This document shows, in pieces, positions 1 through 64,000 of a stretch of 64,000 bases of DNA. Each line of letters opens with the position of its first letter. The first letter of the stretch is position 1. Below the pieces are notes generated by a model. It was not told where the DNA came from, searched no databases, and saw only the letters and a list, made by a program, of their open reading frames with translations. The stretch is from Arthrobacter alpinus (GTDB lineage Bacteria > Actinomycetota > Actinomycetes > Actinomycetales > Micrococcaceae). The translations under genes were made by a program, and so were the position numbers. The DNA lies in NCBI RefSeq assembly GCF_900105965.1, contig NZ_FNTV01000002.1, positions 320,620 through 384,619 of the forward strand. Direction: 5' to 3'.

Positions 1-102
1 CTTCATGAACGACAGTTGTGGCTGCTTGTCATAGGAACATCCTTGAACGACTTGGCAGATCCAACTCGGTGGGGCTGTTGCGGTGACGAACCAGTCCGAG
101 GG

Positions 103-1596
103 TCAGCTCTGCCCGGGGGAACGGAATCTCAGAGCCAGTTCGATCAACAATCGGGTGCCAAAGGCCGTGGGACCGCGCGGGATCCACCTGCTGGCCGCGG
201 GAGCCTGCGCCGTGCCTGCGATGTCAATGTGGGCCCAAGGCGTCCCCGCCACAAATTCCTGCAAGAACAGCCCAGCTGTGATCGCACCAGCGTTCACCCC
301 GCCAATATTCTTGATGTCGGCGATGTCTGAGTCGAGGTCGGCGCGCAGGCGCGGCGGCAATGGCAGCCGCCATACTTGCTCATCTGTGGCCGCTGCCGCG
401 GCCTCGACCTGTGCCAGGATGTCTTCATTGTTGCCCATCAGGCCTGCAATTTCGGTGCCGAAGGTGCGGAGGCAGGCACCTGTGAGCGTGGCAATGTCGA
501 CGATGGCGTCCGCACCCGCTTCCACTGCCAAAACAAGTGCGTCGGACATGACAAGGCGACCCTCAGCGTCGGTATTGAGCACCTCTACAGTCTTGCCTCC
601 ACGGGTCACCAGTACGTCACCCAGCTGCATGGCCGAACCCGACGGCATGTTGTCCGTGCACATCAGGTATGCCGTAATCTCGGCGGGGCAGCCGAGAGCG
701 GCAAGGGTTGTCATCGCCCCGAGGATGTCGGCCGCACCCGTCATGTCGTTTTTCATCTGGGAATGCGACAAATCCCCCGGCTTGAGGCTGATGCCGCCGG
801 AGTCATACATGATGCCTTTGCCCACCAGTCCGAGGTGCCCCGCCGGTGTCCCCTCTGGCAGGTAATGCATCACGACCATGCGGGGCGGTTCCGCCGAACC
901 CTTGTTCACACCCAGCAGCCCACCGCAGCCGAGCTCCACCAACGCCTCCTTGTCGAAGACCTCAACGTCGAAGCCGAACTCTTCCCCGAGGGACACGGCA
1001 ACCTCCGCCATCCGCGTCGCGGTAAGCATCTCCGCCGGGGCCGTGGCAAGGTCGCGTGCAAGCATAGCTGCGCGTGCGGTGACCCGGCCACGCTCGGCGC
1101 CCGATTGCGCGGCGGCCACCTCCGCTTCCTCGACGATAAGCACAAGTTTCTCGACTGGAACGCTGGCCGCCGGTGTAGTCCGAAGGTCAAAGTGGTAACG
1201 TGCCAGCAACACCCCCTCGACGATCGCGGCCGCAGCATCACTGATGTTGAGATCCGGAACATGTTCAAGGTGAACCGCCAGGCGTCCGGCCTTGCCTGTT
1301 GCAACTGAGAAAGCCGCGACAGCGTCGCGGATCCCGGCAACTGTCAACGAGCTAGCCTCCCCGATCCCGGTAGCAACGACGGTGACCGGATTCTTGGGAA
1401 GCGTGAGGACGGCACCGATCTTGGCCTCGAATCCTGCACGGGAGAGCGTCGCGGCGTCGATGCCCAGCGCCTCATGGACCAGTCCGTCGGTCAGCACCGG
1501 TACACAGATGGCATCGACATCCGGCGCCACGCTGGTGACCACTTGCACGGCAAATTTTGTCGCGTGGGAGGGGATAACACTGGCGGCGGAATTCAT
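103..1596 (-). CDS. pepA: Leucyl aminopeptidase, M17 family
   Basis: Cytosolic metallo-exopeptidase that removes N-terminal residues from peptides. The M17 signature NTDAEGRL is present, as is the upstream metal-binding stretch GKGIMYDSGGISLKPGD, so the lysine and acidic ligands of the two-metal site are in place. Length of 497 aa from the chosen start is normal for the family. The frame is open to 1632, but the ATG at 1596 (MNSAASV) is preferred: it follows GAGAAAGG at a usable distance, while the upstream ATG adds an unlikely 12-residue tail. It lies downstream of an AbgT-type transporter on the same strand, with about 40 bp between them, which suggests uptake of amino-acyl or peptide-like compounds followed by hydrolysis. 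Family assignment is secure; the substrate pairing is inference. Confidence 0.93.
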   Translation of the reverse strand: MNSAASVIPSHATKFAVQVVTSVAPDVDAICVPVLTDGLVHEALGIDAATLSRAGFEAKIGAVLTLPKNPVTVVATGIGEASSLTVAGIRDAVAAFSVATGKAGRLAVHLEHVPDLNISDAAAAIVEGVLLARYHFDLRTTPAASVPVEKLVLIVEEAEVAAAQSGAERGRVTARAAMLARDLATAPAEMLTATRMAEVAVSLGEEFGFDVEVFDKEALVELGCGGLLGVNKGSAEPPRMVVMHYLPEGTPAGHLGLVGKGIMYDSGGISLKPGDLSHSQMKNDMTGAADILGAMTTLAALGCPAEITAYLMCTDNMPSGSAMQLGDVLVTRGGKTVEVLNTDAEGRLVMSDALVLAVEAGADAIVDIATLTGACLRTFGTEIAGLMGNNEDILAQVEAAAAATDEQVWRLPLPPRLRADLDSDIADIKNIGGVNAGAITAGLFLQEFVAGTPWAHIDIAGTAQAPAASRWIPRGPTAFGTRLLIELALRFRSPGQS

Positions 1597-1633
1597 GGTT
1601 TGCAAGCCTTTCTCAGGGTTAGAGCGGTACATT

Positions 1634-3328
1634 TTACAAGTTCACGGGCGCGCCAGGCCCCCACGGTATGCCCAACAGGAACCAGGCAGCGAAGATCCCA
1701 ATCCAAGCGACCAAAATCCAGAGCGCGTAAGGGATCATCAAGGCGATCACTGTGCCGATACCAGCGTCCTTCTTATAGCGTTGAGCAATCGTGACGATGA
1801 AAGGCATGTAGACCATCAAGGGTGTGAGCACATTCATGGGCGAATCGCCCACCCGGTAGGCGGCGAGCAGTGTTTGGGGGGCGACGTCCAGCGAGGCGAA
1901 AATAGGCAGGAATATCGGGGCGAAGATGGCCCACTTTGGCACCAATCCAGGAAGAATGATGTCCAGCAAAAAGATCACCAGGATGAACGCGATCAGCAAC
2001 AACACTGCCGGGATGCTGGCACGTTCCAGAAGTTGGGCCGCTTCGACGGCGGCAATCGTGGGCAGGTTAGTCCAGTTGAACAGGGCAATGAACTGGGCGA
2101 TCATCAAGAACATGACCAGCAGTCCGCCAAGGCTGGCGAATGTCTTTGAGATCGCCCCGACCACCTCGTCACCGCCACGCAGGGTCTTGGCCCCAATTCC
2201 ATAAAAGATGCCGCAGATCAAGAATGCCAACGAGATGGTGAAGATCAGGCTAGCCATGAACGGCGTCGCCCCGATCAGCTCCCCCGTCTCCGTGTCACGG
2301 AGAGGCGCGCCAGGCGGCAGGGATATTGCCAGCACACCGACAACGACGACGACAAAAGACCAGAGAGCGAACCGGAGGCCGCGAGTCTCGGCCGCCGCAT
2401 CAATATCTCCTTTCGCGCCTGCCGCGAGAGGATCGGACATCTCGTACTTGCCCAGACGAGGTTCCACAATCCTTACGGTCACAAGAACAGCCACGAGCGC
2501 AAGCACCACCGAACACACGATGCCGAAGTAAAAATTGGCTGTAACCGCCAGTGGCTGCGCCCCAATATTCCCCAAAGCTTCATTGGTGATCTCGGTCATC
2601 ATCGAGTCGGTCGGGGTAATGAGCAGATTCACGCCAAAGATCGCACCAACGCCGGCAAATGCCGCGGCCATCCCGGCAAGCGGGTGACGACCAACCGACA
2701 AGAAAGCAGCAGCGGACAGTGGAATCAAGATCAGGTATCCCGCGTCGGAAGCTACTGAGGAAATCACACCAACAAATATCAAGATGAAAGCCAGCGACCA
2801 ACGCGGGGCCACATTCACAATCCTTCGAATCAGTGCCGCCATCAGGCCTGCATGCTCGGCGACGCCGACACCACCCATGGCAATAAGCACCACGGCAACA
2901 ACACTAAACGCCGCAAAGTTGTCGACGAAAGAGGAAAAGAAAACTTGCACACCATCGGCTGAGAGGAGACTACGGGCTGCGAAAGTCTGTTCGCTGACCG
3001 TGTAGTCCGGGAGCGTCACTGCAAGACCAGTTGAGGTGTCAAATGGGACGAGGGTGCCACCGAGCGAGTCGTTGAGTTGCTGTAGCTGCTCGGTAGGGAC
3101 CGGGGTCATGACAGTGTCGGTCACCTTGACGTTCGCCCACGACAATATTGCAGACATGACCGCGACGAACGCAATCAGGTACACAAACATGATGGTCGGG
3201 TTCGGGATCTTGTTGCCCAACCGCTCAATTGAATTCAGAAACCGACTGGATTCATTGCCTTCGCCAGCATCTTTTAGCTTGGTCTTTTTACTCGGTTTTG
3301 CCGAGCTGCTTGCTCCACTAGATTCCAC
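1634..3328 (-). CDS. AbgT family transporter (p-aminobenzoyl-glutamate type)
   Basis: Integral membrane transporter of the AbgT family, about 564 aa with many hydrophobic segments and a hydrophilic N-terminus rich in Ser and Lys. The family imports p-aminobenzoyl-glutamate or related acylated amino acids, and some members export sulfonamides. The open frame extends to 3553, but a GTG at 3328 has AGGGG six bases upstream and begins just before the low-complexity tail that precedes the first membrane helix, so it is taken as the start. The pepA gene follows on the same strand. In other bacteria AbgT works with AbgA/AbgB peptidases, so pairing with a peptidase here is consistent but not specific. 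Confident on family, uncertain on substrate. Confidence 0.9.
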   Translation of the reverse strand: MESSGASSSAKPSKKTKLKDAGEGNESSRFLNSIERLGNKIPNPTIMFVYLIAFVAVMSAILSWANVKVTDTVMTPVPTEQLQQLNDSLGGTLVPFDTSTGLAVTLPDYTVSEQTFAARSLLSADGVQVFFSSFVDNFAAFSVVAVVLIAMGGVGVAEHAGLMAALIRRIVNVAPRWSLAFILIFVGVISSVASDAGYLILIPLSAAAFLSVGRHPLAGMAAAFAGVGAIFGVNLLITPTDSMMTEITNEALGNIGAQPLAVTANFYFGIVCSVVLALVAVLVTVRIVEPRLGKYEMSDPLAAGAKGDIDAAAETRGLRFALWSFVVVVVGVLAISLPPGAPLRDTETGELIGATPFMASLIFTISLAFLICGIFYGIGAKTLRGGDEVVGAISKTFASLGGLLVMFLMIAQFIALFNWTNLPTIAAVEAAQLLERASIPAVLLLIAFILVIFLLDIILPGLVPKWAIFAPIFLPIFASLDVAPQTLLAAYRVGDSPMNVLTPLMVYMPFIVTIAQRYKKDAGIGTVIALMIPYALWILVAWIGIFAAWFLLGIPWGPGAPVNL

Positions 3329-4399
3329 GGATGACCCCTGACAATGTTGAAAGCGCCATTGGAACTGCCGACACTTAGTCGGTTCTGCCCCTTTCCTGCT
3401 TAGCATAGGAGCGCATGAAGTCAGATACAAGAAGCCCTTTGCAGACGCTGAAAAGAATTCCCGCGCAAAACGTCCCCACCAGCTACTGTGGCCCCTGATT
3501 ATTCCTGTGGAATGACGGGCCAACAGAAATTGCCTGCTGCAGTCCGCAGTCACCTTGAAATTTCAGCGCCCGGGGGCACTGGATCATCGTTTATAGGTGT
3601 CCTTGGGCCTGGCCGAGGTCGGGGATTCCCGAGTTCTCGGTGTGGCAGATACGGAGGTACTTCAAGGTCTCTTTGAAGTGGCGACCACCAAGTTTCCAAC
3701 TTCAAAAGCGACCTCGACACGACCGACTATATTTTCTGCAGTATCTCAGACGATGCGCCTGCTCGGGACTGCCTCGGGCTTCCAGGTCCCCGCAGGCTCC
3801 GTGAGCACTGTTGACCGTAATCTTGTTGATAGTCCCCAAAAAAGAGGTTCATAGGGACTATCCAAAAGGCCCTTGTATGGTTTGAGCCAAGCAATAATCT
3901 GCTTTAGCGGCCGAAAAAGGCCGGGCGAGGTCACGCTTCAGGCAACGTTTGATTTTACGGTAGGTGCGTCCCTCGGAAGTGCGACGATCAAAGCACGGTT
4001 AGGTTTCATGTTCTAATATCAACCGAATTCTAGCCACTGTTTCGCAAGCCATGTTCTGCTGACGGTCGCCACCGCGGTTCATCCGATGAAGCTTAGTAGT
4101 ACCCGCGGAAGCTCCCCTCGCTGACTGACCGGCGAGGGGTACGAAGGCTGCTTCGGCACAAACCCGTCCGTGATTCGGGGACAATACCTACGGTGACTGG
4201 CCCTTACCGAGTTGGGACAGCATGCCTGATCCTAAGCGGTCATCCAAGCTTTCCAGTTCTGCTTCGCTTTCCTTCTCAAGTGACGTGGCCGCCTGGATGG
4301 ACTTTTGCTAAGTCGACAGCTACAGCGCGGGTAATGCGCTTTTCGACATTGTCATGCGCGCAGATACGCCAGCTGCTGATGTCCTTCACTTGAGCATCG
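3329..4399. other. Non-coding or decayed stretch
   Basis: No convincing gene. Short open frames on both strands lack start signals and recognisable motifs. A hairpin (CCCCTCGC, 10-base loop, GCGAGGGG at 4114-4139) is present without a T-run. The stretch leads into the transposase remnant, so it is probably eroded mobile DNA. Confidence 0.5.
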
Positions 4400-4681
4400 G
4401 AGAGAGCTTTTGGGAAACAAACCCTCGGCCAACCTGATGCACCAATGCGTTCAATGCGTTGTAGGAGCATGCGCGGAAAATGCGGCGATGGAATCGTTCT
4501 TCTCTCTCCGGCAGAAGAACGTCATGAATCGCCCACCATGGGCACGCCGTCAGGAGCCACGGGCCGGCTATCACCATCTGGATCGAAAAGAGTACCACCG
4601 CCGGCGAAGGCAAGACGGCTGGAAAAACTCGCATCCATTGAACATGGAAAAATCAACCGGACCGCATCATCAGAAACCTGA
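4400..4681 (+). pseudogene. IS3-family transposase (orfB) C-terminal remnant
   Basis: Two overlapping plus-strand frames together spell the C-terminal part of an IS3-type integrase-like transposase. The first frame reads VGACAENAAMESFFSL then QKNV and, further on, YHRRRRQ; the reading then shifts frame to continue RRLEKLASIEHGKINR up to the stop at 4681. The AMESFF block contains the last Glu of the DDE catalytic triad. The upstream DDE core and the end sequences cannot be traced, so the element is broken by frameshift and truncation and should be inactive. Assignment rests on remembered family motifs. Confidence 0.75.
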
Positions 4682-4787
4682 CCCCCCGAGTCAATAACAG
4701 CCGGAGCAGAACCGGGAGTGGCGCCTATAGCCTGTGCCTGCTGGCGACGGGGCTGATCGTTTCAGCTACGACTGAACGGTGATGCTC

Positions 4788-4836
4788 AAAGCAACAGCCC
4801 ACCTTGTCTTTTCGGATAAGGTGGGCTGTTGCTTTT
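4788..4836. terminator. Intrinsic terminator, long perfect stem
   Basis: An 18-base perfect inverted repeat (AAAGCAACAGCCCACCTT and its complement) with a 12-base loop, ending in TTTT on the plus strand and also preceded by AAA, so it can act in both directions. On the minus strand it lies about 75 bases past the stop of the SHOCT gene. Confidence 0.85.
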
Positions 4837-4911
4837 AGTGGGGTCTTACTGGCTCTCAACGTGGCGTAAATCTAAAGAGGCCAGTCCCAGCAGGTGACGA
4901 GGCGAGCTTCT

Positions 4912-5289
4912 TTAGGCCAATGCTTTTGCCTTCAGTGCTACAAACTCATTGGCATCAATAGTGCCTTCATCGAGCAGGGCTTTGGCTGCCGCAATCTGCT
5001 CAGCCGGGCTCAATGGACGAGCGACCTCACGAATGTAGGTTTCTGCCTCATGCTGAGCCGTCTGGACGGCGTTTACTTGGCGTTGTGCCATGCCTTCGCC
5101 GCGAACAATGAGGTAGACAAGCGCTGTAAGGAGGGGCAACACCAGCAGGAAGAAGATCCATGCAGCTTTGACCCAACCCTTCTGCGTCTGGTCCCGGAAG
5201 ATGTCCCCGACGATCTGGAAGAGCAAGATCAGATAGGACAGAAAGAGGAAGAAGACAACAATTGACCACAGTGTTTCCCAAAAATTCAT
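4912..5289 (-). CDS. Small membrane protein with PLDc_N-type helices and SHOCT domain
   Basis: A 125-aa protein. Residues 1-65 hold two hydrophobic segments separated by a short polar stretch (FRDQTQKGW), the pattern of the phospholipase D nuclease N-terminal membrane domain. The C-terminal part reads PLSPAEQIAAAKALLDEG and ends in a short helical tail: the SHOCT (short C-terminal oligomerisation) motif. Such proteins are common in actinobacteria and have no defined enzymatic role; SHOCT is thought to mediate oligomerisation. It is a lone minus-strand gene ending near the strong terminator at 4788-4836. Start taken at the first ATG, directly before the first membrane helix. Confidence 0.85.
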   Translation of the reverse strand: MNFWETLWSIVVFFLFLSYLILLFQIVGDIFRDQTQKGWVKAAWIFFLLVLPLLTALVYLIVRGEGMAQRQVNAVQTAQHEAETYIREVARPLSPAEQIAAAKALLDEGTIDANEFVALKAKALA

Positions 5290-5664
5290 TTCAAGACCTC
5301 ACAGTTTCTATGGGTAGTTTTGGCGGGAGAATGTTCACAGTGGCTGCCAATATTCTCAGGTGACAAGTCATGCCCCCGAGCGCAATTCTACTCAGTCCGG
5401 AACACATCATGGTGGGGTCTAATCTATTCTTTTTGCGTCACCGGCCGGATACAACGTGAAATGGATAATTTACAAAGAGTGCGATCGCTATGTGAAACAG
5501 GCTCTCTTTGCCGGTCTGCCGGTGCGGGAGTGTCGTCTACAAATTGTGCAAGCCACGTCCGCCAGCTAATAGAGGAGACTTTTGAATACAGAACCGCGCT
5601 TGATCTTCAGGTAAAGCGAGGCACCGTTTTGGGCAGCCCCGCTGATCCTTTGTTTTCCCGACTA
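5290..5664. other. No gene seen
   Basis: An open plus-strand frame (118 aa) crosses this stretch, but it has no Shine-Dalgarno sequence, unusual composition and no recognisable motif. I see nothing I can support here. Confidence 0.4.
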
Positions 5665-5950
5665 CTAGCCAGCTGAATCAATGGCTGAGTAGTTGTTGTG
5701 CTCAATGATGGAGACACCCGGGACCGTGCCGATTGTGCGGTTGACAGGACGCGCCATGTTGAACATCAGATCCGACAGTGATTGTTTGCTATAGAACGAG
5801 TCAATTACGTTGAAAACTTCGAAGTATTCCGCGCCGAAACCCGAAATATATAGTTCGGGCCAATCTGTTTTTGCATGTCAACGAGCAAGTTAGGCGACCA
5901 ATTGCCGATCGATACCGTCTCGGGGCATCCATCCGAAGTCGGCTCTGCAG
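5665..5950 (-). pseudogene. Unrecognised gene remnant with one frameshift
   Basis: Read on the minus strand, a coherent protein-like tail ends at 5665: it contains GFGAEYFEVFNVIDSFYSK, SLSDLMFNMARPVN and TVPGVSIIEHNN. Upstream, the coding look continues in a different frame (NWSPNLLVDMQKQIGP), so a single indel near 5865 probably broke the gene. No start can be identified and the upstream part dissolves. I do not recognise the family. It may be the C-terminal end of a secreted or catabolic enzyme, but that is speculation. A BLASTX of 5600-6110 would settle whether this is a remnant. Confidence 0.4.
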
Positions 5951-6110
5951 CATCACCTCGAGCCGTAGCTCGCAGATATAGAGGGCCCGGATCGCTCAGA
6001 TCTCCTACTTTTGATTCTGATTCTCAGGCCGGGCGCGGGGCATTGTTTGACTGGATGGAGGAGGCTTGCGGGGTCCATGAGCTGGGACCAGCAACGTTCT
6101 CCAACACCAA

Positions 6111-6593
6111 TTAGCATCCGTTGGGGAACACATCATCTCCACTCATGGCTTCACCGCCGACTCCGCGACCAGCAAGCATGGCCATCACGTCTTGTGCGAT
6201 GATTCTGGCGCGCACTCGGCGCGCACCTGGCCAACCGTCAGTTTCCAGGGCTGCTCGTTCTTGAACGTTGTTGAGGGCGTGCCCGGGCCCTGTGGTGAGC
6301 CGCTGGGGAAGGCGTTGGTCGATTTTCGCAGCCACCGCATCCACAAGACTGACATTGACTGATGGGACTTCTATATATCCGGCACTGACCAAAACATCAG
6401 CCACGTGGGCCGTGTGCGGATCCCTGGAGTTGTGGTGATCAGTGTTTGCGATGAGTGTGTCGCCGCAATTGCACCGCAGCTCGCGCCCACCCTGGTCAAG
6501 GCTCTGGAGAAGGTGGGCAGACAAAAGCTCGCGCAAGAGCCCGCTCCCTACTTCAAGTTCTGTTGGTCGTTCGTTAGGCGATAGATCGCTCAT
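6111..6593 (-). CDS. Hypothetical protein with CxC...HxxH zinc-like motif
   Basis: A 160-aa protein with a GAAGG Shine-Dalgarno sequence eight bases before its ATG. Residues around 41-70 read CNCGDTLIA followed by HTAHVADVL. This resembles a short Cys/His segment that recurs in small actinobacterial phage and plasmid proteins, where it is followed by an Ala-rich helix. The rest is helical and Arg/Ala-rich, with no enzyme motif. A role in phage or plasmid biology is a guess from that resemblance. It stands alone between decayed DNA and the surface-protein island. Confidence 0.6.
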   Translation of the reverse strand: MSDLSPNERPTELEVGSGLLRELLSAHLLQSLDQGGRELRCNCGDTLIANTDHHNSRDPHTAHVADVLVSAGYIEVPSVNVSLVDAVAAKIDQRLPQRLTTGPGHALNNVQERAALETDGWPGARRVRARIIAQDVMAMLAGRGVGGEAMSGDDVFPNGC

Positions 6594-6896
6594 GGGTTTA
6601 GCCTTCGTTCTAAGTCTGCTGCGCCTAAGAGAGTCGAAGCAAAGTGAGAGGGGAAGCCTCCCCTAGCGCCAGCAATGTACGGCACAGGAAACACTCCACA
6701 ATGTTTATGAGGGGAAAATACGGAAATTATGATGTGACCATCGAGAAGGCTCATGAGTCAAAACAATCCGCCTGACTTTCGCTCCGAAATGGGTAACCGA
6801 ACCTTGGGTCAGGTCAGAGAGGCAAAGAGTCCCGGGCAGTCCCGATCGCCATCTCAAAACTCGTGATGGCAACGACTTCCTAGATCTTCTACCTAA
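6594..6896. other. Intergenic stretch, nothing recognised
   Basis: About 300 bases between two minus-strand genes. No conserved motif, repeat or RNA was recognised; it should contain the promoter of the 6111-6593 gene. Confidence 0.4.
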
Positions 6897-7331
6897 CTAT
6901 TCGAGAGTCTTCTTGCGTCGGCGAAGCACATTCAACACAGCTCCTAACAGAACCAATACCCCGGCGCCTAGAACGGCAAACCCGAGACTAGACCCTCTCT
7001 GCAACGTTTGCTTCCGCTTAGCGGGTACTTCAGCACTATCACCGAGACTGTGAGCCACCTCGTTAGCGTGAACAGGTGGAGACACCGGAACTAGGATCAG
7101 CATCGGTTCAGACACCCATCTGATTGCGTCGACTCTGACCGGGAAGTCAACAGCGTCTGAGTCCGGCTGTCGGGTAATCTCTCCCCCAGCGATCATATTT
7201 ACGCTTGCGGCTGACGCTGTAGGTGCAAGCCCAATAGCCCCTGCCATCAGGGAAGCGATCATTACAAGGGCTAGGAGCACTCTTTGCACCGCGATAGGTC
7301 GGTGCAGCGCACCGACGTCTGTTCGTTTCAT
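6897..7331 (-). CDS. Secreted or membrane-anchored small protein
   Basis: A 144-aa protein with a classical signal peptide (basic start MKRTDVG, a hydrophobic run, then cleavage near APTASA). It has a soluble middle of about 75 residues, and a C-terminal hydrophobic segment followed by RRRKK. This layout (signal, short ectodomain, helix, positive tail) matches a surface-displayed protein, but no LPXTG-type box precedes the last helix, so it is probably an ordinary membrane anchor. The frame is open to 7541; the ATG at 7331 is chosen because the signal peptide starts there, although its Shine-Dalgarno sequence is weak. It lies at the left edge of the pilus island and shares its topology with the 50-aa protein at 7750-7902. 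Function unknown. Confidence 0.6.
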   Translation of the reverse strand: MKRTDVGALHRPIAVQRVLLALVMIASLMAGAIGLAPTASAASVNMIAGGEITRQPDSDAVDFPVRVDAIRWVSEPMLILVPVSPPVHANEVAHSLGDSAEVPAKRKQTLQRGSSLGFAVLGAGVLVLLGAVLNVLRRRKKTLE

Positions 7332-7749
7332 CAATCTGCCCAAATCTAGAAGTTTCCGTAGTGGGTCCACACCGTCCGATTCGAAGGCGAAGCAGAGCTG
7401 TGCAGGAGTAAAGTGCTGTCCCGTCCCTCTGAAGACCGAACAGGTTGGAAGAAGAAAACACCTGACATACCTACAGAGTGCACAGAGAACCATTTCATGA
7501 CGTGAGATTCCCGGGCCTCGGGTCCAGAAAAGCATCCCCAACGAAGTTCTAGTGTCGTTTTGCCCGCCTCCGGTGTAAGGAAATTAAACTCTTTGCCGTC
7601 ATAAAAAGGCGTGTGGGCGCTCAATATGAGTGTGTGGTTGTTTGGCTAGCCGCGTCCGTCACCGGGCGGAAAAGGTTGCACATAATCTGTCCCGGCTGAG
7701 ATTTGACCAGTTGCACGCACGATTCAATGTGCCTAGAGGAATGATGAAA
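7332..7749. other. Divergent intergenic region
   Basis: Divergent spacing between a minus-strand surface protein and the plus-strand cassette starting at 7750; it should carry promoters for both. I recognise no operator or RNA element in it. Confidence 0.45.
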
Positions 7750-7902
7750 ATGCATACGGAAATGCTGCGTTTTGCGGTTACCGTCCATGACGCAGGTGAA
7801 TTGGCACGTCTTATGGGTGGTTCGGTTTTGTTGACGGCCGCCGTGGTCATCGCGGTAGGTTTCAGGCGCCAAAAGCGTCGCCGGGATTTGAAAGGGGACT
7901 AG
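7750..7902 (+). CDS. Small single-pass membrane protein, possibly a decayed sorting signal
   Basis: A 50-aa protein. AGAGGA ends nine bases before the ATG at 7750, which favours this start over the two ATGs at 7741 and 7744. The sequence runs LARLMGGSVLLTAAVVIAVG and then RRQKRRR: a short leader, one membrane helix and a strongly basic tail. This resembles the C-terminal end of a sortase substrate whose LPXTG box has degenerated (LARLMGG against LPFTGG in the shaft pilin), but that is a comparison by eye. It is followed directly by the cassette gene at 7903, whose Shine-Dalgarno sequence (GGGGA) lies inside this gene, so the two should be cotranscribed. Confidence 0.5.
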   Translation: MHTEMLRFAVTVHDAGELARLMGGSVLLTAAVVIAVGFRRQKRRRDLKGD

Positions 7903-8469
7903 ATGCTCAGGCTTCGGAACCAAACTGCAGCAATACCCATGATCACGCGCCGAAGAGGACAAAAGCCCGTGGGAAATAATTCTCACACAGGCGTGGCCCG
8001 AACAGCACCGGAACAACGTACGATCCAGCTGGATGCACAATGTCCGCTGGCGAGTTTTACACAGGCCGACGGTGTCGAAGTACCAGGGATCAGCTTGGTG
8101 TACTTGGTGGATCAAGTATCCGCCGGCACTAGGGAGCATTTGAGGTTTACGGCGTGGATACTCAATGGCACCCCGGAGACTTTAACGGGCGTCGAACTGC
8201 AGCTGAGATCGTTCACGAATGACGCACTGGACCAACTGACCTACTTGACGCAACCAGAACCCCAGGAACTCAAGGGGCGAACGCTGGGCCCCCGGCAATC
8301 GTTGCGGTTTCCCTTCAGCTACATAACGAGCCCTAAGGACCTTGAAGGTGACGGACTGCTGATCAGCGCCTTGCAGGCGGAACTTAATTTTCCTGCCACA
8401 GGAAGGCTGTACAGCGAATGTGACGCGGTCGTGAACGCCCGTTGCAGGAAAGTAATGCCGCCACGATGA
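7903..8469 (+). CDS. Cassette copy A, gene 1: conserved protein of unknown function
   Basis: A 188-aa protein, paralogous to the product of 15655-16212. Shared blocks include FTAWILN, SFTN, RTLGPRQ, FSY, GLLISAL and SECDA, with roughly half of the aligned residues identical by eye over the last 115 positions. There is no signal peptide or membrane segment. The repeated beta-strand pattern and the asking for a 'tension/anchor'-like fold cannot be named from sequence alone; I do not recognise the family. Translation starts right after the preceding stop, with GGGGA five bases upstream. The next gene starts within its stop codon (ATGA). In copy B the equivalent gene overlaps the end of the pilus sortase gene, which ties the family to surface-structure loci. 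Confidence 0.75.
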   Translation: MLRLRNQTAAIPMITRRRGQKPVGNNSHTGVARTAPEQRTIQLDAQCPLASFTQADGVEVPGISLVYLVDQVSAGTREHLRFTAWILNGTPETLTGVELQLRSFTNDALDQLTYLTQPEPQELKGRTLGPRQSLRFPFSYITSPKDLEGDGLLISALQAELNFPATGRLYSECDAVVNARCRKVMPPR

Positions 8470-8759
8470 ACCACGATGACACTTCTCGGGATACGAATGC
8501 GGCCACAACAGCAGGATGGACATCCTCAGAGTCTTGTTTGGGAAACGCTCCCCCAATGAAAGATTCCGTGCTACTAACCATAAAACTCTCCCGCAGCATG
8601 GCTGAGGAGTTGCAAGCCGCGTTTCGGGTGGCCGGGAACATGGAAGGGTATGGCTCCATCAACGACCTCCTTGTTGAAGCAACCCGTCAAGAAATGCGGC
8701 GCCTTCAACGCGGTTACAACAATGGCCACCCGTGGAAGACGTCCCCGAGTGGTCTCTAG
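8466..8759 (+). CDS. Cassette copy A, gene 2: ribbon-helix-helix-like protein
   Basis: A 97-aa protein starting in an ATGA overlap with gene 1. Its core (LTIKLSRSMAEELQAAF, then INDLLVEATRQEMRRLQ and YNNGHPW) has the beta-strand plus two-helix pattern of small ribbon-helix-helix DNA-binding domains, and resembles the C-terminal part of plasmid ParB-type proteins of actinobacteria, which also end in a Tyr-Asn-x-Gly stretch. The paralogue in copy B (15333-15599) keeps VAGKSEGYLRANDLFVEA. It could be the cassette's own repressor or a DNA-binding partner; neither is shown. Confidence 0.7.
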   Translation: MNHDDTSRDTNAATTAGWTSSESCLGNAPPMKDSVLLTIKLSRSMAEELQAAFRVAGNMEGYGSINDLLVEATRQEMRRLQRGYNNGHPWKTSPSGL

Positions 8760-8835
8760 CACTAGCCACCTATTCCCACCACACATTGAGCACCCGAACG
8801 AGCCCTCTGTGTCTAATCGACGGGTCGATGCATTC

Positions 8836-9057
8836 ATGAGAAAAGAAATACGGATTCCCTACAGCAACGATCATTTCGTCGTCGAATCAGAACGAGTCCC
8901 CGCGTTGTTAGAGCTGCCCATCGTGAGAATCTCACTCCGAAACCAAAGGATCGCACTGACACCACAAGCCGCACAAGAACTTGGCGCAGCTCTCCTGGAA
9001 GGGGTCCGTTGTTGCACCGAAACCACGCAGAATGCTCGGATCCACGCCCCTAGTTGA
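8836..9057 (+). CDS. Cassette copy A, gene 3: small conserved protein
   Basis: A 73-aa protein. Its first 56 residues align with the 61-aa protein at 15088-15273: KEIRIPYS against TEIRLPYS, then IVRIS, RIALTP and LG-ALL in both. The pattern is a compact beta-rich domain with no membrane segment or known catalytic motif. The open frame extends 62 codons further upstream, but that part overlaps gene 2 and has no counterpart in copy B, so the ATG at 8836 is used even though its Shine-Dalgarno sequence is weak. Unknown function; conservation across the two cassettes is the main support that it is a gene. Confidence 0.7.
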   Translation: MRKEIRIPYSNDHFVVESERVPALLELPIVRISLRNQRIALTPQAAQELGAALLEGVRCCTETTQNARIHAPS

Positions 9058-9128
9058 GCCCGCGACGAGAACACCTGTCATCCCGCTCAAACTGTCATGA
9101 GCACCCAACCCTTATCAGGAATCACCCT

Positions 9129-9476
9129 ATGACGATCATCCTGCCGCCGGCAAACACCTCGAATCTGTCCGAACTTCTATCCAAACGAGGGTGGCACCGC
9201 AACACCGAAATCACCACCCTTGACTGCACAGTGTGGGACTTTGAGCCAAGCCTGCCAGAACAATTCGCGGACGATCAGGACGTCTCACCGACATGCCTGT
9301 TCATCTATGACGTGGATGAACTCGGGTTTTGTGGCGTTGAGCCCGCTACACGGACCACAGAGTGGAATCCCCTCTCCATGACATTCGATCGGCTGGAGGA
9401 CTTCCTCCCGTGGCTGCCGGCCATCGAACATTGGCGCGCAACCGAACCCTGCGAACCCCCTTCACATCACATCTGA
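9129..9476 (+). CDS. Cassette copy A, gene 4: small conserved acidic protein
   Basis: A 115-aa acidic protein with AGGA eight bases before its ATG. Its C-terminal block (DRLEDFLPWLPAIEHWRA) matches EAADLIAYLPQIEHRRA in the frameshifted gene at 14643-15048, and the CTVWDF block matches CLAWDF there, so it is the fourth member of the duplicated cassette. No signal peptide, membrane helix or catalytic motif is visible. Function unknown; the acidic character and Trp-rich core fit a protein-binding role, but this is not evidence of one. Confidence 0.65.
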   Translation: MTIILPPANTSNLSELLSKRGWHRNTEITTLDCTVWDFEPSLPEQFADDQDVSPTCLFIYDVDELGFCGVEPATRTTEWNPLSMTFDRLEDFLPWLPAIEHWRATEPCEPPSHHI

Positions 9477-9721
9477 AACTTTTCTGAGAACTATAGATTC
9501 AAAGTCTTTTGTGTCCCTGCCCTGCGGATAGCAGGGGGTAACAAACCGTTTGCTCCGAACTATGCCACTCACATTCATGGAAATCATCATCTGCTGCCGA
9601 CAGTGAGTCATTTCCTGCCGCGTCATCGCCTGAAATTAGGAAGCCCCGATCCGCACCAGCCGCCGGATGTTTCTGACCATTCGACCGAATTTACCGTTCA
9701 TCAGCTAATAGGAGGACCACC

Positions 9722-10051
9722 ATGCGTGAGGAACCTGAGGCCGAGCCCCGGACCACAAGTGACTTCGACAATCAAGACCCAGATGAAATGCTCAAGGAAC
9801 TGCACGAATACCAGCTACTAGGAAAGTGCTTCGAAACACTCAACTACTACGAGATGATGGGACGCGGATGGCTTATTGAACACCCACTCACACTCGTCGA
9901 AGGCCACTCAGAAAAACTGCGCCGTGCCCAACGTGAGCTAGATGCCTCAGTTGCCCTGGCCCGGAGCCAAGGCACTGCTTGGACGGACATCGCACAGGCC
10001 CTCGGCGTGAACGTTGAGGAAGCCCGTAACCGCTTCACAGCAACTGACTAG
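9722..10051 (+). CDS. Small protein with C-terminal helix-turn-helix
   Basis: A 109-aa protein with an excellent Shine-Dalgarno sequence (AGGAGG seven bases before ATG). The N-terminal half is acidic and helical. The C-terminal SVALARSQGTAWTDIAQALG, then VNVEEARNRF, is the compact helix-turn-helix common in small actinobacterial regulators. It has no counterpart downstream of cassette copy B. The 245-base gap upstream carries no recognised element. Likely a DNA-binding accessory of the plus-strand cassette, by position only. Confidence 0.7.
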   Translation: MREEPEAEPRTTSDFDNQDPDEMLKELHEYQLLGKCFETLNYYEMMGRGWLIEHPLTLVEGHSEKLRRAQRELDASVALARSQGTAWTDIAQALGVNVEEARNRFTATD

Positions 10052-10205
10052 TCCACATACCTATCTGTGCGAGTTAGCGGTGCCGAAACCACTGTGGTCA
10101 AACCGGCACTGGTCCTGCCCCGAATCTTTGATCCTGCGATGATTCATTGATTCATTTGCCGGTGTGTAGTTTTGCGTCATAGAACGTGTTCCAAGATCTC
10201 TATAG

Positions 10206-10405
10206 AAGTGTGGGGTGTTGTTGCCGTCAAGGGCCTGTCGGCACTGACAAGGTGCGACAGCACCTCACACTTCCGGCCCTGCTGGCATCCCCGCCGTGGT
10301 AGGGCTGGATTTAGATTGGACAAGGAAACTTGAGACCGTTTCCGACACCAATCGAAAGAAGGCTAGGTCGATGCCCGCCCCCGATGCAACAACGACCTAG
10401 CCTTC
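10206..10405. repeat. Two long inverted repeats; structured intergenic region
   Basis: Two dyads lie between the genes at 9722 and 10500. The first pairs GAAGTGTGGGGTG (10206-10218) with CACCTCACACTTC (10261-10273), one mismatch, and encloses a smaller GCAC/GTGC stem. The second pairs GAAGGCTAGGTCG (10358-10370) with CGACCTAGCCTTC (10393-10405), 13 of 13, with a 22-base loop. Neither is followed by a clear T-run. They may be terminators, a structured leader of the 10500 gene, or a small RNA. Confidence 0.55.
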
Positions 10406-10499
10406 ACCCTCCTTGCGGGCACCTTCCTCGTATTACGACGGAGGCAGTCCAAGCCGAACACCACTGATAGACCTCTGACCACGATTGAAGGCCACCACC

Positions 10500-10772
10500 A
10501 TGACATTTGAGCCAACCGAAGAAATCGTAGAGATCGGTGCCCGCTTCCTGGCCGGCCTCACCAACGATCAACCATGGCCATCCCCTTTACAGCTCAGTGA
10601 CACGCTCGCACAGACCCCCGACACTCGCTTCCATACAGCCATGACGGCGGAATCAACAGCTTTTCTACTTGCTGTCGGTCCCCTAATCTACGCCGCTGCC
10701 CTCAACCGGGCTGCGGACATCATCAATGGAAAATGGACGATTCCTACGCTTAAAACCGACCCCAACAGCTAG
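10500..10772 (+). CDS. Hypothetical protein
   Basis: A 90-aa protein with GAAGG eight bases before its ATG. Mostly helical, with a mid-protein hydrophobic stretch (STAFLLAVGPLIYAAALNRA) that is more likely a buried helix than a membrane anchor. No family is recognised. It is the last plus-strand gene before a long stretch without a supported gene. Confidence 0.5.
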   Translation: MTFEPTEEIVEIGARFLAGLTNDQPWPSPLQLSDTLAQTPDTRFHTAMTAESTAFLLAVGPLIYAAALNRAADIINGKWTIPTLKTDPNS

Positions 10773-11627
10773 ACGCCGACATTCACTGAACCCCGGTGCC
10801 TACAACAACCCCGCACCCGCAAGCTTCACTGGAACGTGTCGGGCCAAGGTGTAGTTGGTAACTTGGTCAGATCCAACAGGGTGGGGGAACACGGTTTTTA
10901 CTGATGCAGTGCCTGAGCGAACACTCACAGTGAGGCCACATAGTCCTCAGGGCAAGGACGGTAACGATCGCCACGACCGGCGCCCTCAAACTCGTCGGAT
11001 GGTGAGCATCGGCCAGTTTTCCCTATCAATTACCGTCCCGGCCTCTCCAACAAGGGCATGGTGTGCACGCAGGCGCCAACGAACAACGAAACCACCGCCC
11101 TAGCCGTCTTTGATGACCCATACAGAAACCCAATTCGCGGCATCGAAGAAAGTCGAATACGAACCCTACCAATGCTCACAAGGAATAACTACCCTCCTAC
11201 CGGATGGTCTTAAAGATCACCCACAGCCAAGCAGCGTTCACTTTTCAGTGACCGATCGTTGCGCACGGCAGTTTCCCTTCTTCTGATGAACCAAGGGCTT
11301 CACCAATGACTTTATGAGATTCGATTGTGATGCCAGTTCAAGGAAGAACGTGGAGGTGCGGAGTGGCTTTCTACATCCACAAGGGCTTGAAAAAGGCGGT
11401 TTACCTTTCATGTTATCTAGTGGAGGACGAGCGTCAGTGCCCGTTTACCGGACTTCGGGCTCGTCAGAGAACCTCACCAGCTACCCAAGCGTTCTTTCCC
11501 AAAAAAACTAGATCAGGGAGATCCTTGGGTAGCCGGGCCAATAACACTCGAGTCCTTTGACTTCACTGTCACCAGCTCAGGGAGTTCATCGGAGACAGTG
11601 CCTGAATTCTCGGGCGAATCTATTGGA
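10773..11627. other. Stretch without supported genes; possible remnant
   Basis: Several short frames exist but none has a Shine-Dalgarno sequence and a credible product. One frame at 10965-11214 without a good start reads plausibly (SNKGMVCTQAP, ALAVFDDPYRNPI) and may be a decayed gene; I cannot name it. Confidence 0.4.
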
Positions 11628-12260
11628 TCAAAATACTTGCGCGTTACCGAAAGCCAAGTAGCCTTGCTCAGAGTGTTCGCATTCGCCTTCCGTCTTCGAG
11701 ACAATGAACTTCAACGACTGTCCCCCTGTTAGAACAACTTGAAGAGGGGACCCTCCGTCGCTGTCGATCTGCAGCCTGGTGATGAGTTCATCATCGAGAT
11801 AGACATCGACAATCGCTTTGATCCCAGCAGGCGTACCCAAACGCAAACCCACCTGTGACTTGAAGACTTTGAACTTGCCTTCTAGCTTGAAGCTGCTCTG
11901 ATCCGGTGTTCCCTCGCAGCCCATGTATTGAGACGTCGAATGGTCGTAGTTAGTATTCGACGCATCACCAGCCAGAACCACGCTGGTAGTGTCGACGGGT
12001 CGTGTTGATTCGTGGCTAAGTGCATACAACCATTGGCCACCCTCAGGCAATGATTTCAATTGCGTGGCGGTTTCCTCTGGCATAGCGGACTGCACGGGCA
12101 CGAGCGTGCGCGCAGAAGCAGAAGCGGTCGACGCCGTCGGGCTGGAGGAAATTGTTGCCGGGCCTGCCGTGCTTCCGCCTGTGGCACAGGCTGACAGCCC
12201 CATGCCGACAACCATGAAAATTGACAGCGCTGCTGTAACACGGACGCGATTGGTCTCCAT
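11628..12260 (-). CDS. Lipoprotein with NPCBM-like C-terminal domain
   Basis: A 210-aa lipoprotein. GGAG sits eight bases before the ATG; the signal peptide ends in the lipobox LSAC, so Cys 25 should be lipidated and the protein held on the outer face of the membrane. A Ser/Thr/Ala-rich linker follows. The C-terminal half (FKVFKSQVGLRLG, VDVYLDDELI, LQVVLTGGQSLKFIV, GYLAFGNAQV) has the strand order and closing motif of NPCBM-type carbohydrate-binding domains, which bind glycans or cell-wall sugars in other proteins. It lies next to the LAMTG adhesin on the same strand. A role at the cell surface is secure; ligand is unknown. Confidence 0.75.
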   Translation of the reverse strand: METNRVRVTAALSIFMVVGMGLSACATGGSTAGPATISSSPTASTASASARTLVPVQSAMPEETATQLKSLPEGGQWLYALSHESTRPVDTTSVVLAGDASNTNYDHSTSQYMGCEGTPDQSSFKLEGKFKVFKSQVGLRLGTPAGIKAIVDVYLDDELITRLQIDSDGGSPLQVVLTGGQSLKFIVSKTEGECEHSEQGYLAFGNAQVF

Positions 12261-12562
12261 GTGCTTTTCTCCTTCGTTGAATTACGGGACGTATGGCGGG
12301 TCTAACCGGGCGTGCCTCCGACATTGATCGCGCCCGAGAACGAAAGCCAAGAAGATCATCAGGCTGGGCCACACTAAAACTGCTATTTCACGACGATAAA
12401 GTCCAATCGGATAGGCATTCTCAAAGCCGCGAGATCGGCCGTCAACTCCGACAGTGCCGGCTAGAATCGACCATCAGCTGGGTCCTGCCATTCCGAAAGG
12501 GGCCGACCATAAGGGGTCTTTGAACTGAACCTTTCGATCATCTAATCGACAGGGCTAACTAA

Positions 12563-12602
12563 GAGTGCCCCCAGCAGCCAAAGTTGGCCGGTGGGGACAC
12601 TC
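12563..12602 (-). terminator. Hairpin downstream of the LAMTG adhesin gene
   Basis: On the minus strand GAGTGTCCCCA pairs with TGGGGGCACTC (one mismatch) 20 bases past the adhesin stop; the loop is 18 bases and only a short T pair follows. Probable terminator of the adhesin transcript. Confidence 0.55.
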
Positions 12603-12618
12603 CCATTTTCTTAGTACG

Positions 12619-14253
12619 TTAGTGCGATCGCTTCGATTTGCGACCGATGAGCATTACAGATGCCAAACCCATAATCAAGAGAGCACCCGCCCCGGAAACA
12701 AGCACTCCGAGATTCAACCCAGTCATGGCAAGACCATTTTCCGAAGGAGCGGACGATTCCCTAGCGTTGGTCGGTGCAGCAACTACCCCGGTTTCCCCGC
12801 TCGGAATCACGGTGGGCTCGACACTCGGAGTCACAGACGGGCTCGGGCTCACGGTCGGCTCCACACTCGGAGTCACAGACGGGCTCGGAGTCACAGTCGG
12901 CTCCACAGTGGGCGTGATGACCGTTGTGGCGGTGTTAGTCAAAACTAGATCGACTCCGGCAGTAGTCCCGGGGGTCACCTCATAGGTCCCATTCGATCCT
13001 GGGCTTACCCCTTCACCTGATAGCACCCAAGCGCCCCATTCGACGCCGGCAAGCTGCGGCAGATCGATCTCTTCAATGACAAAGGTGGAGCCCAGCGGAA
13101 AGCGTTCGCTCTTCGTGGACTGGCCGACGTGAACGAGCATGGTCCTTGGTTCTTCCAAAGAACCTTTGGCGGCGTATCGGACAGTAAAAGTCTCATCGCG
13201 TGCCGCCTCTGTTGCGTCACCGGTGAGGGCCTTGGTGATGGAAAAACGGGTATATTCTTTCCCACTACCTGTACCACCACCCTCGGCCTTAACGACGTAG
13301 GTGGAGGATGTCTCAGTAGTGCCTACCTGGGCGCGATTGCCGAATACGTCACCGTCCAGGACAACGCCCTCAGCTTCGGTGGTGTAGATCAGGCGGTAGC
13401 TATAATCCGTATTGGTCAGGTCGTGAGCGGTGAATTCAAAGGACTTCATGTCTGCGGCCCACTCAACCGTGTACTCGGAAGGATCAATTGTGACCCAGTC
13501 GCCCACGAGTTGACCGTCGGCTACGGGGCGGCCCATCAATGAAATCTCTTGGGTGTAGTGATGATTCTCCGCGGCCGCGTCGAGCTGATCAGATACTGTG
13601 AAGGCTTGGTTCTGTATGTAGCTATCGGGAATCCCGATGGTCCATATGAACTCTCCCGGGATGCCCGTGGCGCCACTGAACTTGTAGGGATTTTCAGGTG
13701 CTGTCATATCCTCGGGAGTAATTCCCCCGGTTCCGGGGAGATCAACGGCAATGATTGCGCCGCTGACATCGAACTCAACAGATTCCTGGGTTGTGGATTC
13801 GCTGGCTTGGGCGGTCATCCAGAATGAACCACCGATGTCGACTTGCCCGTCGATGGCATCGGTCAGGGTACAGACAACTTCCGGGCCGGATCCCTGGCTC
13901 ACTACGCACGTCGCGAGCACTTTATTGGTTACCGGGTCGAGGATGTCGAAGTCTCCGGTACCGTATCGGCTGAATTCACTCGGGAGAGTCATGCCAAAGG
14001 TATCTCCAGACGTAGACCCGTTGGGAACAGACCAATCTGCGGTAATTTTGATAAAACTCCACTGATTCAAGGGGCCGCTGCTACCGTCTTCATGTTCCAA
14101 TTGAATGTTGGAAATGGCATTCGGGTAAGTCACGGTGGGGGCCGCCTGAGCCATCTCAGTGGGACCCAGCATGCTCCCCATAGCCAGCACCATGGCCAAG
14201 ATCAGGGCCACCGGATACCCCCAAGCAGACTTAAGCATTCTAGTAGATTTCAT
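12619..14253 (-). CDS. Sortase-anchored adhesin with LAMTG sorting signal
   Basis: A 544-aa surface protein. GAGGAAG precedes the ATG at 14253 (the frame is open to 14346). A signal peptide with cleavage near AQAA is followed by a beta-rich region (residues about 40-200) resembling the Ig-like adhesion modules of MSCRAMM proteins. A second beta domain follows, then DUF5979-like segments (FSITKALTGDA, FVIEEIDLPQLAG). A Pro/Thr/Ser linker repeats TPSVEPTVSPSPSV. The C-terminus reads LAMTG (from residue 508), hydrophobic helix, GRKSKRSH. LAxTG is the box recognised by class E housekeeping sortases in actinobacteria, so this protein is probably wall-anchored by a different enzyme from the pilus sortase. 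It sits downstream of the small cassette genes on the same strand. Confidence 0.85.
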   Translation of the reverse strand: MKSTRMLKSAWGYPVALILAMVLAMGSMLGPTEMAQAAPTVTYPNAISNIQLEHEDGSSGPLNQWSFIKITADWSVPNGSTSGDTFGMTLPSEFSRYGTGDFDILDPVTNKVLATCVVSQGSGPEVVCTLTDAIDGQVDIGGSFWMTAQASESTTQESVEFDVSGAIIAVDLPGTGGITPEDMTAPENPYKFSGATGIPGEFIWTIGIPDSYIQNQAFTVSDQLDAAAENHHYTQEISLMGRPVADGQLVGDWVTIDPSEYTVEWAADMKSFEFTAHDLTNTDYSYRLIYTTEAEGVVLDGDVFGNRAQVGTTETSSTYVVKAEGGGTGSGKEYTRFSITKALTGDATEAARDETFTVRYAAKGSLEEPRTMLVHVGQSTKSERFPLGSTFVIEEIDLPQLAGVEWGAWVLSGEGVSPGSNGTYEVTPGTTAGVDLVLTNTATTVITPTVEPTVTPSPSVTPSVEPTVSPSPSVTPSVEPTVIPSGETGVVAAPTNARESSAPSENGLAMTGLNLGVLVSGAGALLIMGLASVMLIGRKSKRSH

Positions 14254-14642
14254 AATTCTTCCTCGATATAGGCGAGCAGGGTGGGTAGCAAGTTGCTTAG
14301 GAGCCCATGGACTTCCAAGGTTCGGTGGCGGTTGGAACCAGCTCACGCCTCGTCATTCGCTACGTAGCGTGAGCTGTGGTGGGGGATGCCAACCTTCTCC
14401 TCAGGTCCATGTGTCAACCGGAGAGGAAAGGGAACATCCCCCACGTATAGAGAGTGCTGCATGGACAAATCATGACGCGCGAAGGGCAATCAGAATCTTG
14501 GACTGGTCCTTTTGCTTCACTGATCGGTAATGGCCTATGCCTGAGCGGGTTGAGTATGCCGGATTGATGCGACAATCAGCTCGAATTCCTTCAGGGTCAA
14601 AAGTTCTACATCACGGCTAAGGCGCAGGTCACCGAATGAGGG

Positions 14643-15048
14643 TTAATGGTGGGGATGAGAAGGGAAGTTGCCTAGTGGATAAATCAACTCATCGGAGGTA
14701 ATCTCGCCGATTGCTCCAATCCGGGAAAGTTCTGCCAGGGCGGCTTGGGTGACCCTAACAGGGGCGCGCCGGTGTTCGATCTGAGGTAAATAGGCGATCA
14801 AATCAGCGGCCTCCCGGAAAAGGCCTGGCGTACGCATTTCGAAGCGTTGACCAGCTGGCCCGTTCGACCGTGTCAAAGCTCGGTTTTTCTGGGGTGTGGA
14901 TGGAAACCCATTCGGAAGTCCCTGGGGGCTCAGGGGATTTGCTGCCCGTCATGCTGAGGGCAAAGTCCCAGGCAAGGCATTCTGTCGGACTGAGTATCGC
15001 TTTTAGCTGTCCTCCTCTCGTCGGGGGCAGGGTTAGCCGGTGTGGCAT
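14643..15048 (-). pseudogene. Cassette copy B, gene 4, frameshifted
   Basis: Paralogue of 9129-9476, split between two frames. The 5' part (from ATG 15048) contains SPTECLAWDF and ends in a premature stop at 14803. The 3' part continues in the next frame with EAADLIAYLPQIEHRRA and stops at 14643. Removing one base from the run of four A at 14818-14821 (plus strand) joins them into a single frame of about 134 codons. No good Shine-Dalgarno sequence precedes the ATG. Homopolymer position makes a sequencing error as likely as a mutation. Confidence 0.6.
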
Positions 15049-15087
15049 GGGGTGAGAGGGTTGTCTCAGGACTCTTCTTCGTAAATC

Positions 15088-15273
15088 TCATGGTCGTTGA
15101 AGACTCGCGTCGAGGAGTGCGTGTCCAAGGTCTTTCGCCTCTTTGGGAGTCAATGCAATTCGGATTTCTCCAACAGAGATTCTTACGATGAGTAGGTCAC
15201 GGAGGGCCGGAATCATTTCGGTTTCGACAGTGAAGTTATCCTCGCTGTAGGGAAGCCTGATTTCCGTTTTCAT
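15088..15273 (-). CDS. Cassette copy B, gene 3: small conserved protein
   Basis: A 61-aa protein with AAAGGTGA five bases before its ATG. It aligns with the first 56 residues of the product of 8836-9057 (TEIRLPYSEDNF, IVRIS, IRIALTP, DLGHALL). No known domain. It lies in a minus-strand row that begins with the pilus genes and probably shares their transcript. Confidence 0.72.
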   Translation of the reverse strand: MKTEIRLPYSEDNFTVETEMIPALRDLLIVRISVGEIRIALTPKEAKDLGHALLDASLQRP

Positions 15274-15332
15274 TGATCACCTTTCAGAAGCAAGCTGCGC
15301 CAATGACGGCACATTGGGGCAGCTTTGGACAT

Positions 15333-15599
15333 TTACGAGGAGCACTCTTGAGTGCATGCTGGATTCACATCTGCCTGCTCGGGCCAATTGGCATTGGAGT
15401 TGTAGCTGTGCTGCAAACGTCGAACCTCCTGGTGAATCGCTTCGACGAATAGATCATTGGCGCGTAGGTAGCCTTCTGATTTGCCTGCCACCGCTAGAGC
15501 GGAGTGCAGTTGATGCACTAGCCATTCTGGGAGAAGCAATTTCATGGACACAAGCACTTGCTCCAGGACAGGATCATCTACGAAACTAGGTAGCGACAT
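15333..15599 (-). CDS. Cassette copy B, gene 2: ribbon-helix-helix-like protein
   Basis: An 88-aa protein; GAGGA seven bases before ATG 15599 decides the start (MSLPSF) over the ATG at 15614. Paralogue of 8466-8759: the core MKLLLPEWLVHQLHSALAVA, then NDLFVEAIHQEVRRLQ and YNSNANWP, keeps the strand-helix-helix pattern. It may be a DNA-binding regulator or scaffold for the cassette. The spacing to genes 1 and 3 (about 55 and 60 bases) fits one operon. Confidence 0.7.
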   Translation of the reverse strand: MSLPSFVDDPVLEQVLVSMKLLLPEWLVHQLHSALAVAGKSEGYLRANDLFVEAIHQEVRRLQHSYNSNANWPEQADVNPACTQECSS

Positions 15600-15654
15600 T
15601 GCTTTTCCTCTCATTGCGCCGGGCAGGTTGTGTCTGGACGGACTGATGGTTCAG

Positions 15655-16212
15655 TTATGGCAGCGACAGGACGCTGGGAACAGCGACGGAAATCAAGGCA
15701 TCGCATTCACTGAATACCCGTCCTCTGCCTGGCATCACGAGATCGGCTCGGAGAGCGCTGATGAGTAGTCCCGGCTCTTCGAGGTCCCGCTCGGTCACCA
15801 CGTAGCTGAAGCAATACTTCAGCGCCTGCCTGGGCCCAAGGGTTCTCCTGACGAATTCGACAGTCTGGGGTTCAGTCCTATAATTTAGCTGCTCTCCAAG
15901 CTCGTTGGTGAACGAGCAGAGGTGTAATGAAACATCCGTGAGCACTAGATTCGTGGCGTTCAAGATCCATGCAGTGAATGTAAGGAGATCACCCACCTTC
16001 GCCGAGTCCTGCGCTGCCATGTGGACTAAGCTGATGCCGGCTTCCTCTGTGCCGCCGTCGTCAGGAAAGAACCCTGCCAGGGGATACTGTGCCGGGGCCC
16101 GATTCGTGCCAAGGACGACATATGCGCTGGTTTCCTGGGGTACGGCAGGGGCTCGTCTCTGCATTTCGGTCGTATCGATAACCGATTCACCGCTCATCGT
16201 TACGTTATTCAT
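15655..16212 (-). CDS. Cassette copy B, gene 1: conserved protein of unknown function
   Basis: A 185-aa protein, paralogue of 7903-8469 (ISLV, FTAWILN, SFTNELGEQLNY, RTLGPRQALKY, GLLISALRADL, SECDA). No signal peptide or membrane helix. Its start overlaps the last codons of the sortase gene by eight bases, which implies translational coupling to pilus assembly. This is the strongest contextual link of the unknown family to sortase-dependent surface structures. Unknown function. Confidence 0.75.
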   Translation of the reverse strand: MNNVTMSGESVIDTTEMQRRAPAVPQETSAYVVLGTNRAPAQYPLAGFFPDDGGTEEAGISLVHMAAQDSAKVGDLLTFTAWILNATNLVLTDVSLHLCSFTNELGEQLNYRTEPQTVEFVRRTLGPRQALKYCFSYVVTERDLEEPGLLISALRADLVMPGRGRVFSECDALISVAVPSVLSLP

Positions 16213-17131
16213 TCTCTTCTGCTCGTTCGCTCGTCTTTTGGACTCGCCGACTCTGGGGGCTGCTGAGGATGATCACTCCGACCGCGGTGCCTACGAGGAT
16301 GACCACCCACCATGGGAAGCCGGGGTCGGTGACATTGCTGGGAATTGTTTGCGGGCCCTTCGCGGCGGCATCCGGGGCGGGGACGCGTTCACCCCGGACA
16401 AGGAGGCGGTGGGTATTGACGCCGGTGGGGGTGCAGGTGATCAGGGTGATGTAGTCCTTGCCCTTGATCTGGCGCAGGTCGTCAGTCTCGTCCGGTAGCA
16501 CGGTCTTGATTTGATCGACCTTGTAGTAGATCGTTTCGTCGAGGACTGTGACGCTGAAGACGTCGCCCGTGACGACCTTTTTCAGGGAGTCGAACAGGGT
16601 GGAACTGACGTACCCGGAATGGGCTGTGAGCACACTGTGCGTGCTGGTGCCACCAACTGGCAGCGATGAGCCAAAGAGATGCCCCACACCTTTGGTCAGA
16701 CTGGCCTCTCCGGTGCCGTGGTAGATCGGCAAGTTCGTCTTAATGGAGGGAATGCTGATATTGCCCATGATCCCGTGTGAATTTACGGAGAGCATGTTCT
16801 TGTAGGCCTCAGAGCCCGAACCGACGGTTTCCTTTTCGCCCTTTTCATTGAGCGAATACGGGTCCCGAAGAGGTCCGGCCGGTAGCTTCGCGTTGTAAGC
16901 GCGTGCCTGGGCGAGTAGTTCTTCCTGCGCGGTCGGAGCTAAATCCTTTACTGTGTCTGCGTAGCCGCTAATTTCAGTGGCATGAACCCGGTCCGAGAAC
17001 CAGCCCGCCGCAGTCGGGTAGAGCAGAACACCCACCCCGACTGTCGCAACGATCACGATCATCATCCGTTGCAGACTCCAGCGTGGGCGCGGCCGTCTTA
17101 GCCGTCGAGCAGGGCTGCTGAGAAGTGACAT
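16205..17131 (-). CDS. Class C sortase (pilin polymerase)
   Basis: A 308-aa membrane enzyme that joins pilin subunits through isopeptide bonds. An N-terminal helix (residues 22-42) and a second one near the C-terminus (WWVVILVGTAVGVIIL) with a basic tail are the two-anchor layout of class C. The catalytic triad is visible: His 171 in LTAHSGY, Cys 233 in TLITCTPTG and Arg 242 in HRLLVRG. A lid motif DPY at 90-92 sits before the catalytic domain, as in SrtC enzymes. The gene lies after the shaft pilin and before cassette gene 1, which it overlaps. It should polymerise the LPFTG pilin next door. Confidence 0.93.
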   Translation of the reverse strand: MSLLSSPARRLRRPRPRWSLQRMMIVIVATVGVGVLLYPTAAGWFSDRVHATEISGYADTVKDLAPTAQEELLAQARAYNAKLPAGPLRDPYSLNEKGEKETVGSGSEAYKNMLSVNSHGIMGNISIPSIKTNLPIYHGTGEASLTKGVGHLFGSSLPVGGTSTHSVLTAHSGYVSSTLFDSLKKVVTGDVFSVTVLDETIYYKVDQIKTVLPDETDDLRQIKGKDYITLITCTPTGVNTHRLLVRGERVPAPDAAAKGPQTIPSNVTDPGFPWWVVILVGTAVGVIILSSPQSRRVQKTSERAEENE

Positions 17132-17179
17132 CGTTCTTCCTGGGACTGAGTTGAGAGGTACACACGTACGGACCCCGGC

Positions 17180-17221
17180 CTAGCGGGGAAGAACGGCGCT
17201 ATCCCGTACTTCCCCGCTAAG
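17180..17221 (-). terminator. Hairpin between shaft pilin and sortase
   Basis: TTAGCGGGGAAG pairs with CTTCCCCGCTAG (minus strand), 17-base loop, about 37 bases after the pilin stop. No T-run follows, so it is more likely a partial terminator or 3'-end stabiliser that keeps pilin mRNA above sortase mRNA. Confidence 0.6.
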
Positions 17222-17257
17222 TTGCCTAGTCCTTTACAGCTGTCGCTGCTGGGGGTG

Positions 17258-18742
17258 CTAGCTGTTGTTGCTGGCGCGGCGGTTGCGAACCAGCAGCAGT
17301 GCAGCTCCGGCGAGAAGCAGGATGCCTCCGCCGTAGAGCAGCGACGTTCCCGGGCCACCAGTGAAGGGCAGCTCAAAGCCACTGTTGGAGGGGACGTTCT
17401 TGACCTGCAGGTCAACACCGACGGCCGTTGTTGCTGCGTTGACCAAGAAGGAAATCGGCTCAGCCAACAGTTCATAGCCACTCGGTGCGACAGTCTCTAC
17501 CAGGTAGTACGTGCGGTAGTTCGCGTCACCGGGGACCAGAGCAACACCATCGGCGAAGTCAGAGTAACGCAGGCCCGTGATGGTCAGCTGGCCATCGGTA
17601 CCGACGGTGAAGACGGTCTCGCCAGCCAGGTTGATCGGGTTCGTGCCGGCCTTGGCGTCTGCTTCATTGGCATAGACAGAGAATGATGCACCGGCAAGGG
17701 CTGTACCGTTTTCGTTGATCTTTTCAAGCGTCAGATTTCCCCACTTGGTAACAACCGGAGGAGTAACGATGGGACCACCGGGCTGGCCGGGAACGACGTC
17801 AAAGCTGTGCGCGTTCGGGTAAACGTTTGCCACGTTCGCAATCTCACCGATGGTGTTAACCGTTGTTTTGACAATAACGACTACCTTGGTCGTGTTGTGC
17901 TGAGCCAGCAGTGCGCGGCCGGCCGGGGTGAACACTACGGAGACAGTGTTGGTCGCCGCGTCGAAGACTACGTTGTAGTCGGTTCCCTCGGTGAGGACGG
18001 TACCGTCCAGCAAGGTTGCGGTGGTGCCAACGTGGGTCAGCTTGGTATCGAGCTTGTCTGTGATCTTGTAACCGTCGATGACGGCATCCGTGGGGATGTC
18101 AGCGGTGATGGTCCAGTTCACAGCGTCACCGAGTTTGATCGCAGAAGCATCCTTGACGGTCTTCTCAGCGCCGGTGATGGAGTTCTTCGGGTACACATGA
18201 ACGTCGTAGAGCCAGTTGTCCTTGTTGGTCGGATCCGTCAATGGAACCGACACCAGGAACGGCGCTGACGGTGTGACACCGGCCGGGTAGTTGGTTTCAG
18301 TGACTAGGTACAAGCCCAAGCCCAAGTCGGGGAACGCCGCAGTACCAGCAGCATCGGTGACCTGCGATACGCCTGCACCCACGGTGTAGCCGGCGCCAGT
18401 GATGGATCCTGAGGGGTTGGCCGGATCAAAGGCGTTGCTCAGGGTGTTGGCTGACTGCCAGCCAGCGTTCGTAGTCAGGTCAATGGTGTTGACCTGCTGA
18501 ATCTGGAACGTAACACCGGAGAGCGGAGTCAGGCCCGTGGTGTCAACCTGGGTGCCATTAGCCGGCAGGCCTGTGGGGGTGCTGGGGCGTTCAAACTTAT
18601 GAACCGTGATGGAACCAGTCTGGCTGCCATCAACGATGGGGGCAGCCGAGGCCGGAGTAATGGCGAAGCTCGATGCCAGCACCGCTCCTGCCAGAGCAAC
18701 GGCGGTTGTCCGCCAGAGGCCGCGCTTGTTGTTCAGAGACAT
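17258..18742 (-). CDS. SpaA-type major (shaft) pilin, LPFTG
   Basis: A 494-aa secreted pilin. Signal peptide cleaves near ASA at residue 33. The pilin motif WLYDVHVYPKN carries the polymerising Lys (about residue 186). The C-terminal SpaA/prealbumin-like domain holds an E-box (YYLVETVAPSGYELL), whose Glu promotes the internal isopeptide bond; another E-box-like stretch (YLVTETNYPAG) lies in the first domain. The sorting signal LPFTG begins near residue 458 and is followed by a helix and RNRRASNNS. The frame is open to 18853; the ATG at 18742 is chosen because the signal peptide begins there. Upstream is the tip protein, downstream the class C sortase. Confidence 0.93.
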   Translation of the reverse strand: MSLNNKRGLWRTTAVALAGAVLASSFAITPASAAPIVDGSQTGSITVHKFERPSTPTGLPANGTQVDTTGLTPLSGVTFQIQQVNTIDLTTNAGWQSANTLSNAFDPANPSGSITGAGYTVGAGVSQVTDAAGTAAFPDLGLGLYLVTETNYPAGVTPSAPFLVSVPLTDPTNKDNWLYDVHVYPKNSITGAEKTVKDASAIKLGDAVNWTITADIPTDAVIDGYKITDKLDTKLTHVGTTATLLDGTVLTEGTDYNVVFDAATNTVSVVFTPAGRALLAQHNTTKVVVIVKTTVNTIGEIANVANVYPNAHSFDVVPGQPGGPIVTPPVVTKWGNLTLEKINENGTALAGASFSVYANEADAKAGTNPINLAGETVFTVGTDGQLTITGLRYSDFADGVALVPGDANYRTYYLVETVAPSGYELLAEPISFLVNAATTAVGVDLQVKNVPSNSGFELPFTGGPGTSLLYGGGILLLAGAALLLVRNRRASNNS

Positions 18743-18853
18743 CTTGTTCTGCTTTCTATTTTTCATTGAGTGATGAGAGATTTGGTGCAATGGAGGAAGA
18801 ATGTGGAGCACCTGGGGTGCTCGCGGGCGCTGGGATGGGAATCGTGGCTTCAC

Positions 18854-21610
18854 TCAGCTAACTTCCGATCCGTCAGTGCGTCGTCGCCGCTGACTGAGCA
18901 AGAGGCCTGCAGCGGCCAAAATCAGCACAGATCCGCCAGCTGTGAATGCAACCGTGCCGGGACCGCCGGATTCGGGAAGTTGCAGAGCAGGTACATCTCG
19001 AACGGTGATAGTGAAGATTCCGTAACCCGCAGCATCCGCTGCAGTCACCACTCCCCCACCAGCACCTTGACCGATGCTCACAGCACCATTGGCCGCGATC
19101 GTGAACTGCACCGGCTCCGCAAGCAAGCTAAACCCTGCCGGGGCAGCGGTTTCAGTGAGCCAGTAGGTACCAACCGGAATATTGCTCAGCTGGAACTGAC
19201 CCGTAGACGCAGGAACCACAGCACCCACAGCAGTGCCTGTGTAGGGGGTGCCCGGCTGGCCGGCGTTGTCATTGAAGACAGCCCAAGAGGAGCCATCCAT
19301 GGGGACCCAGGTAGCACTGCCGGATTCGCCGATCTTTTGGATCAACACTTTGGCCGGAGTCAGATGTGTGGTGGTGCAAACGGGCGCCACCGGGGTGACC
19401 CCCACCGCACAGGTAGTTGGTGAGGTGTCGCCGGATCCGGTGACCACATTGATGAGTTGCTTGTTCCAAACATTGGCCTTGACCGTGACCTGGTAGCGCA
19501 ATGTTGCAACCACTCCGGGGGCAAGGTTGAATTTTCCGGTCGTGAGTATGTAGCCCGGGGCCACTGGGTTGGGCACCGCAACGGGCGCCCCACCACCGAC
19601 CGTGAGGGTGGCCGAACCCGCCACAAACGTGGCGTCGTCCAGAACGTTGGCCAAGTTATCTGTCAGCAGGGCGTTGCTGCTCAGTCCGCTGACACCCGTG
19701 GCCTTGACTGTGTAGGTGATAACGTCGCCACCCTGAACCACATTGGTAGCCGGAGCAGTCCCGTTGACCATGGCAGTTTTCGCAACAGTCCACACACCCG
19801 GCAGCGGCGGTGTCGTCACCGTGGCCGAACAACCACTCCCGGGAGACGGCGGACAATTCGTATCCACGGTAGTCACCGTTGTGGTTGACCCGGGCACCGG
19901 GTTGGTACCGCCGCCGGGCATATTGGGAATCGGGGTCGTGGCCGCCGGGATGATCGTGGCCTTGTTGACCACGTTTCCCGTCGTCCCGATTCCAACCGTG
20001 CCCGTGATGGTGTATCGGATGGTTCCGCCAGTGTTGATCCGCACAGTGTCAGTAATGCTCCCCGTTCCGCTGGCGGCACCACACTTGGTCGGTCCCGATA
20101 TGGGAGGCAGATTCGCCGTCCCCAGCGCCGTGACCGTGCACGTCCAAGTCGCACCGGTGATGGAGGCCGGCAACGGATCAGTCAGTACGGCGTTAATGGC
20201 GTCACTGGGTCCGTTGTTGTGGGCGGTCACCGTGTAGGTGATCGTGCCTCCCGGGGTGTACTGGGCCAGGTTGGCGCTCTTGGTGATGGAAAGGTCGACG
20301 ACGGGCAGCACCGTCAAAGGTGCCGTGCCCGGAGGGTTGATGCCCGAGATAGTCGGGAAATTATTGGTACAGCTCGGAATCGTCGTGCCGTTGTTCGCAA
20401 CGCAACCGGAGTTGTTGTAGTTGCCCGGAGTATTACTGGTGACCGTCACGGTGATGGTGCACGAGGCACTACCGGCAGCCAAGTTCCCAGTGACATCAAC
20501 AGTGCCCGCGGCGACGCTGGACGCCGTCCGGACACACGTACCGCCCAAGGTGCCGCTCGCGGTGAGCCCGGCGGGCAGGTTGTCAACAAAATGCCACCCA
20601 TTCTTGGCCGCTAGGTCGCTCGTGTTCGTCACCGTGTATGTCAGAGTCGTGCTCGCACCTTGAGTCATCGTGGTGGGGCTGAAGGACTTGTCCAACTGCG
20701 GGGTGACATCCACCAGTTGTGGGAGGTCGAAGCCAACATCGTTGCCAGCGCCGTTGGCCTGAGTATTCTCCACCCGGAGGCCCAGGGTCGGGGTGCCCGT
20801 CAAGGGAACCTGGATCGCACCCGATTGCAGCCTCGCGATCTTGACTCCATTGACCACCTGCGCCGAGGGATCTGTACACGGATTGAGGTTCTGTCCGACC
20901 ACCGTCGCAACCCCGTTCACAAGGATCGAGAATTTCTGTTGCGCCTGAGGGGCGGGCGAAAGGCAATTCGTTTCGCCAAAAATCCCCGACACTGCATAGA
21001 AATGTCCGGCAACAGCCGGGATTGCGGTCTTGGTTTCCAGTTGTATACCGGCAGCCTGGGCACCGCTCGTGGAGTTCGTGTATTCGCTAAGGATCTGGTT
21101 AGCCTGCGCCTGCGCAACCGTCATACCCTGGTAAATGCCCATCGCATAGGCCATATTGCCCAGATCAGTGAAAGCGGTATTACGCGCGCACTGGTCATTG
21201 TTAGTGACGACACCAATTTGAGGCAGTGCCAGCAATGTCAGGTTAGCCGGCACAGGGGTCCCCTGCCGCAAAATCCAACCATTACAGGCCTGCGCCCCAG
21301 GACTCCACGCCGCATCAGCCTTGTACTGCTCGTTTAGGGCCGCCGCACCCCCAACATAGTTTCCTATTTGAATCGGCACACCGGCTGCGCTCGTAGCAGA
21401 GAAATCCTCCGAATAGACGGGAACCCCCGGCTGAGTCACCCCGGGAGTCCCTGGGTTGGCAGATGCCGGCGTTGTAGAGCCCAGGATGCGAACGGCCGAC
21501 AGCCCAAGGGTCACAATCGCCACGCACAGGAAAAGCGTGAATAGGGACAACAGCCCTTTGCGCCTAGGGCGCACACCGGCAACTCCTAATGGAGTCCGAC
21601 TAACCTGCAT
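18854..21610 (-). CDS. Large pilus tip/ancillary protein with DUF11-like domains, LPESG
   Basis: A 918-aa secreted protein, the first gene of the pilus operon. Twin-arginine-free signal with a basic start (VRPRRKG) and cleavage near ASA. The N-terminal 350 residues form a domain with several Cys (CNGW, NNDQCARN). Next come at least three DUF11-like repeats typical of actinobacterial adhesins (LDKSFSPTTMTQG, VDLSITKSANLAQYTPGG, WTVAKTAMVNG), each starting a beta-sandwich. A C-terminal SpaA domain has the E-box YWLTETAAPAGFSLL. The sorting box is LPESG (from residue 878), not LPXTG, then a helix and QRRRRTDG. Start at ATG 21610 is preferred to the ATG at 21673. Likely the tip adhesin added by the same sortase. 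Confidence 0.87.
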   Translation of the reverse strand: MQVSRTPLGVAGVRPRRKGLLSLFTLFLCVAIVTLGLSAVRILGSTTPASANPGTPGVTQPGVPVYSEDFSATSAAGVPIQIGNYVGGAAALNEQYKADAAWSPGAQACNGWILRQGTPVPANLTLLALPQIGVVTNNDQCARNTAFTDLGNMAYAMGIYQGMTVAQAQANQILSEYTNSTSGAQAAGIQLETKTAIPAVAGHFYAVSGIFGETNCLSPAPQAQQKFSILVNGVATVVGQNLNPCTDPSAQVVNGVKIARLQSGAIQVPLTGTPTLGLRVENTQANGAGNDVGFDLPQLVDVTPQLDKSFSPTTMTQGASTTLTYTVTNTSDLAAKNGWHFVDNLPAGLTASGTLGGTCVRTASSVAAGTVDVTGNLAAGSASCTITVTVTSNTPGNYNNSGCVANNGTTIPSCTNNFPTISGINPPGTAPLTVLPVVDLSITKSANLAQYTPGGTITYTVTAHNNGPSDAINAVLTDPLPASITGATWTCTVTALGTANLPPISGPTKCGAASGTGSITDTVRINTGGTIRYTITGTVGIGTTGNVVNKATIIPAATTPIPNMPGGGTNPVPGSTTTVTTVDTNCPPSPGSGCSATVTTPPLPGVWTVAKTAMVNGTAPATNVVQGGDVITYTVKATGVSGLSSNALLTDNLANVLDDATFVAGSATLTVGGGAPVAVPNPVAPGYILTTGKFNLAPGVVATLRYQVTVKANVWNKQLINVVTGSGDTSPTTCAVGVTPVAPVCTTTHLTPAKVLIQKIGESGSATWVPMDGSSWAVFNDNAGQPGTPYTGTAVGAVVPASTGQFQLSNIPVGTYWLTETAAPAGFSLLAEPVQFTIAANGAVSIGQGAGGGVVTAADAAGYGIFTITVRDVPALQLPESGGPGTVAFTAGGSVLILAAAGLLLSQRRRRTDGSEVS

Positions 21611-22024
21611 GACACGCTTCTCTCTACTCAACCAAAGACATCCTTCAAGGGAGGTTTGAAGTTCCTCCGCCATCCGCCCCTCGCCTCAGCCCCACCGGTG
21701 GTCGTGCGATGAGTCGAAGAGCATTCATGAGTAAAGAGTGATTCGCCGGCTGATAATGACGTGAATTCGCAAAAGATTTCGTAATCCCGTGAGCGGGCCA
21801 CAAGCGCCCTCGTGGCGGCGATACTCGTTGAGGTGCTTGAGTCGCTCAGCCGTGCTAAATTAACTCGCTAGAGGTTGGTACCTGACGCCAAAGACCGACA
21901 GAACCCCGTCACAACGAATTTTCAACGATTCTTATGCTCTCATTCCTATTTTGAAGCGCCTGACACGGCGACCCCAATCCTGAGGCGACGTTTTTCAGGA
22001 TCCTTTCTTACGAACGGCAACCCC
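21611..22024. promoter_or_regulatory. Divergent promoter region of pilus operon and sigma factor
   Basis: A gap of 414 bases between the divergent starts of the tip pilin gene (minus) and the sigma-factor fusion gene (plus). Both promoters must lie here or close by. I could not identify a paired -35/-10 with confidence, nor a repeat shared by both directions. Confidence 0.55.
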
Positions 22025-23878
22025 ATGGAAACGCAACTCCAACTAGCTGAAGAAGCTTCACCCAAGCCCTCAGACATTGAATTGGTCGAACGCACCCGCG
22101 CCGGAGACAATGAAGCCTTTGGCGAGCTCTGGGAACGCCACCGTCAGGCCGGATTACGGGCCGCCACCGCCCTCACCAGCGACTATGACCCGGAAGACCT
22201 GGTGCAGGAAGCCTTCCTGCGAATCCTCACCGCTATTCGCAACAATGCCGGGCCTCGTGACGTATTCCGGGCCTACCTCTACATGGTTCTGCGCTCGATC
22301 TCCATGAGCTGGAAATCTCCTCATGGCACCACGACAGAACTCGATTCTCTGGATTATGTTGCCGACCCGGCTGCCTCGTTTGAAAACCAGATCATCGACA
22401 AATCCATCACCGGCCGCGCCTTCGCAAGTCTCCGGCCCGAATGGCGCACTGTGCTTTGGTACTCCGAAGTCGAGGGCATGACCCCGCGGGACATTGCCCC
22501 GCTGCTCGGACTGACGGCCAGTACAGTCGCAGCCCTGACGTACCGTGCACGCGAGGGGCTGCGTGCGGCATGGCTACAAGCACATCTCAACGACACCAAG
22601 GCAGATAAGGATTGCCAATGGACTGTCGAGCGATTGGGTAAGTACAACCGCAAGTCGCTGAGTCAACGTAATCGAGACCGCGTTCAAGAACACCTGACTA
22701 CCTGCATCAAATGCTCCATTATGGTCGAAGAACTCGATCATGTTGGACGCAACCTCGGCATCGTTTTGCTGCCGCTTTTTCTTGGCCCGTCCGCCCTCGG
22801 CATGACGAACGTCGCCGCACTAGGGACTATCGGGGCGCCCGTGGCAGGAGTATCAGCGATAGGTTCGGGAGCGAGCCACCTTTTAAAGCGTTCCCAGATA
22901 AGATTTGGCTTCCTCGGCGCTGCCGTTGCTGTCGCTGGGATCGTTGTTGCCGCAGTAGCCATGACCCCCGTAGCCAACGACACCGCGGCCGGACCACAGA
23001 TGACCGCTACTCCGGCCCCGTCAGGGACCAATCCCCCCACACAGGCCCCAGCTCCGCCAGCCGCACGGAAAGCCGTGACTCCCCAGACACAGCACGAAAC
23101 TGGCACGACAGTGACGGATCCCCTCGTGATTCCTCCAGCAGCGGTTGTCGCTCTTGTCCAACTGCCAGCGGCCGAACCCGAAATCACCAGCCCTGTTGCC
23201 GTACAAGTACCGTCCATTTTACCGACCCCCACTCCAAGCCAGACACCCACCCCAACCTCGGCTCCGATCGTGAAGTCAACACCGAGTCCGTCACCTACCC
23301 CTTCAATGACACCGTCCGCGCCCCCCTCCCCCACGCCGTCGCCATCGGTTCCACCGGAAGTGTTGGCGAAGCCCGTGATCGTTTCGACTGTGGATCGGGG
23401 TCTGTTCCTGCCGCTTCTCAGTGGCACCGGCAACTCCGGCGCGACTGTCCACCTACTGGCAGACGGAAAGGAAGTAGCCGCGGTCATCGTCGATGCTGCC
23501 GGTACGTGGTCGGTGACACCAGAAGCCATCCCAGGACCCGGCGGAACCACGCAGTTCACCGCCTACCAAACCCTGAACACTCTCACCTCTGCAACCACAG
23601 CTCCCACGACGCCCCTACAGTTGCAAACACCCACGATCATTTCCCTGAACACCGCCGACAGAGTACATCAGATCACGTTCGAGGGCCCGGCAGGCTCCCT
23701 TGTAGAGGCAGTCTTGGACGGCACACCAACAGGAAATTTCCACCCAATGAACGGCCAACCGGTCACGCGTGATCTACCATCTCTCACATCAGGAAATCAC
23801 ACCCTCGGATTGCGATTCGTCGATACGTCCAAGGGGCTCCACGGGGCAACGATCACTGCGACCCTCGTGGTGCCCTAG
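22025..23878 (+). CDS. ECF sigma factor fused to zinc finger, membrane helix and outer domain
   Basis: A 617-aa single-chain signalling protein. Region 2 (GELWERHRQAGLRAA ... DPEDLVQEAFLRIL) and region 4 (LRPEWRTVLWYSEVEGM, LGLTASTVAALTYRAREGLR) of an ECF sigma factor fill residues 1-200. A short anti-sigma-like zinc finger follows (HLTTCIKCSIMVEEL). A membrane helix (FLGAAVAVAGIVVAAVAM) comes next, then about 120 residues rich in Pro, Thr and Ser. Two beta-rich extracellular domains close the protein (LLSGTGNSGATVHLLADG and LVEAVLDGTPTGNFHPMN). Such fusions are known in actinobacteria. Placement back-to-back with the pilus operon suggests it controls that operon in response to a wall or surface signal. 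Start at ATG 22025; the frame is open further upstream. Confidence 0.88.
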   Translation: METQLQLAEEASPKPSDIELVERTRAGDNEAFGELWERHRQAGLRAATALTSDYDPEDLVQEAFLRILTAIRNNAGPRDVFRAYLYMVLRSISMSWKSPHGTTTELDSLDYVADPAASFENQIIDKSITGRAFASLRPEWRTVLWYSEVEGMTPRDIAPLLGLTASTVAALTYRAREGLRAAWLQAHLNDTKADKDCQWTVERLGKYNRKSLSQRNRDRVQEHLTTCIKCSIMVEELDHVGRNLGIVLLPLFLGPSALGMTNVAALGTIGAPVAGVSAIGSGASHLLKRSQIRFGFLGAAVAVAGIVVAAVAMTPVANDTAAGPQMTATPAPSGTNPPTQAPAPPAARKAVTPQTQHETGTTVTDPLVIPPAAVVALVQLPAAEPEITSPVAVQVPSILPTPTPSQTPTPTSAPIVKSTPSPSPTPSMTPSAPPSPTPSPSVPPEVLAKPVIVSTVDRGLFLPLLSGTGNSGATVHLLADGKEVAAVIVDAAGTWSVTPEAIPGPGGTTQFTAYQTLNTLTSATTAPTTPLQLQTPTIISLNTADRVHQITFEGPAGSLVEAVLDGTPTGNFHPMNGQPVTRDLPSLTSGNHTLGLRFVDTSKGLHGATITATLVVP

Positions 23879-24646
23879 GAGCAAACCACGCCTAGCCTCC
23901 GGCCAGTAGTGCTTCCTCCAATCCAAGTACATGGTGGTCAGCAAGACAACTGAGGCCGACGGGGCCAGTACCGAACCCAACGCCGCACTCTGTATCCGTC
24001 AAGCATGTTCGATAGCACGACAGTTGGCCTGACAGTCTTCCTGGCCAGCCTGCCGATCAAGGAGTGCGCACAAACATACGTCCAAGTCCCGCCGACAAGC
24101 CCACCCCAGGACATTTGCATGAAATAAGGTCTGGGGACCGTGAAGGGACAGAACTTCCCCGTTGGAACCCTGCAAGTCCGGGCTACCGCATCAGGCTCGG
24201 GTATCGGGACTGCGACTATGGCACCGAAAGCCACTCCCCGGCGGAGACAACTGCTTATGGAGTCGAGACCGTGCCAGCCACGGAAACTTCTAGTCCCGCC
24301 GTATCGACTCCTGCCAAGACCTCGACGCCCCTAGCGCCACTGAAACCACGTCGACTGGGGCCGAGACTACGCGAGCCACACGTCCAGCTGTTACGTCTCC
24401 GACAACGGCCCACGTCGCTAGACCCCCATCCAGGGAGGCTGTCCGTAACTTCAACCGCAACAACCGATAGCTAGGAGCAGGTTTATGCGGGCACAAACGG
24501 CAATCCATTAATCATCGATGCAGGTGTTTTGCTCCGGGCAGGCGCTGCTTTCATGGCCCTCGGCGGAGGCCGGATCCGGCGACACTAAAACGTAACGGGC
24601 GACGCTCAAAAAGGGGCGAGGTAGAACTAACTTTCCGCAAATCAAC
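23879..24646. other. Decayed or non-coding stretch
   Basis: Short plus-strand frames change register repeatedly (33- and 40-codon pieces, then a Thr/Pro-rich piece). The impression is of a broken secreted-protein gene with a TETSSPAVSTPAKTS-like linker, but no start, signal or anchor can be assembled. No other element recognised. Confidence 0.4.
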
Positions 24647-24684
24647 GAAGAAGGCCCTGCTGGACTACCGGCAGGGCCTTCTTT
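24647..24684. terminator. Intrinsic terminator
   Basis: GAAGAAGGCCCTGC pairs with GCAGGGCCTTCTTT across a 10-base loop, followed by TAT; the A-rich left side allows function on the minus strand too, 40 bases past the stop of the oxidoreductase at 24724. Confidence 0.82.
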
Positions 24685-24723
24685 ATGCGTGCGCAGGAGA
24701 AGCAAAGAATCCTCAGCTGCGTT

Positions 24724-25761
24724 TTACGGCGACGATAAAACAGTCTCTCCTGATGCCGCCGACTCTTGGGCGGCTTTCACAATTCGCAATGTTCTCAGCC
24801 CAACTTCGGCGGATGGTTGTGGTTGTCTGTCCTCCACAATGGACGACAGGAATTCGTCGACTAGTTCGTCGATGGCTGAGGGGCCAAAGTCGAGCCAAAA
24901 TTCTTGGTTGCCAATCTGGTCGTAGCCCCCCAAATGCTGAACGGATGTGTCAATCTCTGCGATGCCATGTGTTCCGACGACTTGGAGTGTCAGTGCACCC
25001 CAATTTGGTGCCGAATCTGCTTGGCTCCATGAGCTGTCGATAGTTGCGACTACGCCATTCGCATATTTGATATTGACCAGTGCGCCTGTTTCAGTGATTA
25101 CCTCTGGTTTATCGGCATGGAGGATTTCGTTGGTTACGGCGTATATCTTGGCGGGCTCGTCTTGATCGAGGAGTACGTCTAGTAAATCCACGACATGGAC
25201 GGCAAGGTCGATCAATGATCCGCCACCGGCAAGGGCGGGATCGATGAACCATGAGTGGGGGCCCGTGGGTACTTTCCCAATATTTGCACCTGTAACCCCG
25301 ACGATGGCTCCGATCTCACCTCTAGATACGACACTCTGAAGTTCTTTGAACATGGGGGAAAAACGGATCGGAAACGCTGTCATCAGCTTGGCGCCAGTGG
25401 TCCTGCATGCTTCAATCATGGCTTTGGCATCTTCAATTTCTGTTGCCAACGGCTTTTCACAGAGCACATTGAGGCCGGCTGCTGCGGCGAGTTCTACGGC
25501 TTCTCGGTGGCGGGTATTTTCGTTGCAAACGACTACCGCATCCAAGCCCAAACCCACCAATTCAGTATACGTTTCCACATATCCCACCCCGAGTTGCACA
25601 GCCATTTCGGCACCCCGGGGCTCATCACTGAGGGTGGTTAGCGAGTCAGGGTCGGCAGCCCAGATGTCTACGTCGCCACGACGGAGCAGGCTTTGGATGT
25701 AGGCGCCGGAATGTGGGTGAGCGAAGGACATGATGCCCACTCTGAAGCGTTTTTGAGTCAT
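24724..25761 (-). CDS. Gfo/Idh/MocA family oxidoreductase (variant nucleotide loop)
   Basis: A 345-aa NAD(P)-dependent dehydrogenase-like protein of sugar metabolism. The family marker CEKPLATEIEDA and the catalytic-domain segment GGGSLIDLAVHVVDLL are present, including the His of the usual H-x-x-D region. The N-terminal loop, normally GxGxxG, reads SFAHPHSG, so cofactor binding is altered or the protein acts differently. It overlaps the preceding gene by four bases (ATGA) and is last of a long minus-strand operon. Closest relative in the window is 35558-36643, which shares the unusual loop. Substrate unknown. Confidence 0.88.
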   Translation of the reverse strand: MTQKRFRVGIMSFAHPHSGAYIQSLLRRGDVDIWAADPDSLTTLSDEPRGAEMAVQLGVGYVETYTELVGLGLDAVVVCNENTRHREAVELAAAAGLNVLCEKPLATEIEDAKAMIEACRTTGAKLMTAFPIRFSPMFKELQSVVSRGEIGAIVGVTGANIGKVPTGPHSWFIDPALAGGGSLIDLAVHVVDLLDVLLDQDEPAKIYAVTNEILHADKPEVITETGALVNIKYANGVVATIDSSWSQADSAPNWGALTLQVVGTHGIAEIDTSVQHLGGYDQIGNQEFWLDFGPSAIDELVDEFLSSIVEDRQPQPSAEVGLRTLRIVKAAQESAASGETVLSSP

Positions 25762-26756
25762 GCGAGCTCTCCTTCGTTCAGGACTGTTATGGGGTTACCA
25801 GATTTAATTGATTGACTTACTGCGCTAGCAATTTCTACCGCTTTGAGGCCATCGTGCGATTCGACGCTTGAGGCTGATCCGAGGGTGATTCGGTGGAAGA
25901 AATTGCTCAACTCGTGTAAGTACGGACTATTTGTGGCATCGATCTTGGGCAGATGAGTGTCACTTGTTGGAGCTGCCGAGCGGGCACCGCCGTCAAGTCT
26001 GATTCCTGTTGATGTCCGTGAATCGAATTCCAAGTTTCCTCTGCTGCCAGCGACCTGAAATGTGTAGGCGAACTCAGTTGTTGGGGATCCCCAGAAACTG
26101 CGGCAATGCGAGATGGCGCCGGATTCATGGGTGAGTAGTGCATGCGCGGTGGTTACAGCCCCAGTTTCCGTGGTGACTTGGTTTTCACTGCCGTGCACCG
26201 TTGTCACTGGCCCTGCCAACCAAATGGCTTGGTCGATGTCGTGGATCATTTGGTCCAAGACGATACCGCCGGATTCATTGTCATCAGCAAACCACCCGGC
26301 TGTCGGAAACGCGCCAGTTCGGCTGAATCGGAGCACGGCCAGTTGCCCGAGGCGCCCGGCCACGATTGCCTGTTGTGCCTTTACGTATTCCGGGAAGTAA
26401 CGGACCACATGGGCCGGCAGCAGATGCCGACCTCGTTCGCGGGCCAAGTTCACAAGCTGTCTGGCCTCATCCACGGTACGCGCCAACGGCTTCTCGCAGA
26501 TGACGTCGCAGTTGGCGTTGAGTGCAGCCCTGGCGATTGCTGAATGGCTCGCCGTCGGTGTGCATATGTCGACGACGTCAACTCCCGCGAGCATCTCTGG
26601 AAGCGATGCGACAGCTGTCCCACCATATGCGTCGGCAAGCTCCTGCGCAGCACTTGATGCGAAGACGACTAGGTCAACGCCGATTTTTGACCATGCCGCA
26701 GCGTGGACACGGGCAATCGTTCCTGCCCCGATGAGTCCGACACGAAGTTCAGGCAT
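25758..26756 (-). CDS. Gfo/Idh/MocA family oxidoreductase
   Basis: A 332-aa oxidoreductase with a canonical Rossmann start (VGLIGAGTIARVHAAAW), the EKP motif (VICEKPLARTVDEA) and the active-site stretch GGIVLDQMIHDIDQAIWL. It overlaps its neighbours by eight and four bases, so the three oxidoreductases are co-translated. Paralogue of 34521-35561 across the divergent regulator. It probably oxidises or epimerises a sugar hydroxyl during breakdown of the glycoside imported by the ABC transporter upstream; which sugar cannot be read from sequence. Confidence 0.9.
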   Translation of the reverse strand: MPELRVGLIGAGTIARVHAAAWSKIGVDLVVFASSAAQELADAYGGTAVASLPEMLAGVDVVDICTPTASHSAIARAALNANCDVICEKPLARTVDEARQLVNLARERGRHLLPAHVVRYFPEYVKAQQAIVAGRLGQLAVLRFSRTGAFPTAGWFADDNESGGIVLDQMIHDIDQAIWLAGPVTTVHGSENQVTTETGAVTTAHALLTHESGAISHCRSFWGSPTTEFAYTFQVAGSRGNLEFDSRTSTGIRLDGGARSAAPTSDTHLPKIDATNSPYLHELSNFFHRITLGSASSVESHDGLKAVEIASAVSQSIKSGNPITVLNEGELA

Positions 26757-27741
26757 TGCCTGACCTCAGCAGGGGTGAAATCGTGTTTGCCTCGTGCATT
26801 CGATATATGGCATCGACCACCGTCAGCCCCACGAGTCCGTCGAAGGCACCCGTGCGAGCCGGCAAACCGTAGCGGACAGATTCCAAGAACGCCTCAACTT
26901 CTCGGGCAAATCGATCGCCAGTGGGCACATGGATTGTATCGACGGAACCATCGGCTGATTCGAAAACGATCTCGCCTTCCTTGTCGTAGTCGAAGGTCAA
27001 TCGTCCTGCCGATCCCCCTACGGACACTGTCGAGGTGCCGTTGGGCAATTTCCAAGAACAATCGATGGTGCCAATGACATCGCTAATGGAGCGGAGCCCA
27101 ATGGTTGCCGTGTGTTCGACCGCAAGGTCGGACTCCCCCAACACTGTCGACATAGTCCCTGATGCAGCAATGATTTCACCACACAAATACCTGAACACGT
27201 CGATCGAGTGGATCGCGGTGTCGATGATGACGCCACCCCCAGCCAGTTCCTTGCGTCCAAACCATCGATTTTCAATACCATCTTGATGGCTTGAATATGA
27301 GTTGTAAAACGTTCGTACCTCTCCGATCTTGCCCCCAGCGACTAACTCCTGGATGCTTTCGAGTTCCGGTTGGAAGCGCTGGCAGTATCCAGTTGCAAAT
27401 ACGATGCCGGAGCCCTGAGTGAGTACGTAGATCGCCTCAGCATCTTCCAAGGTGTGCGCCATGGGCTTCTCGCACAGGATGTTAATCCCGGCAGCTACGG
27501 CCTCCTCCACCAGTTCCCGATGCGTAAATGGCGGAGTGCAGATGCTAATTGCGTCTGGTCGATCCTTTGAACTGATGAGCTCAGAAAGACTCGAGTACGC
27601 GGCGACTCCATGCATCTTGGCGAAGTCCTCGGCCGAAGCGGCCAACGGTTCAACGACAGCGAGCAGATTGGCGCCAATGGAACGGTAGGCGTTGGCGTGT
27701 GTGGAGCCGATCCCGCCGCCACCGATAATCGCAACTTTCAT
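26749..27741 (-). CDS. Gfo/Idh/MocA family oxidoreductase
   Basis: A 330-aa oxidoreductase. N-terminal nucleotide-binding loop VAIIGGGGIGSTHANAY, EKP motif in ILCEKPMAHTLEDA, and active-site segment AGGGVIIDTAIHSIDVFRYL. This is the only one of the five oxidoreductases in the cluster without a close partner on the other side of the ROK gene. It starts 41 bases after the end of the GH20 gene and overlaps the next oxidoreductase by eight bases. Inferred role: one redox step in the catabolism of the transported glycoside. Confidence 0.9.
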   Translation of the reverse strand: MKVAIIGGGGIGSTHANAYRSIGANLLAVVEPLAASAEDFAKMHGVAAYSSLSELISSKDRPDAISICTPPFTHRELVEEAVAAGINILCEKPMAHTLEDAEAIYVLTQGSGIVFATGYCQRFQPELESIQELVAGGKIGEVRTFYNSYSSHQDGIENRWFGRKELAGGGVIIDTAIHSIDVFRYLCGEIIAASGTMSTVLGESDLAVEHTATIGLRSISDVIGTIDCSWKLPNGTSTVSVGGSAGRLTFDYDKEGEIVFESADGSVDTIHVPTGDRFAREVEAFLESVRYGLPARTGAFDGLVGLTVVDAIYRMHEANTISPLLRSGNA

Positions 27742-27782
27742 GTTAACTAAATTCCCTTACTCTTGGTTCGACAAATTTGGTA

Positions 27783-29596
27783 TCACTCCAGGAAGCAAGC
27801 GCGAGCAGTTAGCGCGTGTTTCAATGGATCGAGCCTTGCAATACTGTTACTGAGGCCGCCAGGTCGCGAGGAAAGAAGCCATGCCTCGCGCTGGGATTCC
27901 AGGACAGTGTCGAGCTCTGACGATAACTGCTGCGCAACTTGAACGTCCGCCAAGTTGGGGTCCCGAGTAAGCAATCTGCTCTCGAGTAATTTCACCGCCA
28001 GAAGGGAGAGCCTAATGGCTTGGGTGATCTCCGCGATGATCGCAGGACCGTCTTGGCTTGCCGGACGTGTCAGCTTCAGGTCTTCCAGCGATTCCCGAAG
28101 AGTCTCGCGGGCAGCGGCAAGGGCTGCCGCGGCCGGGTATCGGCGTTCAGCCATTGATTCAGCTTGCAGTAGGACAAGGAAAAGCGGACTCCCATTGAGC
28201 ATAGGCACGTTGAGTTGCTCCGTCACGCTGCCAAGAGCGACGAGTATTTTGCCGATCAACACTGATTCGTCATCGAAGACCCTTTTGCTCAGGACTTCGG
28301 CTAGATCTATGTCCCGATTGGGCTCAAGCACCCAGCTGACTGCGCCTCCATAGAGGATTGGTGCGTAGGCGATCACTGGCGGATCGAACATGCCGTTATC
28401 CCCCACGCAGTATTGAGGTACCCGGTCGACTGTTGTGTGATTCCTAGCTCGGCGGCATCAATCATGTTCTCTTTGGCGTTCTGGAGCCTGCCAAGAATGG
28501 AAAGCCATGTGCTGGTCCCCGGTGCAACCCAGAAGGGCGCACCGGCGGCAACGAGGGCTTTTGCGCGGTCGGTGAAGTCTTTTGTCAGGTTTTCAGGCCC
28601 GTACCCATGTGCGGCCAATTGGGTCCACTCTTCCTCCCCCATATTGGCGATGGTGTCTTGGACGAGAGTTGGGGAATCATAGTGCCAGACAATTGGCATG
28701 GTGCCCTTGGGAATTCGGCTCATCAATTCTGGGTAGGTGCCGAGAATGTCCGCCCAAAATTCCACTGTGTAGTCGCGTTCGACCCACGGCGCCATGACTT
28801 CTGTGACGTAGTCGAGATAGACGGTTGCCAAACCCTCCTTTTCAGCACGGGATTTACTGACGCCGGTGCCCAGTTCCCATGTCTCGTCTGCTCCGATGTT
28901 GAGCCGGTTGGAACGGAAGTTGGGGGTCAGTTCCTCAAGTAGTTCCGTTACAAAGGCGGCGTTGTCAGATGTGGGGGCCAATGTTGATGGCGCCAGGAAC
29001 TCATTTCCAATCTGGATCCCCGACTGGTTTTCGGCACGAGGAAGGTATTGCTCGATCGCCAGCCACCGTTCCCAATGACCGAAGGTGTTTTGATTCGGAA
29101 CCAGTTCAATTCCATGCGATGCACACAAATCGTCAAGCCACCGGACGTCTTGCGGAGTTAGCGGGGACGCGTCACGCCAAACTTTTTCATGTCCTCTGTA
29201 GGCGAAGGTGTGCTCAGTGTAGATTTCGAGATGGTTGATGCGGGCCAGGTCGAGAATCTTCACGAGTCTGGCAAGACTGGCCCGAGTAGGGACTCGATCC
29301 CGGCTCACATCGAGCATGAAGCCCCGGTGCGTGAAGTCTGGCCAATCCTCGATGTGAACAGCGACTTGCTGTTGGCGAGGTTGCGCACGCAACTGGTCTA
29401 GGGTTTGCATTCCATAGCGGAGTCCCGCCGCGTCAGAGAAGGCCAGCAGGATACCTTTATCTGAATAGTCCAGACGATACCCCTGCGAGGCTAGTGTGGC
29501 ATCCTGCGTTACGGAGATTGAAGTGTTCGCAGCTGCTCCGGCCCCTCCGATGGTTTCAACTTTCCTCGGGCGTGGAAACAGAGAAGTTTCAGTCAT
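27783..29596 (-). pseudogene. GH20 beta-N-acetylhexosaminidase, frameshifted in a G-run
   Basis: A cytosolic glycoside hydrolase family 20 protein in two frames. The N-part (29596-28373; AAGGAAC before ATG 29596) has an N-terminal zincin-like domain, then the (beta/alpha)8 barrel with DFTHRGFMLDVSRDRVPT and the catalytic Asp-Glu pair in NIGADETWELG. It ends with LNTAWGITACSIRQ. The C-part (28406-27783) continues in another frame with GDNGMFDPPVIAYAPILYGG. One added base in the run of five C at 28400-28404 (plus strand) restores TAWGDNGMFDPP and one protein of about 604 residues. It may be a true mutation or a homopolymer error. GH20 releases terminal GlcNAc/GalNAc from glycosides; no signal peptide is seen, so the substrate should be imported first. 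Confidence 0.82.
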
Positions 29597-29637
29597 AACG
29601 GGTTCCTTGAGAAGTGCTGTGTGGGTATTTATCATTT

Positions 29638-30513
29638 TCATCCCTTGACGGCCCCTGCAGTCATGCCCGTGGACATTTTGTTCTGGACAATGATGAACAA
29701 GATGATAACTGGAACCGCAATCAGGGTAGAACCGGCCATGACTCCACCCCAGTCTGTGCCTCGCAACGATGTTTGAAAGCCTTGGAGCCACACTGGCAAT
29801 GTGACGGCTGTTCCGGAAGAGAGCACCACGAGCGCCAATGTGTATTCGTTCCAGGCAGCGAGGAAAGCGAAGACACCTGTTGCCACCATTCCGGGACCGA
29901 GCAAGGGAAAGGTGACTCGGAAGAAGGCACCAACCTTGCTGCACCCATCGACCATGGCGGCCTCTTCAAGTTCAATCGGAACCCCGTCAACGAATCCCTT
30001 GAGCATCCAGACGGTGAACGGCAACACCGAACCTACATAAAGAAGCGACAAGCCGGCCACCGTATTGAGCAGGTCGACGGCGCCAAGCATACGAAATTGC
30101 GAGATAAACAGTGCATCGGCCGGAATCATCTGCACGACAAGAACTGCGACGATCATGCTTGTCCGTCCACGAAAGCGAAAACGGCTCAGTGTGACCGCAG
30201 CCAGCGTGGCTGACAGCAAGGCAACAACGACGGCGATCAGTGTGACTTGCATGCTCATGGCCATCGACGACCAGAACGAGGAGTCCGAGAGCACCTTGGC
30301 AAAGGAGTCGAAAGTCGGCGCAAAGGGAAACAGAGTTGGCGGGCTAGAACGTAGCTGGTCAGGCGCAGCGAGGGCGGTATTGATCATCCAGTAAAGTGGG
30401 AATGCCCAAACCAGTCCCACACCAATGGCAATCAGGCTGGCAATCGTTCGGCCGCTTATTCTTGGCCCGATCCTGCGGCGTGAATTTAGCCGGGTTTTTT
30501 GTAGGACAGTCAT
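29638..30513 (-). CDS. Carbohydrate ABC transporter permease (MalG/CUT1 type)
   Basis: A 291-aa inner-membrane permease with six predicted helices. The EAA loop for ATPase contact reads ELEEAAMVDGCSKVGAFFRV. Start at ATG 30513, in a four-base overlap with the partner permease gene, is chosen over the upstream open frame. With the other permease and the binding protein it forms a CUT1 importer for oligosaccharides or glycosides. No ATPase gene is present; a shared MsiK-type ATPase encoded elsewhere is normal for actinobacteria. Confidence 0.93.
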   Translation of the reverse strand: MTVLQKTRLNSRRRIGPRISGRTIASLIAIGVGLVWAFPLYWMINTALAAPDQLRSSPPTLFPFAPTFDSFAKVLSDSSFWSSMAMSMQVTLIAVVVALLSATLAAVTLSRFRFRGRTSMIVAVLVVQMIPADALFISQFRMLGAVDLLNTVAGLSLLYVGSVLPFTVWMLKGFVDGVPIELEEAAMVDGCSKVGAFFRVTFPLLGPGMVATGVFAFLAAWNEYTLALVVLSSGTAVTLPVWLQGFQTSLRGTDWGGVMAGSTLIAVPVIILFIIVQNKMSTGMTAGAVKG

Positions 30514-31562
30514 GCTGTGATGTCTCCTTGCCGGGAAAGTATACGGACGTAGCGCCAGGTGATGACGAGCACCATGGCCAACATGAGCATCGCAAGTGCG
30601 GATGCCATCCCGTAATTTCCACCGCCTATGCCCAGCTGATATACGTAAGTACCCAACACATTGGTATCGCTCGAGTTCCCGGCATTTGCCTGCAGAACCT
30701 TGATTTGGGTAAAGACTCGCAGGTCCCAAATAATCTGCAGGATGGCCAGTAGGACCAGGACTGGTTTGATCAAGGGCAGAACAACTTCGATAAGTTGTCT
30801 GTAGAGACCAGCACCATCCAATTGAGCCGCTTCAACGATTTCGGTATCAACTTGAGTTAAAGCCGCATACGTGGCCAGCGCTACTAATGGCACACTGGCC
30901 CAAATGATGACCGAAGCGGCAACCGCATAGAACGTCAGTGTGCTTGCCTGTAGCCAGTTGAAGTTCGCCATTCCGGTGAATCCGATGGATGACAAGGCCC
31001 AATTAACAAGCCCAAACCGGGCGTCGATGAACCACTGCCAAACGACGAGTGCCGCTATCGCCGGCATCGCCCACGCCAGCACGAGGGCTGACTGCAGCAC
31101 AAGCCTCGCCCCCGACCAGATACGCTGCATGAGAACCGCCATGCCGACGCCGATCAGCAATGTCAAGGAGGCACACACTGCACAAAGGGCCAACGACCTA
31201 GCCGTGACAATCCAAAAATAGCTATCGGTAAGAATTGATGCGTAATTGGACAAACCGACCCATGGAGCCGACTGGCCAAACTGTTGGGCCATCCCGAATT
31301 CCTGAAGTGACATGATCAGCTGCTGAACCAGCGGATATCCCAAAGCAATCGCCACTAATGTCACGGGCAAAGCGATGAGCAAATATGGTGTCATCCGCGA
31401 CTTTGGCCCCCGGCCAATGTTCGAGTGTTTGCCGTTCGAAGTTGCCAAGGGTGATGGCTTGCCAGCTAGCCGCTTCGAGTGTGATCTCTTACCGTCGGTG
31501 GACTCCGACGGGGCCACCATAGAGGCAGCCCCGCCGTCATCCCTACTTATTGAGGATGTCAT
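30510..31562 (-). CDS. Carbohydrate ABC transporter permease (MalF/UgpA type)
   Basis: A 350-aa permease. A basic, Ser-rich cytosolic N-terminus of about 55 residues precedes six helices; the EAA loop reads EIVEAAQLDGAGLYRQLIEV. It overlaps the binding-protein gene by 20 bases and the second permease gene by four. CUT1 importers of this type carry di- and oligosaccharides. Substrate is inferred from neighbours (GH20) as an amino-sugar glycoside. Confidence 0.93.
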   Translation of the reverse strand: MTSSISRDDGGAASMVAPSESTDGKRSHSKRLAGKPSPLATSNGKHSNIGRGPKSRMTPYLLIALPVTLVAIALGYPLVQQLIMSLQEFGMAQQFGQSAPWVGLSNYASILTDSYFWIVTARSLALCAVCASLTLLIGVGMAVLMQRIWSGARLVLQSALVLAWAMPAIAALVVWQWFIDARFGLVNWALSSIGFTGMANFNWLQASTLTFYAVAASVIIWASVPLVALATYAALTQVDTEIVEAAQLDGAGLYRQLIEVVLPLIKPVLVLLAILQIIWDLRVFTQIKVLQANAGNSSDTNVLGTYVYQLGIGGGNYGMASALAMLMLAMVLVITWRYVRILSRQGDITA

Positions 31563-32823
31563 TGAGCTTCGCGTCAGTTTCTTTCGCTACCGCAGTTACG
31601 TCTTCACCTTTGGCGATGCGTGTCCAAAAGTCGGTAGAGAATCCTGCACTGTCTGCCACGCCCCATGCTGGGGTAGCAGGAGTGAGGCGCGATGCTGCTG
31701 CCGCTTCTGTGGAAGCTGCAGATGAAAGACCCGTGAGGGCCGCAGCATAGGAGAGGTTCCCCGGAATCCAGGAACCATCCGAAGCCAAATACGATTGGAA
31801 AGTTTCGCTGAATATCAGCTTCATGGCTTCTTGTGAAAGCTTCTGGTTTGGAGACATCGCGGAGATGCCAATGTTTGACCCGCCTGCAAACGTCATTCCA
31901 GCTGTTCCCGGCGTCTTGCCTGGCAGCGACATCACGCCAACCTGGTCATTTTTCCACATCGCAGGTGAGATGAGCTGTTCGGTCGAATTCAAAGCTGAGA
32001 GGAAGCCAATCTTTCCAGCGTTGAACAGATCTGGGGCACCGTTGACACCTTCAATGGAATCACTGGCATAGGTTGTTGCGTTCAGGGAGAGATCCTGGAC
32101 CTGCTTCAGCCCTTCCAACGATTCCTGCGTCGACAGCTGACCCACCCATTTGCCGCCAGCATCCTGAGAGGCGTAATTACCACCGTTTGTGAACAACCAC
32201 CCCTCTTGGGTGTGATAGTCGACTGCGGGCAGGTAGATGCCGGTGAAGTTGGGTGTCTTCTCAGGATTCGCCTTATTGAGCGCCACCGCGGCAAGGTTCA
32301 GCTCTGCCATCGTCGTAGGCACAGCGATGTTGGCCTTCTTGAGCAGGTCCTTGCGGTAGTAGATGACCCGCGAGCCCTGATAGAACGGGGTGGCATAGAA
32401 TTTTCCGTCCCATGAGCCTGCCGCTACCCCGCCTTGAACCAGGTTCTTGCCACCGAGGTCTTCGTAAATCCCGTCAAGTGCCGAGAAGGCACCCACAGAG
32501 GTGAAAGTGGACGCTCCGGTGTTTCCTACCTCGACGATGTCCGGCGTCTCAGTCTTGGACGGCAGACTGGTCTGAAGTTTGGCGACAATTCCTGTCCAGG
32601 GCTGCCTTTCAACCTTCAGGGTCGATCCCTCGTGCTCCTGCGCGAAAGTTGTTTCAAGCCACGTGGCCGCTGCAGCTGGAACGGAATCACCCATGACCCA
32701 AACGCGGAGGTTCGCCGTATCGGGTTCAGCAGCCGAGGGCGTGTTTCCCGTTCCGCATGCGGAAACTGTCAATAGCGCTGCAACTCCCAGCGCCAAGATT
32801 TGTGTTCGACTACTCATTTTCAT
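31543..32823 (-). CDS. ABC sugar-binding lipoprotein (SBP family 1)
   Basis: A 426-aa extracellular solute-binding lipoprotein. Signal peptide with lipobox VSAC, so it is anchored outside the membrane. The CUT1 binding-protein pattern is visible: LRVWVMGDSV at the start of the mature chain, PDIVEVGNTGA, a hinge with YATPFYQGSRVIYYRKDLL, and GGSNIGISAMS. Start at ATG 32823 is the first before the signal peptide; the open frame upstream is probably leader. First gene of the minus-strand operon and divergent from the ROK regulator. Confidence 0.93.
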   Translation of the reverse strand: MKMSSRTQILALGVAALLTVSACGTGNTPSAAEPDTANLRVWVMGDSVPAAAATWLETTFAQEHEGSTLKVERQPWTGIVAKLQTSLPSKTETPDIVEVGNTGASTFTSVGAFSALDGIYEDLGGKNLVQGGVAAGSWDGKFYATPFYQGSRVIYYRKDLLKKANIAVPTTMAELNLAAVALNKANPEKTPNFTGIYLPAVDYHTQEGWLFTNGGNYASQDAGGKWVGQLSTQESLEGLKQVQDLSLNATTYASDSIEGVNGAPDLFNAGKIGFLSALNSTEQLISPAMWKNDQVGVMSLPGKTPGTAGMTFAGGSNIGISAMSPNQKLSQEAMKLIFSETFQSYLASDGSWIPGNLSYAAALTGLSSAASTEAAAASRLTPATPAWGVADSAGFSTDFWTRIAKGEDVTAVAKETDAKLNDILNK

Positions 32824-33283
32824 GGTGTGTCTTTCGTCTAAAGTGGGTGGGCACTCGCCCGGAGGAACGGTGACCAGGCTAGTTCTGCTGTCCTCAACAT
32901 CCCTTGGGAACGTCATTTCTTCATACGCCCAAGTCCCCGCCAGTGGTAATCCACTACCTATGGCTCCCTGAGCGATCAACATTTGAGGAAGATCGCTTAG
33001 ATTACCTAGTTTCATTTGTACGCAACTACCGGAGCTTACATCCAGTGAGCTGGGCCACTTGAAGTATTGCACCCTCCTTTAGTAACGTCAAGAGCAAGAG
33101 TCTACTTCCGCTCAAAACTAGGCAAACATGAGTCAATTTTAATAGGTAACCGTCTTAATTAACTAGCGCCGGATCAAGCGAAATACTCTTTGCGCTCGAG
33201 TTTCGATACCAACTTTCATATCTGCTATATTGTGAGTCATGCGCTGCTCGACCTACGAGACGCCGAGAATGGCAAGGAGAAAC
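32824..33283. promoter_or_regulatory. Divergent control region of the glycoside cluster
   Basis: 460 bases between the divergent binding-protein and ROK genes. An A+T-rich core near 33130-33170 includes the palindrome TTAATTAA. On the minus strand TTGACG, 17 bases, AATACT (around 33060-33093) is a possible promoter. Likely contains the ROK operator, but no convincing inverted repeat was pinned down. Confidence 0.5.
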
Positions 33284-34444
33284 ATGAACATGGCCGGACC
33301 TGCGAGCATCAGACATGCCAACGCCTTGACCTGCATCCACGTGTTGCGAACAGCAATTGGCGCACTATCGATCAGTGATGTGGTGCAGCGGACCGGGCTG
33401 TCGCGACCAACAGTGGACTCTGTCATGGCGGCATTTGAAGAGCGAAATTTAGTTTCGGCCGCGGCAAGTGACGCAGTCACTGCTTCGGGTGGCCGGCCTG
33501 CTCGCCGTTTCCTCTTCGAAGCAAATAGTTCCGTGGTTGCTGGCGTCGACGCTGGCTCCCGGAACATCAAAGTGCTCATTGCAAATTTGCAAGGTTGCAT
33601 TCTTGGACAGGCGCATCGCAGGATCATGGCGAGCATTAGTGCAGTCCAGCGCGTGGACGCCGTCATTGAAACAATCCGAGATGCCCTCGCAGCCGCTGAT
33701 GTCCCGGCCTCGAAGCTACGGGTCGCTTGCATCGGAGTGCCTGGCATCGTCGGATTCGATGGCCGCATCTCAAATAGTTACATCGTGCCTGAATGGAACG
33801 GGACCGACGTTGCCAAACGCATTGGTGCGGCTTTTGACTGTCACGCGTTTTTGGAAAACGACATCAATCTTGCAGCGTTTGCTGAGCACCATCTTGGGGC
33901 ATCGCAGCTCGTCGAGAACACTTTGTACCTCCAAGTAGGCAATACAATTTCGCTTTCACTGACCTTCAACGGAAAGATCCACCAAGGGTTCCATAGGAGT
34001 GCCGGCGAAGTCGGTAGTTTGCGTGGAATGCGCTGGACCGGCAGTTCTGTTGACGGTTTACTTTCCTGGACATCTGCGCCCACAGCTGTCCAAGTTTTTG
34101 ACCAAGCGCAATCTGGAGACAACGTTTCCCTCGAAGAGATTAAGCAACTGACAAGGGACATCGCACCTCGGATTGCCACCATAAGTCTTGCCTTTGACCC
34201 TGACCTCATTGTCGTCGGTGGAGGACTCTCACGATCCGGCGAGTTCTTTGTCGAACTGTTGCGCGAAGAGATCCACAGACTAATAATGATCGATGCCAAG
34301 CCAACCCTCGCCGCCTCTGCACTCGGCGCAGACGGCACGACATATGGTGCAGTTGCGCTAGTTTTTCACAAGTCTGCGACCGAGCTATTCGGCATGGGCG
34401 ATGTGCCGGTTCCAGAAATTTCTTTCTCTGAAAACCGCTTCTGA
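33284..34444 (+). CDS. ROK family transcriptional regulator
   Basis: A 386-aa repressor. N-terminal winged helix-turn-helix (ALSISDVVQRTGLSRPTVDS) is followed by a ROK sugar-kinase-like domain (VVAGVDAGSRNIKVLIANL, LRVACIGVPGIVG, LENDINLAAFAEHHLG). The Cys-rich zinc site normal after AGEVG (CxCGxxGCxE) is replaced by SLRGMRWTGSSVDGLL, so zinc binding is not expected. AAGGAG lies four bases before ATG 33284 and ten before the next ATG. It starts the plus-strand arm of the cluster and most likely represses both arms, released by a sugar ligand. Confidence 0.88.
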   Translation: MNMAGPASIRHANALTCIHVLRTAIGALSISDVVQRTGLSRPTVDSVMAAFEERNLVSAAASDAVTASGGRPARRFLFEANSSVVAGVDAGSRNIKVLIANLQGCILGQAHRRIMASISAVQRVDAVIETIRDALAAADVPASKLRVACIGVPGIVGFDGRISNSYIVPEWNGTDVAKRIGAAFDCHAFLENDINLAAFAEHHLGASQLVENTLYLQVGNTISLSLTFNGKIHQGFHRSAGEVGSLRGMRWTGSSVDGLLSWTSAPTAVQVFDQAQSGDNVSLEEIKQLTRDIAPRIATISLAFDPDLIVVGGGLSRSGEFFVELLREEIHRLIMIDAKPTLAASALGADGTTYGAVALVFHKSATELFGMGDVPVPEISFSENRF

Positions 34445-34520
34445 CATGGTCAGTTGTTCACGACGCCGCAGCCCACTTCGTTCGTATGTTGTTCGTCAAA
34501 TTCTGGAAAGAGCATTCACC

Positions 34521-35561
34521 ATGGTGACCCCTAATGCAGCCCCAACCGTCAGAAAACCGTTGACTGTTGGCCTCATCGGTGCAGGAATGATTTCTCACGC
34601 GCATGCCCGCGCATGGCAGGCGATCGGCGCTACATTACTCATCCATGCCGAAAAAGGAGCCCCTGAAGTCGCATCGCGATACTCCATCCAACAAGTCAAG
34701 TCATACGATGAAATCCTGCAAAGGGTCGACGCCGTCGATCTTGCTACCCCTTCCTACACCCACAAGGACCTTGCCCTCGAAGCGATAAGGGCAGATAAAC
34801 ATGTCATCTGCGAAAAGCCGCTAGGCCTAACCACGGCCGATGCCGTCCACGTCAGTAATGCTGCCAACAATGCTGGCGTGCAGCTACATCCGGCCCACGT
34901 TGTCAGATACACGGCGCCCTACCTCGCTGCTCATCGCGCTACCCAAAAGGGCCGCCTGGGAAAAATCGCAGTCGCCAGATATTTCCGCAACGTCTCACGA
35001 CCGGCCCCTGAGTCATGGTTTCGCAATGAAGATCTCTCCGGCGGGATCATCATGGATCTCATGATCCATGACCTGGATCAAGCCCTGTGGAACTGCGGTC
35101 CAGCGGAGAGTATCTATGCCGTCCAGAATCCTCAAACTGTCGCCGGCCGCGTTCCCGAAGTCACATCGGCTCATGTCACTATCAAGCACGAAGGCGGGGC
35201 AATATCCAGTATCCGAGCAACCTGGGGGCCACTGAAGACGCGCTTCTCAACTGGATTCTCCATTGCGGGCGACAAAGGAACTCTCAGCTACTCGTCGGAC
35301 AAAGACCTCACCATTACCGGCGAAATACAACGCTCCGGTGGCGCAAATTTCGAGAATCCAAAGGCTCCCCAATTTGAAAGTCCACATCTACTGGCTTTGC
35401 GAGAATTCGAGCAAGCCATACGGGGCGGCCCGCAACCTCGAGTAACTGCACGGGACGGAATTGCAGCCGTTCAATTAGTCCAGGCCGCCCGGCTCTCACT
35501 AGCGACAGGGCAGGCTGAAGAGGTAGCCGCGAACTTCCCTGTTGAGAAATTTGCATCATGA
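34521..35561 (+). CDS. Gfo/Idh/MocA family oxidoreductase
   Basis: A 346-aa oxidoreductase with canonical VGLIGAGMISHAHARAW, VICEKPLGLTTADA and GGIIMDLMIHDLDQALW. Paralogue of 25758-26756 by length and shared segments (for example ENSGG/SGGI before the active site, and LHPAHVVRY against LLPAHVVRY). GGAAAGAG precedes ATG 34521. It overlaps the next gene by four bases, exactly as its partner does on the other arm, so a gene pair appears to have been duplicated. Role in glycoside catabolism is inferred. Confidence 0.9.
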   Translation: MVTPNAAPTVRKPLTVGLIGAGMISHAHARAWQAIGATLLIHAEKGAPEVASRYSIQQVKSYDEILQRVDAVDLATPSYTHKDLALEAIRADKHVICEKPLGLTTADAVHVSNAANNAGVQLHPAHVVRYTAPYLAAHRATQKGRLGKIAVARYFRNVSRPAPESWFRNEDLSGGIIMDLMIHDLDQALWNCGPAESIYAVQNPQTVAGRVPEVTSAHVTIKHEGGAISSIRATWGPLKTRFSTGFSIAGDKGTLSYSSDKDLTITGEIQRSGGANFENPKAPQFESPHLLALREFEQAIRGGPQPRVTARDGIAAVQLVQAARLSLATGQAEEVAANFPVEKFAS

Positions 35562-36643
35562 ACACACAACGGCCAATCAAAATTGCCATCGCCTCTTTTG
35601 CCCACGAACACGCCCTCAGTTACGCATCGATCCTGTCGAGAATGCCAGGCATTGAAATATTGACAGCTGACCCTGACGGTGCACTGGCCACCGATGGCGC
35701 CACGAGGGGGTCAGAGTTAGCACACCAGATGGGTCTCAACTACGTCGACGACTATAGCGACCTACTCGCTTGGCAACCCGACGCAGTCATAGTAACCAGC
35801 GAAAATTCTCGTCACCGAGAACTAGTCGAACGCGCTGCAGGAGCGGGCGCACACATTCTATGTGAGAAGCCAATCGCCACGGAAATCAAAGATGCCGAGG
35901 CAATGGTGGCGGCGTGCCGCGACGCTGGAGCAATACTCATGATCGCCTATCCGGTGCGCTTCTCTCCCGCATTTGCATCCCTAAAGAACCACCTAGCAGC
36001 CGGCCATTTGGGGGAACCGATTTCAGTATCCGGAACCAACAACGGAAAAATACCTAGCACCTCTCGCGGCTGGTTCACTGACCAAGAGCTGGCAGGCGGT
36101 GGCGCACTCATCGACCACATCGTGCATTGCGCTGACCTTATCGATTCAATGACCGACGGAGAACAACCCCTTAGTGTCTACGCTGTCGCAAATACGATCC
36201 TCCACGCTGATAAAAACATCAGCGTGGAAACCGGCGGATTAGTCACGATCACCTATGAAAGCGGCCTCATCGCTTCAATTGACTGTTCATGGAGCCTCCC
36301 CGACTCCGCAGCGACCTGGGGTAGCTTGACGTTGCAGGTCGTCGGTACGAAAGGAACGATCGAAATAGAACCATTTACTGAGAGCATCTCAGGAATTGGT
36401 GCCGACGGCCCCCTCCATGTCACCAGCTCACCCAATCTGGACCGTCTTCTGCTCGCCGAATTTATTTCGGCAGTTCGCCATTCTGGCAGGGCCGTCTTTG
36501 GCTCAACCCCAAAAATCTCGGCCCAGCCCGACGGGGGCGTTGGCATTCGAACTCTAAAGATCGTTGCCGCCGCAAGAACGTCCGCGAAGAATCACCAACC
36601 AGTGTTGATCTCACAATTGAACGCACCTCACCCAGCAGTTTAG
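35558..36643 (+). CDS. Gfo/Idh/MocA family oxidoreductase (variant nucleotide loop)
   Basis: A 361-aa oxidoreductase and paralogue of 24724-25761 (SFAHEH against SFAHPH; HILCEKPIATEIKDAEAM against NVLCEKPLATEIEDAKAM; NTILHADK against NEILHADK; SLTLQVVGT in both near). The usual GxGxxG loop is replaced by ASFAHEHALSYA. The active-site segment GGGALIDHIVHCADL is kept. Co-translated with the preceding oxidoreductase and followed seven bases later by the response-regulator gene. Confidence 0.88.
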   Translation: MNTQRPIKIAIASFAHEHALSYASILSRMPGIEILTADPDGALATDGATRGSELAHQMGLNYVDDYSDLLAWQPDAVIVTSENSRHRELVERAAGAGAHILCEKPIATEIKDAEAMVAACRDAGAILMIAYPVRFSPAFASLKNHLAAGHLGEPISVSGTNNGKIPSTSRGWFTDQELAGGGALIDHIVHCADLIDSMTDGEQPLSVYAVANTILHADKNISVETGGLVTITYESGLIASIDCSWSLPDSAATWGSLTLQVVGTKGTIEIEPFTESISGIGADGPLHVTSSPNLDRLLLAEFISAVRHSGRAVFGSTPKISAQPDGGVGIRTLKIVAAARTSAKNHQPVLISQLNAPHPAV

Positions 36644-36649
36644 GGCGGC

Positions 36650-37396
36650 ATGCAACCATCGCCCATTCGAATCCTCCTCGCCGATAGCGACTATTTGGTA
36701 TGCAAGGGACTCGAGAGTCTCCTTGCTGAATCTCGGGAAGTTAGCCTCGAAGAAGTTAGCTCCACTGGCAACGAAGCCATCGATGCAGCACAAAGGCTCA
36801 ACCCTGATCTGGTCCTCATGGAATCTCAACTACGCAATGTATCCAGTGTGGAAGCCACCCAACATATTTTGGCCTCTGTACCAAGCACCAAAGTTGTGAT
36901 GTTCTCATCCGTTTGCGATCTCAAAACTATGACGCGGGCCCATTCTGCGGGAGCATCCAGCTATCTGTCTAAATGTTCCATTAGGACCGACTTAGCAGCG
37001 GCGTTACGGATGATCTACGCAGGGAATGTGATCTACGCGAAACCGACCGACGCGGTGACTTTCCCTAGACAGTCAGACAACGAAAGTAAACTCGCTGCCC
37101 ACCTTTTGATGTCAACCTCTTCACGAGACAAACGACTCATCTCAGCCCTAGTAGGAGGAAATACCAACAAGCAAATTTCTGCCCTCCTGCACGTCAGTCC
37201 AGCCACGGTGAAGGGCGATCTAGTCAAAATCATGGAACGGCTCAACGTCATCAACCGCGTCCAGCTAGCAGTGTTGGCAGTCCATTCTGGACTCCTCGAC
37301 GATCCTGCACCAGATTCCCAGCCGAACGGATCGCTACGAACGGCGAACATACTCCCTATACCAAATAAGAGCCAGCAACTAACCAGGTACCCATAA
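36650..37396 (+). CDS. LuxR-family response regulator with degenerate receiver
   Basis: A 248-aa DNA-binding regulator. The receiver starts IRILLADSDYLVCKGL and the phospho-acceptor loop reads PDLVLMESQL, where the normal Asp (LMDxxM) is replaced by Glu. The C-terminal NarL/LuxR helix-turn-helix is clear (ISALVGGNTNKQISALLHVS, PATVKGDLVKIMERL). No histidine kinase gene is adjacent. With Glu in place of Asp it may be constitutively active or phosphorylation-independent. It is tightly spaced after the oxidoreductase pair and probably cotranscribed. Confidence 0.85.
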   Translation: MQPSPIRILLADSDYLVCKGLESLLAESREVSLEEVSSTGNEAIDAAQRLNPDLVLMESQLRNVSSVEATQHILASVPSTKVVMFSSVCDLKTMTRAHSAGASSYLSKCSIRTDLAAALRMIYAGNVIYAKPTDAVTFPRQSDNESKLAAHLLMSTSSRDKRLISALVGGNTNKQISALLHVSPATVKGDLVKIMERLNVINRVQLAVLAVHSGLLDDPAPDSQPNGSLRTANILPIPNKSQQLTRYP

Positions 37397-37561
37397 CCCC
37401 CAAAGCCTTGCGACACAACAGTAAAGATTGTCCCTATTGTGAATTCTGAAAGCCTTGTGCACACCGGTTGGCGCATGTGAGTCGAAATGTATCAGCCGAG
37501 CCTGCCAGCGGCCTCCCTTCTGTATAGGATCGAGTTCTGATTCGTGACTTAGGGGGAGTTT

Positions 37562-38584
37562 GTGTTGGATGTGAACATTGATGGCGTTGAGCAGGCGGTC
37601 TCCACAGGAAGTCTTCCCGAGTGGGGGCGCGTTGATGATCTCGTTGTGGCAGCCCACGAGCGCAACAGCACCTGCCAGGACGGGTCCGTGGCGGACTACA
37701 TCCCGGAGCTGGCGCAGGCTGATCCAGAGTTGTTCGGCGTCTGTGTGGTGGATGTTGACGGTGGGGAACATGCAGCTGGTGATGCGGCTGCTGAGTTCTC
37801 GATCCAGTCAATTTCCAAGGCTTTCGTCTATGCACTTGTGTGCGAGGAGTTCGGTCATCAGGCCATCGCTGACTTGGTTGGCGTGAACAACACGGGGCTG
37901 GCGTTCAATTCGGTCATTGCCATTGAGCTAAATGATGGCCACCCCATGAATCCGATGGTCAATGCCGGTGCACTGGCCACCACGGCCCTTATGCGCGGGT
38001 TGACAGCTGCCGATCAGTGGGAAGCCATCAAGTCGGGCCTGTCCAGTTTCGCCGGGCGTGAACTGGAACTGGACCAGGTCGTTTATCGTTCCGAGGCTGC
38101 GACGAACACGCGCAACCGCGCCATCGCAGGCCTGCTCGAAAGCTATGGAAGGATCAAACGGCCACCTCTGGAAGTCGTGGACGTGTACACGAAGCAGTGT
38201 TCGCTGCGTGTCAGCGCCCGAGACTTGGCCGTCATGGCAGCCACCCTTGCCGACGGTGGCGTCAATCCGGTTACCGGTGTCCGCGTTGTCTCCGCCCAGG
38301 TGTGCCGCGACACCCTCGCCGTCCTGGCCGCCAACGGCCTCTATGAACGTTCCGGTGAATGGTTGTTCGAGATCGGTCTGCCTGGAAAATCCGGGGTTGC
38401 TGGGGGCCTGATCACCATCGCGCCTGGCAAAGCGGGCATAGGAACCTTCTCACCCAGATTGGACCAGGCCGGCAACAGCGTACGTGGACAACAAGCAACC
38501 GCCTACCTCTCCCGCGTCCTCGGCCTGAACATCTTCGCCTCGGCCGCCAAACAACCGAAGGACAACACCCTCAATGTCGACTAA
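37562..38584 (+). CDS. glsA: Glutaminase A
   Basis: A 340-aa cytosolic enzyme that hydrolyses glutamine to glutamate and ammonia. The serine beta-lactamase-like fold motif SISK (in FSIQSISKAF), the substrate loop NDGHPMNPMVNAGALAT and the GLPGKSGVAGGLI block near the C-terminus match glutaminase. The start is GTG at 37562 with GGGGGAG five bases upstream. The end overlaps the MFS transporter gene by 11 bases, so the two are co-translated. Such pairs occur where released glutamate or ammonia feeds transport or acid resistance; that use here is inference. Confidence 0.94.
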   Translation: MLDVNIDGVEQAVSTGSLPEWGRVDDLVVAAHERNSTCQDGSVADYIPELAQADPELFGVCVVDVDGGEHAAGDAAAEFSIQSISKAFVYALVCEEFGHQAIADLVGVNNTGLAFNSVIAIELNDGHPMNPMVNAGALATTALMRGLTAADQWEAIKSGLSSFAGRELELDQVVYRSEAATNTRNRAIAGLLESYGRIKRPPLEVVDVYTKQCSLRVSARDLAVMAATLADGGVNPVTGVRVVSAQVCRDTLAVLAANGLYERSGEWLFEIGLPGKSGVAGGLITIAPGKAGIGTFSPRLDQAGNSVRGQQATAYLSRVLGLNIFASAAKQPKDNTLNVD

Positions 38585-40202
38585 AACTCAGCCTACGTCC
38601 GTGAGGGAACCGAGAGTCTCCTGGGTACCCATGGTCGGACTCTTCCTGGCCCAGGTCCTCATGTCATTCAACGTTGCTGCATTGCCCGTGTCACTCGGGG
38701 GCATGGTTCAGGACTTTAGCGCCGCACCCACCACCGTCAGTACAGTAATTGTTACGTATGGGCTGGTCGTAGCGGCCCTTGTCATGGTGGGTGCGAAACT
38801 GGGCCAGCGCATCGGATGGGTCGTCATCTTCCGCGTCGTCGTGGCGCTCTTCGCAGTTTCGGCCCTGATGATGATCTTCGCCCCCACCATTGGGTGGGCG
38901 ATTGCGGCTCAGGCCTTCGCGGGCGCTTCGGCCGCGATTATTGTCCCTTCCCTAGTTGCACTGATCGCCGAAAACTATCACGGCACCCAACAAGCAACGG
39001 CGATCGGTTCACTGGGTTCAGCCCGTGCACTCTCGGGAGTCAGCGCCTTCCTGATCGGAGGGACGCTAGGAACACTAGTGGGCTGGAGACCAGTATTTGG
39101 CATCGTCCTACTCCTTGCCGTGACAGTTTTCATTTTCAGCTTCCGACTCCACGCCGACAGAGGCAATCCTTCGGTCAAGATCGACATCGTAGGGGCCGCG
39201 CTCATCGGCGCAGGAATCATCTCCCTCACCTTGGGCTTCAACAACTTCAACGCCTGGGGACCACTTCTTGCGACCACAAACGCACCCTTCAATATCCTGG
39301 GGCTTTCCCCCGCACCACTACTCGTCGTAGCAGGAATTATTCTGGGCCAAGGTTTCTTTGTCTGGACGAGGCGACAGACAAAAAACGGCAAAGAACCCCT
39401 AGTCAGTTTGGCGGTCCTGGGCTCCTCGTCTGAACGCGCAGCCGTCTACGCGATGTTCATTGTCGTTTCCCTGGAAGCAGCATTGAACTTTACTGTTCCC
39501 CTCTACATCCAGATCGTTCAAGGCAGAACCCCTTTCGACACTGCACTCGCGATGATGCCGTTCAACCTGACCGTTTTCATCACCGCCACACTCGTCGTGC
39601 GCTTCTACAACCGATTCGCCCCACGCACCATCGCCGTATTCTCATTCATCCTCACCACAGTTGCCCTGGCGTGGCTGGCCCTAGTTGTCAACAACAATTG
39701 GGAGACACTGCCAACCATTCTCGGCTTGTTTGTCTTCGGCGTCGGACAAGGCGCTTTGGTCACACTCGTCTTCAATGTCCTAGTCACCGCCGCGCCGAAG
39801 GAACTCGCAGGAGACGTCGGCTCTATTCGAGGAACAACCCAAAACCTCGCCGGCGCTGTTGGCACTGCCCTCGCCGGGGCAATGTTGGTGACAATACTCG
39901 GACTCAGCATCGGCCAAGCAACACTCAATAATGTCGACCTTCCACCATCACTAGTCGCCCAAGTGGACCTAGACAACGTTAACTTCATCAGCAACGACGA
40001 CCTCCGCGAAACACTGACCCAAACAACAGCGACGGAGACCCAAATTGAATCGGCCGTCGCCATCAACACAGATGCCCGTCTCAGCACCCTGAAGATAGGC
40101 CTTCTCATCCTCGCGTCCCTCAGCGCCATCGCCATCCTGCCCGCCAGCCGCCTACCAAAATACCTACCCCACGAAATCCCCGACCCCCAACCCACCCGAT
40201 AG
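38574..40202 (+). CDS. MFS transporter (DHA2-like)
   Basis: A 542-aa major facilitator with 14 likely helices. The MFS signature between helices 2 and 3 is recognisable (GAKLGQRIGWVVIFR), as is the repeated glycine-rich helix 5 (GSLGSARALSGVSAFLIGG). An insertion near residues 440-490 (LPPSLVAQVDLDNVNFIS) is a long periplasm-side or outer loop before the last helix. Overlap with glsA implies a shared job, perhaps export or exchange of an amino acid or drug. Substrate unknown. Confidence 0.88.
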   Translation: MSTKTQPTSVREPRVSWVPMVGLFLAQVLMSFNVAALPVSLGGMVQDFSAAPTTVSTVIVTYGLVVAALVMVGAKLGQRIGWVVIFRVVVALFAVSALMMIFAPTIGWAIAAQAFAGASAAIIVPSLVALIAENYHGTQQATAIGSLGSARALSGVSAFLIGGTLGTLVGWRPVFGIVLLLAVTVFIFSFRLHADRGNPSVKIDIVGAALIGAGIISLTLGFNNFNAWGPLLATTNAPFNILGLSPAPLLVVAGIILGQGFFVWTRRQTKNGKEPLVSLAVLGSSSERAAVYAMFIVVSLEAALNFTVPLYIQIVQGRTPFDTALAMMPFNLTVFITATLVVRFYNRFAPRTIAVFSFILTTVALAWLALVVNNNWETLPTILGLFVFGVGQGALVTLVFNVLVTAAPKELAGDVGSIRGTTQNLAGAVGTALAGAMLVTILGLSIGQATLNNVDLPPSLVAQVDLDNVNFISNDDLRETLTQTTATETQIESAVAINTDARLSTLKIGLLILASLSAIAILPASRLPKYLPHEIPDPQPTR

Positions 40203-40431
40203 GAACCGGCATGGTTCCATGAGTCTGGAATGTTCGCGTTGTCGCGGGTCATATAACTGAGAGCGTCCCAAGTAGCAAGGTCATAACAGGGTCAATTACC
40301 TGTACCTGCGGCTGTCAGGCATACGCAGCCTGAGTGGGGTGCCATGTAACAAAGTGAAAAATTGTATGTTAGTGATGCTATGCGGGAATGGAAGAATCGT
40401 GATTGGTCCTGTCATAGCTCCCAGAAATCAG

Positions 40432-40959
40432 TTATTCAAAGGTGAGCTTGTAGCGGTCTTCCGGGACGACTTCCGTACCAGTTTGCGGCTGGTGCTGACT
40501 CAGAAGCTCGCTTTCCCAGCTGTAGCGAAGACCGGTGCCGTCTTCGAGAATCACGAACACTGTGTTGTTTCGTGCGTAAAACTGGGTACTTAAAGTTTCG
40601 CCCGGGAACTTGTCTGCCAATGCTGCGCTTAACCGCTCGGTCTTAACAGCCCAGGGGGTCCCGATGGGCCTTCCGCCCACGGCCTTCCAGGCAACATCCG
40701 CGAACATCAGTGTTTCGTCCGCGCGCGGGTCATCACTGAGCAATACGGGCTTTGGCCCGGCTTTGATGATGCGGTTGACTTGGCTCCTGCTCTCGCCTAG
40801 TTCCGCGGCGATTTTCCGGACGCTGAGACCACGCGTTGTCAACAAGTGCACTACGTCTTTGAGGACCAAGGCCCGGGCCGCGTCAGCCTGTCTGATGGAC
40901 TGCCAAGCGATGACAGCTTGGTCGTTGGTGATTTCCTTGAACTCTCTTCGCTGTCCCAT
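40432..40959 (-). CDS. Helix-turn-helix DNA-binding protein
   Basis: A 175-aa protein. Residues 20-70 hold a helix-turn-helix (LLTTRGLSVRKIAAELGESR, SQVNRIIKAG). The C-terminal half is a small beta-rich domain (FYARNNTVFVILEDGTGLRY). Proteins of this type occur on actinobacterial plasmids and phages. It probably regulates a local function; no target can be assigned. The long palindrome at 41031-41072 lies about 70 bases before its start and could be its operator. Confidence 0.7.
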   Translation of the reverse strand: MGQRREFKEITNDQAVIAWQSIRQADAARALVLKDVVHLLTTRGLSVRKIAAELGESRSQVNRIIKAGPKPVLLSDDPRADETLMFADVAWKAVGGRPIGTPWAVKTERLSAALADKFPGETLSTQFYARNNTVFVILEDGTGLRYSWESELLSQHQPQTGTEVVPEDRYKLTFE

Positions 40960-41030
40960 GCCGGGACAGTATCACGTGCATCCCACGCGGGGACACACGT
41001 CAATCTAATCGGATCCCCTTTGGTGACCAG

Positions 41031-41072
41031 AATCCGCCCTGCCACAATCAGGTGATTGTGGCAGGGCGGATT
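41031..41072. terminator. 20-bp perfect inverted repeat
   Basis: AATCCGCCCTGCCACAATCA pairs exactly with its complement across a 2-base spacer. It lies between two minus-strand genes, 60 bases past the stop of the gene at 41132. Symmetric A/T ends allow a terminator in both directions; a protein-binding dyad is the alternative. Confidence 0.75.
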
Positions 41073-41131
41073 CAAGAACTGTGTATCGGCTTGAATCAGA
41101 CCCATATTCAGACTCACTGGCGTGGTTGTGA

Positions 41132-41644
41132 CTATTGGGAATCCCGCTTGGCTTGCCTCTGTGCGTTGGCGGCTTGTGAGGAAGCCTGTATTTTTTGTGC
41201 CCCCGGAGATGTCTTGTGCATGGGAGTCGTTCCTGGGCCAACCCCTCCCGTGCCGGGGATTTTCGAGGTTTCGGGCCCCGACGACTTTCCTGCGCGAGCG
41301 CGTTCGAGGCGTTCGGCCTTCAGTGCCTCGTAGGTTTCCTGAGCTGTGGCGGCCAGGCGCAGGCTGACTCGAGACAGGGCTTCCTCAAAGACTTCCGCAC
41401 GCTGGGCGGCCTTACCATGGCGTGGCCGTGAGGCTCCCCGGGCACCTTCCTCCGCAACCCCAGCAGCAGCTCGTCTGCGGTAGTTCTTTGTGTGCTTGTT
41501 GCGGGCACGTCGCACCCGCTTGTGTAGGGCCAGCAGTTCATCTTCGTCCAGCAGGCCCATGCGCTCGATTTCAACCTCACGGATCAAATCAAGTTCAGCA
41601 TCTTTCAATATTCCTGTGAGCGTTTCCATGTTCGGATGGTCCAT
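41132..41644 (-). CDS. Conserved hypothetical plasmid-type protein
   Basis: A 170-aa highly charged, helical protein (LLDEDELLALHKRVRRARNK, then RAEVFEEALSRVSLRLA) with a Gly/Pro/Ser-rich tail. The Arg-Arg-Ala pattern resembles small nucleic-acid-associated proteins on Arthrobacter plasmids, but I know no function. Either ATG at 41644 or the one five codons later could be used. Confidence 0.6.
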   Translation of the reverse strand: MDHPNMETLTGILKDAELDLIREVEIERMGLLDEDELLALHKRVRRARNKHTKNYRRRAAAGVAEEGARGASRPRHGKAAQRAEVFEEALSRVSLRLAATAQETYEALKAERLERARAGKSSGPETSKIPGTGGVGPGTTPMHKTSPGAQKIQASSQAANAQRQAKRDSQ

Positions 41645-42218
41645 TCAAGAGCGGAATAATGCTTCGTATTGGTGACCATATGCTACAACGATGACCTACA
41701 CAAGGAAACGGCAAAAGCCATAACATTCACGCATTACAGAGCGTGCCCCTAGGGCCTGGAACGCATTCGTCAGGTCCAGGTTCATTCTCGTTTGGCCGTC
41801 TCTCACTACGGTCTGCAAGCGAGGCACTTTTGGTTTCGAGACCAGAACTTAAACGTGTGGCTACTCCTGGATCGCGCGACCTTGGGGAGTCAACAGGTGA
41901 TGGAATTAACGCCGCGCCAGTAGTGGGAATGTTCTGGCCACTCCACGGTTCAACTCCTTTCCTCGTGAAGAGAAGGGCCGGAGTTGTCCCAGCGCAATTA
42001 TTGGAGCGGGAGAGGTAACTCTAAAGATCTGTCAGGGCGAATTGTTCGCTGTGCTTCATGCCCTGTCGGTAATCCGCCCACTTGCTTTCCGCTTGCACTG
42101 CCGTTGCCACACCGAAACTAGAAGAAATCCATCCCCTTGACTGGCAAGTGCCACACAGCAAAACTGAACCCACAGGGTGTGAGTCGTTACTCGGAAAACC
42201 TACGGGAGGATGCCTCGG
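41645..42218. other. Intergenic stretch
   Basis: A 91-codon plus-strand frame lies here without a Shine-Dalgarno sequence or recognised motif, and I do not count it as a gene. The end of the stretch must contain the CDF promoter. Nothing else seen. Confidence 0.4.
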
Positions 42219-43136
42219 ATGCTGGCTGACCGAAATGCAGCATTTGTTCGTGCAGAAAGGCACGCTTTGCTTTCTTCATTGTGGACCTCTGTTGCAATAG
42301 CAGCTGTAGCGCTCCTCTTGGGAATCGTCTCCGGCACCAGAATCATACTCTTTGACGGCGCTTACATAGGAGTCGGGCTTATCCTCACATGGATTTCCTT
42401 GGGGGCAGCCTCGGCCTCATCTGCCGGGCCAAGCACCCGTTTTCCATTTGGCCGCGCCGCTCTCACTCCTCTGGTGGTTCTACTTCAAGGGCTTGCGATT
42501 GCGGGGACCTTGTTGTTCGCGGCCGCGGACGCCGTGGTCATTATCCGCGACGGCGGGTCGCCAGTCAGTCCGATGATAATCGGCATCTACGGGGCCTCCA
42601 CCGCTGCCGCGGGATTTCTAGTTGCCCGATGGGTACGTCGCCAAGCTCCGTCCTCGGACCTCGTTTCAGCTGAAGTGTCCCAATGGCGGGCAGGGGCCGC
42701 TCTCAGCGTCATGATGATGGTCGGTGCCGCAGCGGCCGCAATCCTCCAGACAGCTGGCTTGAACCTAGTGGCACTCTACATCGATCCCATTCTTGTCTTG
42801 GTCGCCTCGGCAATCGTCGCAATCATCCCCCTTCGAATGATCACGACAGGCCTGAACGAGTTGCTCGAGGGAGCCCCGCCACAGGAAATCACTGTCGCTG
42901 TAGCCCAAGCGGTGGAGTCTGTCCGCAGGAGATTTGTTCTACCGCTGCCACTAATTCGCACCGGGAAAGTTGGCCGAAAACTCTATGTGGAGGTTGACTT
43001 CATCGTGCCGGGGTCCGATTGGAGTGTTGGCGATGAAGACTCCGTTCGACGGGGAGTGATTACCGCACTCGAGCCCTTGGGGCTTGACATCTGGGCGGTT
43101 GTCTCTCTGACTGCCGATCCGAGCCTGACCGAATGA
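42219..43136 (+). CDS. Cation diffusion facilitator (CDF) family transporter
   Basis: A 305-aa membrane transporter. GGGAGG ends nine bases before ATG 42219, which decides the start over ATG 42210. Six hydrophobic segments are followed by a soluble C-terminal domain (KLYVEVDFIVPGSDWSVGDE), as in CDF metal/proton antiporters. The FPFGRAALTPL block after helix 2 is the CDF FPFGxxR-type motif. In helix 5 the usual HxxxD metal site is not obvious (SQWRAGAALSV), so specificity may differ from the classical zinc exporters. Probably exports a divalent metal; which one is unknown. Confidence 0.85.
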   Translation: MLADRNAAFVRAERHALLSSLWTSVAIAAVALLLGIVSGTRIILFDGAYIGVGLILTWISLGAASASSAGPSTRFPFGRAALTPLVVLLQGLAIAGTLLFAAADAVVIIRDGGSPVSPMIIGIYGASTAAAGFLVARWVRRQAPSSDLVSAEVSQWRAGAALSVMMMVGAAAAAILQTAGLNLVALYIDPILVLVASAIVAIIPLRMITTGLNELLEGAPPQEITVAVAQAVESVRRRFVLPLPLIRTGKVGRKLYVEVDFIVPGSDWSVGDEDSVRRGVITALEPLGLDIWAVVSLTADPSLTE

Positions 43137-43757
43137 GACCGCCGATGGCGCCCAGCGATGGGGCTGGGCAACAGGATCGCCGCGCCCCCGCAGGTCTCGA
43201 CGGGCCCAAGGGCTTCATAAAAAAGCCAGTCCCCGCCTCCGGAGCGGGAACTGGGGAGCATCCGCACGTGACTGCAGACGCGTCGTCCTAAGGATTGGTA
43301 CGAGACGGCGTCACGAATGATTGGCGGTCCCTGCAGTGTCCACCGCCGCGGACAGTACCGCGGACAGTGCCGAGATCGGCCCCTTCAATGTGCTCAAGGA
43401 TCTGGGACAGTTTGTTGTTACGCCTGACATCACAGGCATCAACCCTATGCTCATCCTGGGGACCAACGGTACAGCGGTTGGCGTCAAACGCCGTTCAGTT
43501 CCCACTCACCGACACACGCGATAAACACGGGCCAAAAATTCCGGGACATCGTCGGAGCCCCAAGAAGCAGGTCTACCAGCGGGGGCCTGCTGATGAGAAT
43601 TTCTAACCGCTGATCGACTAAGAATTCCTATCCAACTACCGTCATAATTCCTCGACGATACACTCCCAAGTAGATGAGAGGCATGTTTCCCGAAATGGTC
43701 ATCTCTCCCTTCATCACTGCGTCTTCAACTACTGAGTATTTTCCCTTGAGCGAAATC
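43137..43757. other. Intergenic stretch with terminator
   Basis: Apart from the hairpin at 43218-43258 there is a 67-codon frame (43321-43524) without a Shine-Dalgarno sequence or known motif. Not called a gene. It may be a remnant. Confidence 0.4.
43218..43258 (-). terminator. Intrinsic terminator reading on the minus strand
   Basis: CCAGTTCCCGC pairs with GCGGGGACTGG (one mismatch) over a short loop and is followed on the minus strand by CTTTTTTAT. It is a textbook terminator for minus-strand transcription although no minus-strand gene precedes it; read the other way it can end the CDF transcript. Confidence 0.75.
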
Positions 43758-44600
43758 ATGACTCATTTTCAAATCACATTCACGAAGAAGCGAACCCTCA
43801 GAATCACGGCTATCTTCCTTGTCGCACCAGCCTTGGCATTGGGCGGGTGCTCCTCCCCTCCAGCGGAAAACTCCACCGCATCGCAGAGTTCTTCTGCGAC
43901 TATGGCAGCGGCTGAAGCTGGGGCCCCTAAGGACGCCGCTAGCCTGGCAATAACCGTTCAAGAGGCAACGAAAAAACTGACAACACTCACCTTCACCTCA
44001 GAGATGTCGGTTGCCGGCCAGGTCATTTCCGGAAGCGGTCAACAGAAGATGTCCGGCGGCAAGGTTGAAACAGCAAAGATCAGCCAGAAAATGGGTGACA
44101 TGGGACAGATCGACATGATCATCGTGGACGGCAAGGTCTTCATCAAGCTCCCGGCGGCCATGCTGCTCGGCACTGCGGAGCAGCCCTGGGTTGAGGTCGA
44201 TGAAGCGAGCAGCAACCCGGCCATCGCCGCGATGTGGACGAGCCTGAAGCCGACCTTGGAGTCGTCGCCCGTCGACACGTACTCGGATTTCATCCAGGCC
44301 ACGTCATCGGTCACCCTTGTTGGTCCCGAGACAGTGGACGGCGTAAAGACAAACCACTACAAGGTGGATGTTGACCCGAGCAAGTTGCCCGCCGACAGCC
44401 AGGAGAAGGCTCAGCTCGAAGCTGCCGGGCTCACTTCCATTCCCACCGAAATGTGGATTGATGAGTCCGGACGCCCGGTCAAGCTCACCCAGAAGATGGA
44501 CGTTCAGGGTCAGGGACTTTCAACGACCATGACGTTCAGCGACTACGGCTCACCAGTGTATATCACGGCGCCGCCAGCGGGAGAAATCAGCCCCAGCTAG
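43758..44600 (+). CDS. LppX/LprAFG-like lipoprotein
   Basis: A 280-aa lipoprotein. The signal peptide ends in the lipobox LGGC. The mature chain has the pattern of the LppX_LprAFG family: an N-terminal helix (LAITVQEATKKLTTLTFTS), paired strands (GQIDMIIVDGKVFIKLP), DTYSDF and PTEMWIDESGRPVKLTQKM. In mycobacteria these proteins carry lipids across the cell envelope. Here the lipid-carrier role is inferred. The ATG at 43758 is chosen because the signal peptide begins there. Confidence 0.85.
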   Translation: MTHFQITFTKKRTLRITAIFLVAPALALGGCSSPPAENSTASQSSSATMAAAEAGAPKDAASLAITVQEATKKLTTLTFTSEMSVAGQVISGSGQQKMSGGKVETAKISQKMGDMGQIDMIIVDGKVFIKLPAAMLLGTAEQPWVEVDEASSNPAIAAMWTSLKPTLESSPVDTYSDFIQATSSVTLVGPETVDGVKTNHYKVDVDPSKLPADSQEKAQLEAAGLTSIPTEMWIDESGRPVKLTQKMDVQGQGLSTTMTFSDYGSPVYITAPPAGEISPS

Positions 44601-44863
44601 AACATATCGAGCCCAAGCCCACAAAGAAGCCCCGAGGAACCTTTGCGGGTTCAATCGGTCGTCGCACTAGAGGTTTTACTGGTTCCGATAGTAGCTGTTT
44701 CATTGTTTGCCCGGGGGGTCTTTCCACTCAGGATCCTGGGGGGTGTCCCTATGTTTTTCGTCAAGGGGTTGGACGGATTTTCTTCAAGGTTTCTTGTTGC
44801 AATGATTTTGGGCAGGAGTCGATGACTGGCGGTCTGGGTCCGCCAGCGGCTGCTTGGTGGTGA
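44601..44863 (-). promoter_or_regulatory. Right flank of IS110 gene with terminator hairpin
   Basis: About 20 bases past the transposase stop, CTGGCGG pairs with CCGCCAG (44826-44846). The IS110 element end must lie in this stretch but cannot be fixed: these elements lack terminal inverted repeats. Confidence 0.5.
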
Positions 44864-46063
44864 TCAGGTTGTTTTCGGGGTTGGTGCTTCGTAGAAGGTG
44901 CCGTCGCGGAGCATCGCGAAGAGTACGTCGCAGCGTCGCCGGGCGAGGGCGATCAGCGCTTGGTTGTGTCGTTTACCCTCGGAGCGTTTTCGGTCGTAGT
45001 AGGCCCGTGAGAGCGGGTCTTTCAGTGCCGCGAACGCGGAGAGGAAGAATACCCGTTTGAGGGACTTGTTGCCCTTCTTGGAGGGGTGATCTCCGCGGAT
45101 CGAGGTCCCGGAGCGCCACGTCACCGGGGCCAGGCCGGCGTAGGAAGCGAGGTGCCCGGCGGTCTTGAATTCTTTTCCCGCGACCTCGGTGATGATGCGG
45201 GCTTCCGTCCTGACCCCGACCGCTGGTATGGAAGTCAGGACGAGGTGAAGAGGGTGGGCCTCCACGAGGGATTCAACCTGGGCAAGGAGCTCATCGCGGG
45301 CTGTGCGCAGCTGCTTGAGCATGGCCGCGAGTTGGGGCAGGACGACTCCTGCCGCCCCGGTGCCAGCAACGACCACGGTCTGCTGATCTAGGGCGGTGAA
45401 GATCTCGGTAGCCCAACCTTTCCCGGCCCGCGGCGCATGTTTTGTCAGCAGGGTCGTGACACGGCTCAAGCCGGCTTTGCGGAGCCTGTCCGGGGACGGG
45501 TACTTGATCAGTAATTCGGCCATGGCCGGGTGATCCAGGTGCTTTCCGATGACCCGTTCTAGGGCTGGGTGGATCTGAGTTAACAACCCTCGGATCCGGT
45601 TCGAGGTGGCGGTGGCCTGCTTTGCTAGGTCGTCATCGAAACCGCACAACATCGACAGCTCTGCGGCTTGCTCGTCAGCGACCACGATGGAACGAAGGGT
45701 GTGCGGCAGGGATCTTGCTGCTTCAGCAATGATGGCCGCGTCGCGGGCGTCAGTCTTGGCCTCGCCCGGGTGCAGGTCAGCTATGCGGCGCATCGCTAGC
45801 CCGGGAATATAGCCGACCATGATGCCCTCAGCCTGGGCCACGGCCACCGGCAAGGCACCAATGGTCGAGGGCTGATCAACGACCAACAACACGGAGCCTT
45901 TGCCTGCCACTGCCTTGATAATGGTGCGGAGTTTAGTCTCGTCCTGAGGCAGTGCCCGGTCGAGAAGTTTTTTACCCGTACGGTCGATAGCGACCGCGTG
46001 GTGATCGCTCTTGCCGACGTCAACACCGATGAATATATCGATGTCCTCGTGGTTCTTGATCAA
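44864..46063 (-). CDS. IS110 family transposase
   Basis: A 399-aa transposase of the DEDD type. N-terminal RuvC-like domain shows FIGVDVGKSDHHAVAID, the QPSTIGALP block and KTDARDAAIIAEAA, matching the D-E-D-D set. The C-terminal Tnp_20 domain reads LTSIPAVGVRTEARI, ASYAGLAPVTW and SGTSIRGDHPSKKGNK. The start is TTG at 46063, decided by GGGAGG six bases upstream; the frame is open to 46123. IS110 elements transpose through a circular form, guided in characterised members by a structured RNA from the flanking non-coding DNA. The frame is intact. Confidence 0.93.
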   Translation of the reverse strand: MIKNHEDIDIFIGVDVGKSDHHAVAIDRTGKKLLDRALPQDETKLRTIIKAVAGKGSVLLVVDQPSTIGALPVAVAQAEGIMVGYIPGLAMRRIADLHPGEAKTDARDAAIIAEAARSLPHTLRSIVVADEQAAELSMLCGFDDDLAKQATATSNRIRGLLTQIHPALERVIGKHLDHPAMAELLIKYPSPDRLRKAGLSRVTTLLTKHAPRAGKGWATEIFTALDQQTVVVAGTGAAGVVLPQLAAMLKQLRTARDELLAQVESLVEAHPLHLVLTSIPAVGVRTEARIITEVAGKEFKTAGHLASYAGLAPVTWRSGTSIRGDHPSKKGNKSLKRVFFLSAFAALKDPLSRAYYDRKRSEGKRHNQALIALARRRCDVLFAMLRDGTFYEAPTPKTT

Positions 46064-46610
46064 TGCAAACCTCCCAGAATTTGTGAGTCTGAAATTCAGT
46101 GTTGGCATGTCCTGCGGCGGCAAGGCTCGGCATCCACGTTACGGCTGACCTGCACGTTGGTCCTCGTGCTGGTCCGGTCCCCATTAGCGATCCCCTGGCG
46201 CCTATCGAATCTCGGTGACAACACCCCCCGGATTATTGATAACTGGGGGACTTAATCATGCCGGGACCGACAGGCCAACAACCCCAATTCTTACTCTTTA
46301 AGGGGCTGCTAAAAAGGTAACGGGGGCGGGCCGAACGTTGAGCCCGGCGGCGACTTCCAACAACCAATTCCGTGAATACACAGACAAATCCGTACCCATG
46401 TGACACGCCTGGCGCAGGGGTGGAATAGACCCTGAAACTTGGACTGATTAATTTGATTCCATACGTCCGCGACGGACACAGCGTGCTCTACTTTCGAAGT
46501 CCACTTGGATCCGCTTTATTGGGAGCAGTCGAGCTGGAGTAGCGCCTCCGCACTTCGCCCAGGCATCCAATCTAATGGACGAGTATGCAAATAATTACGT
46601 CTTGACAGAT
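46064..46610. other. Left flank of IS110 gene and plasmid intergenic DNA
   Basis: 547 bases. The first part (to about 46260) should hold the non-coding end of the IS110 element, where characterised members encode the guide RNA; I cannot fold it reliably by eye. The rest shows no gene or repeat. Confidence 0.45.
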
Positions 46611-46943
46611 TTATTCCTTCAGAAGCCTGTCTCGGATAGCTTCGTCCAAGAATGCAACAACCGTCATTCCGCGTTCGTTCAGGTACCTGTCGAGCTCATC
46701 GCGGAGACTAATCTCAATCTTTGAGGAGAAAGGTTCCATTCGTCGTTTGGACCTCGGCCGCCCAGGGCCCGGTCTTGTCTCGTAAACGATGGGTGCTGGC
46801 TCAAGACTCTTTGATTGTGTGTGCAGGAAAGCTACCCCTCCCCCACCGGCCCCAGCGGCATCGGCGGACTGCTGGGTCAGTGCTTCTACCACGTCAGCCT
46901 GAGGTGCTTTGCGAATCGAAGACTTTCTTTCAACGGGGGTCAT
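46611..46943 (-). CDS. ParB-like ribbon-helix-helix partition protein
   Basis: A 110-aa protein whose C-terminal part (IEISLRDELDRYLNERGMTV, VAFLDEAIRDRLL) is a ribbon-helix-helix domain; the N-terminal half is Gly/Ala-rich and flexible. It overlaps parA by four bases. In type Ib partition systems the small ParB/ParG-like protein binds the centromere and stimulates ParA. The tandem repeats just upstream of parA are the likely target. Confidence 0.82.
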   Translation of the reverse strand: MTPVERKSSIRKAPQADVVEALTQQSADAAGAGGGGVAFLHTQSKSLEPAPIVYETRPGPGRPRSKRRMEPFSSKIEISLRDELDRYLNERGMTVVAFLDEAIRDRLLKE

Positions 46944-47719
46944 TTTTTCACTCCATCCAATCGGCGGGCATGTTCTACAAACTTTTCTGTGAGTGCGGCT
47001 GCGCCTCGACTGGACAACTTGGTAAGCGGAACTCTCGAGCTAACCGAATCTTGCATCGCCGTTCGGTGGGGCAAAAGCGGCATAGCCACATCGTCGCCGT
47101 ACTCACCTTGCAGTTCACCAATTTGGTACGCATGCTCACCCGTCAGGGGTGAGCTTGTTTTGTTGATGACTATCCCTGCGAACTCCAACGCTGGGTTGAG
47201 GTGCGGCAACGACTGAACCTTTTTGACCGTGTCCATGAACTCGGTAACCCCTTTGACTGCAAAGGCGGTCGGTTCAGTGACAATAAGGGCCCTATCGGCC
47301 CAGATCAGACCATTCAGTGTCAGACGACCAAGAGCGGGCGGCAAATCAATAAGGATGTGGTCATATTCATCGAGTTCCGGGGCGTTCCATGCCGCAGTTT
47401 TAAGTCGGAGCTCGGGTGTCATAAGGACTTCAGATTCAATCCGTGAAAGGGATTCTGATCCCGATACGGCATCAACCCCTGCCCAGGATGTTGAGACTAT
47501 GGCTTGGCCGAGAGTTCCCGCTTCACCGCCGTAAAGGACGTCGAATATGTCAAACTCCCCCTCTGCTTCCAGCGCCGTGGTTGCGTTGGATTGCGGATCA
47601 AGATCTACAACCAGGACTCGTCTCCCGATTAGCGCTAGACCCATTGCCAGTCCCAGGGTGACAGATGTCTTTCCGACGCCACCTTTTCGATTGCCTATTG
47701 CTGTCACTGTCGGTGTCAT
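46940..47719 (-). CDS. parA: ParA partition ATPase
   Basis: A 259-aa ATPase with the deviant Walker A box KGGVGKTSV near residue 12, Walker A' region VLVVDLDPQSNATTAL, and ILIDLPPALG. Length and lack of an N-terminal DNA-binding domain place it with small (type Ib) plasmid ParA proteins. AGGAG sits six bases before ATG 47719. It segregates the plasmid together with the overlapping RHH gene and the centromere-like repeats upstream. Confidence 0.94.
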   Translation of the reverse strand: MTPTVTAIGNRKGGVGKTSVTLGLAMGLALIGRRVLVVDLDPQSNATTALEAEGEFDIFDVLYGGEAGTLGQAIVSTSWAGVDAVSGSESLSRIESEVLMTPELRLKTAAWNAPELDEYDHILIDLPPALGRLTLNGLIWADRALIVTEPTAFAVKGVTEFMDTVKKVQSLPHLNPALEFAGIVINKTSSPLTGEHAYQIGELQGEYGDDVAMPLLPHRTAMQDSVSSRVPLTKLSSRGAAALTEKFVEHARRLDGVKK

Positions 47720-47747
47720 CTAGTTCTCCTTTTATAGCGTCAAGCCA

Positions 47748-48495
47748 TCATGACAGAATGTTAGACGTACGTCAATCAATCTGTCATGACATAATTATTT
47801 AAATCCAAACAATCCTGCTTTTTCTCGAGAACTACACCAAGGAACAACGACACATAAGTGTCGAGGCAAACTTTGCCCACGACGCGACCCTCACCTTGAC
47901 ACGGTCTCCGCCTGACCAGACGATCGCTAATATATGTCTATCAATCCACCAATCCATCATGACATAATTATTTAAATCCAAACAATCCTGCTTTTTCTCG
48001 AGAACTACACCAAGGAACAACGACACATAAGTGTCGAGGCAAACTTTGCCCACGACGCGACCCTCACCTTGACACGGTCTCCGCCTGACCAGACGATCGC
48101 TAATATATGTCTATCAATCCACCAATCCGTCATGACATAATTATTTAAATCCAAACAATCCTGCTTTTTCTTGAGAACTACACCAAGGAACAGCGAAACG
48201 TAGGTGTCGAGGCAAACTTTGCCCACGACGCGACCCTCACCTTGACACGGTCTCCGCCTGACCAGACGGTCGCTAATATATGTCTATCAATCTGTCATGA
48301 CATAATTATTTAATATTCAGATGCGCTTATCATTAGAGGCGGTTTGTAACCTGACCGGAAGTGGGCCTGAAGGGGCGAGTACCTTGCCGCTCCGATCACA
48401 TACACCTATTCCGCTGCAGTACCTACTCTCGGACAAACGAGTGTCCAACTGGCTGATCCGCTAAGTGGCCACAAATCAAACAATCTGTCATGACG
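47748..48495. repeat. Tandem 173-bp repeats, centromere (parS)-like
   Basis: Three units starting at the core TCATGAC at 47784, 47957 and 48130 (periods 173, 173 and about 165) are nearly identical; more core copies lie at 47748, 48295 and 48488. In several copies the core is the perfect palindrome TGTCATGACA, followed by ATAATTATTTAA. Placement immediately upstream of parA fits the partition site and possibly the autoregulatory operator. The conserved unit also includes long segments unrelated to the core, so a role in replication (iteron-like) is possible. Confidence 0.85.
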
Positions 48496-48719
48496 TATTT
48501 AATTTCAATCCGTGCTCTATCATTTTTCATTCGTGTTTATTCTCGAGTCATACTTCGTGCTGTATACGAGAACGGAAGATGGGGGGATAGGCATTGAAGT
48601 TTGTCAGTTCCACGCCAGTAAGTCAGTGGCCGTCATCCGCGTAAGAATCGATGATGTACAGGTCCGCTGTCATTTTTCGTCACGATCTGTGTTTGGGAGC
48701 GAGAGAGTCATCCTCATGA
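48496..48719. other. Intergenic stretch, nothing recognised
   Basis: About 220 bases between the repeat array and the Rep remnant; a 70-codon frame without Shine-Dalgarno sequence lies here and is not counted. Confidence 0.4.
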
Positions 48720-49462
48720 AGTAGCCGCGTAAGCGGCTTGGCGGTGCCGTTGTAGGGCTGATTTCTCGTCGTCGTAGGGGATCCAGGGTCGCCCTTGTTG
48801 CTTTCTTGATCGTAAATATCTTCTTCTTGGATCACTTGCTCAGGGAACCGTTCACGATGGGCGTGACACTGCCTGCGTTGTGCCCGGATGAGAGCACTTT
48901 GGAGTTCGTAGTCTTCCTGGACAACTAACCCCTCTGCGATTCTTGCCAGGTTGGCGATGTGAATGATCAGCCGAACTCCGTGCGGGCGTTCCACCATAGA
49001 CACTTCTGCCGGGATGGTGGGTTCTTTGGAGGCGGTGGGGCGGATCAACCCGGTGCCCCGGACAATGTCTGCCATTGTGGGGGAGCGGCGCCCCCGTTCC
49101 ACGGACTCCTAGATGAGGGCTGAGGATGCCCCAGGGGCTCTGAATGCTGTCCGGATCGTGGATTCCTACCTTTGCGTCAAGCAGTGGCTTTTGCATCATC
49201 CTCCAATTGCTCCGGCCGGACTAACAAGTAACTATCGGATCGCTTTCCGCGGGCTTCATCGAGTTTAGACAGCATCCACCAGAGTGTTTGACCAGGAAGG
49301 GAGCCGGCTCCCGATAGTGCTGTGGTGTGTGTCCCTTTCCCCGGCAAAACCAAGGATCGCTCGAAAAAGCAAACCTCAGGATTATACCTTCACAGCCAGT
49401 ATGTGCGAGACGGTGGTCAAGGAACGAGTACAGAACGTTTTCAAGATCATTGCCCTCCGCCC
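48720..49462 (-). pseudogene. Decayed second copy of the Rep/primase gene (C-terminal part)
   Basis: The minus strand retains ERGRRSPTMADIVRGTG, VQEDYELQSALIRAQRRQ and EEDIYDQES, matching ERGRHSPTTADIVRATG, VQEDYEYQCSLIRAQRQ and EEDIYDQEI in the intact Rep at 51023-52933. Upstream, matching DNA continues in other frames up to about 49462, with substitutions and indels throughout. Unlike the right-arm copy at 61-63 kb, divergence is mostly substitutions, so this is a true old duplication. Confidence 0.8.
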
Positions 49463-49597
49463 GGACAGAGACGCTGGAACGAAGACCCCCGTTCCAGCGT
49501 AGGGGCAGTGCGGTTAGACTCGCGGAGTCCTGACTGGCGGTTACCCGCCTAACGTGCTTACAGTGACCGCATTACTCGCGTATAGGAGTTGGATCAC

Positions 49598-49852
49598 ATG
49601 CCTTTGAAGCCTCTGAATACCATGGCCGGTATTACGGCCGCTATTGCACTTGCTGCCGGAGGCCTCACTGTTGCTGCGCCCGCGCGGGCCGCGGGCTACT
49701 CATACCTGTACCCGGCGGGCTTCAGCACGCAGTCCGCATGCAACACGAAACGCCTCACGATGAACTCTTCCTGGACCCGCGCGAGTCAGTGCTTCATCAT
49801 GACCGACACCGGGAAAGCTGTGTGGAAATTCTCCGTCACTGTGCATGGATAG
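49598..49852 (+). CDS. Small secreted protein with two cysteines
   Basis: An 84-aa protein. AGGAG lies ten bases before ATG 49598. A signal peptide (cleavage near ARA) leaves a mature chain of about 52 residues with two Cys (SACNTKRL, SQCFIMTD) that could form a disulfide, and an aromatic C-terminus (VWKFSVTVHG). Small secreted proteins of this layout are frequent in actinobacteria; some are bacteriocin- or signal-like, but no family is recognised. No immunity or export gene is adjacent. Confidence 0.65.
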   Translation: MPLKPLNTMAGITAAIALAAGGLTVAAPARAAGYSYLYPAGFSTQSACNTKRLTMNSSWTRASQCFIMTDTGKAVWKFSVTVHG

Positions 49853-50095
49853 CCTCGCCGTAGTTCCGAGGGTGGACCATCTTGCCTTTTAGCAACCGTG
49901 ATCCATTGTCGGTCCTCCCACCGACGAACCCTTAAGGTGTCTGGTCCCGGCTTGGGACCAGCGGTTGGCGCTAAACTTTCTTCAGTTCCTACTCAACCCC
50001 AGAATAGTAGCCCCCTGAAGAGGCATGGCCCTGGTAGGACTGTTCATCACTTACATGGTGTTCAAAATCTTCCCTCTGGGGCTCAGTAGGGGTCG

Positions 50096-50953
50096 CTAGA
50101 GGCGGACTCCTAATGATTCCAGACGTGCCTGCCGTTCAGGGAGTAAGGTTCCTTTTTTGAACGCGATGCGTTGGTTCTTGATCCAGGTACCTAGCTTCAC
50201 GTCACCCTCGATAAATCGTGTAGGGACATTCGCTGTCTTGTGCTTCTCCTTGTACGTAGTGACTAGAGCAAAGTGGTGTTCCCAGCTGGCATCGTTGAGG
50301 CTCCACACCACGCCGAGGTTTTCCAAGGCCACAATGCGCTCGGAGCTGATGGTACCCACGCGGTACGCCCTGCGCTGGGTCTGCAACCAGGTCCCAAGGT
50401 GAAGGCCTTGGTAGGTGCATCCATCTGGAGCATTCACGTGGCCATACTCTTCTCGGTAGGATTCTAATATCGAGAAGGCGTCCTTCCATGATCGTTTCTG
50501 GTTCTCCCATGAGATTCCAGCCTTCTCTAACGACGCCACCCGTTCGGGGCTCAGCTGTCCACGCCTGTACTTCATCCGTTGTTTGCCTACCCAGACACCC
50601 AACGGGACACCATCGGTCACAAAAGACTGGGGCACCTCTACATTGCCGTGCTGATCCCGATAGAGCAGCAACAGATCGTATCGCTTCGCCCACAGGCTTT
50701 GATGATGAGGCATCCACTCCATGCCAAGGTCAGCCAGCCGCGCGGCACGATCCGCGGGCAGCTTTCCTTTTGCTTGAGATTCTCGTTGGGTTTTAACCCA
50801 CCGACCAAGACTCATGCCACGAAAAATGAGGGTGTTCTTCACCTCCACAGTCCCATGAACATCTCGATAGTCCTCTAAGAGCAAGAACATTTCATCCCAC
50901 ACCAGATCACGGACGGTAGCGGTCTTCAGTGGGAGATTAATCAGAGTAGTCAT
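50096..50953 (-). CDS. Protein of four helicase-associated (HA) repeats
   Basis: A 285-aa protein made of four repeats of about 65 residues. Each has an aromatic-rich helix, an EYxxxHG-like step (DYRDVHGTVEV, LYRDQHGNVEV, SYREEYGHVNA, TYKEKHKTANV), a LG-W-xxQR step (LGRWVKTQR, LGVWVGKQR, LGTWLQTQRR, LGTWIKNQR) and an L-xLG ending. This is the PF03457 helicase-associated domain, usually found after a DEAD-type helicase; here there is no helicase core. It probably binds nucleic acid. It follows the Rep gene on the same strand. A truncated copy lies in the right arm from 63308. Confidence 0.85.
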   Translation of the reverse strand: MTTLINLPLKTATVRDLVWDEMFLLLEDYRDVHGTVEVKNTLIFRGMSLGRWVKTQRESQAKGKLPADRAARLADLGMEWMPHHQSLWAKRYDLLLLYRDQHGNVEVPQSFVTDGVPLGVWVGKQRMKYRRGQLSPERVASLEKAGISWENQKRSWKDAFSILESYREEYGHVNAPDGCTYQGLHLGTWLQTQRRAYRVGTISSERIVALENLGVVWSLNDASWEHHFALVTTYKEKHKTANVPTRFIEGDVKLGTWIKNQRIAFKKGTLLPERQARLESLGVRL

Positions 50954-51022
50954 ACTTCTTAGGAGGCAACTGCGGACTAATTATCACGCAACTCCTCAGA
51001 ACTCGTTTCCGACGAGCTGCGG

Positions 51023-52933
51023 TTAGGCGGCGAGTAGGTGCCGGTCCCAGGCGCTGAGTTCGCCGTAGTCGTCGGGGACCCAAGAATCCCATTCGGAAAT
51101 TTCCTGGTCGTAGATGTCTTCCTCCCGGATCACCGGCTCAAGGAAGCGTTCGAGATAGGCGTGCCAAGCCTGTCGTTGGGCCCGTATCAGGGAGCACTGG
51201 TATTCATAGTCTTCTTGAACACCCAACCACTCCGCAATATGCCGCAAGTTGGTGGCGTGGAGGATCTGCCAAGCCCCGTGGTGTCGCTCGATCATGGACA
51301 CCTCCGCCAGCGTCATCAGTTCCTTATGGACGGTGGGCCGGCTAAGACCGGTTGCCCGCACAATATCCGCTGTGGTGGGGGAGTGGCGGCCACGTTCGAT
51401 GGCTTCATAAACAAGTGCGGCTGGGGCACCCAGTGCCCTGAACACGGGGCGAATCCCGTAGATCTTGCCCTTACGCCAGGCATGAGCTTTCGCAACGTCC
51501 TTCCACTGCTCTGGCAACCCCAACAGGTAGCTATCAGCGTGGCGGCCCTGGGCGTCCTGAAGCTTGGAGAGCATTCCACCGGAGTGCCTAACCAGGCGGG
51601 GAAGAAGGCGGGCAATAGTGCCATGGTGCTTACCCATCTCCCTAGCAAAAGACCGGCACCCCACATCAACCAATAGAGTTCCTTTAGCCCTAGCGAAACC
51701 AATCACAGCGCGCAGAAGGAACCGCAGGGTGATACCTTCACGCCCAGTTTCAGCTAGACGTTGGTCAAGGATCGCGTAGAGCACATTTTCAAGATCATTG
51801 ATTTCAGCCATCACCGACGCGGGGGAACGAACCTCAGCAGTGCCCCCGCCGTGGGTTAAGGGATGGCCTGTGTCGCATTTATTGCTATATTCTTTCCCAG
51901 CATTAGGGACTCCCTGTTTCTGGGCTACCCACGCTTGGGCTTTGTCCCATTCGAGGGGCAACAGCCGGCCTAGGTGTGCCATGTCTTGGTAGAGGGCAGC
52001 GAGACCAGCGAAGTCAGTTGTCAGGCGTTCCTGAACTTGGGGAAGAGTGATCGAGAAGTTAGAGAGGTGGGACAGGACAGCCATACGAGCTTCCGAGGCG
52101 CTCTTGTAGCGGGCAGTGTCGTAGATCCCGGTGCGGGCAACCTTACGCAACACCGATGTGCCGCGAGCCGACAGAAGGCCGGTAGTTCTGGGTGTGGTGG
52201 CCACGGTCAGACCCGCTGTGGTGCGGGCATCTTTGCGTGTCCGCACCTGGCGGATAGATGCAGCCAGTGCGCGACGCAGGGCAGCCACGGCGGTGGCAGG
52301 GTTGCGTAGGCGCATGATGTCGTACGCCTCGTGCAGGGGAGTGTCGAGGACCTGGTGGCCCGTCATGGACTTATGCCAAGAACCCGGAGGGCGGATACAA
52401 CCATCGGTGATGTTCTGGTGTGGTCCAGGGTCAAGACTCGGGAAACGAGACGCGAGAGCTTCCACAAGCTCGCGGGCATCCTCGGCCGCCAAACGTTCTA
52501 CCAAGGGAATGTAGATGTGACGGCCACCGCTGGGAGAGTGGTCTGCCACGAACCGAAGCCCACACGAAGTCACTAGTGCGCTGATGGCGGCCGCGTCAGC
52601 ATCCACCACGCCTTGCAGAGCTTTGGAAGTATCAAGATCCAAACACAATGTCTGCACGGATCCATCCGAGCCGTGAACCATGACGGCGGCCGCGCGGTTT
52701 GGCAGCGATCGTGTAATGCGAGGCGGGACCAACCGGGGGCGAGGGTACTTTCCTGCCCTCGTGGCAAAACGCATGACGGGAGCGCCGGCTATCAAGGACG
52801 CCAACGAGGCCCATGCCTGAGCATGGACAGATGCCTCGACTGACACTCCGTGTGTGTCAACTGAGCTGGTTGTACCCAAAAAAGCATGTGCGTGTATGAT
52901 GGAGTTATTCCTTAGCAAGAGCGGGCATGACAA
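51023..52933 (-). CDS. Plasmid replication initiator/primase (AEP-like Rep)
   Basis: A protein of up to 636 aa. The N-terminal third carries the archaeo-eukaryotic primase-like motifs LCLDLDTS (hDxD), SPSGGRHIYIPL, and a conserved His in RPPGSWHKSM. Further on come a PriCT-like helical section (ERLTTDFAGLAALYQDMAHL) and a C-terminal winged-helix part (TTADIVRATGLSRPTVHKEL). This layout matches Rep proteins of actinobacterial plasmids that prime replication. The frame opens at TTG 52933, but the real start may be further in (GTG 52846). The ATG at 52928 in another frame begins a seven-codon peptide that could be a leader. Confidence 0.82.
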   Translation of the reverse strand: MSCPLLLRNNSIIHAHAFLGTTSSVDTHGVSVEASVHAQAWASLASLIAGAPVMRFATRAGKYPRPRLVPPRITRSLPNRAAAVMVHGSDGSVQTLCLDLDTSKALQGVVDADAAAISALVTSCGLRFVADHSPSGGRHIYIPLVERLAAEDARELVEALASRFPSLDPGPHQNITDGCIRPPGSWHKSMTGHQVLDTPLHEAYDIMRLRNPATAVAALRRALAASIRQVRTRKDARTTAGLTVATTPRTTGLLSARGTSVLRKVARTGIYDTARYKSASEARMAVLSHLSNFSITLPQVQERLTTDFAGLAALYQDMAHLGRLLPLEWDKAQAWVAQKQGVPNAGKEYSNKCDTGHPLTHGGGTAEVRSPASVMAEINDLENVLYAILDQRLAETGREGITLRFLLRAVIGFARAKGTLLVDVGCRSFAREMGKHHGTIARLLPRLVRHSGGMLSKLQDAQGRHADSYLLGLPEQWKDVAKAHAWRKGKIYGIRPVFRALGAPAALVYEAIERGRHSPTTADIVRATGLSRPTVHKELMTLAEVSMIERHHGAWQILHATNLRHIAEWLGVQEDYEYQCSLIRAQRQAWHAYLERFLEPVIREEDIYDQEISEWDSWVPDDYGELSAWDRHLLAA

Positions 52934-52949
52934 AGCCGCTGTTGTCGAA

Positions 52950-52993
52950 CTAGTTTGAAACGGATTCCGGGAAGTTTCACGGTTTCAAACTAG
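52950..52993. repeat. 12-bp dyad upstream of rep
   Basis: CTAGTTTGAAAC pairs exactly with GTTTCAAACTAG around a 20-base centre. It lies between the terminator of the RHH gene and the rep start, where an origin, a copy-control RNA or a repressor site would be. The mirror copy is at about 61278-61321. Confidence 0.75.
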
Positions 52994-53007
52994 AGAGTTT
53001 TTCAGTC

Positions 53008-53030
53008 AAGGCCCGCCTAGTGCGGGCCTT
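53008..53030 (-). terminator. Terminator after the RHH gene
   Basis: AAGGCCCGC, five-base loop, GCGGGCCTT, followed on the minus strand by GACTGAAAAA; it lies just past the stop of the gene at 53036. A short T-rich tract also follows on the plus strand. Confidence 0.7.
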
Positions 53031-53035
53031 CTGCT

Positions 53036-53407
53036 TTAAGAAGCCTGCGCGATAGGCAAAGCCCCCTGCGTGCGTAGTTGTTCGAGGTCAACGGCATCGA
53101 GGTGGGCTTCGATGATGGGCGCCATGTAGTCGATACCATTTGTATCGAGAATTTCGAGCAGCTCAAAGAGCTTCGCAGTCCGCTCCATGTCGAGCTTGAC
53201 TGTGAACGAATGCCGTTGTCCCTTGGAGGGTCGGCCAATACGAGATTTCGTCACTGGTGCCATAGGGTCAATTATGTGCGTTTCATCAAATGAAAATGGG
53301 CATTTGGCAACCGTTGGGCGTGTCATCCGGTTGGACTCGCTGACAGGCGTGACGAGATTGGTCGCTACGAAGTGAGTCCTAGTCTTGGCACGGGACGCAG
53401 TTGACAT
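53036..53407 (-). CDS. Small RHH-type DNA-binding protein, probable copy control
   Basis: A 123-aa protein with AGAGGG six bases before ATG 53407 (the frame is open to 53464). The C-terminal half (GRPSKGQRHSFTVKLDMERT, AKLFELLEILDTNGIDYM) has a GRPSKG basic arm and a strand-helix-helix pattern. It sits directly upstream of rep, the usual position of a copy-control repressor on actinobacterial plasmids, with a terminator and the 12-bp dyad between them. Regulatory role is inferred from position. Confidence 0.7.
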   Translation of the reverse strand: MSTASRAKTRTHFVATNLVTPVSESNRMTRPTVAKCPFSFDETHIIDPMAPVTKSRIGRPSKGQRHSFTVKLDMERTAKLFELLEILDTNGIDYMAPIIEAHLDAVDLEQLRTQGALPIAQAS

Positions 53408-53476
53408 GGTTTCCCTCTCTGCTCGTCGCTTGCCTCTAACACTAAGAATACATCTAAAGTGCAATTCTACGCTTTA

Positions 53477-54199
53477 TCAGTACTTGGGTGCTCCATGCCC
53501 TGGCAACCAGGCAGCAGCTTCTAGGTCTTGTAGGTGCTTGAATGCAAGACCGGCGGCAGCATTGTCACCCTGAAAAATTTCGTGAAGCATTTGGGGTCCA
53601 CTCTCCGAAGAGATTGCATGCCCGGTTACCCAAGCGTCACCAGTCGCAATCGCCATTCCGTCTTGGAGATTGAAGGCAGCATGGCCCGGGGTATGCCCTG
53701 GCGTCATGATCACCCTAGGACTCCCTGGCAGATCCAGCCTGTCGTGATTATGGAAGACCCCAGTCGGTTCCAGGGACACCTTTGTCAGGCCTCCAGCTTG
53801 TATCGCATCGTGCATCCAGACGGACACAAGTGGATCACCCTGGAGAGCAAGTACGTCATCAAGGGTTACCTGGGAAGCTACTACTCCCCGAAGAACATCT
53901 GCCTCTTGGTCGCTACAAAGAACAGGGATTCCGTACGTGCTCGACAGCAACTGGAGGGGGCCTACATGATCCACGTGAGCATGGGTGACCAAAATTGCAG
54001 TGCAATCGCTCCAAGACAGGTCCAGATGCGAAATGGATTTCTCGACATTGGCCAGATCTGCGGGGTATCCACAATCGATCAATGTGAAATCTCTGCCCTC
54101 CGTGGCGACAACCCAATTTGAACCCGGACCTTCAAAGTGATGGATTTGGTCAGCAACGGTTGTGGCTCGTTCAGCAGCTACCCAGTTTTCAAGACTCAA
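53477..54199 (-). CDS. MBL-fold metallo-hydrolase
   Basis: A 240-aa cytosolic hydrolase. The metal-binding motif THAHVDHVG (HxHxDH) is complete; further ligands are in TPGHTPGHAAF, GDAWVTGHA and the closing LPGHG. The overall order is that of glyoxalase II/lactonase-type enzymes. The start is TTG within the stop codon of the preceding gene (TTGA overlap), so expression is coupled to the small winged-helix regulator. Substrate unknown: lactones, thioesters or nucleotides are all possible for this fold. Confidence 0.88.
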   Translation of the reverse strand: MSLENWVAAERATTVADQIHHFEGPGSNWVVATEGRDFTLIDCGYPADLANVEKSISHLDLSWSDCTAILVTHAHVDHVGPLQLLSSTYGIPVLCSDQEADVLRGVVASQVTLDDVLALQGDPLVSVWMHDAIQAGGLTKVSLEPTGVFHNHDRLDLPGSPRVIMTPGHTPGHAAFNLQDGMAIATGDAWVTGHAISSESGPQMLHEIFQGDNAAAGLAFKHLQDLEAAAWLPGHGAPKY

Positions 54200-54474
54200 G
54201 GCAGCAGCTTCCCTGTTGATTCTTTAGCCACTGCTCGAACGAGGGCGCCACGATTTAGGCGAGCGGTTTCGGTATCCATGATGACTACTCCGTGAGATTG
54301 CAGCACTTCGAGGGCCTCCACAATCGACCCTTCCTTGAGCTGAGTTGCCTGTTCTATGTCCCTTGCAGATAGGGGCTTAGCTGATCTTCCGATCGTCCTC
54401 AGAACGATTGTGCAAGCCTCACTGAAGAGGGGCATTGCAGGATCACTTGGGAGGCAGTATTGGGTTTCACTCAT
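54196..54474 (-). CDS. Winged-helix regulator
   Basis: A 92-aa protein with GGAGATATCC before ATG 54474. The core AKPLSARDIEQATQLKEGSI, then VEALEVLQSHGVVIMD, is a winged-helix DNA-binding domain. It precedes and overlaps the metallo-hydrolase gene. It probably regulates that small operon and perhaps the divergent PAS-protein gene. The frame is open to 54600, but the upstream part has no Shine-Dalgarno sequence. Confidence 0.75.
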   Translation of the reverse strand: MSETQYCLPSDPAMPLFSEACTIVLRTIGRSAKPLSARDIEQATQLKEGSIVEALEVLQSHGVVIMDTETARLNRGALVRAVAKESTGKLLP

Positions 54475-54978
54475 GGATATCTCCGGGAGGTCTGTCATCG
54501 GAAACAGCCAACCGGGCATCCGCCAGGAGAGCATCAGTTCTGCAACTGCAGAAGCGAGATTAATTCCAGCGGTTGCATGAAAATAAGTCAAATTGGTCAC
54601 TTTCAGGCTGTCAAACGTGGATGCCAGTGTTTCTCCGGTAGGTTTGTATCCCTTCTTGAAGCCCGCGCTCCCTAATTCCTCCCGCGAATCCGGGCAATCG
54701 TTCCGGTTCGTTTAGGCTTACGGAGCCTTGGAGATCCTGACCTGAATGCAAGTGATGAGGGATGGAACCTTAGAACATTCATCCGATTGGACAGTTTTTG
54801 CGTTCAAGTGCGTAGATATTTCATCCGATTGGACAGTATTACCTGCGCTCTCTCCAAAGTGCTCGAATTCGCGTACCAAAATCGGTGAATCGCACTCTTT
54901 ATAGGTAGGGCATGAGGATTCTTCCGACCCATGACAGTTGGGCCCTAACGGCCGTAAAAGGATATTGAGAGGTGCCGG
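54475..54978. promoter_or_regulatory. Divergent region with 18-bp direct repeats 42 bp apart
   Basis: TTCATCCGATTGGACAGT occurs at 54778-54795 and again, identical, at 54820-54837. The 42-base period is about four helical turns, so both copies face one side of the DNA. The site contains the small dyad TCC-GATT-GGA. It lies between the divergent winged-helix and PAS genes and is a strong operator candidate. Mirror copies lie near 59435-59494. Confidence 0.7.
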
Positions 54979-56052
54979 ATGGAAAATGTGGAGTTGAGCG
55001 CAGCCGCTTGGATTCTGGTTGATGTCCTTGAGACGGGGGCGCTGGGCCTACTTTCTGTTGGTAGTTCCCATTTTCCGGGTTCATCAGTTAGGAAGAACCT
55101 GGACCAGAGAGCCAGATTGCTGCTCATGGAGAACCTGCGCACTGCAATCCAGCAAGGATCCTTGGTTGACAAGATTGAGGTCAATGAAGGGGCGACATGG
55201 CGAGTGCTCGTGGAGCCTATTAGGTCTCCAACCACGGGCCAAGTGGTGGCAGCGCATTGCATTTATGCTGCCCCGGATACAGCGTTGCCTCCTAAGCCAA
55301 TCATCGGTTCCTTGGAATGGAAGATCGACCCAAAGACGGGTGCAATTGAATCCGAGTGGAATGCTGGGATGTACGAACTTTACGAACTCGTCCCTGACGC
55401 CGGACCTAGCCCAACTGGCGATATGACGCAGTGGGTCAATCAGTTCATTGCTCCCGAAGATCAAGCCATCATGAAGATGACGATTGACGCCTCTATCTCC
55501 GCTCATGACGGGGAACGGTACATCGTTTCTTACCGGATCAAAACCGGTGGAGAAGACGGTGGCGTGAAGATCCTGCAAGTATCGGGGCGAGTCACCACAT
55601 CCCCACTCAACGGATCAATATGGTTGCGAGCCATCACTCGGGAGATTGGCTCTATGGCATCAAGCATCATGCCGGAAGGTCTGAAAGTCGACACCTCAGG
55701 CCTTCTTCAAGCCCTGTTGAACCTCAGTGATGACATGATTTTCTTCGCTGTTGATTCCACAACCTGGCAAATCTTCATGCCCTCGCCCAACTTGGAAAGT
55801 CATGGGCTGGCCGTCGGCGAGGGCGGGTTCCTGGCAAATATGATTGCCCCTGCGGATCTTCAAGATTGTCTTGTGTACCTGACCAAACAGCTGACAGCAA
55901 CCGCACCACTAGCATCCAGAAGGAAATTCAACTTCCAAACAGTTTCCGGGGTCAACGTGCCTATGACTATGGCTTCAGAGCCCTTTGCCACCGAGACGGA
56001 CAAGGGTCGATACATAGCTTGCCGGCTTGTTCAGGAAGTCAATTCCCGCTGA
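54979..56052 (+). CDS. PAS-type sensor-like protein
   Basis: A 357-aa soluble protein. It resembles actinobacterial PAS/GAF-like proteins: an N-terminal alpha/beta domain (residues about 1-105), a central PAS-like part (GSLEWKIDPKTGAIESEWN, YELYELVPD, FIAPEDQAIMKMTIDAS) and a second PAS-like domain (LLNLSDDMIFFAVDSTTWQI). No kinase, cyclase or HTH output is attached, so it may act by binding a partner. Neighbours (winged helix, metallo-hydrolase, HTH) suggest a signalling group. Its end overlaps the convergent HTH gene by 14 bases. Confidence 0.7.
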   Translation: MENVELSAAAWILVDVLETGALGLLSVGSSHFPGSSVRKNLDQRARLLLMENLRTAIQQGSLVDKIEVNEGATWRVLVEPIRSPTTGQVVAAHCIYAAPDTALPPKPIIGSLEWKIDPKTGAIESEWNAGMYELYELVPDAGPSPTGDMTQWVNQFIAPEDQAIMKMTIDASISAHDGERYIVSYRIKTGGEDGGVKILQVSGRVTTSPLNGSIWLRAITREIGSMASSIMPEGLKVDTSGLLQALLNLSDDMIFFAVDSTTWQIFMPSPNLESHGLAVGEGGFLANMIAPADLQDCLVYLTKQLTATAPLASRRKFNFQTVSGVNVPMTMASEPFATETDKGRYIACRLVQEVNSR

Positions 56053-56371
56053 CGTAGTCCAGCCAAGCCTGTTGTAGCTCGTCACAACGGGCGGTATCAA
56101 GAGTGAACACTATGGCCCGTCTGCCCTGTTCTGAACGTAGCCGAGGCTTAATGACCCCCGTGCTTTCGAGCACGTCGAGGGCCCCGTTGAGGGTGGTGCT
56201 CAAAATGTTCAGGGAAGCCCGGATCTCAGCCTTCGTCGCGCCTTCAGGGCGCGATCGCAGAAAACGGACAACCCCAGCTCGCACACTGTTTCCCAGTGCC
56301 TGCACCGCAGCTTCAACGAGATCAGACCAGGCGGGATCTTCAGTGCGGATAATTCGGGGCATGTAGTTCAT
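56039..56371 (-). CDS. Winged-helix (ArsR/MarR-like) regulator
   Basis: A 110-aa regulator. GAAAGG is seven bases before ATG 56371 (the ATG at 56374 is the alternative). LGNSVRAGVVRFLRSRPEGA, then TKAEIRASLNILSTTLNGAL and DVLESTGVIKPRL, is a classical winged helix with a beta-hairpin wing (RRAIVFTLD). It converges on the PAS gene. The right-arm copy (57898-58230) has the same protein sequence. Confidence 0.85.
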   Translation of the reverse strand: MNYMPRIIRTEDPAWSDLVEAAVQALGNSVRAGVVRFLRSRPEGATKAEIRASLNILSTTLNGALDVLESTGVIKPRLRSEQGRRAIVFTLDTARCDELQQAWLDYVSGN

Positions 56372-56740
56372 CATACGACCTTTCGCGTATAAGCGGTCGA
56401 CACAACACATTGCAGATACCTCATGTGCGATCGAATTTCAATGTCTTAAATGTTGTTTACTTCTTAAACATAATCTACACTTAAAACATCACCAAGACAG
56501 TTTGAACCCGAGTTTGGACCCGTAGCGGTCTTTAAGCGTGAAATAACCATGACTGGAAGGCACGACTCCAACGCCTTTGTGTCAGCCAAGTCGTCCGCGG
56601 AGAGCATAAAAGTCGACAAGTTCCCTCGCCGACAAAGAAGGCTACAGCCGGGACAGGATCGAAATTGATCACCCGTCTGACAGCGTGCGCTAGATACCTC
56701 CACGGTCGATACCTCAACACCCTTGATAGGACATACCTTC
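56372..56740. other. Divergent intergenic region
   Basis: About 370 bases between the winged-helix gene (minus) and the truncated HTH gene (plus). It is A+T-rich near 56440-56490. Promoters of both must lie here; no repeat recognised. Confidence 0.45.
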
Positions 56741-57040
56741 ATGACGACTCCGGCAGTGGGCTCTACTTCTTTGTTCTCAGACGTAACACCAACACGACCG
56801 CTAACAGCTAAGGAACAGGCTGCTGTTCAGCTCACTCGACGAATCAGAATCAGTCTAGAAAGCGCCTACACACTGATTGTCGAAGCGTTTTGAGTCCCGT
56901 GCGTGGGAAGCCCTTGGTTACCAAAGCTGGGATATGTACTGCAAGGGCGAATTCAGTGGCATGAACCTCCAACCACCTCTGGAGCAAACGCGAACAGGTC
57001 ATATTGTCCGATGCGTGAGGCAGGGATGTCCTCACGAGCC
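56741..57040 (+). pseudogene. HTH plasmid protein, cut by the palindrome
   Basis: The start of a small actinobacterial plasmid regulator-like protein (LTAKEQAAVQLTRRIRISLE, then SAYTLIVEAF). An extra T at about 56889 puts a stop after VEAF; in the next frame the sequence goes on with ESRAWEALGYQSWDMYCKGE and later MREAGMSSRAI, the beginning of a helix-turn-helix. There the sequence turns into the palindrome centre, so the C-terminal half is absent. The other arm has the same gene without the extra T (57252-57527). Confidence 0.65.
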
Positions 57041-57230
57041 ATTAGGTTGCTGCGACTGAGCTATTCACTAGACTCGACCGTGGCCCAGGACTGCTTCGAA
57101 ATGCGCGAATCTACCAGGTGTTGCATCATGCCAACACCTGGTAGAGAGAATTCCGCTGGCGAAGAGCATCTACCTGCCACGGTCGAGTAGCTTCCTGAAG
57201 TATCGAGTTACGCAGAATCCATTATAGGTT
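57041..57230. repeat. Noisy palindromic centre of the inverted duplication
   Basis: The 190 bases between the arms are themselves an imperfect palindrome: CTACCAGGTGTTG (57111-57123) pairs with CAACACCTGGTAG (57132-57144) around eight bases, and CTCGACCGTGG (57073-57083) with CCACGGTCGAG (57177-57187). Between these blocks the two halves agree only with many indels and mismatches, more than in the arms. Confidence 0.85.
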
Positions 57231-57251
57231 GCTCGTGAGGACATCCCTGCC

Positions 57252-57527
57252 TCACGCATGCGACAATATGACCTGTTCGCGTTGCTCCAGAGGTGGTTGG
57301 AGGTTCATGCCACTGAATTCGCCCTTGCAGTACATATCCCAGCTTTGGTAACCAAGGGCTTCCCACGCACGGGACTCAAACGCTTCGACAATCAGTGTGT
57401 AGGCGCTTTCTAGACTGATTCTGATTCGTCGAGTGAGCTGAACAGCAGCCTGTTCCTTAGCTGTTAGCGGTCGTGTTGGTGTTACGTCTGAGAACAAAGA
57501 AGTAGAGCCCACTGCCGGAGTCGTCAT
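57252..57527 (-). CDS. HTH plasmid protein, mirror copy, truncated
   Basis: Right-arm copy of 56741-57040. From ATG 57527 the frame runs through LTAKEQAAVQLTRRIRISLE, VEAFESRAWEALGYQSWDMY, KGEFSGMNLQPPLEQREQVI and stops after LSHA. One base is probably missing there: the left arm continues with MREAGMSSRAI. The protein type is a small actinobacterial plasmid DNA-binding protein; its helix-turn-helix lies in the part lost at the palindrome. Confidence 0.6.
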   Translation of the reverse strand: MTTPAVGSTSLFSDVTPTRPLTAKEQAAVQLTRRIRISLESAYTLIVEAFESRAWEALGYQSWDMYCKGEFSGMNLQPPLEQREQVILSHA

Positions 57528-57897
57528 GAAGGTATGTCCTATCAAGGGTGTTGAGGTATCGACCGTGGAGGTATCTAGCGCACGCTGTCAGACGGGTGAT
57601 CAATTTCGATCCTGTCCCGGCTGTAGCCTTCTTTGTCGGCGAGGGAACTTGTCGACTTTTATGCTCTCCGCGGGACGACTTGGCTGACACAAAGGCGTTG
57701 GAGTCGTGCCTTCCAGTCATGGTTATTTCACGCTTAAAGACCGCTACGGGTCCAAACTCGGGTTCAAACTGTCTTGGTGATGTTTTAAGTGTAGATTATG
57801 TTTAAGAAGTAAACAACATTTAAGACATTGAAATTCGATCGCACATGAGGTATCTGCAATGTGTTGTGTCGACCGCTTATACGCGAAAGGTCGTATG

Positions 57898-58230
57898 ATG
57901 AACTACATGCCCCGAATTATCCGCACTGAAGATCCCGCCTGGTCTGATCTCGTTGAAGCTGCGGTGCAGGCACTGGGAAACAGTGTGCGAGCTGGGGTTG
58001 TCCGTTTTCTGCGATCGCGCCCTGAAGGCGCGACGAAGGCTGAGATCCGGGCTTCCCTGAACATTTTGAGCACCACCCTCAACGGGGCCCTCGACGTGCT
58101 CGAAAGCACGGGGGTCATTAAGCCTCGGCTACGTTCAGAACAGGGCAGACGGGCCATAGTGTTCACTCTTGATACCGCCCGTTGTGACGAGCTACAACAG
58201 GCTTGGCTGGACTACGTCAGCGGGAATTGA
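57898..58230 (+). CDS. Winged-helix regulator, mirror copy
   Basis: Identical in protein sequence to 56039-56371, in reverse orientation, with the same start signals. It is intact, but as part of the inverted arm it may not be an independent gene. Confidence 0.75.
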   Translation: MNYMPRIIRTEDPAWSDLVEAAVQALGNSVRAGVVRFLRSRPEGATKAEIRASLNILSTTLNGALDVLESTGVIKPRLRSEQGRRAIVFTLDTARCDELQQAWLDYVSGN

Positions 58231-59291
58231 CTTCCTGAACAAGCCGGCAAGCTATGTATCGACCCTTGTCCGTCTCGGTGGCAAAGGGCTCTGAAGCCAT
58301 AGTCATAGGCACGTTGACCCCGGAAACTGTTTGGAAGTTGAATTTCCTTCTGGATGCTAGTGGTGCGGTTGCTGTCAGCTGTTTGGTCAGGTACACAAGA
58401 CAATCTTGAAGATCCGCAGGGGCAATCATATTTGCCAGGAACCCGCCCTCGCCGACGGCCAGCCCATGACTTTCCAAGTTGGGCGAGGGCATGAAGATTT
58501 GCCAGGTTGTGGAATCAACAGCGAAGAAAATCATGTCATCACTGAGGTTCAACAGGGCTTGAAGAAGGCCTGAGGTGTCGACTTTCAGACCTTCCGGCAT
58601 GATGCTTGATGCCATAGAGCCAATCTCCCGAGTGATGGCTCGCAACCATATTGATCCGTTGAGTGGGGATGTGGTGACTCGCCCCGATACTTGCAGGATC
58701 TTCACGCCACCGTCTTCTCCACCGGTTTTTGATCCGGTAAGAAACGATGTACCGTTCCCCGTCATGAGCGGAGATAGAGGCGTCAATCGTCATCTTCATG
58801 ATGGCTTGATCTTCGGGAGCAATGAACTGATTGACCCACTGCGTCATATCGCCAGTTGGGCTAGGTCCGGCGTCAGGGACGAGTTCGTAAAGTTCGTACA
58901 TCCCAGCATTCCACTCGGATTCAATTGCACCCGTCTTTGGGTCGATCTTCCATTCCAAGGAACCGATGATTGGCTTAGGAGGCAACGCTGTATCCGGGGC
59001 AGCATAAATGCAATGCGCTGCCACCACTTGGCCCGTGGTTGGAGACCTAATAGGCTCCACGAGCACTCGCCATGTCGCCCCTTCATTGACCTCAATCTTG
59101 TCAACCAAGGATCCTTGCTGGATTGCAGTGCGCAGGTTCTCCATGAGCAGCAATCTGGCTCTCTGGTCCAGGTTCTTCCTAACTGATGAACCCGGAAAAT
59201 GGGAACTACCAACAGAAAGTAGGCCCAGCGCCCCCGTCTCAAGGACATCAACCAGAATCCAAGCGGCTGCGCTCAACTCCACATTTTCCAT
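58217..59291 (-). pseudogene. PAS-type protein, mirror copy, frameshifted
   Basis: Mirror of 54979-56052. From ATG 59291 the sequence matches to YIVSYRIK (near 58736), where a run of five T (plus strand) replaces the four of the other arm; the rest (GGEDGGVKILQVSGRV onward) continues in the next frame to 58217. Otherwise almost identical. Confidence 0.8.
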
Positions 59292-59797
59292 CCGGCACCT
59301 CTCAATATCCTTTTACGGCCGTTAGGGCCCAACTGTCATGGGTCGGAAGAATCCTCATGCCCTACCTATAAAGAGTGCGATTCACCGATTTTGGTACGCG
59401 AATTCGAGCACTTTTGGAGAGAGCGCAGGTAATACTGTCCAATCGGATGAAATATCTACGCACTTGAACGCAAAAACTGTCCAATCGGATGAATGTTCTA
59501 AGGTTCCATCCCTCATCACTTGCATTCAGGTCAGGATCTCCAAGGCTCCGTAAGCCTAAACGAACCGGAACGATTGCCCGGATTCGCGGGAGGAATTAGG
59601 GAGCGCGGGCTTCAAGAAGGGATACAAACCTACCGGAGAAACACTGGCATCCACGTTTGACAGCCTGAAAGTGACCAATTTGACTTATTTTTCATGCAAC
59701 CGCTGGAATTAATCTCGCTTCTGCAGTTGCAGAACTGATGCTCTCCTGGCGGATGCCCGGTTGGCTGTTTCCGATGACAGACCTCCCGGAGATATCC
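59292..59797. promoter_or_regulatory. Mirror of the divergent operator region
   Basis: Reverse complement of 54475-54978, including both direct repeats (here ACTGTCCAATCGGATGAA). It has small indels relative to the left arm. Confidence 0.7.
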
Positions 59798-60076
59798 ATG
59801 AGTGAAACCCAATACTGCCTCCCAAGTGATCCTGCAATGCCCCTCTTCAGTGAGGCTTGCACAATCGTTCTGAGGACGATCGGAAGATCAGCTAAGCCCC
59901 TATCTGCAAGGGACATAGAACAGGCAACTCAGCTCAAGGAAGGGTCGATTGTGGAGGCCCTCGAAGTGCTGCAATCTCACGGAGTAGTCATCATGGATAC
60001 CGAAACCGCTCGCCTAAATCGTGGCGCCCTCGTTCGAGCAGTGGCTAAAGAATCAACAGGGAAGCTGCTGCCTTGA
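59798..60076 (+). CDS. Winged-helix regulator, mirror copy
   Basis: Same 92-aa protein as 54196-54474 with the same start signal (GGAGATATCC). Intact in this arm and overlapping the metallo-hydrolase copy by four bases. Confidence 0.72.
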   Translation: MSETQYCLPSDPAMPLFSEACTIVLRTIGRSAKPLSARDIEQATQLKEGSIVEALEVLQSHGVVIMDTETARLNRGALVRAVAKESTGKLLP

Positions 60077-60795
60077 GTCTTGAAAACTGGGTAGCTGCTG
60101 AACGAGCCACAACCGTTGCTGACCAAATCCATCACTTTGAAGGTCCGGGTTCAAATTGGGTTGTCGCCACGGAGGGCAGAGATTTCACATTGATCGATTG
60201 TGGATACCCCGCAGATCTGGCCAATGTCGAGAAATCCATTTCGCATCTGGACCTGTCTTGGAGCGATTGCACTGCAATTTTGGTCACCCATGCTCACGTG
60301 GATCATGTAGGCCCCCTCCAGTTGCTGTCGAGCACGTACGGAATCCCTGTTCTTTGTAGCGACCAAGAGGCAGATGTTCTTCGGGGAGTAGTAGCTTCCC
60401 AGGTAACCCTTGATGACGTACTTGCTCTCCAGGGTGATCCACTTGTGTCCGTCTGGATGCACGATGCGATACAAGCTGGAGGCCTGACAAAGGTGTCCCT
60501 GGAACCGACTGGGGTCTTCCATAATCACGACAGGCTGGATCTGCCAGGGAGTCCTAGGGTGATCATGACGCCAGGGCATACCCCGGGCCATGCTGCCTTC
60601 AATCTCCAAGACGGAATGGCGATTGCGACTGGTGACGCTTGGGTAACCGGGCATGCAATCTCTTCGGAGAGTGGACCCCAAATGCTTCACGAAATTTTTC
60701 AGGGTGACAATGCTGCCGCCGGTCTTGCATTCAAGCACCTACAAGACCTAGAAGCTGCTGCCTGGTTGCCAGGGCATGGAGCACCCAAGTACTGA
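60073..60795 (+). CDS. MBL-fold metallo-hydrolase, mirror copy
   Basis: Same 240-aa protein as 53477-54199, including THAHVDHVG and TPGHTPGHAAF, intact, TTG start in the overlap with the regulator. It is the longest undamaged frame of the right arm. Confidence 0.78.
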   Translation: MSLENWVAAERATTVADQIHHFEGPGSNWVVATEGRDFTLIDCGYPADLANVEKSISHLDLSWSDCTAILVTHAHVDHVGPLQLLSSTYGIPVLCSDQEADVLRGVVASQVTLDDVLALQGDPLVSVWMHDAIQAGGLTKVSLEPTGVFHNHDRLDLPGSPRVIMTPGHTPGHAAFNLQDGMAIATGDAWVTGHAISSESGPQMLHEIFQGDNAAAGLAFKHLQDLEAAAWLPGHGAPKY

Positions 60796-60864
60796 TAAAG
60801 CGTAGAATTGCACTTTAGATGTATTCTTAGTGTTAGAGGCAAGCGACGAGCAGAGAGGGAAACC

Positions 60865-61235
60865 ATGTCAACTGCGTCCCGTGCCAAGACTAGGACTCAC
60901 TTCGTAGCGACCAATCTCGTCACGCCTGTCAGCGAGTCCAACCGGATGACACGCCAACGGTTGCCAAATGCCCATTTTCATTTGATGAAACGCACATAAT
61001 TGACCCTATGGCACCAGTGACGAAATCTCGTATTGGCCGACCCTCCAAGGGACAACGGCATTCGTTCACAGTCAAGCTCGACATGGAGCGGACTGCGAAG
61101 CTCTTTGAGCTGCTCGAAATTCTCGATACAAATGGTATCGACTACATGGCGCCCATCATCGAAGCCCACCTCGATGCCGTTGACCTCGAACAACTACGCA
61201 CGCAGGGGGCTTTGCCTATCGCGCAGGCTTCTTAA
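60865..61235 (+). pseudogene. RHH-type protein, mirror copy, frameshifted
   Basis: Mirror of 53036-53407. One C is missing in ACGCC(C)AACGG near 60952, so the frame from ATG 60865 ends after HLMKRT at 60999. The C-terminal domain (APVTKSRIGRPSKGQRHSF onward) is open from 61008 to 61235. Confidence 0.78.
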
Positions 61236-61337
61236 AGCAGAAGGCCCGCACTAGGCGGGCCTTGACTGAAAAACTCTCTAGTTTGAAACCGTGAAACTTC
61301 CCGGAATCCGTTTCAAACTAGTTCGACAACAGCGGCT

Positions 61338-63238
61338 TTGTCATGCCCGCTCTTGCTAAGGAATAACTCCATCATACACGCACATGCTTTTTTGGGTACA
61401 ACCAGCTCAGTTGACACACACGGAGTGTCAGTCGAGGCATCTGTCCATGCTCAGGCATGGGCCTCGTTGGCGTCCTTGATAGCCGGCGCTCCCGTCATGC
61501 GTTTTGCCACGAGGGCAGGAAAGTACCCTCGCCCCCGGTTGGTCCCGCCTCGCATTACACGATCGCTGCCAAACCGCGCGGCCGCCGTCATGGTTCACGG
61601 CTCGGATGGATCCGTGCAGACATTGTGTTTGGATCTTGATACTTCCAAAGCTCTGCAAGGCGTGGTGGATGCTGACGCGGCCGCCATCAGCGCACTAGTG
61701 ACTTCGTGTGGGCTTCGGTTCGTGGCAGACCACTCTCCCAGCGGTGGCCGTCACATCTACATTCCCTTGGTAGAACGTTTGGCGGCCGAGGATGCCCGCG
61801 AGCTTGTGGAAGCTCTCGCGTCTCGTTTCCCGAGTCTTGACCCTGGACCACACCAGAACATCACCGATGGTTGTATCCGCCCTCCGGGTTCTTGGCATAA
61901 GTCCATGACGGGCCACCAGGTCCTCGACACTCCCCTGCACGAGGCGTACGACATCATGCGCCTACGCAACCCTGCCACCGCCGTGGCTGCCCTGCGTCGC
62001 GCACTGGCTGCATCTATCCGCCAGGTGCGGACACGCAAAGATGCCCGCACCACAGCGGGTCTGACCGTGGCCACCACACCCAGAACTACCGGCCTTCTGT
62101 CGGCTCGCGGCACATCGGTGTTGCGTAAGGTTGCCCGCACCGGGATCTACGACACTGCCCGCTACAAGAGCGCCTCGGAAGCTCGTATGGCTGTCCTGTC
62201 CACCTCTCTAACTTCTCGATCACTCTTCCCCAAGTTCAGGAACGCCTGACAACTGACTTCGCTGGTCTCGCTGCCCTCTACCAAGACATGGCACACCTAG
62301 GCCGGCTGTTGCCCCTCGAATGGACAAAGCCCAAGCGTGGGTAGCCAGAAACAGGGAGTCCCTAATGCTGGGAAAGAATATAGCAATAAATGCGACACAG
62401 GCCATCCCTTAACCCACGGCGGGGGCACTGCTGAGGTTCGTTCCCCGCGTCGGTGATGGCTGAAATCAATGATCTTGAAAATGTGCTCTACGCGATCCTT
62501 GACCAACGTCTAGCTGAAACTGGGCGTGAAGGTATCACCCTGCGGTTCCTTCTGCGCGCTGTGATTGGTTTCGCTAGGGCTAAAGGAACTCTATTGGTTG
62601 ATGTGGGGTGCCGGTCTTTTGCTAGGGAGATGGGTAAGCACCATGGCACTATTGCCCGCTTCTTCCCCGCCTGGTTAGGCACTCCGGTGGAATGCTCTCC
62701 AAGCTTCAGGACGCCAGGGCCGCCACGCTGATAGCTACCTGTTGGGGTTGCCAGAGCAGTGGAAGGACGTTGCGAAAGCTCATGCCTGGCGTAAGGGCAA
62801 GATCTACGGATTCGCCCCGTGTTCAGGGCACTGGGTGCCCCAGCCGCACTTGTTTATGAAGCCATCGAACGTGGCCGCCACTCCCCCACCACAGCGGATA
62901 TTGTGCGGGCAACGGTCTTAGCCGGCCCACCGTCCATAAGGAACTGATGACGCTGGCGGAGGTGTCCATGATCGAGCGACACCACGGGGCTTGGCAGATC
63001 CTCCACGCCACCAACTTGCGGCATATTGCGGAGTGGTTGGGTGTTCAAGAAGACTATGAATACCAGTGCTCCCTGATACGGGCCAACGACAGGCTTGGCA
63101 CGCTATCTCGAACGCTTCCTTGAGCCGGTGATCCGGGAGGAAGACATCTACGACCAGGAAATTTCCGAATGGATTCTTGGGTCCCCGACGACTACGGCGA
63201 ACTCAGCGCCTGGGACCGGCACCTACTCGCCGCCTAAC
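61338..63238 (+). pseudogene. Rep/primase, mirror copy with multiple frameshifts
   Basis: Mirror of 51023-52933. The frame from 61338 matches through the primase motifs and EARMAVLS, then shifts where one C is missing (near 62202) and ends at 62249. Pieces of the rest reappear in other frames (62453-62731 with NDLENVLYAILDQRLAETGR; 63095-63238 with EPVIREEDIYDQEISEW). Missing bases lie in GGG, CCCCC and similar runs. If the arm is real, this copy cannot make a full Rep. Confidence 0.8.
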
Positions 63239-63307
63239 CGCAGCTCGTCGGAAACGAGTTCTGAGGAGTTGCGTGATAATTAGTCCGCAGTTGCCTCCTA
63301 AGAAGTA

Positions 63308-64000
63308 TGACTACTCTGATTAATCTCCACTGAAGACCGCTACCGTCCGTGATCTGGTGTGGGATGAAATGTTCTTGCTCTTAGAGGACTATCGAGATGT
63401 TCATGGGACTGTGGAGGTGAAGAACACCCTCATTTTTCGTGGCATGAGTCTTGGTCGGTGGGTTAAAACCCAACGAGAATCTCAAGCAAAAGGAAAGCTG
63501 CCGCGGATCGTGCCGCGCGGCTGGCTGACCTTGGCATGGAGTGGATGCCTCATCATCAAAGCCTGTGGGCGAAGCGATACGATCTGTTGCTGCTCTATCG
63601 GGATCAGCACGGCAATGTAGAGGTTGCCCCAGTCTTTTGTGACCGATGGTGTCCCGTTGGGTGTCTGGGTAGGCAAACAACGGATGAAGTACAGGCGTGG
63701 ACAGCTGAGCCCCGAACGGGTGGCGTCGTTAGAGAAGGCTGGAATCTCATGGGAGACCAGAAACGATCATGGAAGGACGCCTTCTCGATATTAGAATCCT
63801 ACCGAGAAGAGTATGGCCACGTGAATGCTCCAGATGGATGCACCTACCAAGGCCTTCACCTTGGGACCTGGTTGCAGACCCAGCGCAGGGCGTACCGCGT
63901 GGGTACCATCAGCTCCGAGCGCATTGTGGCCTTGGAAAACCTCGGCGTGGTGTGGAGCCTCAACGATGCCAGCTGGGAACACCACTTTGCTCTAGTCACT
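63308..64000 (+). pseudogene. Helicase-associated repeat protein, mirror copy, partial
   Basis: Mirror of the first three quarters of 50096-50953, cut by the window end. A missing C in the eighth codon region and further indels (near 63512, 63625 and 63757) move it among three frames. Recognisable pieces: DYRDVHGTVEVKN, LGRWVKTQRES, and later LGVWVGKQ-like and LGTWLQTQRRA-like stretches. Confidence 0.75.

Follow-up and report, generated by a model that had tools for sequence, protein, structure and literature searches.

An inverted repeat at the end of an Arthrobacter plasmid contig is very probably a fold-back artefact on an untrimmed circular overlap

In one study, foldback reads amounted to about 0.55-0.6% of nanopore genomic reads but were virtually absent from its PacBio HiFi data; the authors name library preparation as the most likely source of such reads and tangled assembly graphs as one possible outcome (PMC12870357, in excerpt). 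Palindromic (inverted chimeric) reads have been described after whole-genome amplification, where displaced 3′ ends anneal to nearby strands (PMC13265396, in excerpt). The terminal inverted repeats of the linear Streptomyces chromosome (PMC4487206, in excerpt) were also considered, and are not the case seen here. In this study, we analysed a window of 64,000 nucleotides (the whole stretch of DNA under study), which corresponds to C2:320620-384619 of contig C2 (NZ_FNTV01000002.1), one of the two contigs in an Arthrobacter alpinus assembly; the other, C1, is the chromosome contig. Judged from the sequence, the tail of C2 is in all likelihood a fold-back artefact at the contig end of a circular plasmid of ~368,048 bp whose overlap was left untrimmed, because the repeat touches the contig end, an unfolded copy continues past the turn, the right arm carries indels, C1 ends in the same manner, and native hairpins are present at the turns.

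When compared with itself (blastn), the window matched its own reverse complement from 50258 to 64000 at 99.1%, in the form of two arms of ~6.87 kb each that join at ~57129 (Table 1). With the centre excluded, the arms were 99.65% identical over 6,787 columns (2 mismatches and 22 gap positions), and a match of such length is far beyond chance. The 6.8-kb inverted duplication with a turn inside the window, as reported in the initial annotation, is thereby confirmed: the start given there (50261) was correct within 3 bases, and the centre named there (57041-57230) coincides with the garbled stretch found here. No tRNA, and no Rfam family at gathering score, was found in the window.

Table 1. Features of the window around the turn; positions are those of the window unless marked C2.
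Feature	Position	Strand	Remarks
ParA gene	46940-47719	-	
End copy of the circular overlap	47430-57110	+	Same DNA as C2:1 to ~9665, untrimmed
Helicase-associated-domain (HA) gene, PF03457, 285 aa	50096-50953	-	Right-arm copy broken, cut by contig end
Left arm	50258-57129	+	Genuine plasmid sequence, second copy via overlap
rep-like gene, 636 aa	51023-52933	-	HTH_IclR just above cut-off; primase-polymerase matches below cut-offs
MBL-fold hydrolase gene, PF00753, 240 aa	53477-54199	-	Frame open in right arm
Weak MarR-like regulator gene, 134 aa	54196-54600	-	Below Pfam cut-off
357-aa ORF	54979-56052	+	Without Pfam family; frame broken in right arm
95-aa ORF	56903-57190	+	Product of the garbled turn, replacing an intact 301-aa HTH ORF
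Garbled turn-around	57040-57240		57145-57244 is forward continuation interleaved with fold-back path
Native palindrome at the turn	57111-57144		Garbled in window; unfolded copy C2:9665-9696, stem 15, loop 2
Right arm	57130-64000	-	Reverse complement of the left arm, folded back and of lower quality, up to contig end; very probably artefact

The position of the repeat within the contig is informative. Contig C2 is 384,619 bp long, and the right arm reaches its last base, since window base 64000 is C2:384619. The start of the same contig (C2:1-9722) matched window positions 47430-57175 at 99.7% (blastn) and then departed past the turn into other DNA; from base 9722 onwards the contig start, fetched up to base 20000, showed no additional match in the window. 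An unfolded copy of the locus therefore stands at the start of C2 and runs on beyond the turn. A 2-kb left-arm probe (50261-52261) detected full-length sites in both arms and at C2:2827-4827, three in the whole assembly, as well as two extra matches of ~150 bases at 73% that represent a separate diverged repeat. As the start is repeated at the end and continues past the turn, C2 is read as a ~368,048-bp circle whose overlapping ends were not trimmed and whose tail is folded back; the redundant part of the contig amounts to 16,571 bases.

A genuine inverted duplication of 6.8 kb in the plasmid would fit the near identity of the arms, and short inverted repeats are known to seed such duplications in bacteria. 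Nonetheless, the same assembly holds a copy without the duplication, and no unique DNA follows the right arm, so that the arms are not both flanked. The differences between the copies also argue against it. Between ~49.92 and 56.59 kb there were zero differences between the end copy and the start copy, while the right arm differed from the start copy (compared to C2 base 9600, garbled centre excluded) by 20 indels and 0 substitutions in 6.77 kb. Fifteen of these were one-base deletions (14 of them of G or C, and 15/15 in runs of at least 2), and the remaining 5 were insertions (4 in runs); the differences resemble sequencing errors rather than mutations. We then used a plasmid of A. alpinus A3 (NZ_CP013746.1; 194,226 bp, recorded as circular) as an arbiter. 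Across the rep region, where 17 columns differed and 2 at the alignment end were set aside, this relative favoured the left arm and the start copy in 15/15 informative columns and the right arm in 0/15, and both the excess of indels over substitutions and this rejection of the right-arm version speak against a duplication carried by the organism. Together with the end of the chromosome contig described below, which a duplication on the plasmid leaves unexplained, this makes a real duplication exceedingly improbable.

Errors were not limited to one copy, because the relative was split in the first 1.4 kb of C2, favouring the start copy in 2 and the end copy in 1 of 3 interior columns (7 columns differed, 4 of these at the alignment end). 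In the 200 bases beside the turn, where 9 columns differed and 4 were interior, the relative agreed with the start copy in 4/4, with the right arm in 3/4, and with the left arm in 0/4 interior columns, and the left arm is thus itself poor beside the turn.

The chromosome contig carries the same end structure. The first 14,951 bases of C1 recur at ~C1:4216390-4231343, which is an untrimmed overlap of 14.95 kb, and the remainder of the contig to its last base (to C1:4238022) is the reverse complement of C1:8215-14951, a fold-back of 6.7 kb. Over 6.69 kb outside the centre, the right arm of C1 contained 2 substitutions and 46 indels, of which 41 were deletions (33 of these in runs). In total, the redundant part of C1 amounts to ~21.6 kb. 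The same structure at the ends of both contigs of one assembly suggests a cause in the making of the sequence, and the real inverted duplication offered as one reading in the initial annotation is contradicted by this chromosomal counterpart. In a survey of nine congeners, which covered 20 kb per contig end and one small contig in whole and included part of the contigs of G006 and G017, none of 14 contigs had inverted ends of at least 300 bases within these stretches. Direct start-end matches of at least 1.6 kb were found in 6 of the 13 contigs with separate ends, and three of these six (G006 C2, G021 C1, and G021 C2) were plain end-to-start overlaps; the untrimmed overlaps in G021 C1 and C2 measured ~18.4 and ~15.8 kb, respectively, without a fold-back. 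In G012 C1, the contig end matched the start region at three staggered places, ~7.0 and 8.3 kb apart, which may be either tandemly repeated DNA or an assembly overlap present more than once.

Having located the turns, we examined the DNA on which they fall. The palindrome at the C2 turn is 32 bp long in the unfolded copy and lies inside a plasmid HTH gene, and the C1 turn falls on a native hairpin at C1:14932-14951 (stem 8, loop 4), whose stem was read by eye, as the hairpin scan required a stem of at least 9 and listed none there. A control set of 104.3 kb from the same genome contained 24 hairpins with a stem of at least 8 and 5 with a stem of at least 15 (loops up to 6); the chance of a hairpin within 3 bases of a given point, computed after the hairpins had been seen, is ~0.2% and ~0.03% for the two stem classes, respectively. 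In C1, the fold-back path followed directly after the hairpin (98.2 of 100, against 23.4 for the forward path), as expected from a self-annealed and extended 3′ end. In C2, a blend of forward and fold-back paths scored 97.6 over the 100 bases right of the palindrome; controls with a shuffled forward path had a mean of 84.7 and a maximum of 91.7 (100 runs), and those with a shuffled fold-back path a maximum of 91.0. Such blended sequence is what a consensus of folded and normal reads would give. Left of the palindrome (57036-57110), the blend scored 73.8 and was not above the shuffles (maximum 74.4). There was no sign of a leftover SMRTbell adapter at the turn, where the local score was 8.0; scores in 50 control stretches averaged 9.54 and reached at most 13.5.

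As both turns lie on small native hairpins, self-primed snap-back of library DNA is suggested. The contig was assembled through one full round and then ~9.7 kb past its own start, with the overlap left untrimmed, and at this loose end the layout very probably ended in a palindromic (fold-back) long read that added ~6.87 kb of reverse complement. The fold-back molecule was most likely made outside the cell, at library preparation: a single-stranded 3′ end could snap back on the natural hairpin (the 32-bp palindrome with its stem of 15), and a polymerase could then extend the snapped-back end by copying its own strand. We infer long-read data, snap-back chemistry, and one or few reads behind the tail.

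The same hairpins would suit snap-back in the cell as well as outside it. The fold could then be real in a minority of plasmid (and chromosome) molecules, in which the native hairpins (the 32-bp one in the plasmid HTH gene and the smaller one in the chromosome) were opened into hairpin-capped or folded-back ends, for instance through extrusion or copying back of the palindrome in the course of replication or break repair, and were caught by the assembly. The A. alpinus plasmid carries a shorter palindrome at the corresponding position, with a stem of 12 as read by eye, and this fits as well. On the other hand, the folds sit at the loose ends of both contigs, exactly where assembly would reveal them, the unfolded copy keeps the arrangement whole, including an open ORF of 301 aa, and reads of the fold-back kind have been described as a technical artefact (PMC12870357, in excerpt), so an origin in the cell appears very unlikely, if less so than a real duplication. 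A special function for the palindrome is not needed, as we see it; a 29-base part of it is identical in the A. alpinus plasmid and lies within codons for nearly the same peptide.

The related plasmid also bears on whether C2 could be linear. If the replicon were linear and ended at ~57129 in a covalently closed hairpin that the sequencer read through, a palindrome would lie at the centre of an inverted repeat and no flank would follow the right arm, as observed. However, both the start copy and the circular relative plasmid continue through the turn, the start and end of C2 overlap as in a circle, and the chromosome contig ends alike. The plasmid of A. alpinus A3 runs collinearly with C2 across the turn (C2:9395-15798 at 96.7%) and shares the genes for ParA, the HA domain, the rep-like HTH protein, a later HTH protein, DUF2637, and a sigma factor in the same order. 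It differs from C2 in having no inverted repeat and in carrying different genes between the rep-like gene and the HTH gene, a replaced stretch that is flanked by DNA matches on both sides. The protelomerase model PF16684 had 0 matches in the genome; in 14 control genomes, which contained no named proven positive, this single model matched only in Synechococcus elongatus. The closed hairpin end that the initial annotation had listed as a second option is thus contradicted by the unfolded copy, by the circular relative, and by the lack of a PF16684 match, and we consider it as remote as a real duplication. In contrast, the fold-back assembly product, which was the first of the three options that the initial annotation had put forward without a preference, is strongly supported by the unfolded copy, the C1 twin, the indels, the relative (15/15 columns), and the congeners (0/14).

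Relatives of the locus were few in the collections searched. Two records matched in a plasmid collection, from A. alpinus and A. dokdonellae (the latter over 8% of the query), and in 58 genomes, our own included, the sole match outside our own genome was 25 bases in G054. Relatives of the 301-aa protein were sought in named genome contigs with six peptide patterns, and none was confirmed.

The choice of explanation decides how many Rep, MBL-fold, and regulator genes are counted, as had rightly been pointed out before. Four right-arm frames are broken (HA, rep-like, 142-aa, and 357-aa), the first codons of the MarR-like frame are missing there, and two frames (MBL-fold and 123-aa) are open. At this locus the organism probably has one copy each of the arm's rep-like, MBL-fold, and regulator genes and lacks the extra ones; no additional copies were found elsewhere in the genome for the two probes searched (50261-52261 and C2:9400-10000). 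The MBL-fold protein reached 54.5 bits with its top beta-lactamase model, against a cut-off of 240. In the unfolded copy, the 301-aa HTH ORF (C2:9290-10195) crosses the turn without a stop, and the genes read past the turn are an HTH gene (weak), a DUF2637 gene, and a sigma-70 region 2 gene.

Several features were observed on the other side of the arm. At window ~48790-49510 (C2:1356-2080), two frames were 37-48% identical to portions of the rep-like protein of 636 aa; an older rep gene next to parA may have left this stretch as a remnant. A 173-bp unit is present in three tandem copies at window 47777-48292, just upstream of the ParA gene, and sequence related to these repeats also lies beside parA in the A. 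alpinus plasmid; by position only, they are a candidate centromere (parS) region. An IS110-family transposase gene (44864-46123, minus strand) is flanked by parA and a lipoprotein-like gene.

Anyone working with this assembly would overcount the rep-like, MBL-fold, and regulator genes, would see right-arm genes as broken though they are likely intact in the cell, and might take the plasmid for a linear one with hairpin ends. An untrimmed circular overlap can conceal a fold-back tail, which comes to light without reads when the two ends of a contig are compared; the case may be of value both as a warning and as an example of such a read-free test.

Compared with known systems, the structure resembles the foldback reads in that opposite-strand segments of one locus meet within 200 bp, but here it occurs in contig ends rather than in reads, and its turns lie on native hairpins, and the word 'hairpin' is absent from the text of that paper (PMC12870357). 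With the reads obtained after whole-genome amplification it shares the inverted repeats and the impaired long-read assembly (PMC13265396), whereas there is no sign of amplification here, and one fold per contig end is seen instead of complex multiple inversions. As in untrimmed overlaps of circular contigs, start and end consist of the same DNA on both contigs, a situation also found in plain form in three congener contigs; unlike those, both C1 and C2 carry a fold-back tail after the overlap.
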